Below are positions 1 to 49,388 of a DNA stretch of 49,388 nt, piece by piece. This DNA is from a virus. The translations under genes and the position numbers were made by a program. The stretch covers positions 1 to 49,388 of the IMG/VR virus record IMGVR_UViG_3300014838_000030; one strand, given 5' to 3'. How positions within the stretch are numbered: position 1 is the first letter of the stretch; every line of letters starts with the position of its first letter. The notes below the pieces were generated by a model that worked only from the letters and a program-made list of their open reading frames with translations, made no database searches and was not told the DNA's origin.

Positions 1-90
1 CGACGGCAATTTGCGTAGGATGCGGTTCACTGACGGCAATTTGCGTAGGATGCGGTTCACTGACGGCAATTTGCGTAGGATGCGGTTCAT
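1..90. repeat. 30-bp tandem repeat, left copy (3 units)
   Basis: Three 30-bp units lie head to tail (1-30, 31-60, 61-90), differing only at base 1 (c for t) and base 90 (t for c). Because 30 is a multiple of three, the array stays open on the minus strand and encodes the decapeptide SEPHPTQIAV repeatedly. The same unit fills the right end, so the two arrays are probably one array broken by assembly. Confidence 0.95.
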
Positions 91-199
91 CGACTGACTG
101 CGCGTTATCCAAACCCGCGTAGGCCAGGATGAATCCCGCCATCTTTTGCGCTCGCTCCTCTGAGAGCGAATCTAGATCAATTGTGATTGTGTTGCTCAT
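1..199 (-). CDS. Repeat-bearing phage protein, N-terminal part (crosses contig ends)
   Basis: Starts at ATG 199 behind a Shine-Dalgarno GAGGTGAG at 208-201. It encodes an acidic N-terminus (MSNTITIDLDSLSEERAQKM...) followed by decapeptide repeats SEPHPTQIAV, and has no stop before base 1. The frame continues without interruption at 49388 down to the stop at 48713 once the repeat arrays are merged in phase. It would be the first gene of the leftward operon, served by the promoter at 233-261. Function unknown; the Pro/His/Thr repeats look like a flexible linker whose length could vary between isolates. Confidence 0.75.
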   Translation of the reverse strand, partial: MSNTITIDLDSLSEERAQKMAGFILAYAGLDNAQSVDEPHPTQIAVSEPHPTQIAVSEPHPTQIAV

Positions 200-219
200 G
201 CTCACCTCGTTAATTTTTG

Positions 220-249
220 TTGACGCAAACCCACTCTATCGTGTATTGA
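220..249 (+). promoter_or_regulatory. Rightward early promoter (weak call)
   Basis: TTGACG at 220-225 with a TATTGA box at 244-249 (18-nt spacer), upstream of the small membrane peptide and the helicase operon. It overlaps the leftward promoter, forming a compact divergent control region (200-272). Confidence 0.35.
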
Positions 250-261
250 TGGAAGTGTCAA
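233..261 (-). promoter_or_regulatory. Leftward early promoter
   Basis: On the minus strand a perfect -35 TTGACA (261-256), a 17-nt spacer and a -10 TAGAGT (238-233) lie 34 nt upstream of the start codon at 199. It would drive the leftward recombination/replication operon that crosses the contig ends. Called by eye from sigma-70 consensus. Confidence 0.55.
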
Positions 262-272
262 TAGGAGATTTC

Positions 273-356
273 ATGAAAAAGGGACGCGTATATGCGATAG
301 GAATTGAGATCGCTGTGTTTTTGCTTGTTTGCGAGATTTGGAGGCTTTTCCGGTGA
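273..356 (+). CDS. 27-aa membrane peptide
   Basis: ATG 273 follows AGGAG at 263-267. The product has a basic N-terminus (MKKGRVYA) and one hydrophobic helix (IGIEIAVFLLVCEIW), then a short basic tail. The stop TGA overlaps the GTG start of the helicase gene (GTGA), so the two are translationally coupled. An in-frame ATG at 129 exists, but it lies upstream of the promoters and inside the divergent gene, so I reject it. As the first gene of the rightward early operon it may act on the host membrane early in infection; function unknown. Confidence 0.5.
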   Translation: MKKGRVYAIGIEIAVFLLVCEIWRLFR

Positions 357-1684
357 ATTATTCGGAATTCCTCCACCAGAAGCAGGTATCGGACGTTTGC
401 TCAGGTTTCGATGCCGATAATCTCAATCCCAATCTGTTTGATTTTCAATTACCCGTCGTCAAATGGGCGCTAAAAAAAGGACGGGCCGCCATCTTCGCGG
501 ATACCGGACTCGGCAAGACGCTCATGCAACTATCGTGGGCCGACGCGGTACCAGGATTCGTGCTGATTGCTGCGCCATTATGTATCGCGCAGCAAACTGT
601 GGATGAGGGCTCGAAGTTTGGTATCGCCGTCAAATATTGCCGTCACCAGCATGAGATCGACGACACTCAAATTGTCATCACGAATTACGAGATGTTGGAG
701 CACTTCGACGCTCGTCTGTTTACAGGAGTTGTTCTGGACGAATCGAGCATTCTCAAAGCCGAAGATGGCAAGACTCGCTCGATGATTATCGAGAAGTTCC
801 GCAATACCCCATACCGTCTGAGTTGTACAGCCACTCCGTCGCCAAACGACTTCATGGAGCTGGGTAGCCAGTCGGAGTTCCTTGGGGTGATGAAATACTC
901 CGAGATGCTTTCCATGTTCTTTACTCACGACGGTAAGGACACGAGCAAATGGCGTCTCAAGGGTCACGGGAAAACGAAGTTCTGGGAATGGCTTTCGACA
1001 TGGGCAGCAGTCATTCGTAAACCTTCCGACCTCGGCTTCGATGATGATGGATATACGCTCCCGCCGCTGCGATTGATGGAATGCGAGATGCCATGGGATA
1101 AGCCTATGGCAAACACCATGCGAGAGCGATTGCAAGTTCGCCGGGACTCGATCAAAGAGCGTTGCGAGTACATGGCGGCCCTCGCGAATAGCATCCGAGA
1201 GCCTTGGGTCATCTGGTGCAATTTGAATGACGAATCTAGTCTTCTATCCAGTTTGATTCCTGATGCTGTCGAAGTGCATGGATCGCTTTTGATGTCCGAA
1301 AAAGAGCGTCGGATTCATTCCTTCACTCGCGCTAAATCTCGCGTCATCATCAGCAAAGCCAAGATATGCGGCTTCGGCCTTAACTGGCAACATTGCCGCA
1401 ATGTAGGATACTTCCCTGATGATTCTTTCGAGAAATACTATCAGGCCGTGCGGCGTTGCTATCGGTTCGGGCAGACTCAGGAAGTGTTGGTTTGGATGGT
1501 CTATACAACCCCTGAAGGTTCAATCAAAGTCAACCTGGAACGCAAACAGGCGCAGGCTGATGAAATGACTGACCGGATGATAGGTCACATGCGCGAATTC
1601 ACTCAGCGCGAAGTTCTCGGCACGTCAGCCGAACGCACCGATTACGTCCCATCAACCTCAATTACTTTACCGGACTGGATATGA
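353..1684 (+). CDS. SNF2/DEAD-like superfamily 2 helicase
   Basis: 443 aa. Helicase motifs in order: Walker A GLGKT (about residues 52-56), motif II DESS (129-132), motif III TATPSPN (159-165) and a C-terminal lobe with QAVRRCYRFGQ (motif VI, arginine finger). The QxxxRxxRxGQ form is typical of SNF2-type ATPases, which translocate on duplex DNA. Start: GTG 353 is 8 nt behind GGAGG (340-344) and overlaps the upstream stop; a TTG at 329 would extend it by 8 residues. The end overlaps the methyltransferase start by 4 nt (ATGA), suggesting the pair work together on DNA, as seen in many phages. Confidence 0.85.
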   Translation: MNYSEFLHQKQVSDVCSGFDADNLNPNLFDFQLPVVKWALKKGRAAIFADTGLGKTLMQLSWADAVPGFVLIAAPLCIAQQTVDEGSKFGIAVKYCRHQHEIDDTQIVITNYEMLEHFDARLFTGVVLDESSILKAEDGKTRSMIIEKFRNTPYRLSCTATPSPNDFMELGSQSEFLGVMKYSEMLSMFFTHDGKDTSKWRLKGHGKTKFWEWLSTWAAVIRKPSDLGFDDDGYTLPPLRLMECEMPWDKPMANTMRERLQVRRDSIKERCEYMAALANSIREPWVIWCNLNDESSLLSSLIPDAVEVHGSLLMSEKERRIHSFTRAKSRVIISKAKICGFGLNWQHCRNVGYFPDDSFEKYYQAVRRCYRFGQTQEVLVWMVYTTPEGSIKVNLERKQAQADEMTDRMIGHMREFTQREVLGTSAERTDYVPSTSITLPDWI

Positions 1685-2640
1685 TCCTCAATCAGCACGT
1701 CGCCGGAAATCTCGCAATCTACAATGTAGATTGCGTCGAATTTATGAATACCATGATTCCCGCGAACTCAGTGGGATACTCGATTTTCAGTCCGCCATAC
1801 AGCACTCTTTACGTCTACAGCAACTCGGATCGAGACATGGGAAATTGCCGCGACGATAATCACTTCTTCGAGCACTTTCGATTCTGCGTCGATGGTCTGA
1901 TGCGTGTGATGATGCCGGGGCGTAATGTCTCGGTCGATTGCATGAACATGAGCACGAATAAGACTCGCGACGGTCACATCGGATTAAAGGATTTTCGCGG
2001 CAAAATCATCCAAACATTCGAAGCTGCGGGATTCATCTATCACTCCGAGCATGTTGTCTGGAAAGATCCGCTCATCGAAGCCGTGCGAACGAAAGCTCTT
2101 GGGTTGATGCACAAACAGCTATGCAAAGATAGCGCTATGGTACGGGCCGGAGGACCTCAGTATCTCGTGACTTTTCGCAAGCCGGGAGTCAATGCCCAAC
2201 CGATCCCGCACGAGCATGGCTTGACTCATTTCATCGGCGAGGACGAGCCGACTGAAGGCAACCTCGCGCACAACCGATGGCGTCGATACGCGTCCCCAGT
2301 GTGGATGGACTGCCGGCCAACTCGGACACTGAACTACCGTGGTGGACGCGAGGATGAAGACGAGAGGCACATATGCCCGATGAGCCGCGATATTATTGAT
2401 CGCGGAATCGAACTATGGAGCAATCCAGGTGATATAGTTTTTGATCCTTTCGGCGGCATTGGGTCGACCGTTTATTCGGCCATCAACATGCACCGCAAGG
2501 GGCTCATGTGTGAACTGAAACCGTCCTATTTTGATATGGCCGTCAACAATCTTGGCAACCTTAAAACGTTCATAGACAATGAGACGATGCAAGTATTTCA
2601 GGCTTTTGGCGAACAGGAAAATTGCACTGAATTATGGTGA
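1681..2640 (+). CDS. Beta-class amino-DNA methyltransferase
   Basis: 319 aa. The catalytic motif IV appears first as SPPY (residues 37-40), and the AdoMet-binding motif I comes late as DPFGGIGST (about 257-265). This IV-then-I order is that of beta-class N4-cytosine/N6-adenine methyltransferases, and SPPY favours N4-cytosine, though not decisively. The GLCE-like strand (GLMCELKPSYFDMA) follows. No restriction endonuclease is adjacent, so it is probably a solitary enzyme that protects phage DNA or marks it for replication/packaging. Start ATG overlaps the helicase stop (ATGA). Confidence 0.85.
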   Translation: MILNQHVAGNLAIYNVDCVEFMNTMIPANSVGYSIFSPPYSTLYVYSNSDRDMGNCRDDNHFFEHFRFCVDGLMRVMMPGRNVSVDCMNMSTNKTRDGHIGLKDFRGKIIQTFEAAGFIYHSEHVVWKDPLIEAVRTKALGLMHKQLCKDSAMVRAGGPQYLVTFRKPGVNAQPIPHEHGLTHFIGEDEPTEGNLAHNRWRRYASPVWMDCRPTRTLNYRGGREDEDERHICPMSRDIIDRGIELWSNPGDIVFDPFGGIGSTVYSAINMHRKGLMCELKPSYFDMAVNNLGNLKTFIDNETMQVFQAFGEQENCTELW

Positions 2641-2646
2641 TTTTAC

Positions 2647-2675
2647 TTGACACACTACGTGCAGTGTGAGAAACT
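2647..2675 (+). promoter_or_regulatory. Operator-promoter site A
   Basis: -35 TTGACA (2647-2652) is followed by a near-palindrome CACACTAC-gt-GCAGTGTG (2651-2668, 7 of 8 pairs), then GAGAAACT; with a 17-nt spacer the -10 would be GAAACT (weak). The same arrangement occurs on the minus strand at sites B (8957-8985) and C (16569-16597). A palindrome overlapping the -35 and spacer is the classic position for repression. It precedes the 68-aa gene, the second helicase and probably the primase block. Confidence 0.65.
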
Positions 2676-2700
2676 AAAAGAGTCAAAGGAGACAACGACA

Positions 2701-2907
2701 ATGAACTACGGAATCGTAATTGCAATGAGCGAGGGTGGTCATCCTCAGTTTGTAGGACAGGTTGATAGCCGGGAAGAAGCTCTAACTTTGATAGCTGAAT
2801 ACATCAAGTTAGCCCCGAGTTGTGATTGTTTGGTGCCGTATGAATTCTTCATTCAACGGCGCGGTCGATTAGGTTTCTATACTGATAGCGAGTTAGTTGA
2901 TATATAA
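2701..2907 (+). CDS. Small hypothetical protein (68 aa)
   Basis: ATG 2701 lies behind AAAGGAG (2684-2690); the alternative TTG at 2647 sits in the promoter and is rejected. The product begins MNYGIVIAMSEGGHPQFVGQ, an alternating beta pattern followed by an EEALTLIAEYIK helix, and ends with an aromatic/basic segment. It looks like a small alpha/beta protein that returns a quantity with optional weighting, but I do not recognise the family. Its stop overlaps the next start (TAATG), so it is co-translated with the second helicase. First gene behind operator site A. Confidence 0.65.
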   Translation: MNYGIVIAMSEGGHPQFVGQVDSREEALTLIAEYIKLAPSCDCLVPYEFFIQRRGRLGFYTDSELVDI

Positions 2908-4652
2908 TGCCAGTCCCTCTTAGGTCCATCCAAATCCCCTTTGAGCGCGACATCTACGCCGCCTGGGATGCTGGTGCTCAGAATGTGATGGGAGTAGCGG
3001 CCACTGGGTTTGGCAAGACAGTGGTACTCTCGAAGTTGCTCTACGATGAGCCGGGGGCGAGTATAGCCGTCGCTCATCGTCAAGAACTCGTCTCTCAAAT
3101 TAGTATCGCGCTTGCTCACAATGGAGTGAGGCATCGGCTGGTAGGCAACAACACTAGCCTTATGCGAGTCATCACTGCTCTTCAGGTGATGGAGGTTGGC
3201 TACAGCTATCTCGATCCGACTGCCAATACTGGAGTTGGTGGAGTTGATACGATCGTCAAGATGCCGGACGAACCTTGGTTCCGGCAAATTCGACTGGCGA
3301 TTCAGGATGAGGGTCATCATGTTCTCAAAGACAACAAGTGGGGTAAAGCGCAAGCCAAGTTTCCAAACGCTCGTGGATTGTTCCCCACCGCAACTCCTCG
3401 CCGCGCTGATGGACGCGGGCTTGGTCGTCATCATGATGGTCTTGCTGACGCTATGGTGTGCGCTCCTACTATGCGCGAAATCATTAACCTGGGTTATCTT
3501 ACAGATTATAGGATCATCTGCCCGCCCATCCCCTCCGACTTCGACCTAACCAATGTGGGTATCAGCGATACGACAGGCGACTTTACGCCGCCCGCTCTTC
3601 GCAAGGCGCGCAAGGCTTCCGCAACACTCACCGGCGATGTGGTAAAACACTACAAGCGCTTTGCCGATGGCATGATGGGGGTAACGTTTGAGGTCGATGT
3701 GGAGTCGGCCACAAAGACAGCGGCCGCTTTCCGTGCTGCTGGTGTCAAGGCTGAAGTGGTGAGTGCCAACACTCCAGACAGTTTGCGTCATGATATTATC
3801 CGAAGATTCAAGCGCGGAGAGATCCTACAACTCGTCAATGTGGATCTATTTGGCGAGGGTTTTGATTTGCCGGCTATTCAAGTCGTCAGTTTCGCTCGGC
3901 CAACCTACAGCTTTGCTCTCTACTCGCAGCAATTTGGCCGCGTCCTGAGACTGCTACTGGGCTCAGAATACTTGCGCATCTGGGATAGCTTCAGTGTCTC
4001 GGAGCGACTGGGCTTGATTGCCCGAAGCATGAAGCCTAAGGCCATCGTCATCGATCATGTAGGCAACGTGGTCCGTCACAACGGTCCGCCCGATAAGCAT
4101 CAGGTTTGGACGCTCGACAGGCGCGTGAAGCGGAAGATCAAAAGCGATGAGATTCCTCTGACCGTATGCCTTGAATGCTTCAGTCCTTATGAGCGCAGCT
4201 TCCGCTGCTGCCCGTACTGCGGATTTGAGGTTGCACTCACGTCAGCGCAACGTGCGGACCTCGCATACCTGGATGGCGACTTGATGGAGTTGGATCACGA
4301 GACGTTACAGAAGCTCCGGGGTGAACTGAAGCGTAAGGATGGCGACTTCTACGCGCCAGTTGGCTTACCATTACCGGCTCAGATTGCGGCGCGCGCCAAG
4401 TGGATGGAGCGGCAAGCTAATCAGCGATCATTGCGCAATGCCGTCGCCTGGTGGGCGGGGTTAGACCACGCGCAAGGATACTCGCAGTCTGAGAGCTTCC
4501 GGCGTTTCTATTTCAAGTTCGGAACCGATGTCGCCAACGCTCAATTGCTGGGAGCGGCTGAGGCTGAAGAGCTTGCGGTCAAGGTGCTGGCTGAGGTAAG
4601 CAAGTTTGGTATTGACGGAAGTATCAACGCTGAGAGATACTTTAGCTCATGA
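2907..4652 (+). CDS. DEAD/DEAH-box helicase, superfamily 2, with zinc finger
   Basis: 581 aa. Motif I ATGFGKT (32-38), motif II DEGH (134-137), motif III TATPRR (161-166), then the C-terminal lobe with RFKRGEILQLVNVD, EGFDLP and motif VI QQFGRVLR. After the helicase core there is a four-cysteine zinc ribbon, CLEC ... CPYC (about 418-440), and a helical tail. The fold resembles phage UvsW/ResIII-type branch-migration or recombination helicases. Second helicase of the operon; role probably in replication fork restart or origin melting (inference). The start overlaps the upstream stop and the end overlaps the next gene by 4 nt. Confidence 0.85.
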   Translation: MPVPLRSIQIPFERDIYAAWDAGAQNVMGVAATGFGKTVVLSKLLYDEPGASIAVAHRQELVSQISIALAHNGVRHRLVGNNTSLMRVITALQVMEVGYSYLDPTANTGVGGVDTIVKMPDEPWFRQIRLAIQDEGHHVLKDNKWGKAQAKFPNARGLFPTATPRRADGRGLGRHHDGLADAMVCAPTMREIINLGYLTDYRIICPPIPSDFDLTNVGISDTTGDFTPPALRKARKASATLTGDVVKHYKRFADGMMGVTFEVDVESATKTAAAFRAAGVKAEVVSANTPDSLRHDIIRRFKRGEILQLVNVDLFGEGFDLPAIQVVSFARPTYSFALYSQQFGRVLRLLLGSEYLRIWDSFSVSERLGLIARSMKPKAIVIDHVGNVVRHNGPPDKHQVWTLDRRVKRKIKSDEIPLTVCLECFSPYERSFRCCPYCGFEVALTSAQRADLAYLDGDLMELDHETLQKLRGELKRKDGDFYAPVGLPLPAQIAARAKWMERQANQRSLRNAVAWWAGLDHAQGYSQSESFRRFYFKFGTDVANAQLLGAAEAEELAVKVLAEVSKFGIDGSINAERYFSS

Positions 4653-4879
4653 GCATCTACGTCACATATCAGGCTAGGGACTATGATCCTTCTCAGGTTC
4701 ATAAGCGATACGTTCGTTTCGATGGCAAGAAGTTTGGATTTTGCGAAATAGGTAAACTCAGAGGGTTTGATATTAGGCAGGGATGGGTAGACGCTGAAGA
4801 TTTACCCACCGATGTGAAGGATAAGGCTATTGCATTGAAGGGAACTTGGCCTTCTTACATTGAATGGCCCATTGAATGA
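4649..4879 (+). CDS. Small hypothetical protein (76 aa)
   Basis: Starts at ATG overlapping the helicase stop (ATGA) and ends overlapping the next gene (ATGA). The sequence is charged and aromatic (MSIYVTYQARDYDPSQVHKR, KKFGFCEIGKLRGFDIRQGW) and predicts a small beta-rich soluble protein. No family recognised. The tight four-nucleotide overlaps on both sides make it very likely to be translated as part of the rightward early operon. Confidence 0.7.
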   Translation: MSIYVTYQARDYDPSQVHKRYVRFDGKKFGFCEIGKLRGFDIRQGWVDAEDLPTDVKDKAIALKGTWPSYIEWPIE

Positions 4880-5100
4880 TGACTAGAGCCTATTACAACG
4901 AGCACGATTCGTTTGCGGCAGATTGGTTGAAGATGCTCATAGTCGCAGGACTGATAGCTGAAGGTGATGTAGACACCAGGAGTATTGAAGATGTTACCTC
5001 ATCTGACATTGCCGTGAGAATTCTTCAGCGTGTACATCTTCATGGAGATTCCGAAAACATGGTCCGGTACGAAATAATCGATACTTTCTTCATGAATTGA
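4876..5100 (+). CDS. Small acidic hypothetical protein (74 aa)
   Basis: ATG 4876 overlaps the previous stop; a second ATG follows at 4879. The protein is acidic and probably helical (AADWLKMLIVAGLIAEGDVD, SSDIAVRILQRVHLHGDSENM). I recognise no domain. It lies in the early DNA-metabolism operon 26 nt upstream of the VRR-NUC nuclease gene. Confidence 0.6.
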   Translation: MMTRAYYNEHDSFAADWLKMLIVAGLIAEGDVDTRSIEDVTSSDIAVRILQRVHLHGDSENMVRYEIIDTFFMN

Positions 5101-5125
5101 TGTTAATTCCTGTCGGTAAGGTTCT

Positions 5126-5605
5126 ATGACACTCCATCAATGGGCAATTAAATGGGGCATACCCCACATGGCGCTTCAGGAACTCAACTGCATCTTTGGG
5201 TTAGATCAAAATGCCCCGAGACTTGCCAGTCAAATCCCTCAGAGTGAAAGCTATGTGCAGAGTCAGGTGCGACTCGAAGCCGCTCGCAAAGGGGTCAGAA
5301 TGTGGCGGAACAACGTGGGAGTTCTCACCGATGAGCGCGGCGTTCCTGTACGATACGGACTTGCGAATGACTCCACCAAATTAAATGCTGTTTTGAAGAG
5401 TGGAGACCTAATCGGATGGCGGTCACTGACGATTATGCGGGAGATGTTGGGAAGCAAAGTGGCTCAGTTTGTAAGTCGGGAATGCAAGCGGCCTGGGTGG
5501 ATATACTCCGGGACGGAGCACGAGCAAGCTCAGTTGAAGTGGGTGCAACTGATAGTTGCGGATGGCGGGGATGCTCAGTTTGTGACGGGTGAGGGGAGTC
5601 TTTAG
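5126..5605 (+). CDS. VRR-NUC domain nuclease
   Basis: 159 aa. After a short helical N-terminus (about 45 residues) the VRR-NUC core follows: SQVRLEAARKGVRMWRNNVG (helix plus strand), then GDLIG (active-site Asp), then RECKRPGW (the E-x-K pair), and the helix QAQLKWVQLIVADGGDAQFV. This is a PD-(D/E)XK-type endonuclease fold, in phages linked to Holliday-junction or flap processing. Start ATG 5126 is preceded by a modest AAGG. It is in line with two helicases and the primase, so it likely trims recombination or replication intermediates. Confidence 0.8.
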   Translation: MTLHQWAIKWGIPHMALQELNCIFGLDQNAPRLASQIPQSESYVQSQVRLEAARKGVRMWRNNVGVLTDERGVPVRYGLANDSTKLNAVLKSGDLIGWRSLTIMREMLGSKVAQFVSRECKRPGWIYSGTEHEQAQLKWVQLIVADGGDAQFVTGEGSL

Positions 5606-5914
5606 ATGCCACGAAAATTTAACCAGCAACAAGTAAAGAAACGAACGGACTCGATCATCGCGGCGGGGCTAAAGCTGGCGTCGGAGCCTGGGGGATGGAC
5701 GAAGCTCACGGCCATGAGGATTGCCTCCGAGGTCGGATGCTCTTATGGCCTCGTGGACTTCTACCTAGGATCGATGCTCAATCTACGAGCGGTCCTCCTA
5801 CGTGCCGCCATTAAGCGCGGCAATTATGCTGTAGTGGCTCAAGCGATGGTCGCCGGCCACAAAGTGCCTGCTGGTGTGCGGGCTAAGGCCGTCGCGCACA
5901 TTTCTGGGGAGTAG
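5606..5914 (+). CDS. TetR-like helix-turn-helix DNA-binding protein
   Basis: 102 aa, starting directly after the nuclease stop behind GAGGGGAG. The N-terminal half reads like the TetR HTH: helix RTDSIIAAGLKLASEPGG, then WTKLTAMRIASEVGCSYGLV (HTH), DFYLGSMLNLRAVLLRAA. The usual TetR ligand-binding domain is missing (whole protein 102 aa against about 190-200). It could be a dimeric repressor acting on the palindromic operators A-C, but that link is inference only. Alternatively a small phage protein that merely uses the HTH fold. Confidence 0.6.
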   Translation: MPRKFNQQQVKKRTDSIIAAGLKLASEPGGWTKLTAMRIASEVGCSYGLVDFYLGSMLNLRAVLLRAAIKRGNYAVVAQAMVAGHKVPAGVRAKAVAHISGE

Positions 5915-5922
5915 GCTCACGC

Positions 5923-8313
5923 ATGAGAGAACTACCGGCAGCACTCGCACCTTTGGGTGCTTACAAACAGTTCATACTCTATAAGGCCGTACCTTCCGAG
6001 AGCCGTCCCGGGAAGACAGACAAGCTCCCTTTGGACTCTCGCGACATGCGCGTCAAGAGTGCCCATGACCCTTCAATCTGGCTCGATGCTCGCACGGCTC
6101 TACAGCGAGCATCGGAACTTGGAGAACCTTATGGAGTCGGCTTTGTCTTCACTGAGAACGATCCTTTTTGGGTGGTGGATATTGACAGCTGCCTCACGCC
6201 GAGCGGATGGGCTCCTCACGCTCAACAGGTTGCGCAGTTGCTCTCAGGTTGCGCCATGGAAGTTAGTCGCTCCGGTAAAGGAATGCATCTCATTGGGTCC
6301 GGAAAACCTCCCCTTCATGGCTGCAAGAATGAACAGCTTGATATGGAGTTTTACCACTCGGGGCGCTTCATTGCCCTCACTGGCATATCTGCTCAGGGCA
6401 GCGCGGCTGCTGACTTGTCCGCTGTACTCTATACGCTCACTGCAACTTACTTCCCACCCGATGCCAGCGAGGGCAGCCTGGGCCATTGGTCCACTGAGTG
6501 GAGTGTGAGGTGTGAGGCTGGACCTGATCCAATGTGGAGTGGGCCGCCGAATGACGATGAACTGATCCAGCGAGCTCTCAAATCCAAGAGCGCCAATAGC
6601 GTATTCGGCGTCAAGGCGAGCTTTGCTGACCTCTGGCTGGCTGATCCTGCAAAACTGTCATCAGTCTTCCCTGCGGAGCGTACAGGAGAACCGTGGAATG
6701 CGAGTCAGGCCGACAGTGCTCTCGCGCAACATCTGGCCTTCTGGACAGGTAAGGATTGCCGGCGCATTGAACGTCTGATGTGGCAATCCAAGCTGGTGCG
6801 AGATAAGTGGGGTCGCCAGGATTACCTGCCGCGCACAATCCTGGGGGTCGTGGCGCGGCAGGTAGATGTTTTGAAGACGGCAGACCTGCCTAAACCTCCT
6901 GAAGCTACAGGGGAGGCTTTAGACGCTCCCGAAGAAGGACTCTTCTTGACTCAGGAAGGGCAACGAGCCTTCTTTGCAGGATGCTTCTACATAACCGACC
7001 AGCATCGAGTACTAGTTCCGGGAGGGATGATTCTCAAACCGGATCAATTTCGAGTTCACTATGGTGGCCGAAACTTCTATATGGACCCGGCCAACGAGCG
7101 CCAGAGTCGCGACCCATGGGAAGCTTTCACCCAATCTCAGATACTCTCGCATCCTAAAGTAAATGGAGCCTGCTTTCGCCCAGATCTCCCCGCCGCCGAA
7201 GTGGTTCATCGTAACGGGATGAGTTTCGTTAATACCTACATCCCGTTGGATATAGCTCGATTGGCCGGAGACGCTTCTCCTTTCCTGAATCATGTGGCTC
7301 GATTGCTTCCAAATGAATTGGATCAGAAAATCATCCTCAGTTATATGTCTGCCTGCGTTCAATATAAGGGACGCAAATTTCGTTGGGCCCCTTTGCTACA
7401 GGGAGTTGAGGGGAATGGTAAAACTCTCCTCACTCACTGCGTGGCGGAGGCTGTGGGACGGCGATATGTCCATTGGCCTAAAGCCAGCAAACTAGCCGCT
7501 CAATTCAATGGGTGGATGGTGGGAAAAATCCTCTACGCGGTTGAAGACATTTACGTTCCGGGAGACCGGCGAGAGATTATCGAAGAACTGAAGCCAATGA
7601 TTACTGGGGATCAGCTTGAAATTGAAGCTAAAGGCCTGGACCAGATCAGTACGGAAATATGCGGCAATTTCATGTTCAATTCCAATCACCGCGATGCTAT
7701 TCAAAAAACAAAGAATGACCGAAGATTTTGTGTACTCTTTACGGCACAACAACAAGTAGAGCATCTGCGGCGCGACGGTATGACTGGGGATTATTTCAGT
7801 CAACTTTTCGCCTGGTTAAGGTCAGGAGGTTACGCGATAGTTTCTGAGTTTCTTCATACTTATCAGTTCCCCCTGGGACTAAACCCAGCAGTTGATTGCG
7901 CCGACCGCGCACCACTCAGCTCAACTACAGGAGAGGCCATCAGCGCATCTGTGGGGAATATAGAGCAAGAGATTGAGGAGGCCATCTCTCAGGGTTTACC
8001 TGGATTCTGTGGCGGATGGGTGAGTTCCTGCCAACTAGATCTCCTGTTGGAGCGTCTGGGGCGTATTAGGGGCATCAGTCATTTGCGGCGTAAGGAGATG
8101 CTGGAAAGTTTAGGATACCGATGCCATCCGGCCCTTAAAGATGGTCGCGTCAACAACGTGGTGCTGCCGGATCAATCCAAGCCTCGCCTGTATGTTCACG
8201 ATAGTAATATTGCCAGACAGATAACTGATCCCGCCGCCGCCGCCAAAGAATATGAGCGCTGCAATACTGCCAGCGCTCCTTATAATCGTCAGAAACTACC
8301 TTTTAGGGCTTAA
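5923..8313 (+). CDS. Primase-polymerase/helicase fusion (AEP primase + D5-type helicase)
   Basis: 796 aa. The N-terminal half carries archaeo-eukaryotic primase signs: WVVDIDS (about 84-89, catalytic acidic pair) and SRSGKGMHLIG (about 115-125, the sxH motif). The C-terminal half is a superfamily 3-like ATPase: Walker A GVEGNGKT (about 493-500), Walker B region KILYAVEDIYVP, and the sensor FMFNSNHRDAI. It would make primers and unwind DNA at the replication fork. The last 200 residues are less conserved and may bind DNA. Its stop overlaps the stop of the convergent minus-strand gene (8310), so transcripts collide here. Confidence 0.85.
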   Translation: MRELPAALAPLGAYKQFILYKAVPSESRPGKTDKLPLDSRDMRVKSAHDPSIWLDARTALQRASELGEPYGVGFVFTENDPFWVVDIDSCLTPSGWAPHAQQVAQLLSGCAMEVSRSGKGMHLIGSGKPPLHGCKNEQLDMEFYHSGRFIALTGISAQGSAAADLSAVLYTLTATYFPPDASEGSLGHWSTEWSVRCEAGPDPMWSGPPNDDELIQRALKSKSANSVFGVKASFADLWLADPAKLSSVFPAERTGEPWNASQADSALAQHLAFWTGKDCRRIERLMWQSKLVRDKWGRQDYLPRTILGVVARQVDVLKTADLPKPPEATGEALDAPEEGLFLTQEGQRAFFAGCFYITDQHRVLVPGGMILKPDQFRVHYGGRNFYMDPANERQSRDPWEAFTQSQILSHPKVNGACFRPDLPAAEVVHRNGMSFVNTYIPLDIARLAGDASPFLNHVARLLPNELDQKIILSYMSACVQYKGRKFRWAPLLQGVEGNGKTLLTHCVAEAVGRRYVHWPKASKLAAQFNGWMVGKILYAVEDIYVPGDRREIIEELKPMITGDQLEIEAKGLDQISTEICGNFMFNSNHRDAIQKTKNDRRFCVLFTAQQQVEHLRRDGMTGDYFSQLFAWLRSGGYAIVSEFLHTYQFPLGLNPAVDCADRAPLSSTTGEAISASVGNIEQEIEEAISQGLPGFCGGWVSSCQLDLLLERLGRIRGISHLRRKEMLESLGYRCHPALKDGRVNNVVLPDQSKPRLYVHDSNIARQITDPAAAAKEYERCNTASAPYNRQKLPFRA

Positions 8314-8492
8314 CCGTCTATTATTTTGGACAGGATTTTCGCTGGTGAGCACAACCGCCAGTCTGATTTTACTCTTCCTGATGTTAACTGTGATAATGGC
8401 ATCGTTTGCGATCCCCCGCACTTATCGCAGTTACCGGCATGTTCCCCGATCCATTCACAGTTGATGCAGATATGAGCATTAGGCAGAAACAT
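8310..8492 (-). CDS. Small zinc-finger protein (60 aa)
   Basis: Start ATG 8492 chosen because GGAAGGA lies just upstream; a longer frame back to 8555 lacks a binding site. The product has a four-cysteine motif, CINCEWIGEHAGNCDKCGG (CxxC ... CxxC), then a polar tail. It overlaps the upstream 68-aa gene by 14 nt and shares its stop region with the convergent primase gene. Last gene of the operon behind operator site B. Probably nucleic-acid or protein binding; function unknown. Confidence 0.6.
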   Translation of the reverse strand: MFLPNAHICINCEWIGEHAGNCDKCGGSQTMPLSQLTSGRVKSDWRLCSPAKILSKIIDG

Positions 8493-8685
8493 TTTGAGTC
8501 CTTCCGCAGTGAATACATTTGATGCGACGTTGGCGAGCGTTGAGGGTTTGCCCACAGTGCTTGCATGGGAGAAGGACCTCGCGTGTAACTCGATTTCCTT
8601 TTGCGCGCCGGCGGCGGCCGACTTCGGAGTTAAATGGCTTTTCTGGTATTGTACCCAAGTCCCACTTAGGGGTGTAAACGGTCAT
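8479..8685 (-). CDS. Small zinc-ribbon protein (68 aa)
   Basis: ATG follows the stop of the repeat protein directly (TAAATG). Basic, with an RRRRAKGNR stretch and two CxxC knuckles, CKHCGQTLNARQRRIKCIHCG, the pattern of a zinc ribbon. The ribosome binding site AAGGAGAAC is encoded within the end of the upstream gene and is part of an 18-nt initiation cassette that also precedes that gene. Likely a small DNA- or RNA-binding regulator; no family recognised. Confidence 0.65.
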   Translation of the reverse strand: MTVYTPKWDLGTIPEKPFNSEVGRRRRAKGNRVTREVLLPCKHCGQTLNARQRRIKCIHCGRTQNVSA

Positions 8686-8934
8686 TTAGTTCTCCTTTCG
8701 AATGAGGTCTTCTATATTTATTCCAGCGATACGATCGTTTGAGGAAATATCGCATTTCGACAGGTCACCCCTTACACCCGACAGGTTGCCCCAGACACCC
8801 GACAGGTCACCCCTTACACCCGACAGGTTGCCACTGACACCCGACAGGTTACCACTGATACCCGACAGGTTGCCCCAGATACCCGACAGGTCGCCACTGA
8901 CAGTTAGAACCTCTCTCGTTAATTTTCGTTTCAT
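8686..8934 (-). CDS. Heptad-repeat protein (GDLSGVW/GNLSGVR repeats)
   Basis: 82 aa. Residues 14-55 are six 7-residue repeats of the type G-(N/D)-L-S-G-(V/I)-(S/R/W), with a seventh partial unit (GDLSKCD). After that comes an acidic tail, ISSNDRIAGINIEDLIRKEN. Phages often encode small proteins of this build (LSGVxGDL repeats, then a C-D-I...-ER-x-AGI-x-x-DLI ending); their function is unknown to me. The repeats should form a regular beta-helix-like ladder. First gene behind operator site B. Confidence 0.7.
   Translation of the reverse strand: MKRKLTREVLTVSGDLSGIWGNLSGISGNLSGVSGNLSGVRGDLSGVWGNLSGVRGDLSKCDISSNDRIAGINIEDLIRKEN
8770..8895 (-). repeat. 21-bp coding tandem repeat (6 units)
   Basis: Six 21-bp units encode the heptapeptide repeats of the 82-aa protein. 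Units share a cgacaggt core on the plus strand, with variation mainly at positions encoding the last residue (W, S, R). Read on the plus strand they create an artefactual open frame (TPDRLPL repeats), which I reject as a gene. Confidence 0.85.
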
Positions 8935-8956
8935 TTAGTTCTCCTTTCACTCTCCA

Positions 8957-8985
8957 ATCATCTCACACTACGGGTAATGTGTCAA
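8957..8985 (-). promoter_or_regulatory. Operator-promoter site B
   Basis: On the minus strand -35 TTGACA (8985-8980), 17-nt spacer, -10 GATGAT (8962-8957). The spacer holds the palindrome CACACTAC-gg-GTAATGTG (8964-8981, 7 of 8 pairs). The -35 overlaps the stop codon of the upstream 219-aa gene. It drives the small-gene operon 8934 to 8310. Confidence 0.65.
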
Positions 8986-9641
8986 GGTTTAAGCTCGGGC
9001 CATTCCCTATCAATCTCAGCTTGCTCGGAGGCTTGAGCGCTAGCAAGGGCTTGCTGCCGGAGAGCGTCAGGGTTGGCCCTGGTGTGGCGCTGCAAGTATA
9101 GCGCGTGAGTTTGCTCGCAGAGCATTATCTGGTCTTCAGGAAAGCAGCGCATGATGTGATGGCCGAATTCATCCTTGCGTCCTGTTAGGACGTCTTCTTT
9201 AGTGATCTCCGGATTACGCATCAGGGCTGCCATCCACACCATGTTGACAGCCACATGATAATCAGCGCCGAATCCCATGATCTTGACAGTCACTAGGTGC
9301 TCTTTGAGAAACTTGCGCTTCTCGCGGGCAGCTTTACGTTCCTTCTGAGCTTCTGTCACCTGAGATTTTAGAGCCAAACTCTGAGCTTTTAGAGCTAATC
9401 TGATGCGCTCATTCTCAACTTCTGATTCCTGGATTGCCAGACGGCGATTTATCATCTCGATTCGCGGATCTAAATCGAGTGAGGTTGGGGATCGAACTGT
9501 AATTTCTTTAGATAAGCAAGCAACGCATCCTCCCCCCTTGACGTAACGGTGGGACTGATGATTTCGCTTGCATAGTTTTCCGGTGAAAAATCGATCCAAT
9601 CCTTTAGAAATGGCCTCTTTTTTCGAAATGATTTCAAACAT
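8982..9641 (-). CDS. Zinc-finger and coiled-coil protein (219 aa)
   Basis: The N-terminus has the motif FFTGKLCKRNHQSHRYVKGG followed by GCVACL (C-x3-NH ... C-x2-C), which recurs in phage proteins next to HNH or RecA-like genes. A long charged coiled coil comes next (about residues 60-115: INRRLAIQESEVENERIRLA, EAQKERKAAREKRKFLKEHL). The C-terminal part is helical and mentions no catalytic pattern I know. It has its own promoter at 9659-9686 and AGAGGT upstream of the ATG. Role unknown; possibly DNA binding near the adjacent iteron block. Confidence 0.7.
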   Translation of the reverse strand: MFEIISKKEAISKGLDRFFTGKLCKRNHQSHRYVKGGGCVACLSKEITVRSPTSLDLDPRIEMINRRLAIQESEVENERIRLALKAQSLALKSQVTEAQKERKAAREKRKFLKEHLVTVKIMGFGADYHVAVNMVWMAALMRNPEITKEDVLTGRKDEFGHHIMRCFPEDQIMLCEQTHALYLQRHTRANPDALRQQALASAQASEQAEIDREWPELKP

Positions 9642-9658
9642 ATTTTACCTCTATTTTT

Positions 9659-9686
9659 AGAATACTATTTCCATAATAAATGTCAA
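9659..9686 (-). promoter_or_regulatory. Promoter of the 219-aa gene
   Basis: Minus strand: -35 TTGACA (9686-9681), 16-nt spacer, -10 TATTCT (9664-9659), 18 nt from the start codon at 9641. It lacks the palindrome of sites A-C, so this gene is probably under different control from the operon just downstream. Confidence 0.55.
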
Positions 9687-9724
9687 TCGCCATTATTGAG
9701 CTAATTTTCTAAATTTTAAGGGCG

Positions 9725-10040
9725 ATACCCCGTCCCGTTGAAAAAGGCTCGGGGTGACGGGCATTCTTTTTAATCAAAGGTTTACGAATACCCCGCGAGT
9801 GCAACCCTATTCGACGGCTGGGCCAAAAAACACATATTCATTTTTTTATTTTAGTTTAGATATTTAGTATCATTAATCGTTCTAAATATCTAAACTAAAA
9901 TATACTATTTATATACATACTTTATTCCTATACATTTGATTTTATCTACGGGGTATAGGGGTAAAAGGTACTTAAAGTGTTTAGAATCAACATACCCCGT
10001 CAAATACCCTGACGGTACACCGAAGGTTATAGCGGGGTAT
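9725..10040. repeat. ATACCCCG iteron cluster (5 exact copies) in noncoding region
   Basis: The 432-bp stretch 9642-10073 holds no convincing gene and is strikingly AT-rich in its middle. The octamer ATACCCCG occurs at 9725-9732, 9788-9795 and 9992-9999 on the plus strand, and as CGGGGTAT at 9949-9956 and 10033-10040; ATACCCTG at 10004-10011 is a variant. Small hairpins involve the copies (CCCGTC/GACGGG at 9729-9734 and 9756-9761; CCGTCA/TGACGG at 9997-10002 and 10010-10015). The site lies just upstream of the terminase small subunit gene, a usual place for a packaging (pac/cos) site; iterons plus AT-rich DNA equally suit a replication origin. Confidence 0.7.
9847..9902. other. Perfect 21-bp AT-rich inverted repeat
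   Basis: Left arm 9847-9867 and right arm 9882-9902 are exact reverse complements (right arm reads CTAAATATCTAAACTAAAATA), with a 14-nt spacer 9868-9881. It lies between iteron copies two and three. A run of T at 9841-9847 adjoins the left arm, so it might terminate leftward-facing transcripts, but it is more AU-rich than normal terminators. Origin, packaging-initiation or bidirectional terminator roles are all possible. Confidence 0.8.
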
Positions 10041-10073
10041 GAGATTGACTCTAATTCCGGATGAGCGTATTCT

Positions 10074-10826
10074 GTGGCTGTGAATAGCGAACGCAATACG
10101 TTTGTGGTCGAGTATCTTGTTGATTTTAATGGTACTCAGGCCGCTATTAGGACCGGATCGAAGCCTGAGAATGCTCCGATGATGGCCTATCGTTTTTTGC
10201 AAGAGGTTGAAGTCCAGGAAGCTATTCAGGAAGCGATCCAGATTAGAGCTAAAGCTAATGCCCTCACCGTCAATTGGGTCCTCAACCAATGGCGCGATAT
10301 TGCGATCGCTGATCCGAATGATTTGATATGGAATGAGATTGAATCATGCCGGCATTGTCATGGGGTAGGCCATCAATATCAATGGACTCAATTTGAATAT
10401 GACGATGTGGTCCGCCGATGCCTGGCCCACCAGTGTGGAAGTAAATGCGAGCAGCCGTGCTCTCTGAAGATTCCCCCGCTCGCCCTGGGGGGCTTCGGCT
10501 TCAATCCTCATACCCCTCCCAATGAGGATTGCCCCGCCTGCCACGGCAACGGAATGGAGCGCATAGGGGTAGCAGACACTCGAAGGGTTAGAGGGGCTGC
10601 TCGCCGCCTCTACGCTGGCGTAAAGAAGACTAAGGATGGGATTGAAATCAAGACACGCGATCAGGATAAGGCCCTCGACAATATCGCCAAGTTCCTGGGT
10701 ATGATCGTCAATAAGAATGAGATTGCGGGGCCTGGTGGAGGTCCGATTTCGACGGTCAACTTTACTGCCGAGGATTTGACGGACGATCAGATAGCTCAAT
10801 TGTTGCTAGCGGAAAATGCGGGATGA
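10074..10826 (+). CDS. Terminase small subunit with DnaJ-like zinc motifs
   Basis: 250 aa. The N-terminus, RNTFVVEYLVDFNGTQAAIR with TGSKPENAPMMAYRFLQ, matches the HTH of Terminase_2-type small subunits, which bind the packaging site and recruit the large subunit. Unusually the middle has CRHCHGVG (92-99) and CPACHGNG (153-160), the CxxCxGxG knuckles of DnaJ, with six more Cys in between (CLAHQCGSKCEQPC). It starts at GTG 10074 or GTG 10080; neither has a strong binding site. The end overlaps the large subunit start (ATGA). Confidence 0.8.
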   Translation: MAVNSERNTFVVEYLVDFNGTQAAIRTGSKPENAPMMAYRFLQEVEVQEAIQEAIQIRAKANALTVNWVLNQWRDIAIADPNDLIWNEIESCRHCHGVGHQYQWTQFEYDDVVRRCLAHQCGSKCEQPCSLKIPPLALGGFGFNPHTPPNEDCPACHGNGMERIGVADTRRVRGAARRLYAGVKKTKDGIEIKTRDQDKALDNIAKFLGMIVNKNEIAGPGGGPISTVNFTAEDLTDDQIAQLLLAENAG

Positions 10827-12319
10827 TTACGCGCTTAGAGTTGTTGAAAGAGATTGAGTTTCGGCGGCGAGCGCGGCTCAATCTGCACGATTATATTCGC
10901 TATACGTCACCTCACTTCAAAACGAGCGGGTTCAGTGAAGCTGTATGCCGCGCTATTACTAAGTTCATTAACGATGTGAATGAAGGTAAACGCCCTGTCC
11001 TTATTTTAAAAGCTCCACCACAGCATGGTAAGTCAGAGATGGTTAGTCGCAAGTTACCGGCATTTCTCATGTCAGCTTTCCCTGATTTACTTATCGGAAC
11101 AGCATCATATGATGCTGATTTGGCAAACGGAATGGCCCAATGGGTTCGTCGTAATCTCGCGAGTGTGAACCATAAGCGATTATTCCCTAACATAAAGCCT
11201 AAAGATAAGTTTGATCGATCTACCGTTTCATTTTTCAATTCCCCATATGGAGAAGGTAGTTATTTCAGTGTCGGTATAACTTCAGGGATTGCCGGAAAAA
11301 CCATCAACATCGGTATTATCGATGATCCAACAAAGGGTCAGAAAGAAGCCTTGAGTGAGGTAACGAAAGAAAGTCACTGGAATTGGTATCAGTCTGAGTT
11401 CATGGCTCGCCTCAGTGAATATAGTGGTGAAATTGTCATGGCAACCTCCTGGGCCGAGGATGACTTACCTGCTCGAATTGAAACAATGTATAGCCAACCA
11501 GAGCATCGTCATCGTCTGACTGTGCTTCGCTTCCCTGCTCTCAATTATCCCGATGAGACTGGATATAACCCAAAGTTACCTAAAGGACCTCTTGTACCAG
11601 ACCTCAAAAGTGAAGAATTACTTAGGGAAAGGAAAGCTACCACTTCTGAGTTTTGGTTCTCTGCTGTATATCAACAATCCCCTCATCCTATGGGTGGCTC
11701 GATATTCAAAACGAGCGGGATTCAGTTCTATCTACCGAAGATGCTTCCAAAGAGTTTTGACCTCATCATCGATTCCTGGGATTGCGCGTTCAAGGATACC
11801 GATGGCAGCGATTATGTCGTCGGCCAGAAGTGGGGCAAGAAAGGCGCTTATTGCTATCTACTCCATCAGATTCGGGGGCAGATGGGATTTACTGAGACTG
11901 CCAGACAGGTCGAGGTACTCAGGACATGGGGAGGATTCATCTCTCGTGAGGTGCTTATCGAGGATAAAGCCAACGGGCCGGCCGTCATTGATTTCCTGAA
12001 GATGAAAGTATTCGGTCTAATCCCAATCGAACCTGACGGATCGAAGACTGCTCGCGCCCATGCCGTCACCAGCGTTTGGGAAGCGTTGAACGTTTGGTTA
12101 CCGCATCCCGACGTCGCGCCTTGGATTGGGTCTGCCAGTGGTCAGCATTTGCCGGGAACATGGTTGGCTGAAGTGACGCGATTCAGCGGACCTGGATCAG
12201 TCGCCAATGACGATCAGGTGGATAGTTTTACCCAAGCTCTCCGTCGTCTCTACCCTCTCTTTGGGCGACTGGCTATCAGCGGGTCCGCAATGGCCCGCGC
12301 TTCGGGTGCTGTAAGATAA
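10823..12319 (+). CDS. terL: Terminase large subunit
   Basis: 498 aa. ATPase motor: Walker A APPQHGKSE (about 66-74), Walker B INIGIIDDP (about 158-166), and coupling-type ATSWAEDD. The C-terminal nuclease has DSWDCAFKDTDGSDYVVGQK (RNase H-like first acidic residue) and EDKANG. It packages DNA into proheads together with the small subunit encoded immediately upstream. Length and motif order are normal for the family. Confidence 0.92.
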   Translation: MITRLELLKEIEFRRRARLNLHDYIRYTSPHFKTSGFSEAVCRAITKFINDVNEGKRPVLILKAPPQHGKSEMVSRKLPAFLMSAFPDLLIGTASYDADLANGMAQWVRRNLASVNHKRLFPNIKPKDKFDRSTVSFFNSPYGEGSYFSVGITSGIAGKTINIGIIDDPTKGQKEALSEVTKESHWNWYQSEFMARLSEYSGEIVMATSWAEDDLPARIETMYSQPEHRHRLTVLRFPALNYPDETGYNPKLPKGPLVPDLKSEELLRERKATTSEFWFSAVYQQSPHPMGGSIFKTSGIQFYLPKMLPKSFDLIIDSWDCAFKDTDGSDYVVGQKWGKKGAYCYLLHQIRGQMGFTETARQVEVLRTWGGFISREVLIEDKANGPAVIDFLKMKVFGLIPIEPDGSKTARAHAVTSVWEALNVWLPHPDVAPWIGSASGQHLPGTWLAEVTRFSGPGSVANDDQVDSFTQALRRLYPLFGRLAISGSAMARASGAVR

Positions 12320-12364
12320 GGCACATCTCAATACAAGGAGGATTGCGGTCAGGTACCAGAGCAA

Positions 12365-12400
12365 CGAGTCGGCATGACATAATATCGTCATGCCGACTCG
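12365..12400 (+). promoter_or_regulatory. 14-bp inverted repeat across the portal start codon
   Basis: Arms 12365-12378 (CGAGTCGGCATGAC) and 12387-12400 are perfect reverse complements with an 8-nt loop ATAATATC. The ATG at 12390 lies in the right arm, so in mRNA it would be base-paired. A strong Shine-Dalgarno AAGGAGG at 12335-12341 has no start codon at normal distance. No U-run follows, so a plain terminator is unlikely. Confidence 0.75.
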
Positions 12401-13886
12401 CCGTGTCAAGCCGCTGCCTGATGAGCCCAAGGATGGGATGTACCGCGCCGTCAATAAGGCCCGTATGGAAGCCAAACCAGAGAAGAGGTACGCCTATCCG
12501 GTGCAAGCCCCTGTACTGCCCAAAGGTGTCGTGCCTGATGGCACTCAAGCTCCGGTAGCGATGGATTCCTACGGTTACAACTACTCCGTCAGTCAGGGAT
12601 GGGGTGGAACTGAGTTTGTCGGCTTTCCCGGTTATCCATATTTATCGATGCTTTCGACTCGGGCGGAATATCGCATGTTCGCGCAGGCGATGAGCAATAA
12701 TCTCACCCGCGAATGGCTTAAATTGGGGTCAACTGATACAGATGACGACGCGACGAAAGAGAAGATCACTCAGCTTGAGCAGGACTTGAAAGACATCGGC
12801 CTTAAGGAAGTCATCGCCTTGATGTGCGATCACGACAGCTTCTACGGCCGCGCTCAAATTTTCCTCGACATTCGTAGCCAAAGTTCGGATGAAATACGCG
12901 ATACCCCACTCCTCATCAATCCGAAGACAATCAAGAAAGAAGCCATCGGCAAGGACGAGAAAATTACCAAATACTTTCGCGTCAAGGCTGTCGAGGCAAT
13001 GTGGACGACTCCGAGCGTATATAACGCCGATGATCCAACTCGCGATGACTTTTACAAACCTGTCGGATGGTTCATGCTTGGCCGCCGCGTCCATGCTGAT
13101 CGTCTTTTGACTGCCATTACTCGCCCAGTCACCGATATGCTGAAGCCGGCCTTCAACTTCGGTGGCATGAGCATGAGTCAACTCGCAGAGCCTTACGTTG
13201 ATAATTGGTTGCGTACCAGGCAGAGTGTTTCTGATCTTATCAATAATTTCTCCATTGTCACAATGGCAACTGACATGGCTCAAGTGCTAAATGGCGCTGA
13301 TGATGGGGCGAGTGTCCAGCAACGAGCGGAGTATTTTACCCTTACTCGAAACAATAAAGGGATGATGCTCGTTGATAAAGAGCGCGAAGACATCATCGTC
13401 CAAAATGTCCCTCTTGGGGGGCTTGACGCGCTTCAGGCTCAGTCGCAAGAGCAGATGTGCTCTGTCAGTCACATTCCTGCCGTCATTTTGCTTGGTATTT
13501 CTCCGACTGGATTCGGTAACCTAGCAGAGGGCGAGATTCGAGCATTCTTTGATTGGGTGCGTTCACTTCAATATCGAGATTGGAATTGGATAGTTCAACG
13601 TGTTTTGGAAATTATCCAGCTCATCCGATATGGTCAGATTGACTCCGACATCACTATCAATTGGGAACCTCTCTATCAGATGACGCCGAAAGAAGAGTCT
13701 GAATTGCGTAAGTCTGATGCTGATAGGGATGCGGTCTATCTCAACGGCGGCGTAATTTCTGCCGAAGAGATTCGAGATAAGCTGGCGCGTGATCCTGAGA
13801 GTGGTTATGAGGGGATTGACATTACCCAAGTACCTGAAGTTGAAGAGGAGGGGTCGGATGAAAATGACAGTAACGAAGGAAATTGA
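12390..13886 (+). CDS. Portal protein (DUF1073-like)
   Basis: 498 aa. The core (TRAEYRMFAQAMSNNLTREW, ALMCDHDSFYGRAQIFLDIR, PVLNG-type wing, and SHIPAVILLGISPTGFGNLA followed by GEGEIR-like AEGEIRAFFDWV) is that of DUF1073-type portals. It forms the dodecameric DNA entry ring and follows terL as usual. Start is uncertain: ATG 12390 sits inside a hairpin and lacks a binding site, while ATG 12438 (MYRAVNKARMEAK) has AAGGA 4 nt upstream and would remove 16 residues. The end overlaps the next small gene by 29 nt. Confidence 0.85.
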   Translation: MPTRRVKPLPDEPKDGMYRAVNKARMEAKPEKRYAYPVQAPVLPKGVVPDGTQAPVAMDSYGYNYSVSQGWGGTEFVGFPGYPYLSMLSTRAEYRMFAQAMSNNLTREWLKLGSTDTDDDATKEKITQLEQDLKDIGLKEVIALMCDHDSFYGRAQIFLDIRSQSSDEIRDTPLLINPKTIKKEAIGKDEKITKYFRVKAVEAMWTTPSVYNADDPTRDDFYKPVGWFMLGRRVHADRLLTAITRPVTDMLKPAFNFGGMSMSQLAEPYVDNWLRTRQSVSDLINNFSIVTMATDMAQVLNGADDGASVQQRAEYFTLTRNNKGMMLVDKEREDIIVQNVPLGGLDALQAQSQEQMCSVSHIPAVILLGISPTGFGNLAEGEIRAFFDWVRSLQYRDWNWIVQRVLEIIQLIRYGQIDSDITINWEPLYQMTPKEESELRKSDADRDAVYLNGGVISAEEIRDKLARDPESGYEGIDITQVPEVEEEGSDENDSNEGN

Positions 13887-14025
13887 AAATGCAATTCGTA
13901 AAGGTGCGGAACCGATGTTTCTAATCGGATTGATTGAAGCCACCAAAGAGGGAATGGGGGATTCCCTCATTCAAAGAATTGATCGTATCGCCACTAAAAT
14001 CCACAAGGAGGTCGCTCATGCGTAA
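13858..14025 (+). CDS. Small hypothetical protein (55 aa)
   Basis: ATG 13858 follows a strong GAGGAGGGG, within the end of the portal gene in another frame. The product, MKMTVTKEIENAIRKGAEPM..., is helical and charged and ends IHKEVAHA; it overlaps the start of the next gene by 8 nt. The overlapping layout supports real translation. Perhaps a small head-assembly factor; no family recognised. Confidence 0.6.
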   Translation: MKMTVTKEIENAIRKGAEPMFLIGLIEATKEGMGDSLIQRIDRIATKIHKEVAHA

Positions 14026-14686
14026 AGGGTTTGCATTCGGAATGTTGGCTATGTTTGTCTGCATATCACTTATGGCCGCAGTCAATGGTGTTTTTGCCAA
14101 TGTCAACGCGACAAGCGGCTATCAGGTGAACGGCGCGGCCGGAAGCAGCGGCCAGGTTCTTTGCTCGAATGGCTCGGTCTTCAATACCCCTTGCTCAGTC
14201 TATTATCAGACGGTGCAGACTAATGGAAGCGCGCTTACCCAGCAATCCGCGCTCAACTTTAACTCAACCTTGAGTGCTACGAATGGATCTGGGGTGAGCA
14301 CGGTCGGCCTCCCCGCTGTCGGTACTGCCGGAACCTATTCCAGTCCCACCAGCGTTACCCTAGACGCCTACGGGCGGACCACTTCCATTACGGCAAGCAG
14401 CGCTGTTGGCCGAACTTGCAACTCGAACGGCTGCTATCGCATCGATAGTGATGGAACCATTGAACAATGGGGGTCGATAACCGGGAGTGCGTCTGGTACT
14501 TTGACTCTTCCTACTCCTTTCACCACTACCACTTATTCGATAACCGGTAGTGGTGGAAATAATGGCGGTCACATCAGCATCGTTCAAATATCAGCCATCA
14601 GCACATCTCAGGCAACCTGGAACAACGTCGATAACAATGATGATGCTGCCTCAGGCCCTTTCAATTGGCATGCCATTGGTTACTAA
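14018..14686 (+). CDS. Secreted or virion fibre-like protein with signal peptide
   Basis: 222 aa, starting at ATG 14018 behind AAGGAGG. The first 25-28 residues, MRKGFAFGMLAMFVCISLMA..., are a typical signal peptide. Then comes a Ser/Thr/Gly-rich region (about 40-150) and a C-terminal domain, RIDSDGTIEQWGSIT...PTPFTTTTYSITGSGG, resembling the gp53-like tail-fibre tip (…QWG…). A signal peptide is unusual for a fibre and suggests either an exported decoy/adhesin or a decorative head fibre, given the location between portal and morphogenesis genes. Confidence 0.6.
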   Translation: MRKGFAFGMLAMFVCISLMAAVNGVFANVNATSGYQVNGAAGSSGQVLCSNGSVFNTPCSVYYQTVQTNGSALTQQSALNFNSTLSATNGSGVSTVGLPAVGTAGTYSSPTSVTLDAYGRTTSITASSAVGRTCNSNGCYRIDSDGTIEQWGSITGSASGTLTLPTPFTTTTYSITGSGGNNGGHISIVQISAISTSQATWNNVDNNDDAASGPFNWHAIGY

Positions 14687-15467
14687 GCTCAAACCGATAA
14701 GAGCAAATGCTGGCCTCAGGCAACGCTATCAGAAGCAACTGCTGGCACTCATAGACGATATGAGTGCCAGCATTCTCTATTGGCTACAGGCTCAGTATCA
14801 CGAGTCGCCTCCGGTGGCGATGGATGCCACGCCGTCCCAGGAGATGTTAAAGCGATTCAACGAGCTCAGGCGAAGATGGATTAAGAGATTTGATAAAGCT
14901 GGTCCGAAGATAGCTAAAGCCTACCTCAAGAGTCAACGGCAAGCTACCGATACAGCAATGAGGATGGCTCTTCGAGACATAGGATTCACGGTCAAATTTC
15001 AAATGACCGCACCAGTGGCCGACGCATTCAACGCATCTCTGTCTGAGAATATAGGACTCATCAAGAGCATTCCTGAGCAATATCTGACTCAGGTACAGGG
15101 GGCATTCTCTCGCGCCTACTCGCAGGGTAAGGGGCTGGATGTAATGGTAGGGGATCTAATGCGTATCGGCGGGGTAACGCGGCGGCGAGCTGCAAACATC
15201 GCCCTGGATCAAAGCAACAAGGCAAATGCCGTCATTGAACGAGCTCGCCGTCTGGAGATGGGTATTGAGGAAGCAGAATGGCGGCACAGCGGGGCTGGTA
15301 AGCACCCGCGAGTTGAACACCAGAAGGCTACAGGCCGTGTCTACAAAGTTCGTGATGGCTGCCCTATCAAGAATGAGAAGGGGCAGCTTGAGTTCATCAA
15401 CCCCGGTGAGAAACCCTTCTGCCGGTGCATCTCCATCAGTGTGATACCGGGATTGACCGTTGTCTGA
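14670..15467 (+). CDS. Head morphogenesis protein (SPP1 gp7/Mu F-like)
   Basis: 265 aa from ATG 14670, which overlaps the upstream gene by 17 nt. The C-terminal half has the minor head protein signature: DLMRIGGVTRRRAANIALDQ (RA..IA..Q), then AEWRHSGAGKHPRVEHQKAT (W-x-x-S-x-x-..-R..H) and GEKPFCRC near the end (P-x-C-R-C). These proteins assist portal incorporation or DNA ejection. The last 32 nt overlap the convergent minus-strand 81-aa gene, so the two transcripts are antisense there. Confidence 0.82.
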   Translation: MPLVTKLKPIRANAGLRQRYQKQLLALIDDMSASILYWLQAQYHESPPVAMDATPSQEMLKRFNELRRRWIKRFDKAGPKIAKAYLKSQRQATDTAMRMALRDIGFTVKFQMTAPVADAFNASLSENIGLIKSIPEQYLTQVQGAFSRAYSQGKGLDVMVGDLMRIGGVTRRRAANIALDQSNKANAVIERARRLEMGIEEAEWRHSGAGKHPRVEHQKATGRVYKVRDGCPIKNEKGQLEFINPGEKPFCRCISISVIPGLTVV

Positions 15468-15681
15468 TGCGGTAGAAGTGCTCTTCAATCCGATCACGAT
15501 CAGCCCCAAACTCTACAGCTTTCTCAAGGTGAAGATAAGCTGAGTCGAGCAAGCTGGCGGAATCCCGATGGCCTCGATACGCTTGGGCGTAGTCGATGAT
15601 GGCGATGCGTGAATGGTGGAAAGCGGCCTTGGGATCCGGCATACCTAGAAGACTGGCGGCATGGTTGATGAGAGCGATCAT
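15436..15681 (-). CDS. Hypothetical helical protein, last gene of leftward cassette (81 aa)
   Basis: ATG 15681 overlaps the stop of the Imm-like gene (ATGA). Helical; the C-terminal part, LLDSAYLHLEKAVEFGADRD...YRIRQRS, resembles the ending of the 88-aa protein at 42211-42477 (…AFLEAYDFYAMAARYGAD… YKIRRQ). Both are short and encoded in leftward small-gene groups, so they may be distant paralogues. The 3' end is antisense to the head morphogenesis gene. Confidence 0.65.
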   Translation of the reverse strand: MIALINHAASLLGMPDPKAAFHHSRIAIIDYAQAYRGHRDSASLLDSAYLHLEKAVEFGADRDRIEEHFYRIRQRSIPVSH

Positions 15682-15857
15682 TTCATCACCGCCCATACGA
15701 AGCAAACGCACCAGCCAACGCCGGTGAATCCAAAGAAAAAGTTACTCCAGAAGATTGCCACAATCTGCCGGTGGTGCCTCATCCAAGCAATCAGAAAGGG
15801 GAAAAAGTAGATTGTCAGCGCAGTAAGCGCGATAGTGGTGATGAGATAGTTATTCAT
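15678..15857 (-). CDS. Superinfection immunity (Imm-like) membrane protein
   Basis: 59 aa from ATG 15857, preceded by AAGGAG. Two hydrophobic helices, TTIALTALTIYFFPFLIAWM and WSNFFFGFTGVGWCVCFVWA, surround RHHRQIVAIF. This matches the superinfection immunity family, where Y-F-x-P-x-x-I-A ... H ... N-x-x-x-G-x-T-x-x-G-W is typical; the T4 Imm relative sits in the inner membrane and blocks DNA injection of later phages. Placed in a four-nucleotide-overlap chain with flanking genes (ATGA at both ends). Confidence 0.78.
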   Translation of the reverse strand: MNNYLITTIALTALTIYFFPFLIAWMRHHRQIVAIFWSNFFFGFTGVGWCVCFVWAVMK

Positions 15858-15997
15858 TTTGACTCCTTCGAAACGAGAACCCACCGTGCGGAATCCCCAA
15901 GTTCGGCTAGTTTGAGATTTGATCCCTCCGCTTCTTTTTTGGTGAGAAGGATGGGAGGAATAGGAACACCAGATAGTTGATACCATTTTGGTGTCAT
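15854..15997 (-). CDS. Small hypothetical protein (47 aa) coupled to imm
   Basis: ATG 15997 overlaps the stop of the 75-aa gene (ATGA), and its own stop overlaps the Imm-like start (ATGA). Product begins MTPKWYQLSGVPIPPILLTK and ends WVLVSKESK. The double overlap is good evidence that it is translated. Its final codons contain the AAGGAG used by the imm start. No family recognised. Confidence 0.6.
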   Translation of the reverse strand: MTPKWYQLSGVPIPPILLTKKEAEGSNLKLAELGDSARWVLVSKESK

Positions 15998-16221
15998 TTA
16001 CTTACCTTTTCTGCAACTGCATCCTCAAATCGGGCATAGCAAGTAAAGTCCCGTATATCCAGACCGTAGTAATTTCCCACGACATGTACAAACCCTACCC
16101 AACCAATTCGCTTAAGCGGTAGTCCAGCGAATCCGGTAATTCCGAGATGCTCGCAGAATCGTTCGCGATTTAACTCGTTGGCCGGTCCGTAAAAGGTTTG
16201 CTCGAATTCAATGCTCGTCAT
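15994..16221 (-). CDS. Hypothetical protein (75 aa)
   Basis: Begins MTSIEFEQTFYGPANELNRE and ends DAVAEKVSK, a small mixed alpha/beta protein with an aromatic core (GWVGFVHVVGNYYGLDIRDF). ATG 16221 is preceded by GGAG within a short gap behind the 98-aa Cys-rich gene. Member of the leftward cassette under operator site C; function unknown. Confidence 0.65.
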   Translation of the reverse strand: MTSIEFEQTFYGPANELNRERFCEHLGITGFAGLPLKRIGWVGFVHVVGNYYGLDIRDFTCYARFEDAVAEKVSK

Positions 16222-16251
16222 GTGCCGTTCTCCTTTGGGATAGTTAGGGGT

Positions 16252-16548
16252 TTAGCGTTTACCGTGGTTTTTGCCGCCGCAAGAGCATTCGCAACGCATC
16301 GTTTTACCTTTAGCGTAAACGCAGCGATCATCGCATTCGTGACGGGAAGGATTGTTTTTGTATTCAATTTTGCGTGAGGCGGGAGTTAGAACTAAATTGA
16401 ACTGAGCGATGATCTCGCGTTGTCCTGCTACGGGCATTGTGAAGCCACTGAAGTTTGAGGGGGCGTAGAAGCGCGACCCGTCATGGCGAATATCAAACAA
16501 TTCAATCGCCTCACCGTTGATATATGCGAAATATTTGAAGTTCGCCAT
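16252..16548 (-). CDS. Cys-rich small phage protein (98 aa)
   Basis: Start ATG 16548 has GAGGAG 5 nt upstream; an in-frame ATG at 16560 is less likely. The N-terminus (MANFKYFAYINGEAIELFDI) is beta-rich. The C-terminus carries HECDDRCVYAKGKTMRCECS followed by CGGKNHGKR, a zinc-binding pattern seen in many small phage proteins of unknown role. First gene of the leftward cassette under operator-promoter site C. Confidence 0.7.
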   Translation of the reverse strand: MANFKYFAYINGEAIELFDIRHDGSRFYAPSNFSGFTMPVAGQREIIAQFNLVLTPASRKIEYKNNPSRHECDDRCVYAKGKTMRCECSCGGKNHGKR

Positions 16549-16568
16549 GTCTCTCCTCAACTGTCATA

Positions 16569-16597
16569 ATCTTCTCACACTACAAGTAGTGTGTCAA
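16569..16597 (-). promoter_or_regulatory. Operator-promoter site C (perfect palindrome)
   Basis: Minus strand: -35 TTGACA (16597-16592), 17-nt spacer, -10 GAAGAT (16574-16569). The spacer and -35 overlap a perfect palindrome CACACTAC-aa-GTAGTGTG (16576-16593). It drives the leftward cassette 16548 to 15436, against the direction of the surrounding virion genes. Confidence 0.7.
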
Positions 16598-16614
16598 CTG
16601 ATATTTTCATCAAA

Positions 16615-17916
16615 ATGCATTTTGTTATATTTAAGGACGTGATCCTAGCTTTAGATTCGACGATGCGTACATATACGGCGGATGGCCGTCTGCATATCGC
16701 TCGCTCGCATATCACTAAAGCGGCAGTCAACAAATATTATGGCCGTGAGATTCCGGGCTGGGAATCCCTCGGATTGCTCAGGGATCAGGCGTATTGCATG
16801 CTCCGCGATCCCGAAGAGCTGGCGCGGGCCGCCGATACTTTCAAAATGCTCCCAATTCTCAATAAGCATGTGTTCATTACTGACTTTGATGGAATGGACG
16901 AGCAAGAGAAAAAGAAGCACATCGTAGGCTCGACTGGCAGCGATGTTGAATTTCTCGATCCTTATTTGGATGCCGATACGAGCATTTGGGACGTGAACGC
17001 TATCGCGGGAATCGAGACTGATAGAGTTCGGGAGTTCTCGTGTAGTTACCGTTATGTACCAATAATGACATCAGGGGATTACCAAGGTGTGCATTACGAT
17101 GGTATTATGACTCAGATTCAAGGCAATCATCTTGCTTTGGTTGAGTCGGGCAGGGCGGGGAATGATGTTCTCGCAGCAGATCAATCACCGGAGATTATTC
17201 ACATGAAACGTTCGAAGCTCGGCAACGCTCTGATTGTGGCTACCACCACTGCTTTTCCGGCCGTTAAAACTGCAATGGATGGCAGCGAATTGGAGAAGCT
17301 ATTGGCCGGAGCCAAGCGCAATACCTTCACTCCAGTTGAGCGCAAGAAGGCCGCCGGCCTGATCCTGGCGATGGATGCCAAGATTGACGAGAAGCAGGTC
17401 ATCGCCGTATTCGACGCCATGACGGATGTTGAAGAGGAAAAGGCTGAAGACGCAGACGAGCATCCCAAGGGTTGCATGTGCGCCGATTGCAAGGGTGCTC
17501 GCGACTCCGAAGAGGATGATGACGAAGAGGACGAAGAAAAGCGCAAAAAGGCCAAGGACAAGAAAGCAAAGGACTCTAAGGCCAAGGATGCGGAAGCAGA
17601 CAAGCCCAGCAAAGCCGCGATGGATGCCGCAATCGCCGGCGTCCGGGCCGATTTCCTCGCTCTCGATGAAGCTCGCCGCGATGTTCGCTCGGTAGTTGGG
17701 GAAATTGTAGTTGCAATGGATTCGGCGGAAGCGGTCTACGGTTTCGCTCTCGATCATCTGGGAGTGGAACATGCGGACGCTGAAGGCGTGAAGGCCAAGC
17801 GAGCGATTTTCAAGGTTGCTGCTAAACAGGCGGCTACCCCAACTGTTCGGGTGGCGATGGATTCCGCGCCGGCCATGAAACGCTTCAAGGATTTGGGCCG
17901 TATTCGAGTAATGTAA
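16615..17916 (+). CDS. DUF2213 prohead protease/scaffold
   Basis: 433 aa. The N-terminal half has the DUF2213 pattern (ALDSTMRTYTADGRLHIARS, YYGREIPGWESLGL, GSTGSDVEFLDPYLDADTSI, REFSCSYRYVP, NHLALVESGRAG), a predicted capsid-maturation protease. The C-terminal half is a highly charged, scaffold-like coiled coil (EEDDDEEDEEKRKKAKDKKA, about 305-345) preceded by a Cys cluster (CMCADC). A protease-scaffold fusion just before cement and capsid genes is a common order. The exact start is unclear: ATG 16615 lacks a clear binding site. Confidence 0.8.
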   Translation: MHFVIFKDVILALDSTMRTYTADGRLHIARSHITKAAVNKYYGREIPGWESLGLLRDQAYCMLRDPEELARAADTFKMLPILNKHVFITDFDGMDEQEKKKHIVGSTGSDVEFLDPYLDADTSIWDVNAIAGIETDRVREFSCSYRYVPIMTSGDYQGVHYDGIMTQIQGNHLALVESGRAGNDVLAADQSPEIIHMKRSKLGNALIVATTTAFPAVKTAMDGSELEKLLAGAKRNTFTPVERKKAAGLILAMDAKIDEKQVIAVFDAMTDVEEEKAEDADEHPKGCMCADCKGARDSEEDDDEEDEEKRKKAKDKKAKDSKAKDAEADKPSKAAMDAAIAGVRADFLALDEARRDVRSVVGEIVVAMDSAEAVYGFALDHLGVEHADAEGVKAKRAIFKVAAKQAATPTVRVAMDSAPAMKRFKDLGRIRVM

Positions 17917-17938
17917 TCCACGGACAGGGAGTAATAAG

Positions 17939-19078
17939 ATGCCTTTTCAGACCCGAGTTAATTCGTATAATCCCGTCGCAGTCGAAGGCGATCCTGCAAG
18001 TGCAAACCCGCGCTCAAGCACTCTGGCGGGAGCTAGTGGTCTGGTGGCGGGTCCCTCAGGGGCTATCGTTGGCCGCTTTCATTGGATTGGCCCTGACTTC
18101 ATCAGCGCAGATCCATTTGCGACTGGTCCGGCCGCTCCCGATGGTTTCCTTCATCGCGCTCAGCAAGCTTTGATTTCAGTCTATCTGGGCGAGTATTCGA
18201 TGATGGTTCCAGCCGGATTTCAGATCGACTTGAGCAATGGCGGCGACTTCTGGATCAAGAATGCCGGTCCTGCCGCGCTCACCAAGGGCGCGACGGTATA
18301 CGCCGGTTACGCTGATGGCAAAGCCTACAGCTCGGCTCCTACCGGCGCAACTGGCACGGCATCTCTCGGTAGCACCAATACCGCCGCGCTCGGAAGCACC
18401 TCGACCGGTACAGCGGTTGTCGGGAATCCTGAGCAGATCACCATCAGCGCCGTCACTGGCGTACTGACTCCGGGCGACAACATCGCTGGCACTGGCATTC
18501 CTGCCGGAGCTCAAGTCGTCTCCCAGGTGAGTGGTACGACAGGTGGCGCAGGCGTCTATCTGCTCAACGTCGCCAACACCGCTTCCGCCGCCACGATTAC
18601 CACCTTTGGCAGCACGGTAGTGGTGAGTGCGACAACCGGTATCATCAGCATTGGGGATACGACTGCGGGTATCACTGGGGTACCTGCCGGAACCACCATC
18701 GCATCTCAGGTGAGTGGTACGGTTGGTGGCGCGGGAACATACACTCTCTCTGCACCTGGTACGGCATACACTGCGAGCGCAGCCGGCGTTACTACCTTCG
18801 GCAGTGTGCTCAAGGTAGCTACGGTTTCTGCTGGCTCAGTACTGCCCGGGATGGCTATCACTGCAACCAACGTTCCGGCCACTGCTGTTGCAAGCCAGAT
18901 CAGCGGTGCGACGGGTGGGGTTGGCGTTTATCAACTCTTCGCTCCCGGTACGCAGTATGTGGCTACCGAAGCATTCACCACCGCCGGCGGTATCGCTTCG
19001 GGCTGGACGGCTTATCCCACCAGTGCAGACGATGGTGCTGTAGGTGGACTGGTCAAGATTTCAAAGCAACCTCAGTAA
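17939..19078 (+). CDS. Capsid cement/decoration protein with three internal repeats
   Basis: 379 aa behind GGGAG. The first 135 residues (SGLVAGPSGAIVGRFHWIGP ... DLSNGGDFWIKNAGPAALTK GATVYA) match structural cement proteins that precede DUF2184-type capsids. Residues about 160-224, 225-288 and 289-350 are three copies of an approximately 63-residue beta domain containing (I/V)-x-x-Q-(V/I)-S-G-(T/A)-(T/V)-G-G-x-G-x-Y, which extends the protein outward. It probably decorates the capsid surface. Confidence 0.75.
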   Translation: MPFQTRVNSYNPVAVEGDPASANPRSSTLAGASGLVAGPSGAIVGRFHWIGPDFISADPFATGPAAPDGFLHRAQQALISVYLGEYSMMVPAGFQIDLSNGGDFWIKNAGPAALTKGATVYAGYADGKAYSSAPTGATGTASLGSTNTAALGSTSTGTAVVGNPEQITISAVTGVLTPGDNIAGTGIPAGAQVVSQVSGTTGGAGVYLLNVANTASAATITTFGSTVVVSATTGIISIGDTTAGITGVPAGTTIASQVSGTVGGAGTYTLSAPGTAYTASAAGVTTFGSVLKVATVSAGSVLPGMAITATNVPATAVASQISGATGGVGVYQLFAPGTQYVATEAFTTAGGIASGWTAYPTSADDGAVGGLVKISKQPQ

Positions 19079-19104
19079 CTCTATAGAAGACGGGGATCAC
19101 TACA

Positions 19105-20133
19105 ATGACACCAGAGCTGCTTGCTCTTGAGAGAATGGCCGGAATCATCCTCATGAATCAGCCCAACGCTGCGATTCTTGAGGTTGATACCTATGGCAAC
19201 GTCCTGGCTATGGACGCGCAGCCCGCGCTCGTCACTTCGAGCAACGCAGGTGTCCCCGCCATGTTCACCACCTTTGTTGATCCTCGTATCATCGAGATTC
19301 TCGTCAAGCCTATGAGGGCTGTCGAGATTGTTGGTGAAGAGGTCAAGAAAGGCGACTGGATCACCGACACTGCGATGTTCATCGAAGGTGAGGATGTTGG
19401 CCAGGTCTCCAGCTACGGAGATTACTCCAATAATGGAATATCCAACGCGAACATCAACTACCCTCAGCGTCAGAGCTATCACTATCAGACGATCACCAAA
19501 TGGGGTGAGCGCGAGGTAGCGCGAGCCGGCGCGGGCATGGTGGACCTGGCATTCCGCAAGAACAAGGCGAGCATCAGCACCCTCAATCTGTTCCAGAACG
19601 CCAGCTATTTCTTCGGCGTTGCCAACCTGGAAAACTACGGTCTCTTCAATGACCCTAGCTTGCTTCCCGCCATCTCACCGGCGATCAAGGCGGCCGGCGG
19701 AACTGGATGGCAGAACGCGACGGCCAATGAAATATTGACTGACATTCAGGTCATGTATGAGCAGTTGGTTACTCAGACCAATGGGCTCGTTGATCTATCC
19801 AGCGAATTCACGTTGGCCATGTCGCCGGGTTCGGAAGTATGGCTGACCAAAACGAGTGATTTCAACGTCAACGTGTTCGAGAGAATCAAAAAGAACTTTC
19901 CAAACTTGAAGATCAAGACGGCCCCTGAGTACGGCACTACTTCTGGCAACTTTGTGCAGCTCATTGCTGATGAGGTCGAAGGCGTCCGGACGGCATCCTG
20001 CGCATTCACGGAGAAACTTCGGGCGCATCCGGTAGTGATTGAACTCAGTGCGTTCATGCAGAAGAAGTCTCAGGGAACCTGGGGAACGATCATATATCGG
20101 CCTGTGTTTATAGTTGGGCTGCTAGGCGCATAG
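19105..20133 (+). CDS. Major capsid protein (DUF2184-like)
   Basis: 342 aa. Recognised by location (after protease/scaffold and cement genes) and by sequence (MRAVEIVGEEVKKGDWITDT, YPQRQSYHYQTITKWGEREV, LNLFQNASYFFGVANLENYG, and a C-terminal HPVVIELSAFMQKKSQGTWG). This is the style of DUF2184 major capsid proteins of HK97 fold. A hairpin at 20161-20182 just after the gene may stabilise or terminate the mRNA. Confidence 0.85.
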   Translation: MTPELLALERMAGIILMNQPNAAILEVDTYGNVLAMDAQPALVTSSNAGVPAMFTTFVDPRIIEILVKPMRAVEIVGEEVKKGDWITDTAMFIEGEDVGQVSSYGDYSNNGISNANINYPQRQSYHYQTITKWGEREVARAGAGMVDLAFRKNKASISTLNLFQNASYFFGVANLENYGLFNDPSLLPAISPAIKAAGGTGWQNATANEILTDIQVMYEQLVTQTNGLVDLSSEFTLAMSPGSEVWLTKTSDFNVNVFERIKKNFPNLKIKTAPEYGTTSGNFVQLIADEVEGVRTASCAFTEKLRAHPVVIELSAFMQKKSQGTWGTIIYRPVFIVGLLGA

Positions 20134-20160
20134 CTTCAGAGTCAATCTGCTATAAGGGTG

Positions 20161-20190
20161 AGGGAGACTTTCGGGTCTCCCTTATTCATT
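20161..20190 (+). terminator. Hairpin after the capsid gene
   Basis: AGGGAGAC (20161-20168), loop TTTCGG, GTCTCCCT (20175-20182): perfect 8-bp GC-rich stem, followed by TATTCATT. The short U content suggests a partial terminator or 3' stabiliser, which would let capsid mRNA accumulate above downstream genes. Confidence 0.6.
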
Positions 20191-20205
20191 CGAGAGGGGA
20201 ATCAC

Positions 20206-20565
20206 ATGCAAACTATCACCATCGGATCGAAGCTCCCATTCGGCTTCATCCTCAAGAATCCAATCGATCCTACCCAAACCGTCACCATCAAGGGGCTGAA
20301 TAGCGCGCCTAAAGGTCGCAATGGTGTGCTCATGCAACTACCATATGTGACCACTGAAGTCGATAAGGACTTCTGGGACTTGTGGTACGCGATGCACACC
20401 AGCAACCCTCAATATCACTTCGGTCCTCTGAAGTCCGGGGCCTTGTTTGTGGCCGGAAGCTCCGATCGAGCTGAAGCAGTTTATCGCGAGCGTGAGAGGG
20501 AAAAGACCGGCATGGAGGGCCTGACTCCTGAGGACTACAACATCAAGACAAGGACGGATGACTGA
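20206..20565 (+). CDS. Hypothetical head protein (119 aa)
   Basis: ATG 20206 has GAGAGGGG 6 nt upstream. The protein has a beta-rich start (MQTITIGSKLPFGFILKNPI), a D-K-D-F-W-D-L-W-Y segment and a charged helical end (AEAVYREREREKTGMEGLTP). In related phage orders a small conserved protein lies between capsid and DUF4054 genes. Its stop overlaps the next start by 1 nt (TGATG). Confidence 0.7.
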   Translation: MQTITIGSKLPFGFILKNPIDPTQTVTIKGLNSAPKGRNGVLMQLPYVTTEVDKDFWDLWYAMHTSNPQYHFGPLKSGALFVAGSSDRAEAVYREREREKTGMEGLTPEDYNIKTRTDD

Positions 20566-21254
20566 TGGCATTCAATGGTGGGGGGATTGCTGTATTTAAT
20601 TTGCAGCAATTCCTCCTGCTGTACCCTGAGTTCTCGCAGGTTGATCCGAATAAGCTACAAGCTTATTTCAGTGCTTTTGCTCCTCTGTATTTGAGCAATT
20701 CGCCGAACAGCCCTGTATGCGACCTCACTCGCCGCCTAACGCTCCTTAATATGCTGGTAGCACATATCAGCTATCTCAAAGGTGACCTGGATGCTGTAGC
20801 CATCGCGCCAGCCCCTGCATCCGCCACTCTCAACGTGACCGCGCCTACTGCCGGTAATTTCGTCATCTCGCACGGGCTCGGGGTAGTTCCCGCGTCCGTC
20901 GATATTGAAATGACAAGTTCGGGGGCTATTTGGCAGACGCAAGCTTCCGATGCCACCAATCTCTATCTCAGCGCCTCCGATGCTAACGTCACCGCCGATG
21001 TATATGTCTACCAAGACTCACAGATCACTAGCGGCAATGGAGCAGCGCGGCCTGTAGGGCGCACCAGCAACGCCTCAGAGGGTTCTGTGAGTGCTGGGTT
21101 CGATTACCCCGTAGGAAGCTCGGCAAGCGCGGCATTCTTCGCGCAGTCGCAGTATGGGGCGATGTTCTGGCAGGCGACAAGTTCTATGCGCGGATTTCGA
21201 TATGCTGCCGGTCCTACCCCCGGTTATCCCATTCGCCCTATGGGTTCACGATGA
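20565..21254 (+). CDS. DUF4054 head-tail connector with inserted HGLG module
   Basis: 229 aa. The DUF4054 core is split: residues 1-80 (FLLLYPEFSQVDPNKLQAYF ... RRLTLLNMLVAHISYLKGDL) and 155-229 (RPVGRTSNASEGSVSAGFDY, then YGAMFW and YAAGPTPGYP). Between them (about 88-149) lies an extra beta domain, FVISHGLGVVPASVDIEMTS, then DATNLYLSASDANVTADVYVY. The same module recurs in the genes at 21799 and 27988. The connector closes the head for tail joining; the insert would project from its surface. Confidence 0.82.
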   Translation: MAFNGGGIAVFNLQQFLLLYPEFSQVDPNKLQAYFSAFAPLYLSNSPNSPVCDLTRRLTLLNMLVAHISYLKGDLDAVAIAPAPASATLNVTAPTAGNFVISHGLGVVPASVDIEMTSSGAIWQTQASDATNLYLSASDANVTADVYVYQDSQITSGNGAARPVGRTSNASEGSVSAGFDYPVGSSASAAFFAQSQYGAMFWQATSSMRGFRYAAGPTPGYPIRPMGSR

Positions 21255-21802
21255 AGCGCGGCCATAACATCCCAATCGGAGATAGCGTCAACAACAAGCT
21301 ACTTGAGATTGCTAAGAAGTTTGGGGGCGGTCATGTTCGCGTTGGTTTTCTTGAGGACAAGAAATATCCGGATGGCACATCTGTGGCGCAAGTTGCGTTC
21401 TGGGATGAGTTCGGCCACGGTGGGCCATTTCCCGCCCCACCGAGACCTTTCTTTCGCACGATGGTGACGAAATACTCCCCCCAATGGCCCACTCAACTCG
21501 CAGCCCTTGCAGAGAAATATGATTACGACGGAACTGTGATTCTCGCTGCGATGGGGAAGATTTTAGAGGAGCAATTGCGAGTGAGTATTCTCGACACCAA
21601 CTCGCCGGCACTCTCGCCTACGACTGTGTTGCTGCATTCCCGTTTCCCAGGTACAGGCGAGTTCAGCGTCACTATCGAAGATGTTTTGCAAGCCCAAAGG
21701 GACATCAAAGCAGGCGTCGAAGGGCCTTCGGGAACCGTCGCAAAGCCTCTGGTATGGAGCGGTACTATGCTGGGCGCGGTTGGTTCGGAGGTGACAAAGT
21801 GA
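21251..21802 (+). CDS. HK97 gp10-like neck/tail completion protein
   Basis: 183 aa, ATG overlapping the upstream stop. It shows the family pattern: VRVGFLEDKKYPDGTSVAQV then AFWDEFGHGG...PAPPRPFFRTMV (V-x-x-G ... A-x-x-x-E-F-G ... P-P-R-P-F), plus the C-terminal PLVWSGTMLGAV (L-W-x-G-x-(M/L)). These proteins sit at the head-tail interface. The stop overlaps the next start (GTGA). Confidence 0.78.
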   Translation: MKRGHNIPIGDSVNNKLLEIAKKFGGGHVRVGFLEDKKYPDGTSVAQVAFWDEFGHGGPFPAPPRPFFRTMVTKYSPQWPTQLAALAEKYDYDGTVILAAMGKILEEQLRVSILDTNSPALSPTTVLLHSRFPGTGEFSVTIEDVLQAQRDIKAGVEGPSGTVAKPLVWSGTMLGAVGSEVTK

Positions 21803-22410
21803 ACCTTCGACAAATCGTAAATCCCCTCACATCCACCGTAAACTCCAACATCCTCGTTACGCTTCAAATTTCCAATGGATACAGTATCGGTGCAGGTCAA
21901 CGCCAGATGCCGCTCTACAAGCCGGCCATCACCGGCATCGCTCAAATTCAAGCTCTGGACGGAAGCGATTTAAGGCAGATTGAAAATCTTAATATTCAAG
22001 GCACACTGCGATCGCTTTACCTATATGGGGGCCTCGCGGGCGTAATGCGTTCGGATAGTAAGGGTGGGGATATAATCACAATCAAGAGTGGCCGCCCGAA
22101 GATTGCGAGCATCCCCTTTACCGCTTCACAAACTGGGGTGATTTCAGTCCCTCACGGCTTGGGAGTCGCACCCGATCAGGTGAAGATACTTACGACCAGC
22201 GCAGGATCATTATGGCAACCAGTGGCCGCAGATGCCGTCAATGTCTATGTACAGGGGAGTGAAGTAGGGGCGAGTGCTATCATTACTGCGATTTCTAACG
22301 GTGTGCCTCAGAATCGCAACGTATCTCATTTGACTGCCGGGACTTGGTTGGTTGAAAAGGTTCTTGAATCCTGGTCCGATTGGACGAAAGTAGTGGTGAG
22401 GAAACAATGA
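21799..22410 (+). CDS. Neck/tail joining protein with inserted HGLG module
   Basis: 203 aa. GTG 21799 is chosen for the GGAGGTG upstream and GTGA overlap. Residues 1-100 (MNLRQIVNPLTSTVNSNILV ... GVMRSDSKGGDII) and 175-203 (TWLVEKVLESWSDWTKVVVR) belong to a small phage protein family whose ends normally adjoin. Residues about 103-166 are an HGLG module: ISVPHGLGVAPDQVKILTTS, DAVNVYVQGSEVGASAIITA. Second of the three host proteins of this module. Role likely head-tail completion. Confidence 0.72.
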   Translation: MNLRQIVNPLTSTVNSNILVTLQISNGYSIGAGQRQMPLYKPAITGIAQIQALDGSDLRQIENLNIQGTLRSLYLYGGLAGVMRSDSKGGDIITIKSGRPKIASIPFTASQTGVISVPHGLGVAPDQVKILTTSAGSLWQPVAADAVNVYVQGSEVGASAIITAISNGVPQNRNVSHLTAGTWLVEKVLESWSDWTKVVVRKQ

Positions 22411-22949
22411 GCACAATCCCTCTATATTTTCCCTCTATCAGCGTCGATGCGGTCATTGAAGCTCTGACGGCTTTCCTCACTCCATTTGTACCCACCGGAT
22501 GTCCTATCGTGAGGGGATGGCAGAACAGAGTATCTCCCCCATTCACGGCAGCGGCCTCAGATCCACTCGCTTTCGTCAAGCTCTCCGAGGTCAACCAAGT
22601 TGACCTTGAGACGCCTCAGATGGTCCAAAGTTCGGACCCTTCCATTCAGCAAGCGACCGTCCTTACTCCTACCCGAGTAGACGTTCAAATCGACTTTTAT
22701 GGACTCATGGCCGGGGATTATTGCAAGGCAGTGAAAGCGGTTTTCCGTTCCCCCTATTGCCCGGATCAATTTCCCGATGGCATCGCGCCTCTATACTGTG
22801 GGGATGCTATTCGAGGCGCGCTGGTGACTGGTGAGGATCAATATGAAGATCGTTGGTTAGTTACGGCATCTTTGCAATATAATCCCACTGTGACCGTCCC
22901 ACAACAATCCGCCACTGTAATTATGGTTGGCACTGAGGTTTATCAATGA
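22407..22949 (+). CDS. Neck/tail terminator protein (gp12-like)
   Basis: 180 aa from ATG 22407, overlapping the previous stop (ATGA) behind GAGGAAA. The segment SPPFTAAASDPLAFVKLSEV and TPTRVDVQIDFYGLMAGDYC resembles the phage neck terminator family, which caps the tail tube at the head-proximal end. Order (connector, gp10-like, this, sheath) fits. Confidence 0.72.
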   Translation: MSTIPLYFPSISVDAVIEALTAFLTPFVPTGCPIVRGWQNRVSPPFTAAASDPLAFVKLSEVNQVDLETPQMVQSSDPSIQQATVLTPTRVDVQIDFYGLMAGDYCKAVKAVFRSPYCPDQFPDGIAPLYCGDAIRGALVTGEDQYEDRWLVTASLQYNPTVTVPQQSATVIMVGTEVYQ

Positions 22950-24487
22950 CTATTCCCTCATCTCAATTTGTCGGAGCAACCCCCAGCGTACTCAATGCCG
23001 GAGGTGCCGGTCTGGTCCTTAATGGCCTATTTATGACCGAAAGTTTGCTGATGCCAACAGGGACGGTTTCCAGTTTCTCAGGTTCAAGCGCAGTGGGAGC
23101 TTTCTTCGGTTTGGCTTCACCTGAATACGCGGCCTCTTTGATCTATTTCGCCGGATATAGTACGGCTACTCTTGCTCCTTCGGCGATGCTTTTTGCTCCT
23201 TATAATGCGGCTAATCGAGCTGGATTCGTCAATTCAGGGAGTTGGCTAAATACTCCCTTAGCTACGCTTACTGCGATTACGCCAGGTACGCTCACCGTTA
23301 CTGTCGCTGGGGTAGCAGAGACTTCCAGCAGCATCAATCTTTCGGCTGCTAGTAGTTTCAGCAACGCAGCCGCTCTCATCAGTGCGGCATTCACCTCTCC
23401 TGTTTTTGCGGTAACTTTCAGCGCTACAAGCGGTCAATTCATCATCACCAGCACGGCGACTGGGGCGAGCGAAACGGTCATTTTTCCGACTGGCACTATT
23501 GCCGCCGGACTTCTGTTTACTCAGGCTACGGGAGCTACACTATCCCAAGGGGCGGCACTCGATACTCCGACTTCCGCAATGGCAAATGCCTGGGCACATT
23601 CTCAAAATTGGGAATCGATGGTTACCTTATTCGAACCGAATCTAGCCAACAAAGAACTTTTCGCGGCCTGGTTTACAGCTCAGTCGGAAAACGTAGTTTG
23701 GTTGGCTTGGGATAGTGATGCACAAGCAAGCGTTAGTGGCGCTACAGAGCCGTTTGGGGTAGTTGCTATTGCGAATGCCTATAACGGTCTCGCTTGCATT
23801 GGTGGCGACCCTGCGATCCTTAATTTGTCCACTACGCCCGTAGGTTCCACTCTCGCTAGCCTAGTGATGAATATCGCCATTTTCATTTCTGGGGCAATCG
23901 CCTCTATCAACTTCAACGAAGAAAACGGGAAAACAAATTTAACTTTCCTTTCACAATCAGGATTAACTCCAGCTTGTGCAAATCAGCAAACCTATCAGAA
24001 TCTCGTGGCCAACGGGTATTCGACATATTGCGCCGTAGCGACTCGCAATCAAGGGTTTAATTTTTTCGCGAACTCCAACATGCCCGGCATCTTCCCCTGG
24101 CTTAACACTTTCATCGGGAATGCCTGGTTGAGCGATCAGCTCAATGTTGCCAATCTAACATTGCTCACTACCGTCGGGTCTCTGGCGTACAATGCCAACG
24201 GGTATGGGCTGCTTCGCACCGCGCTTGTCGGAGGCCCTATCGCGGCCGCTCTCAATTTCGGCCAAATTCAGACTGGCGTAACTCTTTCCAGTAGTCAAAT
24301 TGCCGACATTACCAGCAAACTCGGGGCGAGCTATGCCACGCTCATATCGACTCAAGGGTACTATCTCCAGATTCAAGACCCTGGGGCAACGGTGCGGCAA
24401 CAGCGCGGTACTCCGATTGTCAATCTTTACTACACTGACGGCGGCAGCATTCAATCAATCCAGATGGGTTCGATCGACGTACTCTAG
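22946..24487 (+). CDS. Contractile tail sheath (DUF3383-like)
   Basis: 513 aa, starting in overlap with the terminator gene. Sheath-like features: LVLNGLFMTESLLMPTGTVS, SSAVGAFFGLASPEYAASLI YFAGY near the N-terminus; an internal immunoglobulin-like insert (about 110-200); and a conserved C-terminus, PGATVRQQRGTPIVNLYYTD GG. The DUF3383 family forms the contractile sheath in Bcep781-like phages, so the virion is a myophage. Confidence 0.85.
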   Translation: MTIPSSQFVGATPSVLNAGGAGLVLNGLFMTESLLMPTGTVSSFSGSSAVGAFFGLASPEYAASLIYFAGYSTATLAPSAMLFAPYNAANRAGFVNSGSWLNTPLATLTAITPGTLTVTVAGVAETSSSINLSAASSFSNAAALISAAFTSPVFAVTFSATSGQFIITSTATGASETVIFPTGTIAAGLLFTQATGATLSQGAALDTPTSAMANAWAHSQNWESMVTLFEPNLANKELFAAWFTAQSENVVWLAWDSDAQASVSGATEPFGVVAIANAYNGLACIGGDPAILNLSTTPVGSTLASLVMNIAIFISGAIASINFNEENGKTNLTFLSQSGLTPACANQQTYQNLVANGYSTYCAVATRNQGFNFFANSNMPGIFPWLNTFIGNAWLSDQLNVANLTLLTTVGSLAYNANGYGLLRTALVGGPIAAALNFGQIQTGVTLSSSQIADITSKLGASYATLISTQGYYLQIQDPGATVRQQRGTPIVNLYYTDGGSIQSIQMGSIDVL

Positions 24488-24506
24488 CCTCATGGGAGCA
24501 TAAGCA

Positions 24507-24938
24507 ATGTCCGATATTACCAGTGCAAATTCTATCGTTTCTATAACTGTCGCCGGCCTGTACACAACTCCCGTCATTCTTGAGGGATATTCGGCGGATT
24601 CAGCTTGGAATAGCGACAACCGGACCGGGGCTGAAGTACAGCGAGGAGTCGACGGAAGGCAGACTGCCGGTGTTGTTAAAAATCCCACAAAGCAGACCTT
24701 CCATTTTCAAGCAGACTCTCCCAGTGTGGCTGTTTTCGAAGCCATCGACACGGCTCAAGACATTACGAACACCATCTACTACATTTCGGCTACCATCACT
24801 TTGCCTGGGCCAGGAAAGGTCTACAGCGGAGTTCGGGGGGTGCTTACGGACGTAAAGCCGATCCCTGATGCCGGCAAGGTCTTGCAGGCTGTCGAGTACG
24901 TCATCTCCTGGGAAAGCTTGAGGTCTTCCATTGCGTAA
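24507..24938 (+). CDS. Tail tube protein (DUF3277-like)
   Basis: 143 aa directly after the sheath gene. The pattern (SIVSITVAGLYTTPVILEGY SADSAWNSDN, GVDGRQTAG, PSVAVFEAIDTAQD, GVLTDVKPIPDAGKVLQAVEYVIS) is that of small beta-barrel tube proteins. Hexameric rings stacked inside the sheath would form the DNA channel. Its stop overlaps the TTG start of the chaperone gene. Confidence 0.8.
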   Translation: MSDITSANSIVSITVAGLYTTPVILEGYSADSAWNSDNRTGAEVQRGVDGRQTAGVVKNPTKQTFHFQADSPSVAVFEAIDTAQDITNTIYYISATITLPGPGKVYSGVRGVLTDVKPIPDAGKVLQAVEYVISWESLRSSIA

Positions 24939-25401
24939 GGTAATCACGTATTCAATCGCGTCAGAAGGGCGAGATGCGGGGAAGCTCTTTCAGCTTACTG
25001 AGATGAGCGCGTCCAAAGGGGAAGCGTGGGCATTGCGCGTGTTCATTGGGCTTCTGCAAGGCAACGTGAATATTCCACCCGGCATATTCGAAAATCTCGG
25101 GATGGCTGCACTTGCTGAGTTCGGTATGCGAGCACTTACCACCCTCAAGTGGGATGTCTTGGAACCATTGCTCCGAGAGATGTTTGAAGGAGTGCAGATA
25201 ATTCCTGATCCCAAAGTTTTAACGGTGGTGCGAGGTTTACAGGGGGAAGATGGGGATTATGACATTGAGGAGGTCCCTACTCGGGTCGAACTTCGCATTC
25301 AAATTTGGAATTTGAACATGGGTTTTTTGAAGGCCGCGCTCGCATTCCTCCAGCATCAAGTAGAGGGCGTGGCCACAAAGCATTCTCATACAAAAGCGTA
25401 A
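24931..25401 (+). CDS. Tail assembly chaperone (G-type)
   Basis: 156 aa starting at TTG 24931, inside the end of the tube gene. Position between tube and tape measure identifies it as the tail assembly chaperone (E/G/gpG class). The zero-frame ends HSHTKA followed by TAA. Just before the stop lies A-AAA-G (25392-25396), and the -1 frame stays open to 25541, as expected for a programmed frameshift giving a longer G-T form. Confidence 0.75.
   Translation: MRKVITYSIASEGRDAGKLFQLTEMSASKGEAWALRVFIGLLQGNVNIPPGIFENLGMAALAEFGMRALTTLKWDVLEPLLREMFEGVQIIPDPKVLTVVRGLQGEDGDYDIEEVPTRVELRIQIWNLNMGFLKAALAFLQHQVEGVATKHSHTKA
25390..25396 (+). other. Probable -1 ribosomal frameshift site
   Basis: Zero-frame codons ACA-AAA-GCG-TAA. 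Slippage of AAA back by one on the A-AAA-G run enters the -1 frame (AAA AGC GTA AGC), which reads on through 25541. The A-AAA-G tetramer is a known efficient -1 slip sequence in bacteria, and the in-frame stop two codons later would give the pause or terminate unshifted ribosomes. Confidence 0.55.
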
Positions 25402-25541
25402 GCAATGTCATCGGCGTTCTAGTGTCTCGTCGAATGGCGACTTTGCATGAACTCGATACGGTTTACGGTGTGGAGGATGCCTATAACCTTTTGGAGATCA
25501 TAAAGGTTGATGATTACAACAATCGACCGAAGGATGACTAA
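25392..25541 (+). CDS. Tail assembly chaperone, -1 frame extension (T-type)
   Basis: About 49 residues in the -1 frame: SVSNVIGVLVSRRMATLHEL, DTVYGVEDAYNLLEIIKVDD YNNRPKDD. The LHELDTVYG-x-ED-x-(Y/F)-x-LLEIIxVD pattern is typical of the T domain of phage chaperone fusions that contact the tape measure. An internal ATG at 25434 has no binding site, so fusion by frameshift is favoured. Its stop overlaps the tape measure start (TAATG). Confidence 0.62.
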   Translation, partial: KSVSNVIGVLVSRRMATLHELDTVYGVEDAYNLLEIIKVDDYNNRPKDD

Positions 25542-27343
25542 TGCCCACCATAATCGATTCCTTGACGGTAATGCTGGGCCTCGATAGTAAAGGTCTACAA
25601 CAAGGAGCGTCTAAAGCCAAACAAGATTTAGATTCGATTGAGAAGAGCGCGTCGAAGACTGAGAAAACTGTAGGGGGCTTGCATACCGGCCTGGTCACGC
25701 TACTTTCACTCATTGGCGGAACGATGGCCATCAAGGGTTTCGTGCAAGACTTTATTGATACAAACGCTCAACTTGATAGGTTATCCAAGAATCTCGCTGT
25801 CAGTGTTTCCGGCATCACGCAATGGGGGAATGCCGTAGAGCACGTCGGAGGTTCGGCGCAGGGTTTTCAAAGCACCTTGACGATGCTATCTAAAGCCCAG
25901 ACGCAAATGAAACTAACGGGTGAATCTAGCCTAATTCCCTACTTCAGCATGATGGGTATTTCGATGGTGGGGGTGGGCGGGAAGGCCCGCACGGTGACAG
26001 ATGAGCTTCTAGATATGGCGAGCTTTGCGGAGGGCAAGGACCGCCCCACAATGCACAATATGTTTGCCATGATGGGCATTGACGAAGGTACGATCAATCT
26101 TCTGCTAACTGGTCGCAAAGAGCTTGAAATTACACTCGCTCGACAGAAGGCTTATGGAGATCAACTCGCGAAACTCACACCGGCAGCCACTCGATTACAG
26201 GATAGTATTGTTGGCCTGAAGCAACAGTTCACACTCTTTGGGCTCGGCCTACTTCAGGACGCTTTGCCTGGGATTGAGGCAATCTTCAAAGGATTGGAGA
26301 GGTTTGGTAACTGGTGCCAGAATAACGAAGAGTTCATCGTCGATTTTCTTAAAGTTATGGGAGTGGGCCTGATAGCTGTGGGATTAGCCGCATCCCCTAT
26401 AACTCTTACAGTCGCCGCAGTGGTAGCTTTGGGAGCTGGGATTGCGCTACTGTGGCAGGATTATCAGGTTTGGAAGCGCGGCGGCGATAGCCTTATCGAT
26501 TGGTCCAAGTGGGAACCGGGAATCAATGCTGCAAAAGAAGGAGTCTTAGGCTTAATTGATTTATTCGATCAGTTAATGTCAAAGATTCATGCACTCGGGA
26601 AGTTAGGGGGAGTTCTTTCCGATCCCTCAAAATCTCCAATTGAAAAGATGAAAGCTGTTTGGGATGTGGTCGCTCGCGATGAAGCTAATTTTGTTCCGAA
26701 TCCAGTTAAACCCGGCATTGCTCCGATAGCTCCTAGTGCCGGCGGTCAGTTCAAAGATCGTGCGATGGCTTATTACATGAAGCGCGGATGGTCGCAAGTG
26801 CAAGCGGCTGGTATTGTCTCTAACCTCATCGCTGAAAGTGGAGGTAATCCTAAGGCAGTCGGAGATAAAGGACAAGCGATAGGTGTTGCTCAATGGCATC
26901 CTGATAGACAAGCTGCTTTCAAAAAATGGTCCGGAGTCGATATTCGCGATTCTACAGAGGGTCAACAACTCGCCTTCGTGCAATATGAATTGACTCAAGG
27001 GGATTACAAAAACGTAGGTAATATTCTGAAACAACAGACCTCGGGCTATAGTTCGGGTTCTACGGTGTCGCGAGGTTATGAGCGGCCCGCAGACGTGATT
27101 GGTGAAGCCAATAGGCGCGGTAACTTTGCCCAGTCTCTTGCGGGTATTCCGATGGCCTCTAATTATGCCGCCACTCCTAGTAGTGGTTCTGCGGCTCAAA
27201 GCGTTAGCAATAGCCGCACTATTAACATAGCCAGTCTTACAATTCATTCGCAGGCAACGGATGCTGCCGGTATCGCCAATGACTTTGCGAATGAACTCGA
27301 TTATCTTCTGGTTTCGCAAGCTAACAGCGGGATGGTTCCCTAA
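25541..27343 (+). CDS. Tape measure protein with C-terminal tail lysozyme
   Basis: 600 aa. N-terminal coiled coil (SKAKQDLDSIEKSASKTEKT), a hydrophobic transmembrane-like stretch about 275-305 (GVGLIAVGLAASPITLTVAA VVALGAG), and at about 400-530 a phage tail lysozyme domain: VQAAGIVSNLIAESGGNPKA followed by GDKGQAIGVAQWHPDRQAAF (catalytic Glu in AESGG; GVAQW). It sets tail length and helps breach peptidoglycan. At 600 residues the tail should be short to medium. Confidence 0.82.
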   Translation: MPTIIDSLTVMLGLDSKGLQQGASKAKQDLDSIEKSASKTEKTVGGLHTGLVTLLSLIGGTMAIKGFVQDFIDTNAQLDRLSKNLAVSVSGITQWGNAVEHVGGSAQGFQSTLTMLSKAQTQMKLTGESSLIPYFSMMGISMVGVGGKARTVTDELLDMASFAEGKDRPTMHNMFAMMGIDEGTINLLLTGRKELEITLARQKAYGDQLAKLTPAATRLQDSIVGLKQQFTLFGLGLLQDALPGIEAIFKGLERFGNWCQNNEEFIVDFLKVMGVGLIAVGLAASPITLTVAAVVALGAGIALLWQDYQVWKRGGDSLIDWSKWEPGINAAKEGVLGLIDLFDQLMSKIHALGKLGGVLSDPSKSPIEKMKAVWDVVARDEANFVPNPVKPGIAPIAPSAGGQFKDRAMAYYMKRGWSQVQAAGIVSNLIAESGGNPKAVGDKGQAIGVAQWHPDRQAAFKKWSGVDIRDSTEGQQLAFVQYELTQGDYKNVGNILKQQTSGYSSGSTVSRGYERPADVIGEANRRGNFAQSLAGIPMASNYAATPSSGSAAQSVSNSRTINIASLTIHSQATDAAGIANDFANELDYLLVSQANSGMVP

Positions 27344-27981
27344 TGTCATCTACTATTGCGCTCGCCAGCATCGGGGAAGTCGGAACTGTCCTTCTGAACG
27401 CCATTCAGAGCCAGACTCAATGGGGCATATTCGATTCAGACGGCAATCAGCTCGGGTCAACTTCAAGTGGCGGAAATGCTTTGCTTACAGCAGTACTTGG
27501 ATCAGGCCCAGTTCTATCTACTAATTCCTTCGAGTTCAAGCGTGAGACGCGGGTATCGGACTTTCCGGTCGAGGACGGGGGATTCGCAAGTTACAACAAA
27601 GTCGTGCTTCCCGGAGAGCCTACGGTACGCTATTGCTTCAGTGGCAGTCTTGCTGACCGTACAAGCTTCCTGACGCAATTGGACGCAGCTTGCCAGTCCA
27701 CAGCGCTCTACAGTGTTGCTACTCCAGAGATCAATTACTACGAATACACAATCGTCGATTACAGCATCATTCGGCGCGCCGATAGTGGGGCCAATATGCT
27801 CATCGTTGAATTGCATCTTCGGGAGATCAGAGAGGTTTCTGTAAGCTATTCAACTACTCAGAGTGCAATCACTAACCCTCAGAATGCAGCATCTTCATCT
27901 GCATCTAGTAGCGGTATTGTGCAACCCTCAACTCCAGGCACTTCGACTTTGAACAGTATCACAACCCAACTGTTTAATTAA
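27343..27981 (+). CDS. Baseplate-associated protein (212 aa)
   Basis: Follows the tape measure with a TAATG overlap. Conserved segment NSFEFKRETRVSDFPVEDGG FASYNKVVLPGEPTVRY, then TPEINYYEYTIVDYSIIRRA D. I have seen this pattern in phage baseplate or hub proteins next to the tape measure in contractile phages, but cannot name the family with certainty. The C-terminus is a Ser-rich tail. Confidence 0.6.
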   Translation: MSSTIALASIGEVGTVLLNAIQSQTQWGIFDSDGNQLGSTSSGGNALLTAVLGSGPVLSTNSFEFKRETRVSDFPVEDGGFASYNKVVLPGEPTVRYCFSGSLADRTSFLTQLDAACQSTALYSVATPEINYYEYTIVDYSIIRRADSGANMLIVELHLREIREVSVSYSTTQSAITNPQNAASSSASSSGIVQPSTPGTSTLNSITTQLFN

Positions 27982-27987
27982 GGTGAT

Positions 27988-29016
27988 ATGCCGCAGACGA
28001 TTCCAATTCAGGCAGTAGCGAATCAGATAGTCCTCTGCGTCTTAGGGGGCCAGAATTGCCAGATCAATATCTATCTACGCAACGACAGCATCTTCGTAGA
28101 CCTGAATTCCAATGGAACCGACATGTGCATCGGTTGCTTAGCTCTAAATGCCGTGCCGATCGATGCTTGCAATTCCTACGATGGCTTCCAAGGAAATCTC
28201 TATTTCATCGACACTCAAGGTACTGACGATCCCGAATACACCGGATTCAATTCCCGTTGGGTGCTGGTTTACCTGACGGCCGCCGAAGTGCTTGAAACTG
28301 CCTTTGCAGCGGTGGGTATCCCGAGTATCTTGCAACTTGCCGAAATATTGCAAATCACTTCATCCTCCGGAGGAAACTTTACTATAGCGCACGGTCTCGG
28401 GGCAGTTCCCCCCGTGCTGGAAATTGTCCCTACATCCTCAGGGGCTATATGGGGTCAAAGCACATTCGCAGATAGTATCAACATCTACCTGGTGGCCTCT
28501 GACGCTGCCGTGAGGGCCACTGTGCTCGTCTACACGCTTCCGACTATAGCTGAGGTAACTAAAGCTAGTCCCGTTGTCCTACCGCCGGCGGCCACTCTTG
28601 CGTTGAGTGCTCCGTCCTATAGTCAGTTTGCTCTACCTCACGGACTCGGTCATATTCCCAGTCTGATTGAGATACTTCCGACATCCTTCGGTTGGGTGTG
28701 GGAATCGGACGCGGCTGACGATAGCAACCTCTACTTTACGGCTTCAGGTGAAGGGGTCACTGCGAAGATAACTGTATTCCGAATGGCCAACACCTCCATA
28801 AACATTACGGAGTCGGCTACTATATTGTCAGTGACTTCGAGTGCCCCCGGTGTCTTCAGTACGCCTCATGGTTTATTGGCGACTCCGAGTCGCATCAACA
28901 TTTTCATGCTTTCGGCCGGTCAGATTATTGCGCAAACGCCAGCATTCGACGCGACCAATGTGTACCTCGATGCTTCCGATACCGGCCTAATCGCACTCGT
29001 TTCTGTCTACGCATAG
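27988..29016 (+). CDS. Baseplate plug-like protein with three HGLG modules
   Basis: 342 aa. Residues 1-100 (QIVLCVLGGQNCQINIYLRN DSIFVDL ... CIGCLALNAVPI ... GFNSRWVLVYLTAAE) resemble the small plug protein of contractile baseplates (cyanophage Pam3 gp18-like), normally about 100-130 aa. Here three tandem modules are appended at about 119-183, 200-265 and 277-342, each with xxHGL(G)xxP, then S-x-G-x-x-W, then D-x-x-N-(I/L/V)-Y and a final V-x-V-(Y/F). They may point outward as host- or fibre-binding domains. Confidence 0.68.
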   Translation: MPQTIPIQAVANQIVLCVLGGQNCQINIYLRNDSIFVDLNSNGTDMCIGCLALNAVPIDACNSYDGFQGNLYFIDTQGTDDPEYTGFNSRWVLVYLTAAEVLETAFAAVGIPSILQLAEILQITSSSGGNFTIAHGLGAVPPVLEIVPTSSGAIWGQSTFADSINIYLVASDAAVRATVLVYTLPTIAEVTKASPVVLPPAATLALSAPSYSQFALPHGLGHIPSLIEILPTSFGWVWESDAADDSNLYFTASGEGVTAKITVFRMANTSINITESATILSVTSSAPGVFSTPHGLLATPSRINIFMLSAGQIIAQTPAFDATNVYLDASDTGLIALVSVYA

Positions 29017-29024
29017 GAGTTCAA

Positions 29025-32000
29025 ATGATCCGTAAATTCGTCATTCTGTGGCTGTTCAGTTGTGTCGCCGCATTGGCTCAAAACCCTCAGTCTCAGCAGG
29101 CCCCTATCTTTGCGGCCAATGCGAAATATACCAACGGCACTGCTCCTGGATATGCCCCTTGCGGGAATGGTGAGACGAATTGCTCATCAGTCACTGGTTT
29201 GAGCTTACAAATTGGACCCGGCACGGCGAATTGCAGTGGGACTATTGTCGAGTATGCCGGCGGTATCTTGACCCTTCCTGCGAGTTCAACCAACTATGTC
29301 TATCTCAATAGTTCCGCAAGTTGCACTCCCGCAACGAAGACAACAGCCTTTGTGTCAAGCGATATTCCTATCGCTAAGATCGTGACAGGCGCATCGAGCA
29401 TTACGACCTTTGATGATGTGAGAACACCCTTCTTCGTTCCCAGCAGCGGGGGCGGCGGAACGCCAGCTAGCCCAAATCTATCGGTCCAATTTAATAATGG
29501 GGGCGTATTCGGCGCGGCTCAGGTTGGCGGACATCTCCAAAATGACTCAATACTACAAACGACGGGGGGTAATATTCTCAATGCGGGCGGAACGGTCAGT
29601 GGGACTACAGGGACCTCATGTTTCGGCGATTCCAATATGGCCGAATTCGGCTTGCCGTCTTACCCCGGACTCTCGCCCGATGGAACATGCCTCGGATTAG
29701 CGAATGACCTAAGCGGAGGCGTCTATACCAATTACGGGACGTCGGGATCAAACGTTGCAGACGGGACAGATATTGTATTCGGAGTATTTCCTACGGTCCC
29801 TGATTATGGTAACACCATCAATATCATGCAGTATGGCACTAACAACGCCAGGGAGGAGCAAAACTGCATCAATGCCGGGACGTGTGCTAATTGGCATCTT
29901 GAATTCCGCGAAACCTTCGAAGCGATGATCGATTGGATAGCTACCAGCAGCACATACAAAACTCTAGCATCGGTCTTTACTCAGACAGGCACGTGGACTT
30001 CACCACAGCAGGTTGCAATCGCAAAAGGCCTATCTTACCCTGGATATGGATACAACGCTGGCGATACACTACAAATCAACTGCTCCTCCGGGACGGGCCC
30101 TGTTCTAACGATCAGTGCCACGTCGAATCTGGTGGTCCCTATTACGGCATGGAGCAATCTTAGCGGAACCTCGCTGACGTTGACGGTTCAGAATCTCTAT
30201 ACAGTTCCCCGAGTTGGAACGCTGATTTCTCTTTCCGGCTTCACCGTCACGCCGGCTCTAAATTCGGTTGCCAATGCGTCGGTCGTTAGTGTGCTGGGAC
30301 AGACCTTTACCGTATCGTTCACCCAAACGCCCGGTTCCAACACCGAATCCGGTACTTCAACAACGGCAAACGGGATCGGAAGTTCGCATATTACAGGATA
30401 CGGTTCAGGGTGTCCTGCATCTACCTATCCTTTCCAAACCTACACCACGACGGCCATTACCGGAACCGGAGCGGGCGCGCTGGTAAATGTCTTCATCTCC
30501 GGGACTACGCCGCTCACTTCATCGACCATTGGCGATACCGCTTACTATATGGTGACTATTCCGCAGAACGGCATACTCGATTTCTGGTATGCCAAATATT
30601 CGACTGGGGGCGGGGCGTTCTCGGTTGGGACAAATCTTAATGGAACTTTGCAAGACGACATCTCCGGGCAGACTAACATTTCCAACGTGGTAATTGGCGA
30701 GGGTTCGTTTTCCTATCCGGTCCAAGGCGCTCTAGCACATTTTCATGGATTGACTCCGGGACCGCAGACAATCACGGTTACTCACGTAAGCGCAGGAACA
30801 GTTGGCTTTTATGGAATTGGATTACCGCCAAACAACATTCTGCGAGGATCGACTGGACCAAACCTCACAATGAGCGGCATTATCCCGCAGCAGATTCAAG
30901 GTACCTCGCAGGATGCGGTAATTGCAGGATGGATTTCGACGTATAACACTTTGGAAAATCAGGCTTATCAGGAAGCGCGGAACGACGGTTTACCTGTCGT
31001 GTTCTTCCTTCCTAAGCTAGATGGTAATCTGGACTTCACTTCGACGACTCCAACAGTGATTAACGGCCAATCTGTCATCGCACCAAACTGTACGGCAAAC
31101 ACCACCCCTCCGCTACATCTCAATGGTGGGTTTGGGTGTGGGCAGGATCATCTAAAGCAACAATTCGAGTATTACAGTCAAGCTTTTGGCGTAGGTAATA
31201 CGGTTCTAGCGAATGCGAACAATATTCAGGCAAACATGCCACAGCAGACTTCTTTGGGTCAAGGTGTGATTGGAAATGGCTTAGGAGTCATCGGCGCAGG
31301 ATCAGACTTCGCGCCGGGATTGTGGGTTTTGTCGAAGAACGGCTCTTTTGCTGGATATGATATGTTTACTCCGGGTATCGTCACTCAATATGGCGGTGGA
31401 CTTCCGGCGAACGGATACGACACCGACTTGGTAGCTCCATCTAACTATGCGCAAGGGATCGACACTTACGCCACAAATCCGACATCTCAAGCTGGGGTCG
31501 TGCGCCAAGTTGGGTACGGCGCTAATGCTTGGGAATTATTCGGTCAGAGCGCGGCGACTTCGGGGGCAGATGCAAGCTCGAACGCTATCGTTTTCTATGC
31601 TCCTGAGTGGAACGGATCGGCTAGCTCCAATATCCCGCTCTTCCAATGTTTTTACAGGCACAGCAGACCGGCAGGAATTTCCAGCCCTCTGTTTGCCTGC
31701 AACTTTGCTAGTACGCAGGCTACGGGAACGCAGCAGTATAGCATCACTGGATCTACGGGGTCCGGCTATCAGTTTAATTTGGGAACTACAGCGAGTGCAG
31801 CAAACAATGTAATAACTTTAGGGACTCCAACTAATAGCGCCGGATGGAACCCCAATGGCGTGAGCGGAACTCCGATGATGGGGGCGAGTACGACACCGAT
31901 AGTGAGCGCGCCGTGTATTGGCACTAACTCATCCGGGCAGGTGGGAGCGGGGACGTGTTCGCTCCCAGCAGGAACGCAATATCAACAGCTCACTTATAAT

Positions 32001-33986
32001 GCCTCCAATGTAGGGGTGGCCGTCAACGGATACGATTCTGGAGCTCCCTCCCTCTCCTACAACAGCGGGGTGAATGCTCGATATGGATTTACCATGCCAA
32101 CTTCGGGATGGGCGTATGAGAAGGTGTTCGACGACTCATACGGTGTGGGCGTCGGCACGGCAGTTCCCAGCTCCACTACCCTAGGCGGGTATGCTTACCA
32201 GTTGAATGCCGCAGTAGGAAGCCCGACATTAACCAATTATTCAGCAGGCGGTTATAGCTCTTGTGATATTGCGAGGACTCAGGTATTCCCGAATGTCAAC
32301 AATGGGGCGACCGGCGTAGGTTTGCAACTATTTGGAGACGCGATCAACGATTATCACTTGTCTAACTCCAGTGGCCCCAGCAATCCATATCAGTACCTCG
32401 CCATCACTAAGAGATGCTGGGAGGCTGAAGCCACTCTGTTGGCTTCCAATCTATCGAACTTTGCCATCCCTGGAACCGGCTTTACCGGCACAAATTGGTC
32501 GAACGATACCACCTTCAGTTCAACGGCAGGCCCTCTGTTTCTCCAAACATCTACAGCATCAGCAACCGCAACGGCCACGATTCCCGGAACAGCGGTTGCC
32601 GGGCAGTCGATTGTTTTTTGGTATCGGATCTACAATTATTCAGCGACCGGAGCCAACTCTCAGAACGCTAACTTTAGTTACCAATTGGATGGGACCAATT
32701 ATTCCTTCAACGTCTCGGCGATGGCAGAAACTCCCATACTGACGGGTGCGAGTACTACGGATTCGCTAGGGGTTATCTTCATTCGCGGCGTTACGGCAGG
32801 GAGCCATACCGTAACATTCAAGGCCAGTTCAACATTGCTTGGCACCGATGTGATCTCGATTGGCCCCGTTGGATATGGTCCTCAGCCATATTCGACTGGC
32901 ACAGGCTGGGCATCGACTGGGAGCGTATGCACCTTCACTGCCGCCAATACGCTTGTAGCAGGGCAGACTTTTTATCCTCAGTCGTTTGCAACCACTACCG
33001 CGCTGAACAGTTCCACCCCTCTCACCGCATTGTCTACCGGGCTGTCATCTTCCCAGGTTGAGGCCAATTGCACTCAGGCATCCGGCAGCGGCACGGAATC
33101 CTTTGTGCTGCAATACGGACCTCCGATACAGGGGCAACCGATAGCCTTTACGCGCGAGGTAGCTTACACCGGAAATGATAATTTGCTGGGTACGACATCA
33201 TCGCAGAAAAAAAACTATTCTCAAACCGGAGACTACTATAACGACGAAATGTCCGGATGGCTGTGGGAGATGCAAAATATCTATGGATTTACCAACATTT
33301 TCCAAGCCAAGATCAGGAACTTCTACAAGGCCACGCTTGCGGAAACCTCAAACATCGTTACGGCGACCACATTGCATCCGAATACGCTTGGTTACAAGAA
33401 CATCACGAACGCATATATGGCTCCGCTAAGTCTCAACCGGCCTCCGAAATTGAATCATGATGCTCGTAGAGATTGGGCATCTTTCCGATATTTGTCCAGT
33501 TCCTATACGGTCGGCACATCCTTCCTTGGATGGGATGATGAAGCCGTCACCATTGCTTCGGCGTTCGGTGCGAACACGCTTTATCTCCCGATTCCTCCCC
33601 AGGATGTTGAATATCCTAATTTCCCCACGGTGACGCCGGGGTTCGGCCATACCTTTTTCTTCAACAATCTCTCAACCAACGTACTCACTCTCGCGGTCTT
33701 TCCGGGACAGGTGAGTTCGTCTGTATTGAATGGACTCGTTCTACCAAACCAGACGGCGATATGCCAGAACACCATAAACCAGAATTACAAATGCAGCACT
33801 ACCGGAAAGGGAACGCTGTTCAATGCGAGTACATTGCCGCTTCCGACTTGTACTTCATCCCTGACTATAGTGCCTGGTTTCTACGTGTCCGATGCTACAA
33901 CGCCGACTTATCTGGGAACCTACAGCGGGGGCGGATCGACATATGCTCCCGTAATGTGCAACGGAACCAATTGGGTAACCTATTAG
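29025..33986 (+). CDS. Giant fibre/depolymerase with two SGNH esterase-like domains
   Basis: 1653 aa with a secretory-like leader (MIRKFVILWLFSCVAALAQN). Domain 1: FGDSN (200-204, nucleophile Ser203), YGTSGSN, GTNNAR (271-276, oxyanion Asn) and GQDHL (706-710, catalytic Asp-His), with a beta-sandwich-like insert at about 480-600. Domain 2: DDSYG (1036-1040), NYSAGG, GDAINDY (1104-1110) and LHPNTLGYKN (1450-1459), again split by a beta-sandwich at about 1150-1285. The C-terminal 150 residues are fibre-like. Likely removes acetyl groups from host surface polysaccharide. The Gly-to-Asp change in GDS leaves domain 2 activity uncertain. Confidence 0.7.
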   Translation: MIRKFVILWLFSCVAALAQNPQSQQAPIFAANAKYTNGTAPGYAPCGNGETNCSSVTGLSLQIGPGTANCSGTIVEYAGGILTLPASSTNYVYLNSSASCTPATKTTAFVSSDIPIAKIVTGASSITTFDDVRTPFFVPSSGGGGTPASPNLSVQFNNGGVFGAAQVGGHLQNDSILQTTGGNILNAGGTVSGTTGTSCFGDSNMAEFGLPSYPGLSPDGTCLGLANDLSGGVYTNYGTSGSNVADGTDIVFGVFPTVPDYGNTINIMQYGTNNAREEQNCINAGTCANWHLEFRETFEAMIDWIATSSTYKTLASVFTQTGTWTSPQQVAIAKGLSYPGYGYNAGDTLQINCSSGTGPVLTISATSNLVVPITAWSNLSGTSLTLTVQNLYTVPRVGTLISLSGFTVTPALNSVANASVVSVLGQTFTVSFTQTPGSNTESGTSTTANGIGSSHITGYGSGCPASTYPFQTYTTTAITGTGAGALVNVFISGTTPLTSSTIGDTAYYMVTIPQNGILDFWYAKYSTGGGAFSVGTNLNGTLQDDISGQTNISNVVIGEGSFSYPVQGALAHFHGLTPGPQTITVTHVSAGTVGFYGIGLPPNNILRGSTGPNLTMSGIIPQQIQGTSQDAVIAGWISTYNTLENQAYQEARNDGLPVVFFLPKLDGNLDFTSTTPTVINGQSVIAPNCTANTTPPLHLNGGFGCGQDHLKQQFEYYSQAFGVGNTVLANANNIQANMPQQTSLGQGVIGNGLGVIGAGSDFAPGLWVLSKNGSFAGYDMFTPGIVTQYGGGLPANGYDTDLVAPSNYAQGIDTYATNPTSQAGVVRQVGYGANAWELFGQSAATSGADASSNAIVFYAPEWNGSASSNIPLFQCFYRHSRPAGISSPLFACNFASTQATGTQQYSITGSTGSGYQFNLGTTASAANNVITLGTPTNSAGWNPNGVSGTPMMGASTTPIVSAPCIGTNSSGQVGAGTCSLPAGTQYQQLTYNASNVGVAVNGYDSGAPSLSYNSGVNARYGFTMPTSGWAYEKVFDDSYGVGVGTAVPSSTTLGGYAYQLNAAVGSPTLTNYSAGGYSSCDIARTQVFPNVNNGATGVGLQLFGDAINDYHLSNSSGPSNPYQYLAITKRCWEAEATLLASNLSNFAIPGTGFTGTNWSNDTTFSSTAGPLFLQTSTASATATATIPGTAVAGQSIVFWYRIYNYSATGANSQNANFSYQLDGTNYSFNVSAMAETPILTGASTTDSLGVIFIRGVTAGSHTVTFKASSTLLGTDVISIGPVGYGPQPYSTGTGWASTGSVCTFTAANTLVAGQTFYPQSFATTTALNSSTPLTALSTGLSSSQVEANCTQASGSGTESFVLQYGPPIQGQPIAFTREVAYTGNDNLLGTTSSQKKNYSQTGDYYNDEMSGWLWEMQNIYGFTNIFQAKIRNFYKATLAETSNIVTATTLHPNTLGYKNITNAYMAPLSLNRPPKLNHDARRDWASFRYLSSSYTVGTSFLGWDDEAVTIASAFGANTLYLPIPPQDVEYPNFPTVTPGFGHTFFFNNLSTNVLTLAVFPGQVSSSVLNGLVLPNQTAICQNTINQNYKCSTTGKGTLFNASTLPLPTCTSSLTIVPGFYVSDATTPTYLGTYSGGGSTYAPVMCNGTNWVTY

Positions 33987-33996
33987 GAGCCTTACC

Positions 33997-34260
33997 ATGA
34001 AAAAAACTCTCACGATCATAGGGATGCTCATTTGCATCGGCATCACCATCTGGTGCTGCTCGGGGTGCTCCAAGCCCAAACCCCTAACAGCGGCCGCTAC
34101 AGCCCCGCCCTTGCATCCCCCCTGCGCAGAGGGCCTCACCTTCGTTTCGTGGATACCGGGAGCGCCTGGACGCCCCGTGGCCTATTCTCACGGCTCCAGT
34201 AGCAGTCGCACGATCATGATTCAGTTCCCTCATGGGTTGCTGGAGTGCAAAAAGCCATGA
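33997..34260 (+). CDS. Small lipoprotein (87 aa)
   Basis: ATG after TTAGGAGCC. N-terminus MKKTLTIIGMLICIGITIWC CSGC-S is a lipoprotein signal with a lipobox-like SGC|S; a Pro-rich segment (PLTAAATAPPLHPPC) follows. It lies between the giant fibre and the sigma-like gene, in the middle of baseplate genes. Lipoproteins near receptor-binding genes sometimes block the receptor after infection (superinfection exclusion); no homology is recognised, so this is only a possibility. Stop overlaps the next ATG. Confidence 0.6.
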   Translation: MKKTLTIIGMLICIGITIWCCSGCSKPKPLTAAATAPPLHPPCAEGLTFVSWIPGAPGRPVAYSHGSSSSRTIMIQFPHGLLECKKP

Positions 34261-34736
34261 GTCCTGAAGAATCGCTCGCATGGCCCACGTTGCGAGTGCT
34301 TGCATGGAAGGCATATCGCATGTTTGCTCCAGTACTGGGTAACTCTGCCGATATGGAAGACTTTTGGATGATTGGAGTAATGGCCGTTATTGGTCGGGAT
34401 AAATCCAGATTGGCCCGCATTGTCGCTATGCGCCGGATGATCGACTATGGGCGGAAAATGGTAGGCCGGCATGAGCAGTTGAATTTCGTATCTTTAGAGG
34501 GGGAATTGGCAGCTCCGGTGATGAATCGGGAGATAGCGATCGATGCACAAAATTGGCTTCGAGTGGGACATTTCGGCCTTACTTCAAAAGATCTGGAGAG
34601 GCTAAGGCTATACTTTTGGGAAGGATTCACCTTTAGAGACATGGGACCCTACTCCCAGCATAAGCTCAATCGAGCCATTGAAAAAATACGAAAAGGGATT
34701 CGAATTGAACACGAAAGACCTCAAATTCGTAATTAA
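34257..34736 (+). CDS. Sigma-70-like factor (putative)
   Basis: 159 aa. Region 2-like: ADMEDFWMIGVMAVI followed by RDKSRLARIVAMRRMIDYGR K (compare D-x-E-D-L ... G ... fsTYa..-I-R-r-x-x-x-D-x-x-R). Linker FVSLEGEL (VSL-D/E). Region 4-like: LTSKDLERLRLYFWEGFTFR DMGPYSQHKLNRAIEKIRKG, similar to L-p-x-x-x-R-x-x-x-x-L-r-Y-x-e-G-x-T-x-x-E-I, although the HTH turn looks shortened. It would redirect host RNA polymerase, probably to late genes. Odd place: inside the baseplate cluster, coupled (ATGA) to the lipoprotein. Confidence 0.5.
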   Translation: MSPEESLAWPTLRVLAWKAYRMFAPVLGNSADMEDFWMIGVMAVIGRDKSRLARIVAMRRMIDYGRKMVGRHEQLNFVSLEGELAAPVMNREIAIDAQNWLRVGHFGLTSKDLERLRLYFWEGFTFRDMGPYSQHKLNRAIEKIRKGIRIEHERPQIRN

Positions 34737-35601
34737 CCTTGGGACCGGGAGTTTTGGCTCGTCGTCCGCAAATACGATCACTCTTCAGGGATTTCGTGCG
34801 GTTGTCGATATAGACAAGGCTGGCGGGGCAATGATGGGAACCTTGAGGGCTTCGATCTTTGGAGTTTCTCAGAGCGATATGAATTCCGCCACTACAATTC
34901 AGTGGAATCCGTTGGCATACATTCCGAATACGATTCAAGTTTTTGCGATTGACGGGAAACAAAGTACACTCGTATTCAGCGGAAACATCATCAATTCATG
35001 GGCTAATTACGATAACATGCCCGATGTGTATCTGAGTATTCAAGCCCAGGCCGCATACTTCAGCCAAGTAAATCCGATAACCCCGACTGCCTTTTCGGGC
35101 TCAGTGGGGGCCGTAAATCTGATGCAGACGGTTATCGGAAAAATTAACGCGACTATAAATTCTACTCAGTCCACGTACACACTTGAAAATAACGGGGTGG
35201 GGTTCATTCCAATCAGTAATCCTTATCATGCCAATACTGGATTTGAGCAACTAAAAGAAATTGCAAAAATGGCCGGAATTTGGATGTACGTCGATAATAC
35301 CGTAATCGCCATCACTCCCCCCAATCAAGCTCGATCAAAGTCAATCCCGCTTGTTTCCAAAACTACGGGCCTTAAAGGTTATCCGACTTTTGACGGCGTG
35401 GGAGTTAAATTTCAAATGCTCTTTAGTCCCTCCGTAACCTTTGGAGGAAGTGTGCAAATTCAGAGCCCCGAGACGCCGCGCGCGCAAGGAACTTGGATTG
35501 TCACTAGTATGGGTCTCAAACTTGAGAGCAATAAGCCGAATGGATCTTGGTTGATGGATATTCGGGGCACATCCACAAATCTAGCTTTGGGAGCGAGCTG
35601 A
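34705..35601 (+). CDS. Baseplate hub protein (gp44/gp27-like)
   Basis: 298 aa. TTG 34705 is chosen because AAAGGGA precedes it and the product then begins LNTKDLKFVINLGTGSFG, where the family normally starts. The GFRAVVDIDKAGGAMMGTLR ASIFGVSQSDMN segment (L-R-x-x-x-x-I-x-K-x-G-G ... G-t-L-x-x-x-I-(Y/F)-G-(L/V)) is characteristic of hub proteins. It overlaps the sigma-like gene by 32 nt. TTG 34678 would add 9 residues. Confidence 0.8.
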   Translation: MNTKDLKFVINLGTGSFGSSSANTITLQGFRAVVDIDKAGGAMMGTLRASIFGVSQSDMNSATTIQWNPLAYIPNTIQVFAIDGKQSTLVFSGNIINSWANYDNMPDVYLSIQAQAAYFSQVNPITPTAFSGSVGAVNLMQTVIGKINATINSTQSTYTLENNGVGFIPISNPYHANTGFEQLKEIAKMAGIWMYVDNTVIAITPPNQARSKSIPLVSKTTGLKGYPTFDGVGVKFQMLFSPSVTFGGSVQIQSPETPRAQGTWIVTSMGLKLESNKPNGSWLMDIRGTSTNLALGAS

Positions 35602-36260
35602 TGAGCAATATAGCGCCCGGTCTATTAAGCCCGTTCTCTGTATGGGGGCAGTTCAACAAGCTGCAATTCGTCATTGAACAGCAGACGCTAAAAATGCAGA
35701 CGGCAACTCTCGTTAAAGTCGTCTCATGCACCAATGCTGGTGGGGTATCGCCAATTGGTACGGTCAACATCCAACCGCTCGTAAATCAAGTCGATGCTGC
35801 TGGTAATAGCACCCCTCATGGCACTATCTCTAATGTCCCGTATCTTCGAATGCAAAGTTCTGGCGGGAACGGCATCATCCTAGACCCTGCGCCTGGTGAC
35901 ATCGGCTTCTGCCTTTTTGCCAGTCGAGATATTTCCAAAGTCATTAGTACGCGCGCTCAAGCCAACCCGGGTTCGGACCGCTACTACAGCTTCTCCGACG
36001 CCATGTACATCGGTCTCGGCTTGAGCCAAGCCCCGCCAACTCAATATATTCAATTCAGTCCAGCGGGGGTGAGCATCCTGTCCCCTACGGCCATTACCCT
36101 TCAAGCCCCTCTCATAAATTTGCAAGGCGCAGTCAACCAAACTGACGGTACAATGACGATAGAAACTGACGTTTTAGCCGGGGATAGCGCCATCAGTCTT
36201 GTGTCTCACATTCACGATTACGGGAGTCCTGCGGAGCCCACCACCCCGCCGATACCATGA
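35601..36260 (+). CDS. Tail spike/puncturing protein (gp138-like)
   Basis: 219 aa from ATG 35601 (TGATG overlap). N-terminal OB-like domain (TATLVKVVSCTNAGGVSPIG TVNIQPLVNQVD ... PGDIGFCLFASRDISKVIS) then beta-helix-like repeats (SILSPTAITLQAPLINLQGA VNQTDGTMT) and a C-terminal histidine motif VSHIHDYG. This is the build of phiAB/gp138 and gpV-like membrane-piercing spikes, with the HxH motif binding iron at the tip. Confidence 0.82.
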   Translation: MSNIAPGLLSPFSVWGQFNKLQFVIEQQTLKMQTATLVKVVSCTNAGGVSPIGTVNIQPLVNQVDAAGNSTPHGTISNVPYLRMQSSGGNGIILDPAPGDIGFCLFASRDISKVISTRAQANPGSDRYYSFSDAMYIGLGLSQAPPTQYIQFSPAGVSILSPTAITLQAPLINLQGAVNQTDGTMTIETDVLAGDSAISLVSHIHDYGSPAEPTTPPIP

Positions 36261-36625
36261 GCACACCACCTTACAGCACGATAGCTTTGGACGTAGACAC
36301 ATGGGACTTGACCGTTGATGCCAACGGCAATATCGCAGTGAACACGCCCCCGCTCGCCGTTGCGCAAGACGTGGCGAGTGCCATTCGAACTTTCGAGGGT
36401 GAGGTCTATTACGACACAAGCCAGGGTATCCCTTATTGGACGAAAGTTCTAGGCAAACTTCCACCATCATCTCTGTTAATCGAGATGATGAACAGTGAAG
36501 CTAAAGCGAGGGTGGATGGGGTGAGTTCGGTTCAAACCGTCATCTCGGGATTTACAGATCGTGCGACGACCGGTACGGTTTACATTGTGGATGACAATAA
36601 CGTTTCTTCATCGGTGACTTTCTAA
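36257..36625 (+). CDS. Baseplate wedge protein (gp25/W-like)
   Basis: 122 aa. PPLAVAQDVASAIRTFEGEV YYDTSQGIPYWTKVLGKLPP (A-Q-D-V-a-s-A-I-r-t-f-x-G-E-x-x-Y-d-x-x-x-G-I-P-Y) matches the gp25-like lysozyme-fold wedge family of contractile tails. Sits between spike and J-like genes with 4-nt and 1-nt overlaps, as in other myophages. Confidence 0.82.
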   Translation: MSTPPYSTIALDVDTWDLTVDANGNIAVNTPPLAVAQDVASAIRTFEGEVYYDTSQGIPYWTKVLGKLPPSSLLIEMMNSEAKARVDGVSSVQTVISGFTDRATTGTVYIVDDNNVSSSVTF

Positions 36626-37899
36626 TGGCGACTAGCGTTCCCCAAATTCAGTTCGCCGATACCGGAGTCATTGTACCGCAAGAATCGGATATTCTTACCG
36701 GTACGCAAGCTGACATCAATTCGGCTTTCGGGGGAGTTCTAGGGTCTGGTCTGACAACCCCGCAAGGGCAAATTGCGAGCAGCGAGGCTGCGGTAATTGC
36801 GGACAAAGACAGTCAGATTCTTTACCTATCCAATCAATTTGATCCTCAATATGCCAGCGGCCGCTTTCAGGACGCCTTAGCTCGTATATACTTCCTCACA
36901 CGCAAGCCAGCGCAGGCTACAGCGGTCACTTGCACTCTAGGGGGTATATCGGGTACTCCGATTCCTTCCGGCACGTTGGCTCAGGATACAAGCGGCAATA
37001 GCTACGTCTTGTTGACCAGTGTCACCATCGGATCGTCCGGTACTGTGACAAGCCAATGGCAAAATCAAGCTACAGGGGCTATCGCTTGCCCTGCTGCTAC
37101 ACTTACCGTTGTCTATCAGCAAATCAACGGTTGGGATACGATCACCAATCCTTCAGACGGCATTATCGGTAACGTAGTCGAGAGTCGCGCTGACTTTGAG
37201 TTCCGCCGACAGAATTCGGTCGCCTTGAACGGGCGGGGTACCAATCAAGCCATTTATGCAACAGTTTTTGAGATTGATAACGTTCTGGATTGCTACGTAA
37301 TCGACAACCCAAGTGGCCTTACGCAATCGGGCAATCCCCTACCTGGAGGAACCCTCAACCCAAGCAATTATCCGCTTGCGCCTCATTCCATTTACGTTGC
37401 TGTAGTTGGGGGTGTTGATGCCACCGTTGCGGCGGCTATATGGGGCAAAAAAGATGATGGTTGTGATTATGCTGCATATCCCGTGGGGCAGTCTCCGGTT
37501 CCGGGAATGGGTACCGTATCGACGGTAGTTGTATCTGATACTACTTATAGCTACCCTCAGCCACAATATTCCGTTAGTTTTATCCGCCCAGTCGGTTTGC
37601 CAATCTATTTCGCGGTTCAAATTGTAAATGCCGCCAATCTTCCGAGCGGATTGGCGGCTCTTGTACAAACGGCCATTATCAATCAATTTCAAGGTTTGAA
37701 TGGGAACCAGCGCGCTCGAATTGGAGGCAGTATTATTGCGGCTCAATACTATGCTGTCGTCTCTGCCATCGGAACCTATGTTACTTTACTCGGTATTCAA
37801 GTAGGTACGACCTCGACTCCCACTGGCGAGCAAGCTCAGGTTGGAATCGATCAGACTCCGAGCATCAGCGCGGGAAACATTATGGTGACTTACGTATGA
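36625..37899 (+). CDS. Baseplate J-like wedge protein
   Basis: 424 aa. Hallmarks of the J/gp6 family: PQIQFADTGVIVPQESDILT, GTQADINSAFGG, LTTPQGQIASSEAAVIADKD, FLTRKPAQATAVTCTLGG, and NVVESRADFEFRRQNSVALN GRGT, then VLDCYVIDNPSG. It forms the inner baseplate ring with gp25-like and DUF2612 partners. Ends in a 4-nt overlap with the next gene (ATGATG). Confidence 0.88.
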   Translation: MATSVPQIQFADTGVIVPQESDILTGTQADINSAFGGVLGSGLTTPQGQIASSEAAVIADKDSQILYLSNQFDPQYASGRFQDALARIYFLTRKPAQATAVTCTLGGISGTPIPSGTLAQDTSGNSYVLLTSVTIGSSGTVTSQWQNQATGAIACPAATLTVVYQQINGWDTITNPSDGIIGNVVESRADFEFRRQNSVALNGRGTNQAIYATVFEIDNVLDCYVIDNPSGLTQSGNPLPGGTLNPSNYPLAPHSIYVAVVGGVDATVAAAIWGKKDDGCDYAAYPVGQSPVPGMGTVSTVVVSDTTYSYPQPQYSVSFIRPVGLPIYFAVQIVNAANLPSGLAALVQTAIINQFQGLNGNQRARIGGSIIAAQYYAVVSAIGTYVTLLGIQVGTTSTPTGEQAQVGIDQTPSISAGNIMVTYV

Positions 37900-38465
37900 T
37901 GAACCTTGAGCAAACTATCGTCAGTCAATACGGCAACAGCCCGCGTATCCTTGCGATTGTGCAGGGGATGAATACTAACATCGATCCTTATCGAGACATC
38001 GACGGTTTTTACAATGCTATCTTCAACGTTGCCACTGCCAATCTATTCGGGCTTGCTATCTGGAGCCGGATTGTTGGAATTCCCCAGTCCCTCATTACAT
38101 CTCTGGGAACGTATTTGAATGATGAGGATACCTTCCGTTCCCTGGTAATGCTTAAAGCTCTCAGCAATATCATTTACCCCAGTTCTCAAGCTCTAAATCA
38201 GCTTTTGCAAAATTGGCTCGGAGCCGGAACACGCGCCTATGTGCTCGATACCGGCGGGATGACGATGATCTATAATTTTGAATTTGCGTTGACCGTCGAG
38301 CAAACTCTTATACTCGAACAATCAGGCATCTTCCTTCGTCCTTCGGGTGTATTTACCGGATTACAGGCGCAGGAATACCCCTTGATAGGCTTTGCTGAAA
38401 TGGGGCAACCTTGGGTCACCACAATGGGGAATGGGATCTTTGGAGAGTTGAATGCAATTAACTAA
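37896..38465 (+). CDS. Baseplate protein (DUF2612-like)
   Basis: 189 aa. ILAIVQGMNTNIDPYRDIDG FYNAIFNVATANLFGLAIWS RIVGIPQ (D ... F-y-x-x-v-x-n-v-x-T-A-x-x-x-G-L-d-x-W-g-R-I-(V/L)-G) is the DUF2612 signature, found after J-like genes in contractile phages. Then comes an FRSLVMLKALSNI helix (F-R-x-L-I-l-l-k). Probably the outer wedge to which fibres attach. Confidence 0.85.
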   Translation: MMNLEQTIVSQYGNSPRILAIVQGMNTNIDPYRDIDGFYNAIFNVATANLFGLAIWSRIVGIPQSLITSLGTYLNDEDTFRSLVMLKALSNIIYPSSQALNQLLQNWLGAGTRAYVLDTGGMTMIYNFEFALTVEQTLILEQSGIFLRPSGVFTGLQAQEYPLIGFAEMGQPWVTTMGNGIFGELNAIN

Positions 38466-39294
38466 CGCACCTGCCAAGATCGTCGAAGCTTTCGCCGTAA
38501 ATGCTGCGGCATCAGGGGGGTATGGGGGAAAACGCACGGTGCCTGTGCCCTCTCAAATCGGCGTGACGCCCGGTGCGGCATCCTTCAATGACGGATTCCC
38601 TCCGACTACCATGACTCCACTCACCGACGGCGGGGTAGTGATGAGCGGTCTCGATATGAACGGCGCGCTCAATCAGATTTCAGCTCCGGTAGTGTGGTCG
38701 AATGTCGGGGCCAGCTTTCAGTACGACTCGGTATTCTCTGCGGCTATTGGGGGCTATCCTAAAGGCGCTCAGCTCCTCAACGCTGCCGGAACGGGATTTT
38801 GGTTATCCGTCGTTGATAACAATACGACGGACCCTGATACAGGCGGTGCAGGTTGGGTCCCTTTCGGTTCTGGGGCGAGCGTATCTTCCAGTGTCTACGC
38901 GAGTACTCAACAAACTCTCGCAAGCGGCAATTCTAAGGTGCTTTGGGATACGGTCGAGTTTGACCCTTTCACCTTGTGGAATTCTAGTGCCAAAGTCTTT
39001 CAGGCAATTTGGGCAGGTAAGTACCGCTTGACAGGAACCACATATTTACCCTCACCTTCAGGACAACTAATCGGAAGCATGATTTACAAAAATGGAGCGC
39101 TCGCTCGCCAATGTGCACAATATCCGCAAGTATCGGATGGGTCGATGGCTTACCCTTTCGATACCATCTTGGTTTGTGCTGCTGGGGATCAGCTTGATGT
39201 TGTGATGAGCATTCCCCAAACGGCAGTTCTCGCTGGACAATCAGGAACTAACGTAGCGTATGTATTCGCACAACTTGAATTTTTAGGAGCTTGA
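38452..39294 (+). CDS. Tail fibre protein (280 aa)
   Basis: Overlaps the baseplate gene by 14 nt. N-terminus (APAKIVEAFAVNAAASGGYG GKRTVPVPSQIG ... SFNDGFPPTTMTPLTDGGVV MSGLDMNGALNQIS) is the typical attachment segment of tail fibres encoded after DUF2612. The C-terminus (KVLWDTVEFDPFTLWNSSAK ... YKNGALARQ ... AGDQLDVVMS) looks like a TNF/C1q-type jelly-roll. It is probably the main receptor-binding fibre. Confidence 0.78.
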   Translation: MQLTNAPAKIVEAFAVNAAASGGYGGKRTVPVPSQIGVTPGAASFNDGFPPTTMTPLTDGGVVMSGLDMNGALNQISAPVVWSNVGASFQYDSVFSAAIGGYPKGAQLLNAAGTGFWLSVVDNNTTDPDTGGAGWVPFGSGASVSSSVYASTQQTLASGNSKVLWDTVEFDPFTLWNSSAKVFQAIWAGKYRLTGTTYLPSPSGQLIGSMIYKNGALARQCAQYPQVSDGSMAYPFDTILVCAAGDQLDVVMSIPQTAVLAGQSGTNVAYVFAQLEFLGA

Positions 39295-39346
39295 GCGTTT
39301 GTGAGTAGTCGGAGTATGAACAAGTTGATATACCGAAAGGATGGGC

Positions 39347-39598
39347 ATGGTTCAATCAGTGAAGCGATGGTTCGAATGGGTTCCCGGATGGATTCCGATA
39401 TGCATCTCTATTTTTGGTGCCGCACTTTGGGTAGGGCAGTACACTCAGCGCATTGAGGACCGGCTCAATTCACTGGAAAAGCAGATGATCGATGTGCAGG
39501 AATATATGCGCTCGAAACACACTTCATTGAAAACCTACCCGGATGCAAAGAACTCGCCGTATAATGATGACAATACCGCTTTTGAGCCGCTTCAATGA
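39347..39598 (+). CDS. Small membrane coiled-coil protein (83 aa)
   Basis: ATG 39347, 6 nt after AAAGG. One transmembrane helix (GWIPICISIFGAALWVGQYT) near the N-terminus, then a coiled coil (QRIEDRLNSLEKQMIDVQEY M) and a polar tail. Topology resembles small lysis-module proteins (i-spanin or antiholin-like). First of six small genes ahead of and around the endolysin. Confidence 0.6.
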   Translation: MVQSVKRWFEWVPGWIPICISIFGAALWVGQYTQRIEDRLNSLEKQMIDVQEYMRSKHTSLKTYPDAKNSPYNDDNTAFEPLQ

Positions 39599-39607
39599 GG
39601 TGAGATT

Positions 39608-39724
39608 ATGCCCCAACCGCACCCCGTACCGGACCCGATTGCTCCTCCGAAACAGGTTCCTGCCGAAAAGCAAAAGGAAGTGGACCGGGCGATTGAGCGG
39701 TTGAAGCGCGGTGAGCAAGCGTGA
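39608..39724 (+). CDS. Pro-rich micro-protein (38 aa)
   Basis: ATG 39608 behind GAGGTGAG. Encodes MPQPHPVPDPIAPPKQVPAE then KQKEVDRAIERLKRGEQA: a Pro-rich half and a charged helix. Its stop overlaps the following GTG start (GTGA). Short but well supported by its ribosome binding site and coupling. Function unknown. Confidence 0.5.
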   Translation: MPQPHPVPDPIAPPKQVPAEKQKEVDRAIERLKRGEQA

Positions 39725-39924
39725 TTGACCCGTGGATTGAACCCATGCTTGAGCACGTCGAGCGATCTGGTGGTTGGATTGCTACGATAGTTGGCGGGTT
39801 TATCCTGAAGAAATTGATTCGGCTCGACATTACATTCGATGGCCTCAATGTGAAGTACGTCAAGGGTGAGAAGCGAGAGAGCTTCCGCGAAGGCCAACAG
39901 AACGAACGAGAGAGGGGAAAATGA
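39721..39924 (+). CDS. Small membrane-anchored protein (67 aa)
   Basis: GTG 39721 overlaps the previous stop. It has a short hydrophobic helix (GGWIATIVGGFILKKLI) and a basic, charged C-terminus (VKGEKRESFREGQQNERERG K). Located directly before the endolysin gene with a 4-nt overlap (ATGA); probably part of the lysis cassette (holin- or antiholin-like), unproven. Confidence 0.6.
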   Translation: MIDPWIEPMLEHVERSGGWIATIVGGFILKKLIRLDITFDGLNVKYVKGEKRESFREGQQNERERGK

Positions 39925-40298
39925 CCGTAATTGAAGCCATTGCGAAGCAGGAAGGTTTTGGCGTACCGGGAGCCATCCCGACGATATGCCACAACCCGGG
40001 CGATCTCATCTATGGGCCGGAAGCGGTCCACTTCGGAGCTATCGCTGCGCATGGCCGTTTCGCAGTCTTCCCCGATGACGAAACAGGATGGCATGCTCTG
40101 CGAAAATGGCTGAGCATGCCAGCGCAGTTCGACAAGAACGGGCAGCTTACCCACGGCTATTTGGGTGCTATCCTGCAACAAGTGATTGACCGTTTCGCGC
40201 CACCGGTTGAGAATGATTCTGTCGGCTACCTTGATTTCGTCATGAAGGCAACCGGCCTCTCCGCCGACACTATTCTGACTTTGGAGGTGTTGGGATAA
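39921..40298 (+). CDS. Endolysin-like lysozyme (125 aa)
   Basis: Begins TVIEAIAKQEGFGVPGAIPT then NNPGD-like CHNPGDLIYG, and has HGRFAVFPDDETGWHALRKW and IDRFAPPVENDSVGYLDFVM. The I-A-x-x-E-G (catalytic Glu about residue 11), N-P-G-(D/N)-(L/I), F-x-V-F, and (W/F)-A-P-P-x-(E/D)-N-(D/N)-(S/T)-x-x-Y series is that of small phage transglycosylase/lysozymes. It should cleave host peptidoglycan at lysis. Flanked by small membrane proteins. Confidence 0.75.
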   Translation: MTVIEAIAKQEGFGVPGAIPTICHNPGDLIYGPEAVHFGAIAAHGRFAVFPDDETGWHALRKWLSMPAQFDKNGQLTHGYLGAILQQVIDRFAPPVENDSVGYLDFVMKATGLSADTILTLEVLG

Positions 40299-40582
40299 TG
40301 GCAATCATTTGGCCAACTGTGGACCTAAGCAGCAAGAGTACGCAGCAAGGTATCCTCTCGGGCTTGGCCGGCGGATGCACGGCAGTGGGGGGTTCTCTCC
40401 TGCCCTTGCTGACGGCTCACCCTGCCTGGACGTGGCTTCCGGTCACCTGCTTTGCGCTAACCGCTATCACTGGCGCTGCAAAGTGGGCCCTCTCTCTTTA
40501 TCAGGGCGATGCTCCGCTCCCGAAATCGAATCCTACGGGTGCGCCGGTCGCGTCCGCCACCTTTCCCAATCCAAACAAGTAA
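40298..40582 (+). CDS. Holin-like membrane protein (94 aa)
   Basis: ATG overlaps the endolysin stop. Two hydrophobic segments, GLAGGCTAVGGSLLPLLTAH and WLPVTCFALTAITGAAKWAL, with a Pro-rich tail (DAPLPKSNPTGAPVASATFP NPNK). Size, topology and location right after the endolysin fit a class II holin, although the family cannot be named. Confidence 0.6.
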   Translation: MAIIWPTVDLSSKSTQQGILSGLAGGCTAVGGSLLPLLTAHPAWTWLPVTCFALTAITGAAKWALSLYQGDAPLPKSNPTGAPVASATFPNPNK

Positions 40583-40595
40583 CGAGGAGCCTCCA

Positions 40596-40910
40596 ATGTC
40601 CATAGCATCTATTTTCAGTTCAGCCGAGAAGTTTCTGGTAAGCGTTCTTAGTGGCGCTACCAAATTGCAAGAGATTTTCTCTAAACTCTCCACTCCTACC
40701 GCTACCGCAGCGGCTACCGTCTTTTACGACGCTGTCAAAGCGCTTGAAGCGGCGGAAGCGGCTGCTGCTGCTGCTGGCACTGGCAATATCCCCTCTGCCG
40801 TAACGATGAGCGAAACTACATTCGCTCTGGTGAAGCAGGTCGTGGCAGACGCGAAGGCTGGCGAGGCTACCGTTGTTGCCGACTTCAAGGCGCTTGGCAT
40901 CAATTTCTAA
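40596..40910 (+). CDS. Ala-rich hypothetical protein (104 aa)
   Basis: ATG 40596 follows GAGGAGCC. Helical and Ala-rich (ALEAAEAAAAAAGTGNIPSA), with an amphipathic N-terminus MSIASIFSSAEKFLVSVLSG. Similar small helical proteins occur beside holins in phages of soil bacteria, role unknown. Likely lysis or membrane-related by context. Confidence 0.6.
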   Translation: MSIASIFSSAEKFLVSVLSGATKLQEIFSKLSTPTATAAATVFYDAVKALEAAEAAAAAAGTGNIPSAVTMSETTFALVKQVVADAKAGEATVVADFKALGINF

Positions 40911-40912
40911 CC

Positions 40913-41590
40913 ATGAACGCGCTCTACATTGCCAAGGTGTTACTCGCGGCTACGGCCACGGTAGCCCTTGGCATTGTTGCGTATGAGGGTTTGACCATCG
41001 GCGAGGCGCTGAAGAGCACAGTGACCGCATACAGCTCCATCCCAGCCAAAGCTGGCGCAACACTGGACTGGATCAACCGGCCTGGAACTGGCACACTGGC
41101 CGAAGTTGATAAAGCCCTCCTCGCTACCAAAAGTCTTGAGGTTCATGCGGATATGGCAGTTGCGCATGAGGATAGGCAGTTGGCTACCCTCGATACCCAG
41201 GAAGCTGCGATATTCTCAGACCTGCATAAAACCGCCATGGGAGCACAGCAGGCGACCACCAAACTATCGGGAATAGAAGATGAGGCGACAGGCGCTCTGC
41301 GAGCTACCACGGTCGCTTTGGGTGGTCTCACGCCGGTTGAGGCGCATCTGGATGGTCTAATCAGCGACCCGGACATTATGAACGCACTGAAACATGCGAA
41401 CAACACTCTATCGAACGTGGACCTCATGTCCCATGACACCAAAATGAAATATCACGATATTCTCTATCCCCCGCCATGTACGGGGCACGGATGCTGGATC
41501 AAGAAATCGGCGAAGACCATCGTTGGCATTGCGGACTTTGGGGCTAAAGCGGGCGAGGCCGGGTACTGGATTAATCAGTTGATTAAATGA
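40913..41590 (+). CDS. Membrane-anchored coiled-coil protein (225 aa)
   Basis: N-terminal membrane helix (IAKVLLAATATVALGIVAYE) then a long, mainly helical domain (LATKSLEVHADMAVAHEDRQ LATLDTQEAAIFSDLHKTAM GAQQATTKLSGI), and a CTGHGCWIKK knot near the C-terminus. Fits a spanin-like or tail-membrane factor, but no family is recognised. Last plus-strand gene; its TGA is 2 nt from the stop of the convergent ParB-like gene. Confidence 0.6.
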   Translation: MNALYIAKVLLAATATVALGIVAYEGLTIGEALKSTVTAYSSIPAKAGATLDWINRPGTGTLAEVDKALLATKSLEVHADMAVAHEDRQLATLDTQEAAIFSDLHKTAMGAQQATTKLSGIEDEATGALRATTVALGGLTPVEAHLDGLISDPDIMNALKHANNTLSNVDLMSHDTKMKYHDILYPPPCTGHGCWIKKSAKTIVGIADFGAKAGEAGYWINQLIK

Positions 41591-41592
41591 GG

Positions 41593-41949
41593 TTATTGCC
41601 TAGCGGATTTCTTAAGAATTACCCAAGGTATGGATTGCAATCGGCGCGCAAATTGATAAGCTCGCATCCGATGATTTCCGTCTAAGATATAGGTCTTCCC
41701 ACAAGGTTCGATCATGATAACAATAGGGTCTAAGGTCGCCCCGGAGCGAATCATGAGCACCAGGTTTGCTATCCGAGAGGCATGATTACTGTGGCTGTCC
41801 TGAGCGCGCGTAACGGACTCGAAATGGCAATTGTCGATGCACTCCTGGATACTGCGTCGATCAATCCAAGAGCATCCGTTTGCTGACGTAAGGGTTGGAT
41901 ATTCGCGAACCAGTCGCCGCCATGAGCAAGTTTTTGTTATGATTTCCAC
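41593..41949 (-). CDS. ParB-like/sulfiredoxin-fold domain protein (118 aa)
   Basis: GTG start at 41949 behind GAGGA. The C-terminal half shows the ParB/Srx motif: LDPIVIMIEPCGKTYILDGN followed by HRMRAYQFA (G-N-H-R-x-x-A). In ParB this fold binds CTP or nicks DNA. Here there is no HTH or ParA, so it is not a plasmid-partition protein; phages use such domains for DNA processing. Last gene of the leftward operon. Confidence 0.7.
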   Translation of the reverse strand: MEIITKTCSWRRLVREYPTLTSANGCSWIDRRSIQECIDNCHFESVTRAQDSHSNHASRIANLVLMIRSGATLDPIVIMIEPCGKTYILDGNHRMRAYQFARRLQSIPWVILKKSARQ

Positions 41950-41986
41950 CGATAATCCTCAAGCGTTAAATACTAGCATCGACAAT

Positions 41987-42211
41987 TCACACACTGATAG
42001 AGCCTCTTAACGCCTGGTACAGTCTCCCAAGACCTGGAACATCCTCTGGCTTTTCGCTCGCAGGTGCCGTATGACGGTATGTGAAATTGCAATCATTGAT
42101 GGTGCCGGTAAGCTCAAGTACCCACTCATTTGTGCTCTCGCGGAACCATACTTTCCCATTGATGGGGTATCCTTCTAACCATCCAGGCTTAGGTGCTTGC
42201 GCTCGCGTCAT
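41987..42211 (-). CDS. Small hypothetical protein (74 aa)
   Basis: ATG 42211 overlaps the upstream stop (TGATG); an in-frame start at 42232 is less likely. The core (GWLEGYPINGKVWFRESTNE WVLELTGTINDCNFTYRHT) is a beta-hairpin-rich sequence, followed by a helical tail. No family recognised. GGGGGAG precedes the start. Confidence 0.65.
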   Translation of the reverse strand: MTRAQAPKPGWLEGYPINGKVWFRESTNEWVLELTGTINDCNFTYRHTAPASEKPEDVPGLGRLYQALRGSISV

Positions 42212-42477
42212 CACTCCCCCTTCTCGGACCATTGTCGGCGAATCTTGTATGCTTCTTCGTCCAGAGCCTCCATATCTGCGCCGTACCGGGCTGCCATGGC
42301 GTAGAAGTCGTATGCCTCAAGGAAGGCATCCTCAGTGACCATGTTGATACTGTAGCAGGCTCGGTATTGGACGAGGAACAACATGCAATACTGCTGCCGC
42401 GCCTCTATGGGGTCCAGCATTGGGACAGGGACGAGTTCGCGAATGTTTTTCGCGCTTCTTTCGGCGTATGTAATCAT
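42211..42477 (-). CDS. Helical hypothetical protein (88 aa)
   Basis: ATG 42477 overlaps the stop of the secreted 115-aa protein (ATGA); GTG 42486 with GGGAG is the alternative. Sequence: ITYAERSAKNIRELVPVPML, then YGADMEALDEEAYKIRRQWS. The C-terminal half resembles the 81-aa protein at 15436-15681. Function unknown. Confidence 0.65.
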   Translation of the reverse strand: MITYAERSAKNIRELVPVPMLDPIEARQQYCMLFLVQYRACYSINMVTEDAFLEAYDFYAMAARYGADMEALDEEAYKIRRQWSEKGE

Positions 42478-42821
42478 GGCTTGCACCAGCTCCCTTCTGC
42501 TATATGCTGCTGAGCGTCTTTGAGGCTGCTGAAGGATAATGGGCTCACGTGTACATCTCTCCAGATGTCAACATAGTACCCACTGAGATTTTTCATCTTG
42601 TAGATAGCGGCGCATTCTAGGTCATTTCGGATATACACCATCTTGACCCAATCCCCGTAGTCGATGACCACGGTATGCGTTTCCATGTTTACCGGCTGCC
42701 TGAGCGCGGTTTCAAAGTCTAACGGCTGAGTGCTGCGGAAATTGCCCCATATACGGATCGTCTCCGCGCCCGAGACAAACGATAACAAGGAAAGTGCGAT
42801 AACTCCCAGTAAATCCTTCAT
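42474..42821 (-). CDS. Secreted small protein with signal peptide (115 aa)
   Basis: ATG after AGGAGAAGGT. Signal peptide MKDLLGVIALSLLSFVSGA-E, then a mature part rich in aromatic residues (THTVVIDYGDWVKMVYIRND LECAAIYKMKN) with two Cys (C at ECAAI and WCKP). Probably periplasmic. Leftward operon; no family recognised. The alternating hydrophobic pattern predicts a beta fold. Confidence 0.65.
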   Translation of the reverse strand: MKDLLGVIALSLLSFVSGAETIRIWGNFRSTQPLDFETALRQPVNMETHTVVIDYGDWVKMVYIRNDLECAAIYKMKNLSGYYVDIWRDVHVSPLSFSSLKDAQQHIAEGSWCKP

Positions 42822-42850
42822 ACCTTCTCCTATGGAACTTCGTCGTGACG

Positions 42851-42943
42851 TTACTCGCCGAAGTAGATTGCGGCGACGTTCATGCCGGGTTGTACTTCAA
42901 TCGATTTCGCGACATTACCTAGCGTTTTAGCTCGTCGGAGCAC
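42851..42943 (-). CDS. Possible 30-aa micro-protein
   Basis: Between the zinc-ribbon gene and the secreted protein lies a frame from GTG 42943 to TAA at 42853-42851: VLRRAKTLGNVAKSIEVQPG followed by MNVAAIYFGE. Amino-acid usage looks protein-like, but the ribosome binding site is weak. It overlaps the upstream gene end by 25 nt. Confidence 0.3.
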   Translation of the reverse strand: MLRRAKTLGNVAKSIEVQPGMNVAAIYFGE

Positions 42944-43251
42944 CGCTGGCACGTAAATGTACGGATTTCCATCTCATCCATTCGGCCCGATGCGATATTC
43001 ATTCGATGGCATCGGGAGCACTCAACGCGGCTTGTCTCCCCATTTAGGCGGCCATCCGCAAAGCACTTGCCGCATTCGTCAAATTCGTCAACATCATCGA
43101 ATCCAGAGAAGCGCGGTTCCCATGAGATCGGCCTTGTGAAGATAACGCCATGCTCCTGATGCGTCTGCTCAGTATTCGTCCAAGCTGAGTTTAACTTCCA
43201 GCCGGTTCCGTGAGGTTTGTACTTGATCCACTCATCGTCTGTTATCACCAC
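42919..43251 (-). CDS. Zinc-ribbon protein (about 110 aa)
   Basis: Start taken at GTG 43251 (or GTG 43248, which overlaps the upstream TGA), both behind GGGGAGG; longer frames from ATG 43269 or 43281 are possible. Two cysteine pairs, CGKC ... CSRCHR and CQRCSDELKR, form treble-clef or zinc-ribbon-like knuckles. N-terminus is polar (VVITDDEWIKYKPHGTGW). Likely a small nucleic acid binder in the leftward early operon. Confidence 0.65.
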   Translation of the reverse strand: MVITDDEWIKYKPHGTGWKLNSAWTNTEQTHQEHGVIFTRPISWEPRFSGFDDVDEFDECGKCFADGRLNGETSRVECSRCHRMNIASGRMDEMEIRTFTCQRCSDELKR

Positions 43252-43505
43252 GCTATCCTCCCCATCCATTCCTCTTCGCATCGGGGCTGTTTCGGATCGC
43301 TTGGGTTATCGTCGTCTTCGATGGCATGGACATATCCGCCGCCCACGTCTACCATGACCGCCCTGGGCGACCGGATACCGCATACGATGCACTCGGGGTA
43401 GTCGGGCTTCTGGCGTCCGTAGCGTGAAAGCCATACCAGCAACGCACTCGTCCCAATGACGACTATTGAGATTGCGATTAGTACGATTTCGTCAGATGTT
43501 GTCAT
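43245..43505 (-). CDS. Membrane protein with CxxC motif (86 aa)
   Basis: ATG overlaps the stop of the 68-aa gene (ATGA). One transmembrane helix (VLIAISIVVIGTSALLVWLS) near the N-terminus, then a cytoplasmic part with ECIVCGIR and a Cys in PRCEEE (possible metal site). Early membrane protein of unknown purpose, perhaps remodelling the host envelope. Confidence 0.65.
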   Translation of the reverse strand: MTTSDEIVLIAISIVVIGTSALLVWLSRYGRQKPDYPECIVCGIRSPRAVMVDVGGGYVHAIEDDDNPSDPKQPRCEEEWMGRIAW

Positions 43506-43708
43506 CGTTCAATCCAATCAAATTTAGATCCGGGTGTATTGTGGATAAAACCCAAATCAGCTTGAGTATCGGCAGCTTCTCTGAGTTTATTTTCGATTCG
43601 TCGAATTTCCTCACGTAATAGCCCGAGTAAGGATTCTTTATCAACAGAGTCGAAGTCGAGGGCGTCTCTGTACTCATTTAGCAATTCGCTAATTCGCAGC
43701 ATATCCAA
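43502..43708 (-). CDS. Coiled-coil hypothetical protein (68 aa)
   Basis: Overlaps the polymerase 3' end by 20 nt and the following gene by 4 nt. Sequence MDMLRISELLNEYRDALDFD, then KESLLGLLREEIRRIENKLR EAA: amphipathic helix and coiled coil. Translationally coupled to DNA polymerase, so it might be an accessory factor; no homology recognised. Confidence 0.65.
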   Translation of the reverse strand: MDMLRISELLNEYRDALDFDSVDKESLLGLLREEIRRIENKLREAADTQADLGFIHNTPGSKFDWIER

Positions 43709-45755
43709 TCTCCTTCAAGATAGATTCGCATTTTCGAGCATACCAACCGTAGTCAATATCATTGGGGAAGTCATCAGGTAGCGTCATGCACGGTTGCGCG
43801 CCGTAGCTCAGTCCTACCATGTTCCCGGAACCTTGGTAGACGATGGGGCCTGGTGAGTTGACGCCATAGTACCATCGGATCACTTTGCCGAGGTACTCGG
43901 CGCGCTGAGGTTCGAAACAAGCTTGATAGGCTTCACTGGCACTATATTCGTCGGTTCCAAATTCCTCTGAGTATCCGCCCTGAATGTACCCTTCACCATG
44001 AGCCGGCCGATGCTTGTTTGGGCGCTTCCACTTGCGACCACTCTTCATCCACCCATTCGCTTCGAGCGTCGGGATCATATCCCGCACCAATTTTTCTTGC
44101 GGACCTTCACCCCACATCTTCACGCCGCCGCCAGTCACCTTCTGCACAGTGACAAACTTGCGAATATCGCGGCAACTAGCGAGCGTATAAAGTATCGGAG
44201 TTCCATGCAACAACAGGTCGGCGACGGCATCAGAACAGATCTCAACGTCGGGATTTTTCTTCTCAATTAGACCGGCTTTGCTGTACTCACCCTTGCGCTT
44301 GACTTCATTGGATTTGACGGCAAAGTAGTTATTCACATCTCTGGAATAGATGGCTTTGTACTCGGTCGTCTCCATTTCGAGCCCGGTTAACTTCTGCCAC
44401 AGGTCAATCAGGTATTCGCTGATGTAGACCTGATCTCGTAGACATCGAATGACGAAGCCGTCAGTATTGGCACTGACGACCCGGATACTGTAATGTTCGT
44501 GCCACTCGATAATCATGAGCATCGCAAGTTGCCCGGTAATGGTCGTTTGAATCATCATCTTCGGCGCAAAGAGAATGCTAAATGGACTTCCGGTTTTACC
44601 GAAGGTTCCGTTAATCATGACCTTCCCCCCCTCATTCTCAACGTGGGCAATCTGGAAGTCGTAACTGGAGGTGTCACCGCGCTTCTTTAGTTCTCGCTCC
44701 AATCCTTTAGCGTCGATACGTTCATCCTTCATGTTGCAGAGAACGTCAAGGAACACAGGCCCGAGAGCGGCCGGAAATTCACCACTTAACAAGATCAGAT
44801 TGGGATAGTAGCTAGCTACATCGTTGTCTCGCAGGCAATAGGTGTCATCAGCCACATAGCTTACGCACTTCTCGCTGCTGTGGAGGCCGCCGATACCCAA
44901 GCGGTAGATGGCTTGACCCAGGGGAATTTCAACCCCTTTGAGTGCTGCGGGCATCTCGACCATCCCATTCGCGCCGAGGCCAAAGATAGCATCCTTGACG
45001 ATCTCCAAAGTATTCTGCAACTGAGGAGTCTGAAAGGCGAGCCAGGCCGGCGGATTATAACGAAACTTCAGATTCCAATCGATTTCCGGCTTATAGATCC
45101 GTTGGCCGAGAGCATGTTCGCATCGGAGCTTGATGACGGCTTCTGCCATCTGAGCATCTGACTTCGAGCGCAGGTCGATTCCGTAACACTCAGTAAGATG
45201 ATCGCGCATGACACGTTGAGGTTCGAGGGCTCTGTACAGCTCTTCCAGAACATCAAGGTCATTTTCGCAATAGGAATCGAGCTCGACCATCTCCGTATCC
45301 GATAACCATCGATCAGGTTCATATGGCAAGTCCTGCATACACTTGCAGTGGATGCGACCTGCGTATTGCTTCTGGCTTCCCTCACCCGGCAAGACTTGCA
45401 TGATGTCGATATGGTCCGCAGGTTGCCATTCAATTGGGAGATTCAACTCCCAGGGCTTGCGTTTGCTTTGAATGATCTCATCCGACAGCCACTTGAGTTG
45501 CTCGCATGAGAAGCCAGCGAGAGCCGCGCAGATCATCGGCACATCGTAGTAAATGCCATTGAAGCTGACCACCAGAAACATCGCAAATAGATCGGATATG
45601 CGTAGGCGGTCCCCATCGCTGAAGGACTGCCCAGGACCAAGCCGGAAGCTGAAGATGGGTCCATTCTGGACTCGAATCTTCAGCACCCAATAGTTCCGGT
45701 AGCACTCCGTATCGTAGAACGCTACCGGCTTGGATTGAGGAGGATTGGGTATCAT
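43689..45755 (-). CDS. Family B-like DNA polymerase with 3'-5' exonuclease
   Basis: 688 aa. Exonuclease motifs: FYDTE (13-17), SFNGIYYD (64-71), YCENDLDVL (about 160). Polymerase motifs: A, DVASYYPNLI (about 313); B, NGTFGKTG (about 385); C, ANTDGF (about 430), where B-family enzymes have DTD. Start ATG 45755 shares a nucleotide with the stop of a 15-aa leader (TGATG); an in-frame ATG 45818 lies inside the long hairpin and would give 709 aa. Main replicase together with the primase-helicase and the ssDNA-binding protein. Confidence 0.85.
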   Translation of the reverse strand: MIPNPPQSKPVAFYDTECYRNYWVLKIRVQNGPIFSFRLGPGQSFSDGDRLRISDLFAMFLVVSFNGIYYDVPMICAALAGFSCEQLKWLSDEIIQSKRKPWELNLPIEWQPADHIDIMQVLPGEGSQKQYAGRIHCKCMQDLPYEPDRWLSDTEMVELDSYCENDLDVLEELYRALEPQRVMRDHLTECYGIDLRSKSDAQMAEAVIKLRCEHALGQRIYKPEIDWNLKFRYNPPAWLAFQTPQLQNTLEIVKDAIFGLGANGMVEMPAALKGVEIPLGQAIYRLGIGGLHSSEKCVSYVADDTYCLRDNDVASYYPNLILLSGEFPAALGPVFLDVLCNMKDERIDAKGLERELKKRGDTSSYDFQIAHVENEGGKVMINGTFGKTGSPFSILFAPKMMIQTTITGQLAMLMIIEWHEHYSIRVVSANTDGFVIRCLRDQVYISEYLIDLWQKLTGLEMETTEYKAIYSRDVNNYFAVKSNEVKRKGEYSKAGLIEKKNPDVEICSDAVADLLLHGTPILYTLASCRDIRKFVTVQKVTGGGVKMWGEGPQEKLVRDMIPTLEANGWMKSGRKWKRPNKHRPAHGEGYIQGGYSEEFGTDEYSASEAYQACFEPQRAEYLGKVIRWYYGVNSPGPIVYQGSGNMVGLSYGAQPCMTLPDDFPNDIDYGWYARKCESILKEIGYAAN

Positions 45756-45802
45756 CAGTGCCCCAACACGTAATTCTTGATGCAAACTAAAGCGACTGCC
45801 AT
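45755..45802 (-). CDS. Leader peptide (15 aa) of DNA polymerase
   Basis: ATG 45802 follows GGAGGAG (45811-45805), the best ribosome binding site in the region. It encodes MAVALVCIKNYVLGH and stops at TGA 45757-45755, sharing one base with the polymerase ATG. The polymerase itself has no binding site, so translation of the leader likely delivers ribosomes to it. The long hairpin ends 3 nt upstream of the binding site. Confidence 0.6.
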   Translation of the reverse strand: MAVALVCIKNYVLGH

Positions 45803-45814
45803 ATCTCCTCCGAA

Positions 45815-45910
45815 CCATACCCTCTCATCACGGCGCTCTTTGTACGCCTCTCCGCTGCAAATCGCTTTTAGTAAAGGCAGCGCCGTGATGAGAGGGTATG
45901 GGCACCCTCT
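45815..45910 (-). promoter_or_regulatory. Three-segment RNA switch before polymerase
   Basis: In the leftward transcript, segment 1 AGAGGGT (45910-45904) pairs with ACCCTCT (45897-45891), a 7-bp hairpin with 6-nt loop. ACCCTCT is also part of segment 2 (45901-45879), which pairs perfectly over 23 bp with segment 3 (45837-45815), loop 41 nt. The two folds exclude each other. The loop also has CGCTGC/GCAGCG, which competes with the stem top. There is no U-run after segment 3, so control is probably translational, as the leader binding site lies 3 nt downstream. Confidence 0.7.
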
Positions 45911-45919
45911 TTGTTTGGA

Positions 45920-46897
45920 CTACTCCTGCACCATGTAACCGCCCTGGATCATCTGAGCGTCCGTCCAGCCCTTAGCAAGCCACTCCTCGCGTGTACCCAT
46001 TGCAGCATCCCTCATGCGGTAGGAGGGACTAGAAGGGGATGCAGGTGCAGGAGGCGGCGGGATTGCACCAGCGTTGCTCAAACTCGCACCATTCGGGAGG
46101 TTGGATTGGATCACTCCAGTTACGACGGCTGGCGCGGGCATCTGGAGGAACTGAGGGTTTGGCAGCACCGGTATGGGACCGGAGCTAACGGCGGGCACGG
46201 CAGGGGCAGAAGGGACAGGGATGGGTGCATTCTGTGCACTGGCAGACGACGCAGGCATAGGGATGGCGCTCGGAGGTGGGGCGAGACTTGCTCCTGCCGG
46301 CAATGCGCTTTGCCCGAAGCCGGCATCATTCACATCGGGACCGAAGTTGATCTCAGGACCGTAGGCGCGGAAGCAAACCATCGAGTGATTGAGATAGACG
46401 CCGGGATTATTCTGATTGCCATTACCTTCGACATTGAAAGCGACTTCGACATAATAACCGGGCTTGACGAAATCTGGCTCCGTCACCTGAACAAAAGCCC
46501 CATTCTCTGCCTTGTATACCTTCGGCGCATATCCGCCGCGCAAACCGAGCACCCAATGACCCTTGTATCCTTCGTTATCGCAGGGCCGCTTGTTGCGCTT
46601 GTTGAGTTCGATGCTGTCGCCGTCCGTGATCTTCCACGCGAAGTCTTTGCGCTGATAGCTGCCGGGAAACGCCACTGAGCCGACATTGAGAATCTGTTGG
46701 CCCCAAGGTTCTTCCCACCAGTTTGCTTTGGTTTTGGGAATGGCGAGACCGAAGTAGAACTCAACTCGCGATTGCCCGACCTTGGTCCCGGTTTTGTATT
46801 TCAGAGGGTTACCATCAAAGTCGGTAGTGACTTCTTTGTAGAGACTGCCCGCGACCAGACGGCCTACGGGTGATGTAATGCTCGTGCGTTCTGCCAT
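45920..46897 (-). CDS. DUF2815 single-stranded DNA-binding protein
   Basis: 325 aa. The N-terminal 195 residues (KYKTGTKVGQSRVEFYFGLA IPK, EPWGQQILNVGSVAFPG, FAWKITDGDS, GHWVLGLRGG, PDFVKPGYYVEVAFNVEGN, NPGVYLNHSMVCFRAYG) show the DUF2815 OB-type ssDNA-binding fold, T7 gp2.5-like. A Pro/Ala/Ser-rich linker of about 90 residues ends in GWTDAQMIQGGYMVQE, an acidic, hydrophobic tip as in other SSB tails, which contact polymerase or nuclease. Leader: GGAGCTAATCACACAATGGC. Confidence 0.85.
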   Translation of the reverse strand: MAERTSITSPVGRLVAGSLYKEVTTDFDGNPLKYKTGTKVGQSRVEFYFGLAIPKTKANWWEEPWGQQILNVGSVAFPGSYQRKDFAWKITDGDSIELNKRNKRPCDNEGYKGHWVLGLRGGYAPKVYKAENGAFVQVTEPDFVKPGYYVEVAFNVEGNGNQNNPGVYLNHSMVCFRAYGPEINFGPDVNDAGFGQSALPAGASLAPPPSAIPMPASSASAQNAPIPVPSAPAVPAVSSGPIPVLPNPQFLQMPAPAVVTGVIQSNLPNGASLSNAGAIPPPPAPASPSSPSYRMRDAAMGTREEWLAKGWTDAQMIQGGYMVQE

Positions 46898-46935
46898 TGT
46901 GTGATTAGCTCCTTATAACTGGGATAGGTTGAAAA

Positions 46936-47037
46936 TCATTCGCCGCTGCCGTAGCTGCCGTAGCCGCTGCCGCTGCCGTCGCCGCTGCCGTCGCCGTAGC
47001 CGCTGCCGTCGCCGTCGCCGCTGCCTAGCTTTTCCAT
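46936..47037 (-). CDS. Glycine-rich micro-protein (33 aa)
   Basis: ATG 47037 overlaps the 3' end of the DUF6948-like gene by 13 nt. After MEKL nearly every second residue is Gly: GSGDGDGSGYGDGSGDGSGS GYGSYGSGE, then TGA. The DNA is a run of GCCGCT/GCCGTA/GCCGTC hexamers (46940-47022). It looks low-complexity, but the frame begins at an ATG and ends cleanly just before the next ribosome binding site, and similar Gly-alternating small proteins occur in other phages. Confidence 0.5.
   Translation of the reverse strand: MEKLGSGDGDGSGYGDGSGDGSGSGYGSYGSGE
46940..47022 (-). repeat. Hexanucleotide (GCCGNN) low-complexity run
   Basis: About fourteen GCCGCT/GCCGTA/GCCGTC hexamers in a row, much more GC-rich than the surroundings. 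It codes for the alternating Gly residues of the 33-aa micro-protein. Such runs change length easily by slippage. Confidence 0.8.
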
Positions 47038-47312
47038 ACAGGAACAGCTTTGATTGAGATCTCCGCTTCTGGAGTTACATCGAGAATTTCAATCGCTTCG
47101 AGCAAAGTCACTGACGGCACAGCGACGGGAAATTTGCAGTCATTAGGTTTCGAGGTACCGCTAACGGCGAGTTGGGAAAGTGAGGCCGCGCCAGACCAAT
47201 ACCAGAGGCGGCGAGCGTCGGTCAATATAACCTCCCGACCCTCTCTTGACTTGAGGTTGCCAGCGAAGACTCCTGCTGATTGCGTACGTACAATTACGTA
47301 TCGAGTTGCCAT
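47025..47312 (-). CDS. DUF6948-like small phage protein (95 aa)
   Basis: ATG 47312 with leader GGAGCTAATTACACAATGGC (an almost exact copy of the one before the ssDNA-binding protein). Core: ATRYVIVRTQSAGVFAGNLK SREGREVILTDARRLWYWSG AASLSQLAVSGT, then CKFPVAVPSVTLLEAIEILD. This R-T-x-S-A-G-V-x-A-G ... W-Y-W-(S/K)-G-A pattern is common in phage early proteins with no assigned function. An ATG at 47597 in the same frame would run into the DUF2800 gene and is rejected. Confidence 0.78.
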   Translation of the reverse strand: MATRYVIVRTQSAGVFAGNLKSREGREVILTDARRLWYWSGAASLSQLAVSGTSKPNDCKFPVAVPSVTLLEAIEILDVTPEAEISIKAVPVWKS

Positions 47313-47319
47313 TGTGTAA

Positions 47320-48453
47320 TTAGCTCCTACCGAAGATCCTCGCGGCATCGGTCTGGGTTTCAGGGATGAGCCTGGTTGCGGTTTTCGGAGTGAAGCTGAA
47401 TTGAGCGACGATACGCTCATCCACTCCGAGTTTCTTCGCCTGCGTTGGCGTAACAACTTCTGCGGGCTTCTGCAAGTTGATGCCACTGAGTGAACCGATG
47501 GCGATGACTTGGGGCGCTGGAATGTTCCATGTCGATCGACCCATTCCAGGTTCGGCTCGATAGTACGGCACATGCTTGCCGGCGGTGAGATTGGCAATGG
47601 TGACTTCCTTCAGCCCCTCGACGCGAGCTGTAAGGCGGTCAAGAGCCGCGCTCAATATCTTGAGTTCAAGCGCGGCCGCTGACGGCGTGAGTTCTACGAT
47701 TCCGCGCCGGGAACTGTACTCGGCAGCGGTGTATGCGGAGAGTTGAAGAGTATCGCAGGCATGGCGGCCGGGACAATCTCCGCAATGCTCATTCACGGTT
47801 GCGGTGGGAGTGTGGATGGTTGCAGCTTCTGCCATATTGGCCAGATGGTTGAAGCGAGGACGGCATTCTGAGAGTTTGAATTCATGGGTCCGGACAGATG
47901 AGCCGCGATAGAAGCATCGAGGTTGGATGACTGTGAAAGCTACTGTCATCACAGGTTCAAGTTGACCATAGGTCCATCCGTATTTCTGACAGATCACGTC
48001 AACAATTCCTGAGAGGTAACAGAGACCTTGCTTGTTCCAAAATTCATCCACAAACCTGTGACCGAATTTGTAGTCAAAGATTTCTAGACGGCAATGTTGG
48101 AAGTCGAAGTACCAAAGATCGGGAGTCCCCCACATATCGGCATGAATTGAAGCAATGAGGATGGTCATCTCGATCACTAAGTCTTTTTGAACAGTCCTCC
48201 GAGTAATGAGGGTGTCCGCGACCAACTCCGCTCCTTCAAGCATCTCCTCAGTCACCAGCAGACCGTTAGGAGCTTGAGCGTGTAGAGCCACATCATGGCC
48301 CATGACAAGCTCCCAGGCTACCCAATGAGCCGCCGTACCCTCATCCGCCTCAGATGACCCATGCTCTTGCGGAAAGCGGGCCCTCATCGTAGGCGAGAGT
48401 GAGCATACGCTCCATGTCGCTGCCGAAGATGGAGCTAGGAATGTGTGGCTCAT
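47320..48453 (-). CDS. DUF2800 Cas4/RecB-like nuclease
   Basis: 377 aa. Opens with FLAPSSAATWSVCSLSPTMR then SSEADEGTAAHWVAWE, the hallmark of DUF2800. Nuclease motif GTPDLWYFDFQHCRLEIFDY KFGH (D ... E-x-x-D-Y-K, PD-(D/E)XK). C-terminal cysteines (EHCGDCPGRHAC, about 222-233) with the N-terminal Cys could hold an iron-sulphur cluster as in Cas4/AddB. Probably the 5'-3' exonuclease of the phage recombination system. GGAGGGG precedes the ATG. Confidence 0.82.
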   Translation of the reverse strand: MSHTFLAPSSAATWSVCSLSPTMRARFPQEHGSSEADEGTAAHWVAWELVMGHDVALHAQAPNGLLVTEEMLEGAELVADTLITRRTVQKDLVIEMTILIASIHADMWGTPDLWYFDFQHCRLEIFDYKFGHRFVDEFWNKQGLCYLSGIVDVICQKYGWTYGQLEPVMTVAFTVIQPRCFYRGSSVRTHEFKLSECRPRFNHLANMAEAATIHTPTATVNEHCGDCPGRHACDTLQLSAYTAAEYSSRRGIVELTPSAAALELKILSAALDRLTARVEGLKEVTIANLTAGKHVPYYRAEPGMGRSTWNIPAPQVIAIGSLSGINLQKPAEVVTPTQAKKLGVDERIVAQFSFTPKTATRLIPETQTDAARIFGRS

Positions 48454-48534
48454 CGCTCACCCCTCCACGATCTAAGAATTAAAACCCAATAAAGCATGAA
48501 AAATCCTCCGAAATTTACTCGTACTTCGACGGGG

Positions 48535-48708
48535 CTACGATACGACTTTGGGAGCATCCGATCCGGTATCTTGAACACTTAGAGCTCTCCTTATGGCCTT
48601 ATCGATCACTTTCCGTTGCTGGTTGAGACTGAGGAACCGAAAGCTGCGAACGCTGGTAGCCTTCCGGATTTCCTCAATCACGATCTCTTCCATCTGTTCT
48701 TCGGTCAT
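48535..48708 (-). CDS. Small helical protein (57 aa)
   Basis: ATG 48708 lies 4 nt after the stop of the repeat-bearing gene, and the frame ends at TAG 48537-48535. It encodes MTEEQMEEIVIEEIRKATSV, then RSFRFLSLNQQRKVIDKAIR and a short polar tail. The spacing and charged helix-rich composition support a true gene. Function unknown; possibly a recombination accessory. Confidence 0.55.
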   Translation of the reverse strand: MTEEQMEEIVIEEIRKATSVRSFRFLSLNQQRKVIDKAIRRALSVQDTGSDAPKVVS

Positions 48709-48712
48709 GGCG

Positions 48713-49388
48713 CTAGACCGCAGCGCCGGCCAGAATACCGTCGATCATCGGAGCCACGGTGGGAACTAGGTCCAGTCGCGTACCGAGTAAGACAAAGTTC
48801 GGCAGGCCGACAGCTTCGCAGACCTTCTGCAACTGAGGCTGAGTGATGCGAGCGCCAGCAAGTGCGCTACTCACCTTGTTCATCAGGTCGAGGTACGGCT
48901 GAATGGCGGGAGATGCGGTTGCTGGAGGAAGAGGGATGCTACCCGCCGAAGATGATGCGACCGCAATAGGTGCAGATGCCACGAATGGAGTTGAAGCCGG
49001 AGCACCACTCGCAGTCGTAGTGCCCAAAGGGGAAGGGATTGCCATCACCTGACGCAGTTCGCGCTCAATCTGATTGGAGTAGCCATCCGCGAGGCCGCGG
49101 CGAGCTCGCCAGGTTCCGTCTGCATTGAAGCTCTTGGCGGCGGAATGGATGCGCGAATCCCAGGGCAGACCGGTCTTATCAACGATGATGTCAGTCGTGG
49201 TGATGGAGTTTGGTGCTGGAGCAGGGGGGTTTGGGATCATTAGTACGGGGCCGGCGGTGCTGATGGGCGCTGGCGGATCGACCTTGAAGACTTCAGACGG
49301 TAACGGTTCACTGACGGCAATTTGCGTAGGATGCGGTTCACTGACGGCAATTTGCGTAGGATGCGGTTCACTGACGGCAATTTGCGTA
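48713..49388 (-). CDS. Repeat-bearing phage protein, C-terminal part
   Basis: Continuation of the gene that begins at 199. After the decapeptide repeats it carries a conserved segment, DKTGLPWDSRIHSAAKSF followed by NADGTWRARRG. I recognise this (LPWD-x-RIH ... DGTW-x-x-RRG) from uncharacterised proteins of phage recombination/replication modules. A long Ala/Pro/Ser linker follows, then a helical C-terminus (about the last 65 residues). Stop TAG is at 48715-48713, and the next leftward gene starts 4 nt further on. An internal ATG at 49240 (MIPNPP) could give a shorter 175-aa product, but no ribosome binding site is seen there. Likely works with the neighbouring DUF2800 nuclease and ssDNA-binding protein; precise role unknown. 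Confidence 0.75.
   Translation of the reverse strand, partial: TQIAVSEPHPTQIAVSEPHPTQIAVSEPLPSEVFKVDPPAPISTAGPVLMIPNPPAPAPNSITTTDIIVDKTGLPWDSRIHSAAKSFNADGTWRARRGLADGYSNQIERELRQVMAIPSPLGTTTASGAPASTPFVASAPIAVASSSAGSIPLPPATASPAIQPYLDLMNKVSSALAGARITQPQLQKVCEAVGLPNFVLLGTRLDLVPTVAPMIDGILAGAAV
49312..49388. repeat. 30-bp tandem repeat, right copy (2 units plus 17 nt)
   Basis: Units at 49312-49341 and 49342-49371, then 17 nt of a third. Bases 49313-49388 (76 nt) are identical to bases 2-77, as expected when a circular or circularly permuted genome is assembled linearly and cut in a repeat. The true number of units cannot be read from this contig. Confidence 0.95.

Follow-up and report, generated by a model that had tools for sequence, protein, structure and literature searches.

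The window analysed here, the whole 49,388-nucleotide stretch of viral DNA in IMG/VR record IMGVR_UViG_3300014838_000030, carries a set of neck genes and, further downstream, a baseplate plug gene followed by a long fibre gene. Three of the encoded proteins, the DUF4054 adaptor, the collar/stopper and the baseplate plug, are unrelated to one another, as had been predicted from the sequence, and between them host five homologous segments of about 65 residues each, all in open frames, which we call HGLG modules (borders from an HMM). The features are as follows, with what each rests on in brackets.

20565-21254, plus strand: head-tail adaptor (DUF4054, E217 gp27 type), 229 aa (PF13262, phrog_302, Foldseek 8fvh_G)
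20820-21014, plus strand: HGLG module in the adaptor, between the third core helix and a beta-hairpin (HMM, alignment, model)
21251-21802, plus strand: neck1/tail completion protein, without a module (phrog_222, E 7.2e-27)
21799-22410, plus strand: collar/stopper (phrog_1912; E217 gp28, phage 812 gp97 type), GTG start (phrog_1912, model, Foldseek)
22102-22293, plus strand: HGLG module inside a stopper-barrel beta-hairpin, flanked by GGDIITI and TWLVEKVLE (HMM, alignment, model)
22380-22949, plus strand: neck/tail terminator, without a module (PF23961, E 2e-19)
27988-29016, plus strand: baseplate plug/adaptor (Pam3 gp18 / E217 gp33 type), a core of about 100 aa with three C-terminal modules (PF22479, phmmer)
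28339-28536, plus strand: HGLG module, plug copy 1 (HMM)
28588-28782, plus strand: HGLG module, plug copy 2 (HMM)
28816-29013, plus strand: HGLG module, plug copy 3, at the C-terminal end and directly before the fibre gene (HMM)
29025-33986, plus strand: long fibre/receptor-binding protein, 1653 aa
29025-29474, plus strand: conserved fibre N-terminal domain, proposed partner of the module (alignment, association with the module)

Nine modules from three other phages (L009, L113 and L114) were used to build an HMM, with the window sequence left out. Run against the 624 open reading frames of the window, it recovered all five copies where they had been predicted, the plug giving E 1.8e-75 (three copies), the adaptor 3.5e-25 and the collar 1.3e-13. 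The same HMM had zero matches in 200 rounds of shuffled window reading frames, and the two results together rule out chance similarity. The five modules have 12 invariant columns of the roughly 65 in common, and the copies are 37-52% identical to the first of them.

Taken alone, the module gave only chance-level matches to Pfam, PHROG and the PDB, and when a single plug module was compared by tblastn with 50,697 phage records no credible match was obtained, so the family is known here from uncultured viruses only. None of the five window modules matches the DUF7483 profile (PF24299), a domain of unknown function that is longer than the HGLG module; the copies in locus L170 match positions ~129-189 of the 330 in that profile (30.3 bits, above the cut-off), and those in L154 match the same part below the cut-off. 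The module is a domain absent from the Pfam and PHROGs lists, and now has a name. Over very divergent phages its conserved part consists of the loops HGLG..P, TSxG, D..N.Y and ASD.

Insertion into the neck proteins and fold of the module

In both neck proteins the profile match is split in two around the module and resumes beyond it (adaptor: PF13262, E 4.7e-13, and PHROG 302, E 6.4e-23; collar: PHROG 1912, E 1e-31), which agrees with the earlier view that the flanks read like ordinary family members. The adaptor model matches 8fvh_G in Foldseek (probability 0.98). The collar, for which a start at ATG 21754 was replaced by GTG 21799, is modelled (pLDDT 90.8) as a small beta-barrel with an N-terminal helix, residues 3-14, ahead of the barrel strands; its Foldseek matches include 8qgr (E 5.7e-5), 9b42_A (probability 0.99) and 8fvh_A, the best being the phage 812 stopper over the whole length of the collar. 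The plug retains its N-terminal domain (residues 3-97, PF22479, E 3.5e-15), and phmmer against the PDB matches it to 8env/9b45 (E 0.001).

Alignments of the adaptor and of the collar both show a gap of ~80 columns at the insertion site in relatives without the module, and among the relatives fetched from outside the window lineage no DUF4054 adaptor has a module and no collar has one at its insertion site. In a tree of the adaptor core the insert is a single gain (99/99). The module-free relatives and the single gain rule out the idea that the segment is an integral part of the DUF4054 core, and the forecast that relatives would lack it held for every one fetched from outside this lineage.

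In the structure models the module forms a six-stranded beta-sandwich seated in a core loop of each neck protein, and the compact shared fold that had been anticipated is borne out: a single fold, present as an insert in each of the two neck proteins and as three copies at the C-terminal end of the plug. The original prediction had pointed to decoration domains of Ig-like or beta-sandwich type, of which the beta-sandwich stands and the Ig-like fold is ruled out, as the best Foldseek and BFVD matches are lectin-like domains of fibres and tailspikes. To judge by the models, the fold is closest to these phage fibre and tailspike beta-sandwiches: Foldseek finds the R1/R2 pyocin fibre, the Pam1 tailspike and the K64-1 depolymerase (6ct8, probability 1.00, rmsd 2.3 Å over 73 columns; 7eea, probability 1.00; identity to the matched phage structures 12-16%), with Helix pomatia agglutinin (2ce6) lower at probability 0.54 and 9% identity. 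Some of the BFVD matches are annotated as H-type lectin domains, and none of the five window modules matches a Pfam lectin family. Diphtheria-toxin rows in the Foldseek list, all with probability below 0.2, were disregarded.

Since this is the fold of sugar-binding fibre domains, the module could bind glycans instead of protein, and the modules would then decorate the neck and baseplate with lectins for host surface or capsule sugars, the fibre gene being a fellow member of a host-recognition cassette. The pyocin, tailspike and depolymerase matches, the agglutinin and the annotated H-type lectin domains all speak for such a role, and for the C-terminal domain of the R pyocin fibre, which is lectin-like, binding to LPS has been proposed (PMC6363177, PMC6116203). 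The pyocin and Pam1 domains are the receptor-binding parts of trimeric fibres, and the H-type lectins are secreted. Against such a role, in pyocin fibres the loops that bind sugar are described as variable, whereas the loops of the module are its conserved part. A further argument against sugar binding is the partner with which the module constantly occurs, the N-terminal domain of a fibre and not its receptor part, and we consider glycan binding unlikely on balance.

Pairing of the module with a fibre N-terminus

The fibre gene behind the plug begins with a hydrophobic, signal-like stretch followed, in the alignment, by AQxPQxxxAPxxxxNAKYxNGxAPGY. A search for this N-terminal domain, made without reference to the module, yielded 44 viral loci from IMG/VR. 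A module lies upstream of 33 of the 36 non-identical fibre N-termini, at most 130 nt away in 19 of the 36, and the modules adjacent to a fibre form the tail end of whichever protein precedes the fibre gene. When whole records were searched, modules were found in 29 of the 33 fibre/module records and in none of the 7 control records. The module-free plug relatives (L104-L111 and L116-L118) have no such fibre domain within their loci. The module is therefore present with the matching fibre and absent without it, except at L134, L135 and L161, where no module was detectable near the fibre N-terminus.

The search was also made in the reverse direction. A first degenerate DNA pattern for the module returned nine loci, none with modules; the second succeeded and added L163 and L167, in which the fibre domain lies 59 and 108 nt downstream respectively, and L170, in which the next gene retains only the AQTPPLFSVNAKY leader. 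Scanning genomes with the plug alignment turned up no plugs other than module-free ones from Achromobacter.

The proteins that carry the module differ between viruses. Besides the plug it is appended to a gpJ/megatron-like hub (PF13550), to a baseplate wedge protein (L139) and, in short-tail-like loci, to a protein next to an SU10-type adaptor; in some of the latter it is not adjacent to the fibre and lies 2.4-3.8 kb upstream. Plug, hub, wedge and adaptor neighbour are all proteins that would be expected to carry fibres. In several tail types, then, the module pairs tightly by genomic position with one fibre N-terminus. The rest of the window fibre, residues 151-1653, has no phmmer match among the viral loci compared, window copies aside, and residues 199-308 give a weak GDSL-esterase match below the Pfam cut-off. 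That only the N-terminus is conserved in sequence is as would be expected of an anchor joined to a swapped receptor part.

History of the neck copies and a fibre-docking model

The genomes fall into three nested states: those with none of these features, those with the plug array and fibre, and those that have neck copies in addition. In L009 and L113 a plug array and the fibre are present, yet adaptor and collar are without a module. Only one lineage has neck copies; they were found in no phage lacking the plug array or the fibre, and they form a single clade in the module tree (97/90). The proposal of intragenomic duplication is supported in part: the neck copies have a single origin, and the node linking them to a particular plug copy is weak.

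The best reading of these results is a mobile fibre-dock domain that was first present at the baseplate and was later transplanted into the adaptor and stopper. Each plug subunit would use its three tandem C-terminal modules to hold the N-terminal domain of the fibre encoded by the next gene, and single copies would later have entered external loops of the adaptor and stopper, where they would face outwards. Module copies in these loops would give the neck docks of the baseplate kind, and the neck would probably bear a ring of fibres (whiskers) or else hold the tail fibres folded back. We give this reading a probability of roughly 57%. It agrees with the earlier suggestion of a shared ligand or fibre dock at neck and baseplate, to which the strong genomic link with the conserved fibre N-terminus lends weight; the binding itself is inferred. 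The external domains of phage 812, the fibre docks of T7, KP32 and SU10 adaptors and the dN/dS of the neck modules, all described below, also speak for it. Several observations count against it: all the fibre N-termini read start like Sec signal peptides, an unexpected feature in a virion protein that is assembled in the cytoplasm; only one fibre gene with the conserved N-terminus was found in the window; no module was detectable near the fibre N-termini of L134, L135 and L161; and in some short-tail-like loci module and fibre are not adjacent.

Alternatively the adaptor and stopper copies might dock nothing and instead brace the joint between capsid, neck and tail. The precedent is phage 812, the stopper of which is the best match of the collar: in the available passages of its description (PMC12886913) both adaptor and stopper bear external beta-sandwich domains, as here, the adaptor one contacts the capsid, and the stoppers of E217 and Pa193 have no such domain. 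Those passages report neither a common origin of the two domains nor any tie to a baseplate protein or a fibre gene, and by sequence the module has no match in the PDB beyond chance level. A purely bracing role is improbable: the inserted domain here belongs by sequence to a fibre-accompanying family, and its neck copies are found only alongside the plug array and fibre. Neutral hitch-hiking, in which a fibre-region domain was copied into tolerant loops and does nothing at the neck, would suit loops that accept insertions and copies limited to one lineage, but it is very hard to reconcile with a dN/dS of 0.13-0.19 for the neck modules (close relatives compared) and with the joint retention of both neck copies in every neck-insert genome seen.

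Within the fibre-docking model, rings as in E217 (12 adaptors, 6 stoppers and 6 plug proteins) would give 18 modules at each end, enough for six trimeric fibres with three modules apiece; each fibre would meet two adaptor modules and one stopper module at the neck and, at the baseplate, the three modules of a single plug. Six composite docks at the neck and six three-module docks at the baseplate, with the gene of one trimeric fibre serving both ends of the tail, are a possible but doubtful elaboration, and as the number of modules varies from 1 to 3 between viruses the threefold argument is not general.

If the model is true, transfer of the dock domain to a new ring protein would install a second set of fibres. 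Fibre placement and the gain of fibre sets are mostly known from single structures; here sequence alone yields a portable candidate dock, the module, and the fibre N-terminus that would plug into it, in contractile, hub-type and short-tail-like viruses, and the movement of the dock into the neck rings offers a time-ordered case. Docks and fibres would thereby become annotatable in uncultured viruses, and the origin of neck fibres testable.

Among known systems, the adaptors of T7, KP32 and SU10 carry fibre dock domains, and those of P22 and Sf6, which are without long fibres, lack them (PMC9509320). By analogy the insert described here may be comparable, being likewise an extra domain on a 12-fold adaptor ring, theirs present only with long fibres. 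Those phages have short tails and their fibres start at the adaptor, whereas the window phage has a contractile tail and bears the module at baseplate, adaptor and stopper. In SU10 there are six trimeric fibres per ring, and a trimeric short fibre sits on a quasi-threefold dock made up of three tryptophans from a single nozzle protein (PMC9509320). In RcGTA the megatron Rcc01698 ends in a fibre-binding domain (PMC7296036), which holds the fibre at the hub and comprises ~320 residues, as against ~65 for the module. The module-bearing hub of L128 also matches Rcc01698_C, and its modules follow the Rcc01698-like region, in the position of that domain.

The module copies and their host proteins

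Judged by its genes, the window looks like DNA of a contractile-tailed phage, with head proteins, neck, sheath (phrog_205), tape measure, plug, hub, wedge and fibre. The original prediction that three of its virion proteins share a segment present in five copies held up: alignment and HMM searches, including with a profile free of window sequence, showed the five segments to be real and homologous. HMM search of the window placed these HGLG modules as follows:

20820-21014, module in the adaptor
22102-22293, module in the collar
28339-28536, plug module, copy 1
28588-28782, plug module, copy 2
28816-29013, plug module, copy 3

To avoid circularity, the independent HMM was built from only nine modules of three other phages; among 624 window ORFs it picked out three copies in the plug (1.8e-75) and also matched the adaptor (3.5e-25) and collar (1.3e-13), with zero matches to shuffled ORFs in 200 rounds.

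The first host protein is a DUF4054 head-tail adaptor (PF13262, 4.7e-13; phrog_302, 6.4e-23) whose model resembles the E217 adaptor 8fvh_G (probability 0.98), and the second is a collar/stopper whose model matches the stopper of phage 812 (8qgr, E 5.7e-5) as well as the collars of Pa193 and E217. In both, the family match (phrog_1912 for the collar) is split in two around the module. Residues 3-97 of the third form a Pam3 gp18 plug domain, and the protein is related in sequence to baseplate proteins of PDB 8env and 9b45. Their E217 counterparts are a 12-mer, a 6-mer and a 6-mer, respectively (PMC10329688). The longest collar ORF starts at ATG 21754, overlapping the neck1 gene, and relatives favour GTG 21799 (window 21754-21802).

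When the two neck proteins are aligned with module-free counterparts (30 adaptors, 32 collars), the module stands out as a clean additional block, lying between '...HISYLKGDL' and 'ARPVGR...' in the adaptor and between 'GGDIITI' and 'TWLVEKVLE' in the collar. AlphaFold2 predicts a six-stranded sandwich at both sites, with strands at residues 86-149 of the adaptor (model pLDDT 81.4; module mostly >92 per ten-residue block) and 92-166 of the collar (model pLDDT 90.8).

History of the neck copies

The module was absent from every adaptor and collar found outside the window lineage. In an adaptor core tree built without the insert columns, the three adaptors that bear the insert formed one clade (99/99) nested among module-free relatives, indicating one change. 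In two near relatives (L113 and L009) the plug has its three modules and the fibre is present, with adaptor and collar bare, and the more distant L104 has a bare plug and no fibre of the window type; read in order, these loci suggest that the plug array and fibre were gained first and the neck copies afterwards. Since all six neck modules group in one clade (97/90), in which the collar copies are nested within the adaptor copies, the simplest reading of these sequences is that a single capture was followed by copying into the second ring. Purifying selection acts on the neck modules, with dN/dS at 0.13-0.19.

Genomic pairing with the fibre N-terminus

Among the first loci compared, the window-type fibre start lay directly downstream in all triple-module loci and in none of the module-free plug loci. 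In L114 and L115, from a different phage, a 455-aa protein that does not resemble the plug ends in three modules, and the next gene shares its first ~130 residues with the window fibre, the remainder of which is not conserved. Used alone as query, the fibre N-terminus retrieved 44 viral loci; after identical sequences were merged (n=36), a module lay upstream in 33, its end within 130 nt in 19, and three had no detectable module nearby. Whole-record searches found modules in 29 of 33 fibre/module records versus 0 of 7 controls, and modules in neck genes in only two of the 40 records, both of the window lineage. In the reverse direction, a module DNA pattern led to two loci (L163 and L167), each with the fibre start downstream. 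In a further locus (L170), three modules precede a gene keeping only the leader '...AQTPPLFSVNAKY', so it may be the extreme N-terminus that counts. A tblastn search of 50,697 phage records with one plug module found none in isolates; here it is known from uncultured viruses only.

At L134:3360-5978 a window-type fibre without a module adjoins sugar-epimerase and glycosyltransferase-like genes, a context unlike all others. The window fibre is followed by a small lipoprotein-like ORF (signal stretch, then Cys, e.g. ..GCSKPKP..), present in the relatives read:

33997-34260, window
9566-9844, L098
11225-11602, L099
14268-14597, L100

Fibre and lipoprotein-like ORF separate the plug and hub genes, which adjoin in module-free phages. 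The following ORF (window 34245-34736; no PHROG match) is sigma-factor/helix-turn-helix-like (..RLRLYFWEGFTFRDM..) and lies within the tail gene cluster.

Carriers and a proposed docking role

In the window baseplate the carrier is the plug. Elsewhere the module is borne by gpJ/megatron-like hubs (PF13550; L128, L151, L153 and L154, the L128 hub matching Rcc01698_C at E 1.7e-5, below that family's cut-off), attached to a wedge protein (phrog_120; L139), or within a collagen-type fibre protein (L141). In short-tailed-looking loci it is attached at the N-terminus of a ~455-aa protein weakly resembling the adjacent protein, which is itself a borderline match to SU10_adaptor. Several of these positions bear fibres in known particles: the RcGTA megatron terminates in a fibre-binding domain (PMC7296036), and a long-tail-fibre dock domain is found on the adaptors of SU10, T7 and KP32 but is missing from those of P22 and Sf6, which have no long fibres (PMC9509320).

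With homology, fold, insertion, order of gain and genomic pairing established, the best-supported reading is that the module serves as a dock for the fibre N-terminus, a contact that we infer. The main rival is a lectin role, in which the module would bind sugar, because it shares its fold with sugar-binding fibre domains. Under the docking reading, one fibre type would serve both ends of the tail, and the neck modules would face outward, by analogy with the external beta-sandwich domains on the phage 812 adaptor and stopper (PMC12886913). With E217 ring sizes, there would be 18 modules at each end, or three for every sixth of the ring, which fits six trimeric fibres; the tally is no more than suggestive, since module number varies between carriers and a trimeric fibre is assumed from phage fibres generally. 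In SU10, likewise, one nozzle protein gives a trimeric fibre a quasi-threefold dock (PMC9509320). Docking leaves unexplained that the fibre N-termini examined (window 29025-29085; L126-L161 fibre starts) begin like Sec signal peptides, with a hydrophobic stretch and an AXA-Q like site, which is unexpected in a virion protein.

Stand-alone module ORFs of 77-82 residues lie beside the module-bearing ~455-aa gene at L145:2483-2713, L147:3099-3338, L150:2458-2694 and L159:3113-3358. HNH-like ORFs occur near module genes at L145:2717-3265 (between the stand-alone 77-aa and the module-bearing 455-aa ORFs), L009:13510-14070 and L115:7992-8786, and could help the module spread by homing.
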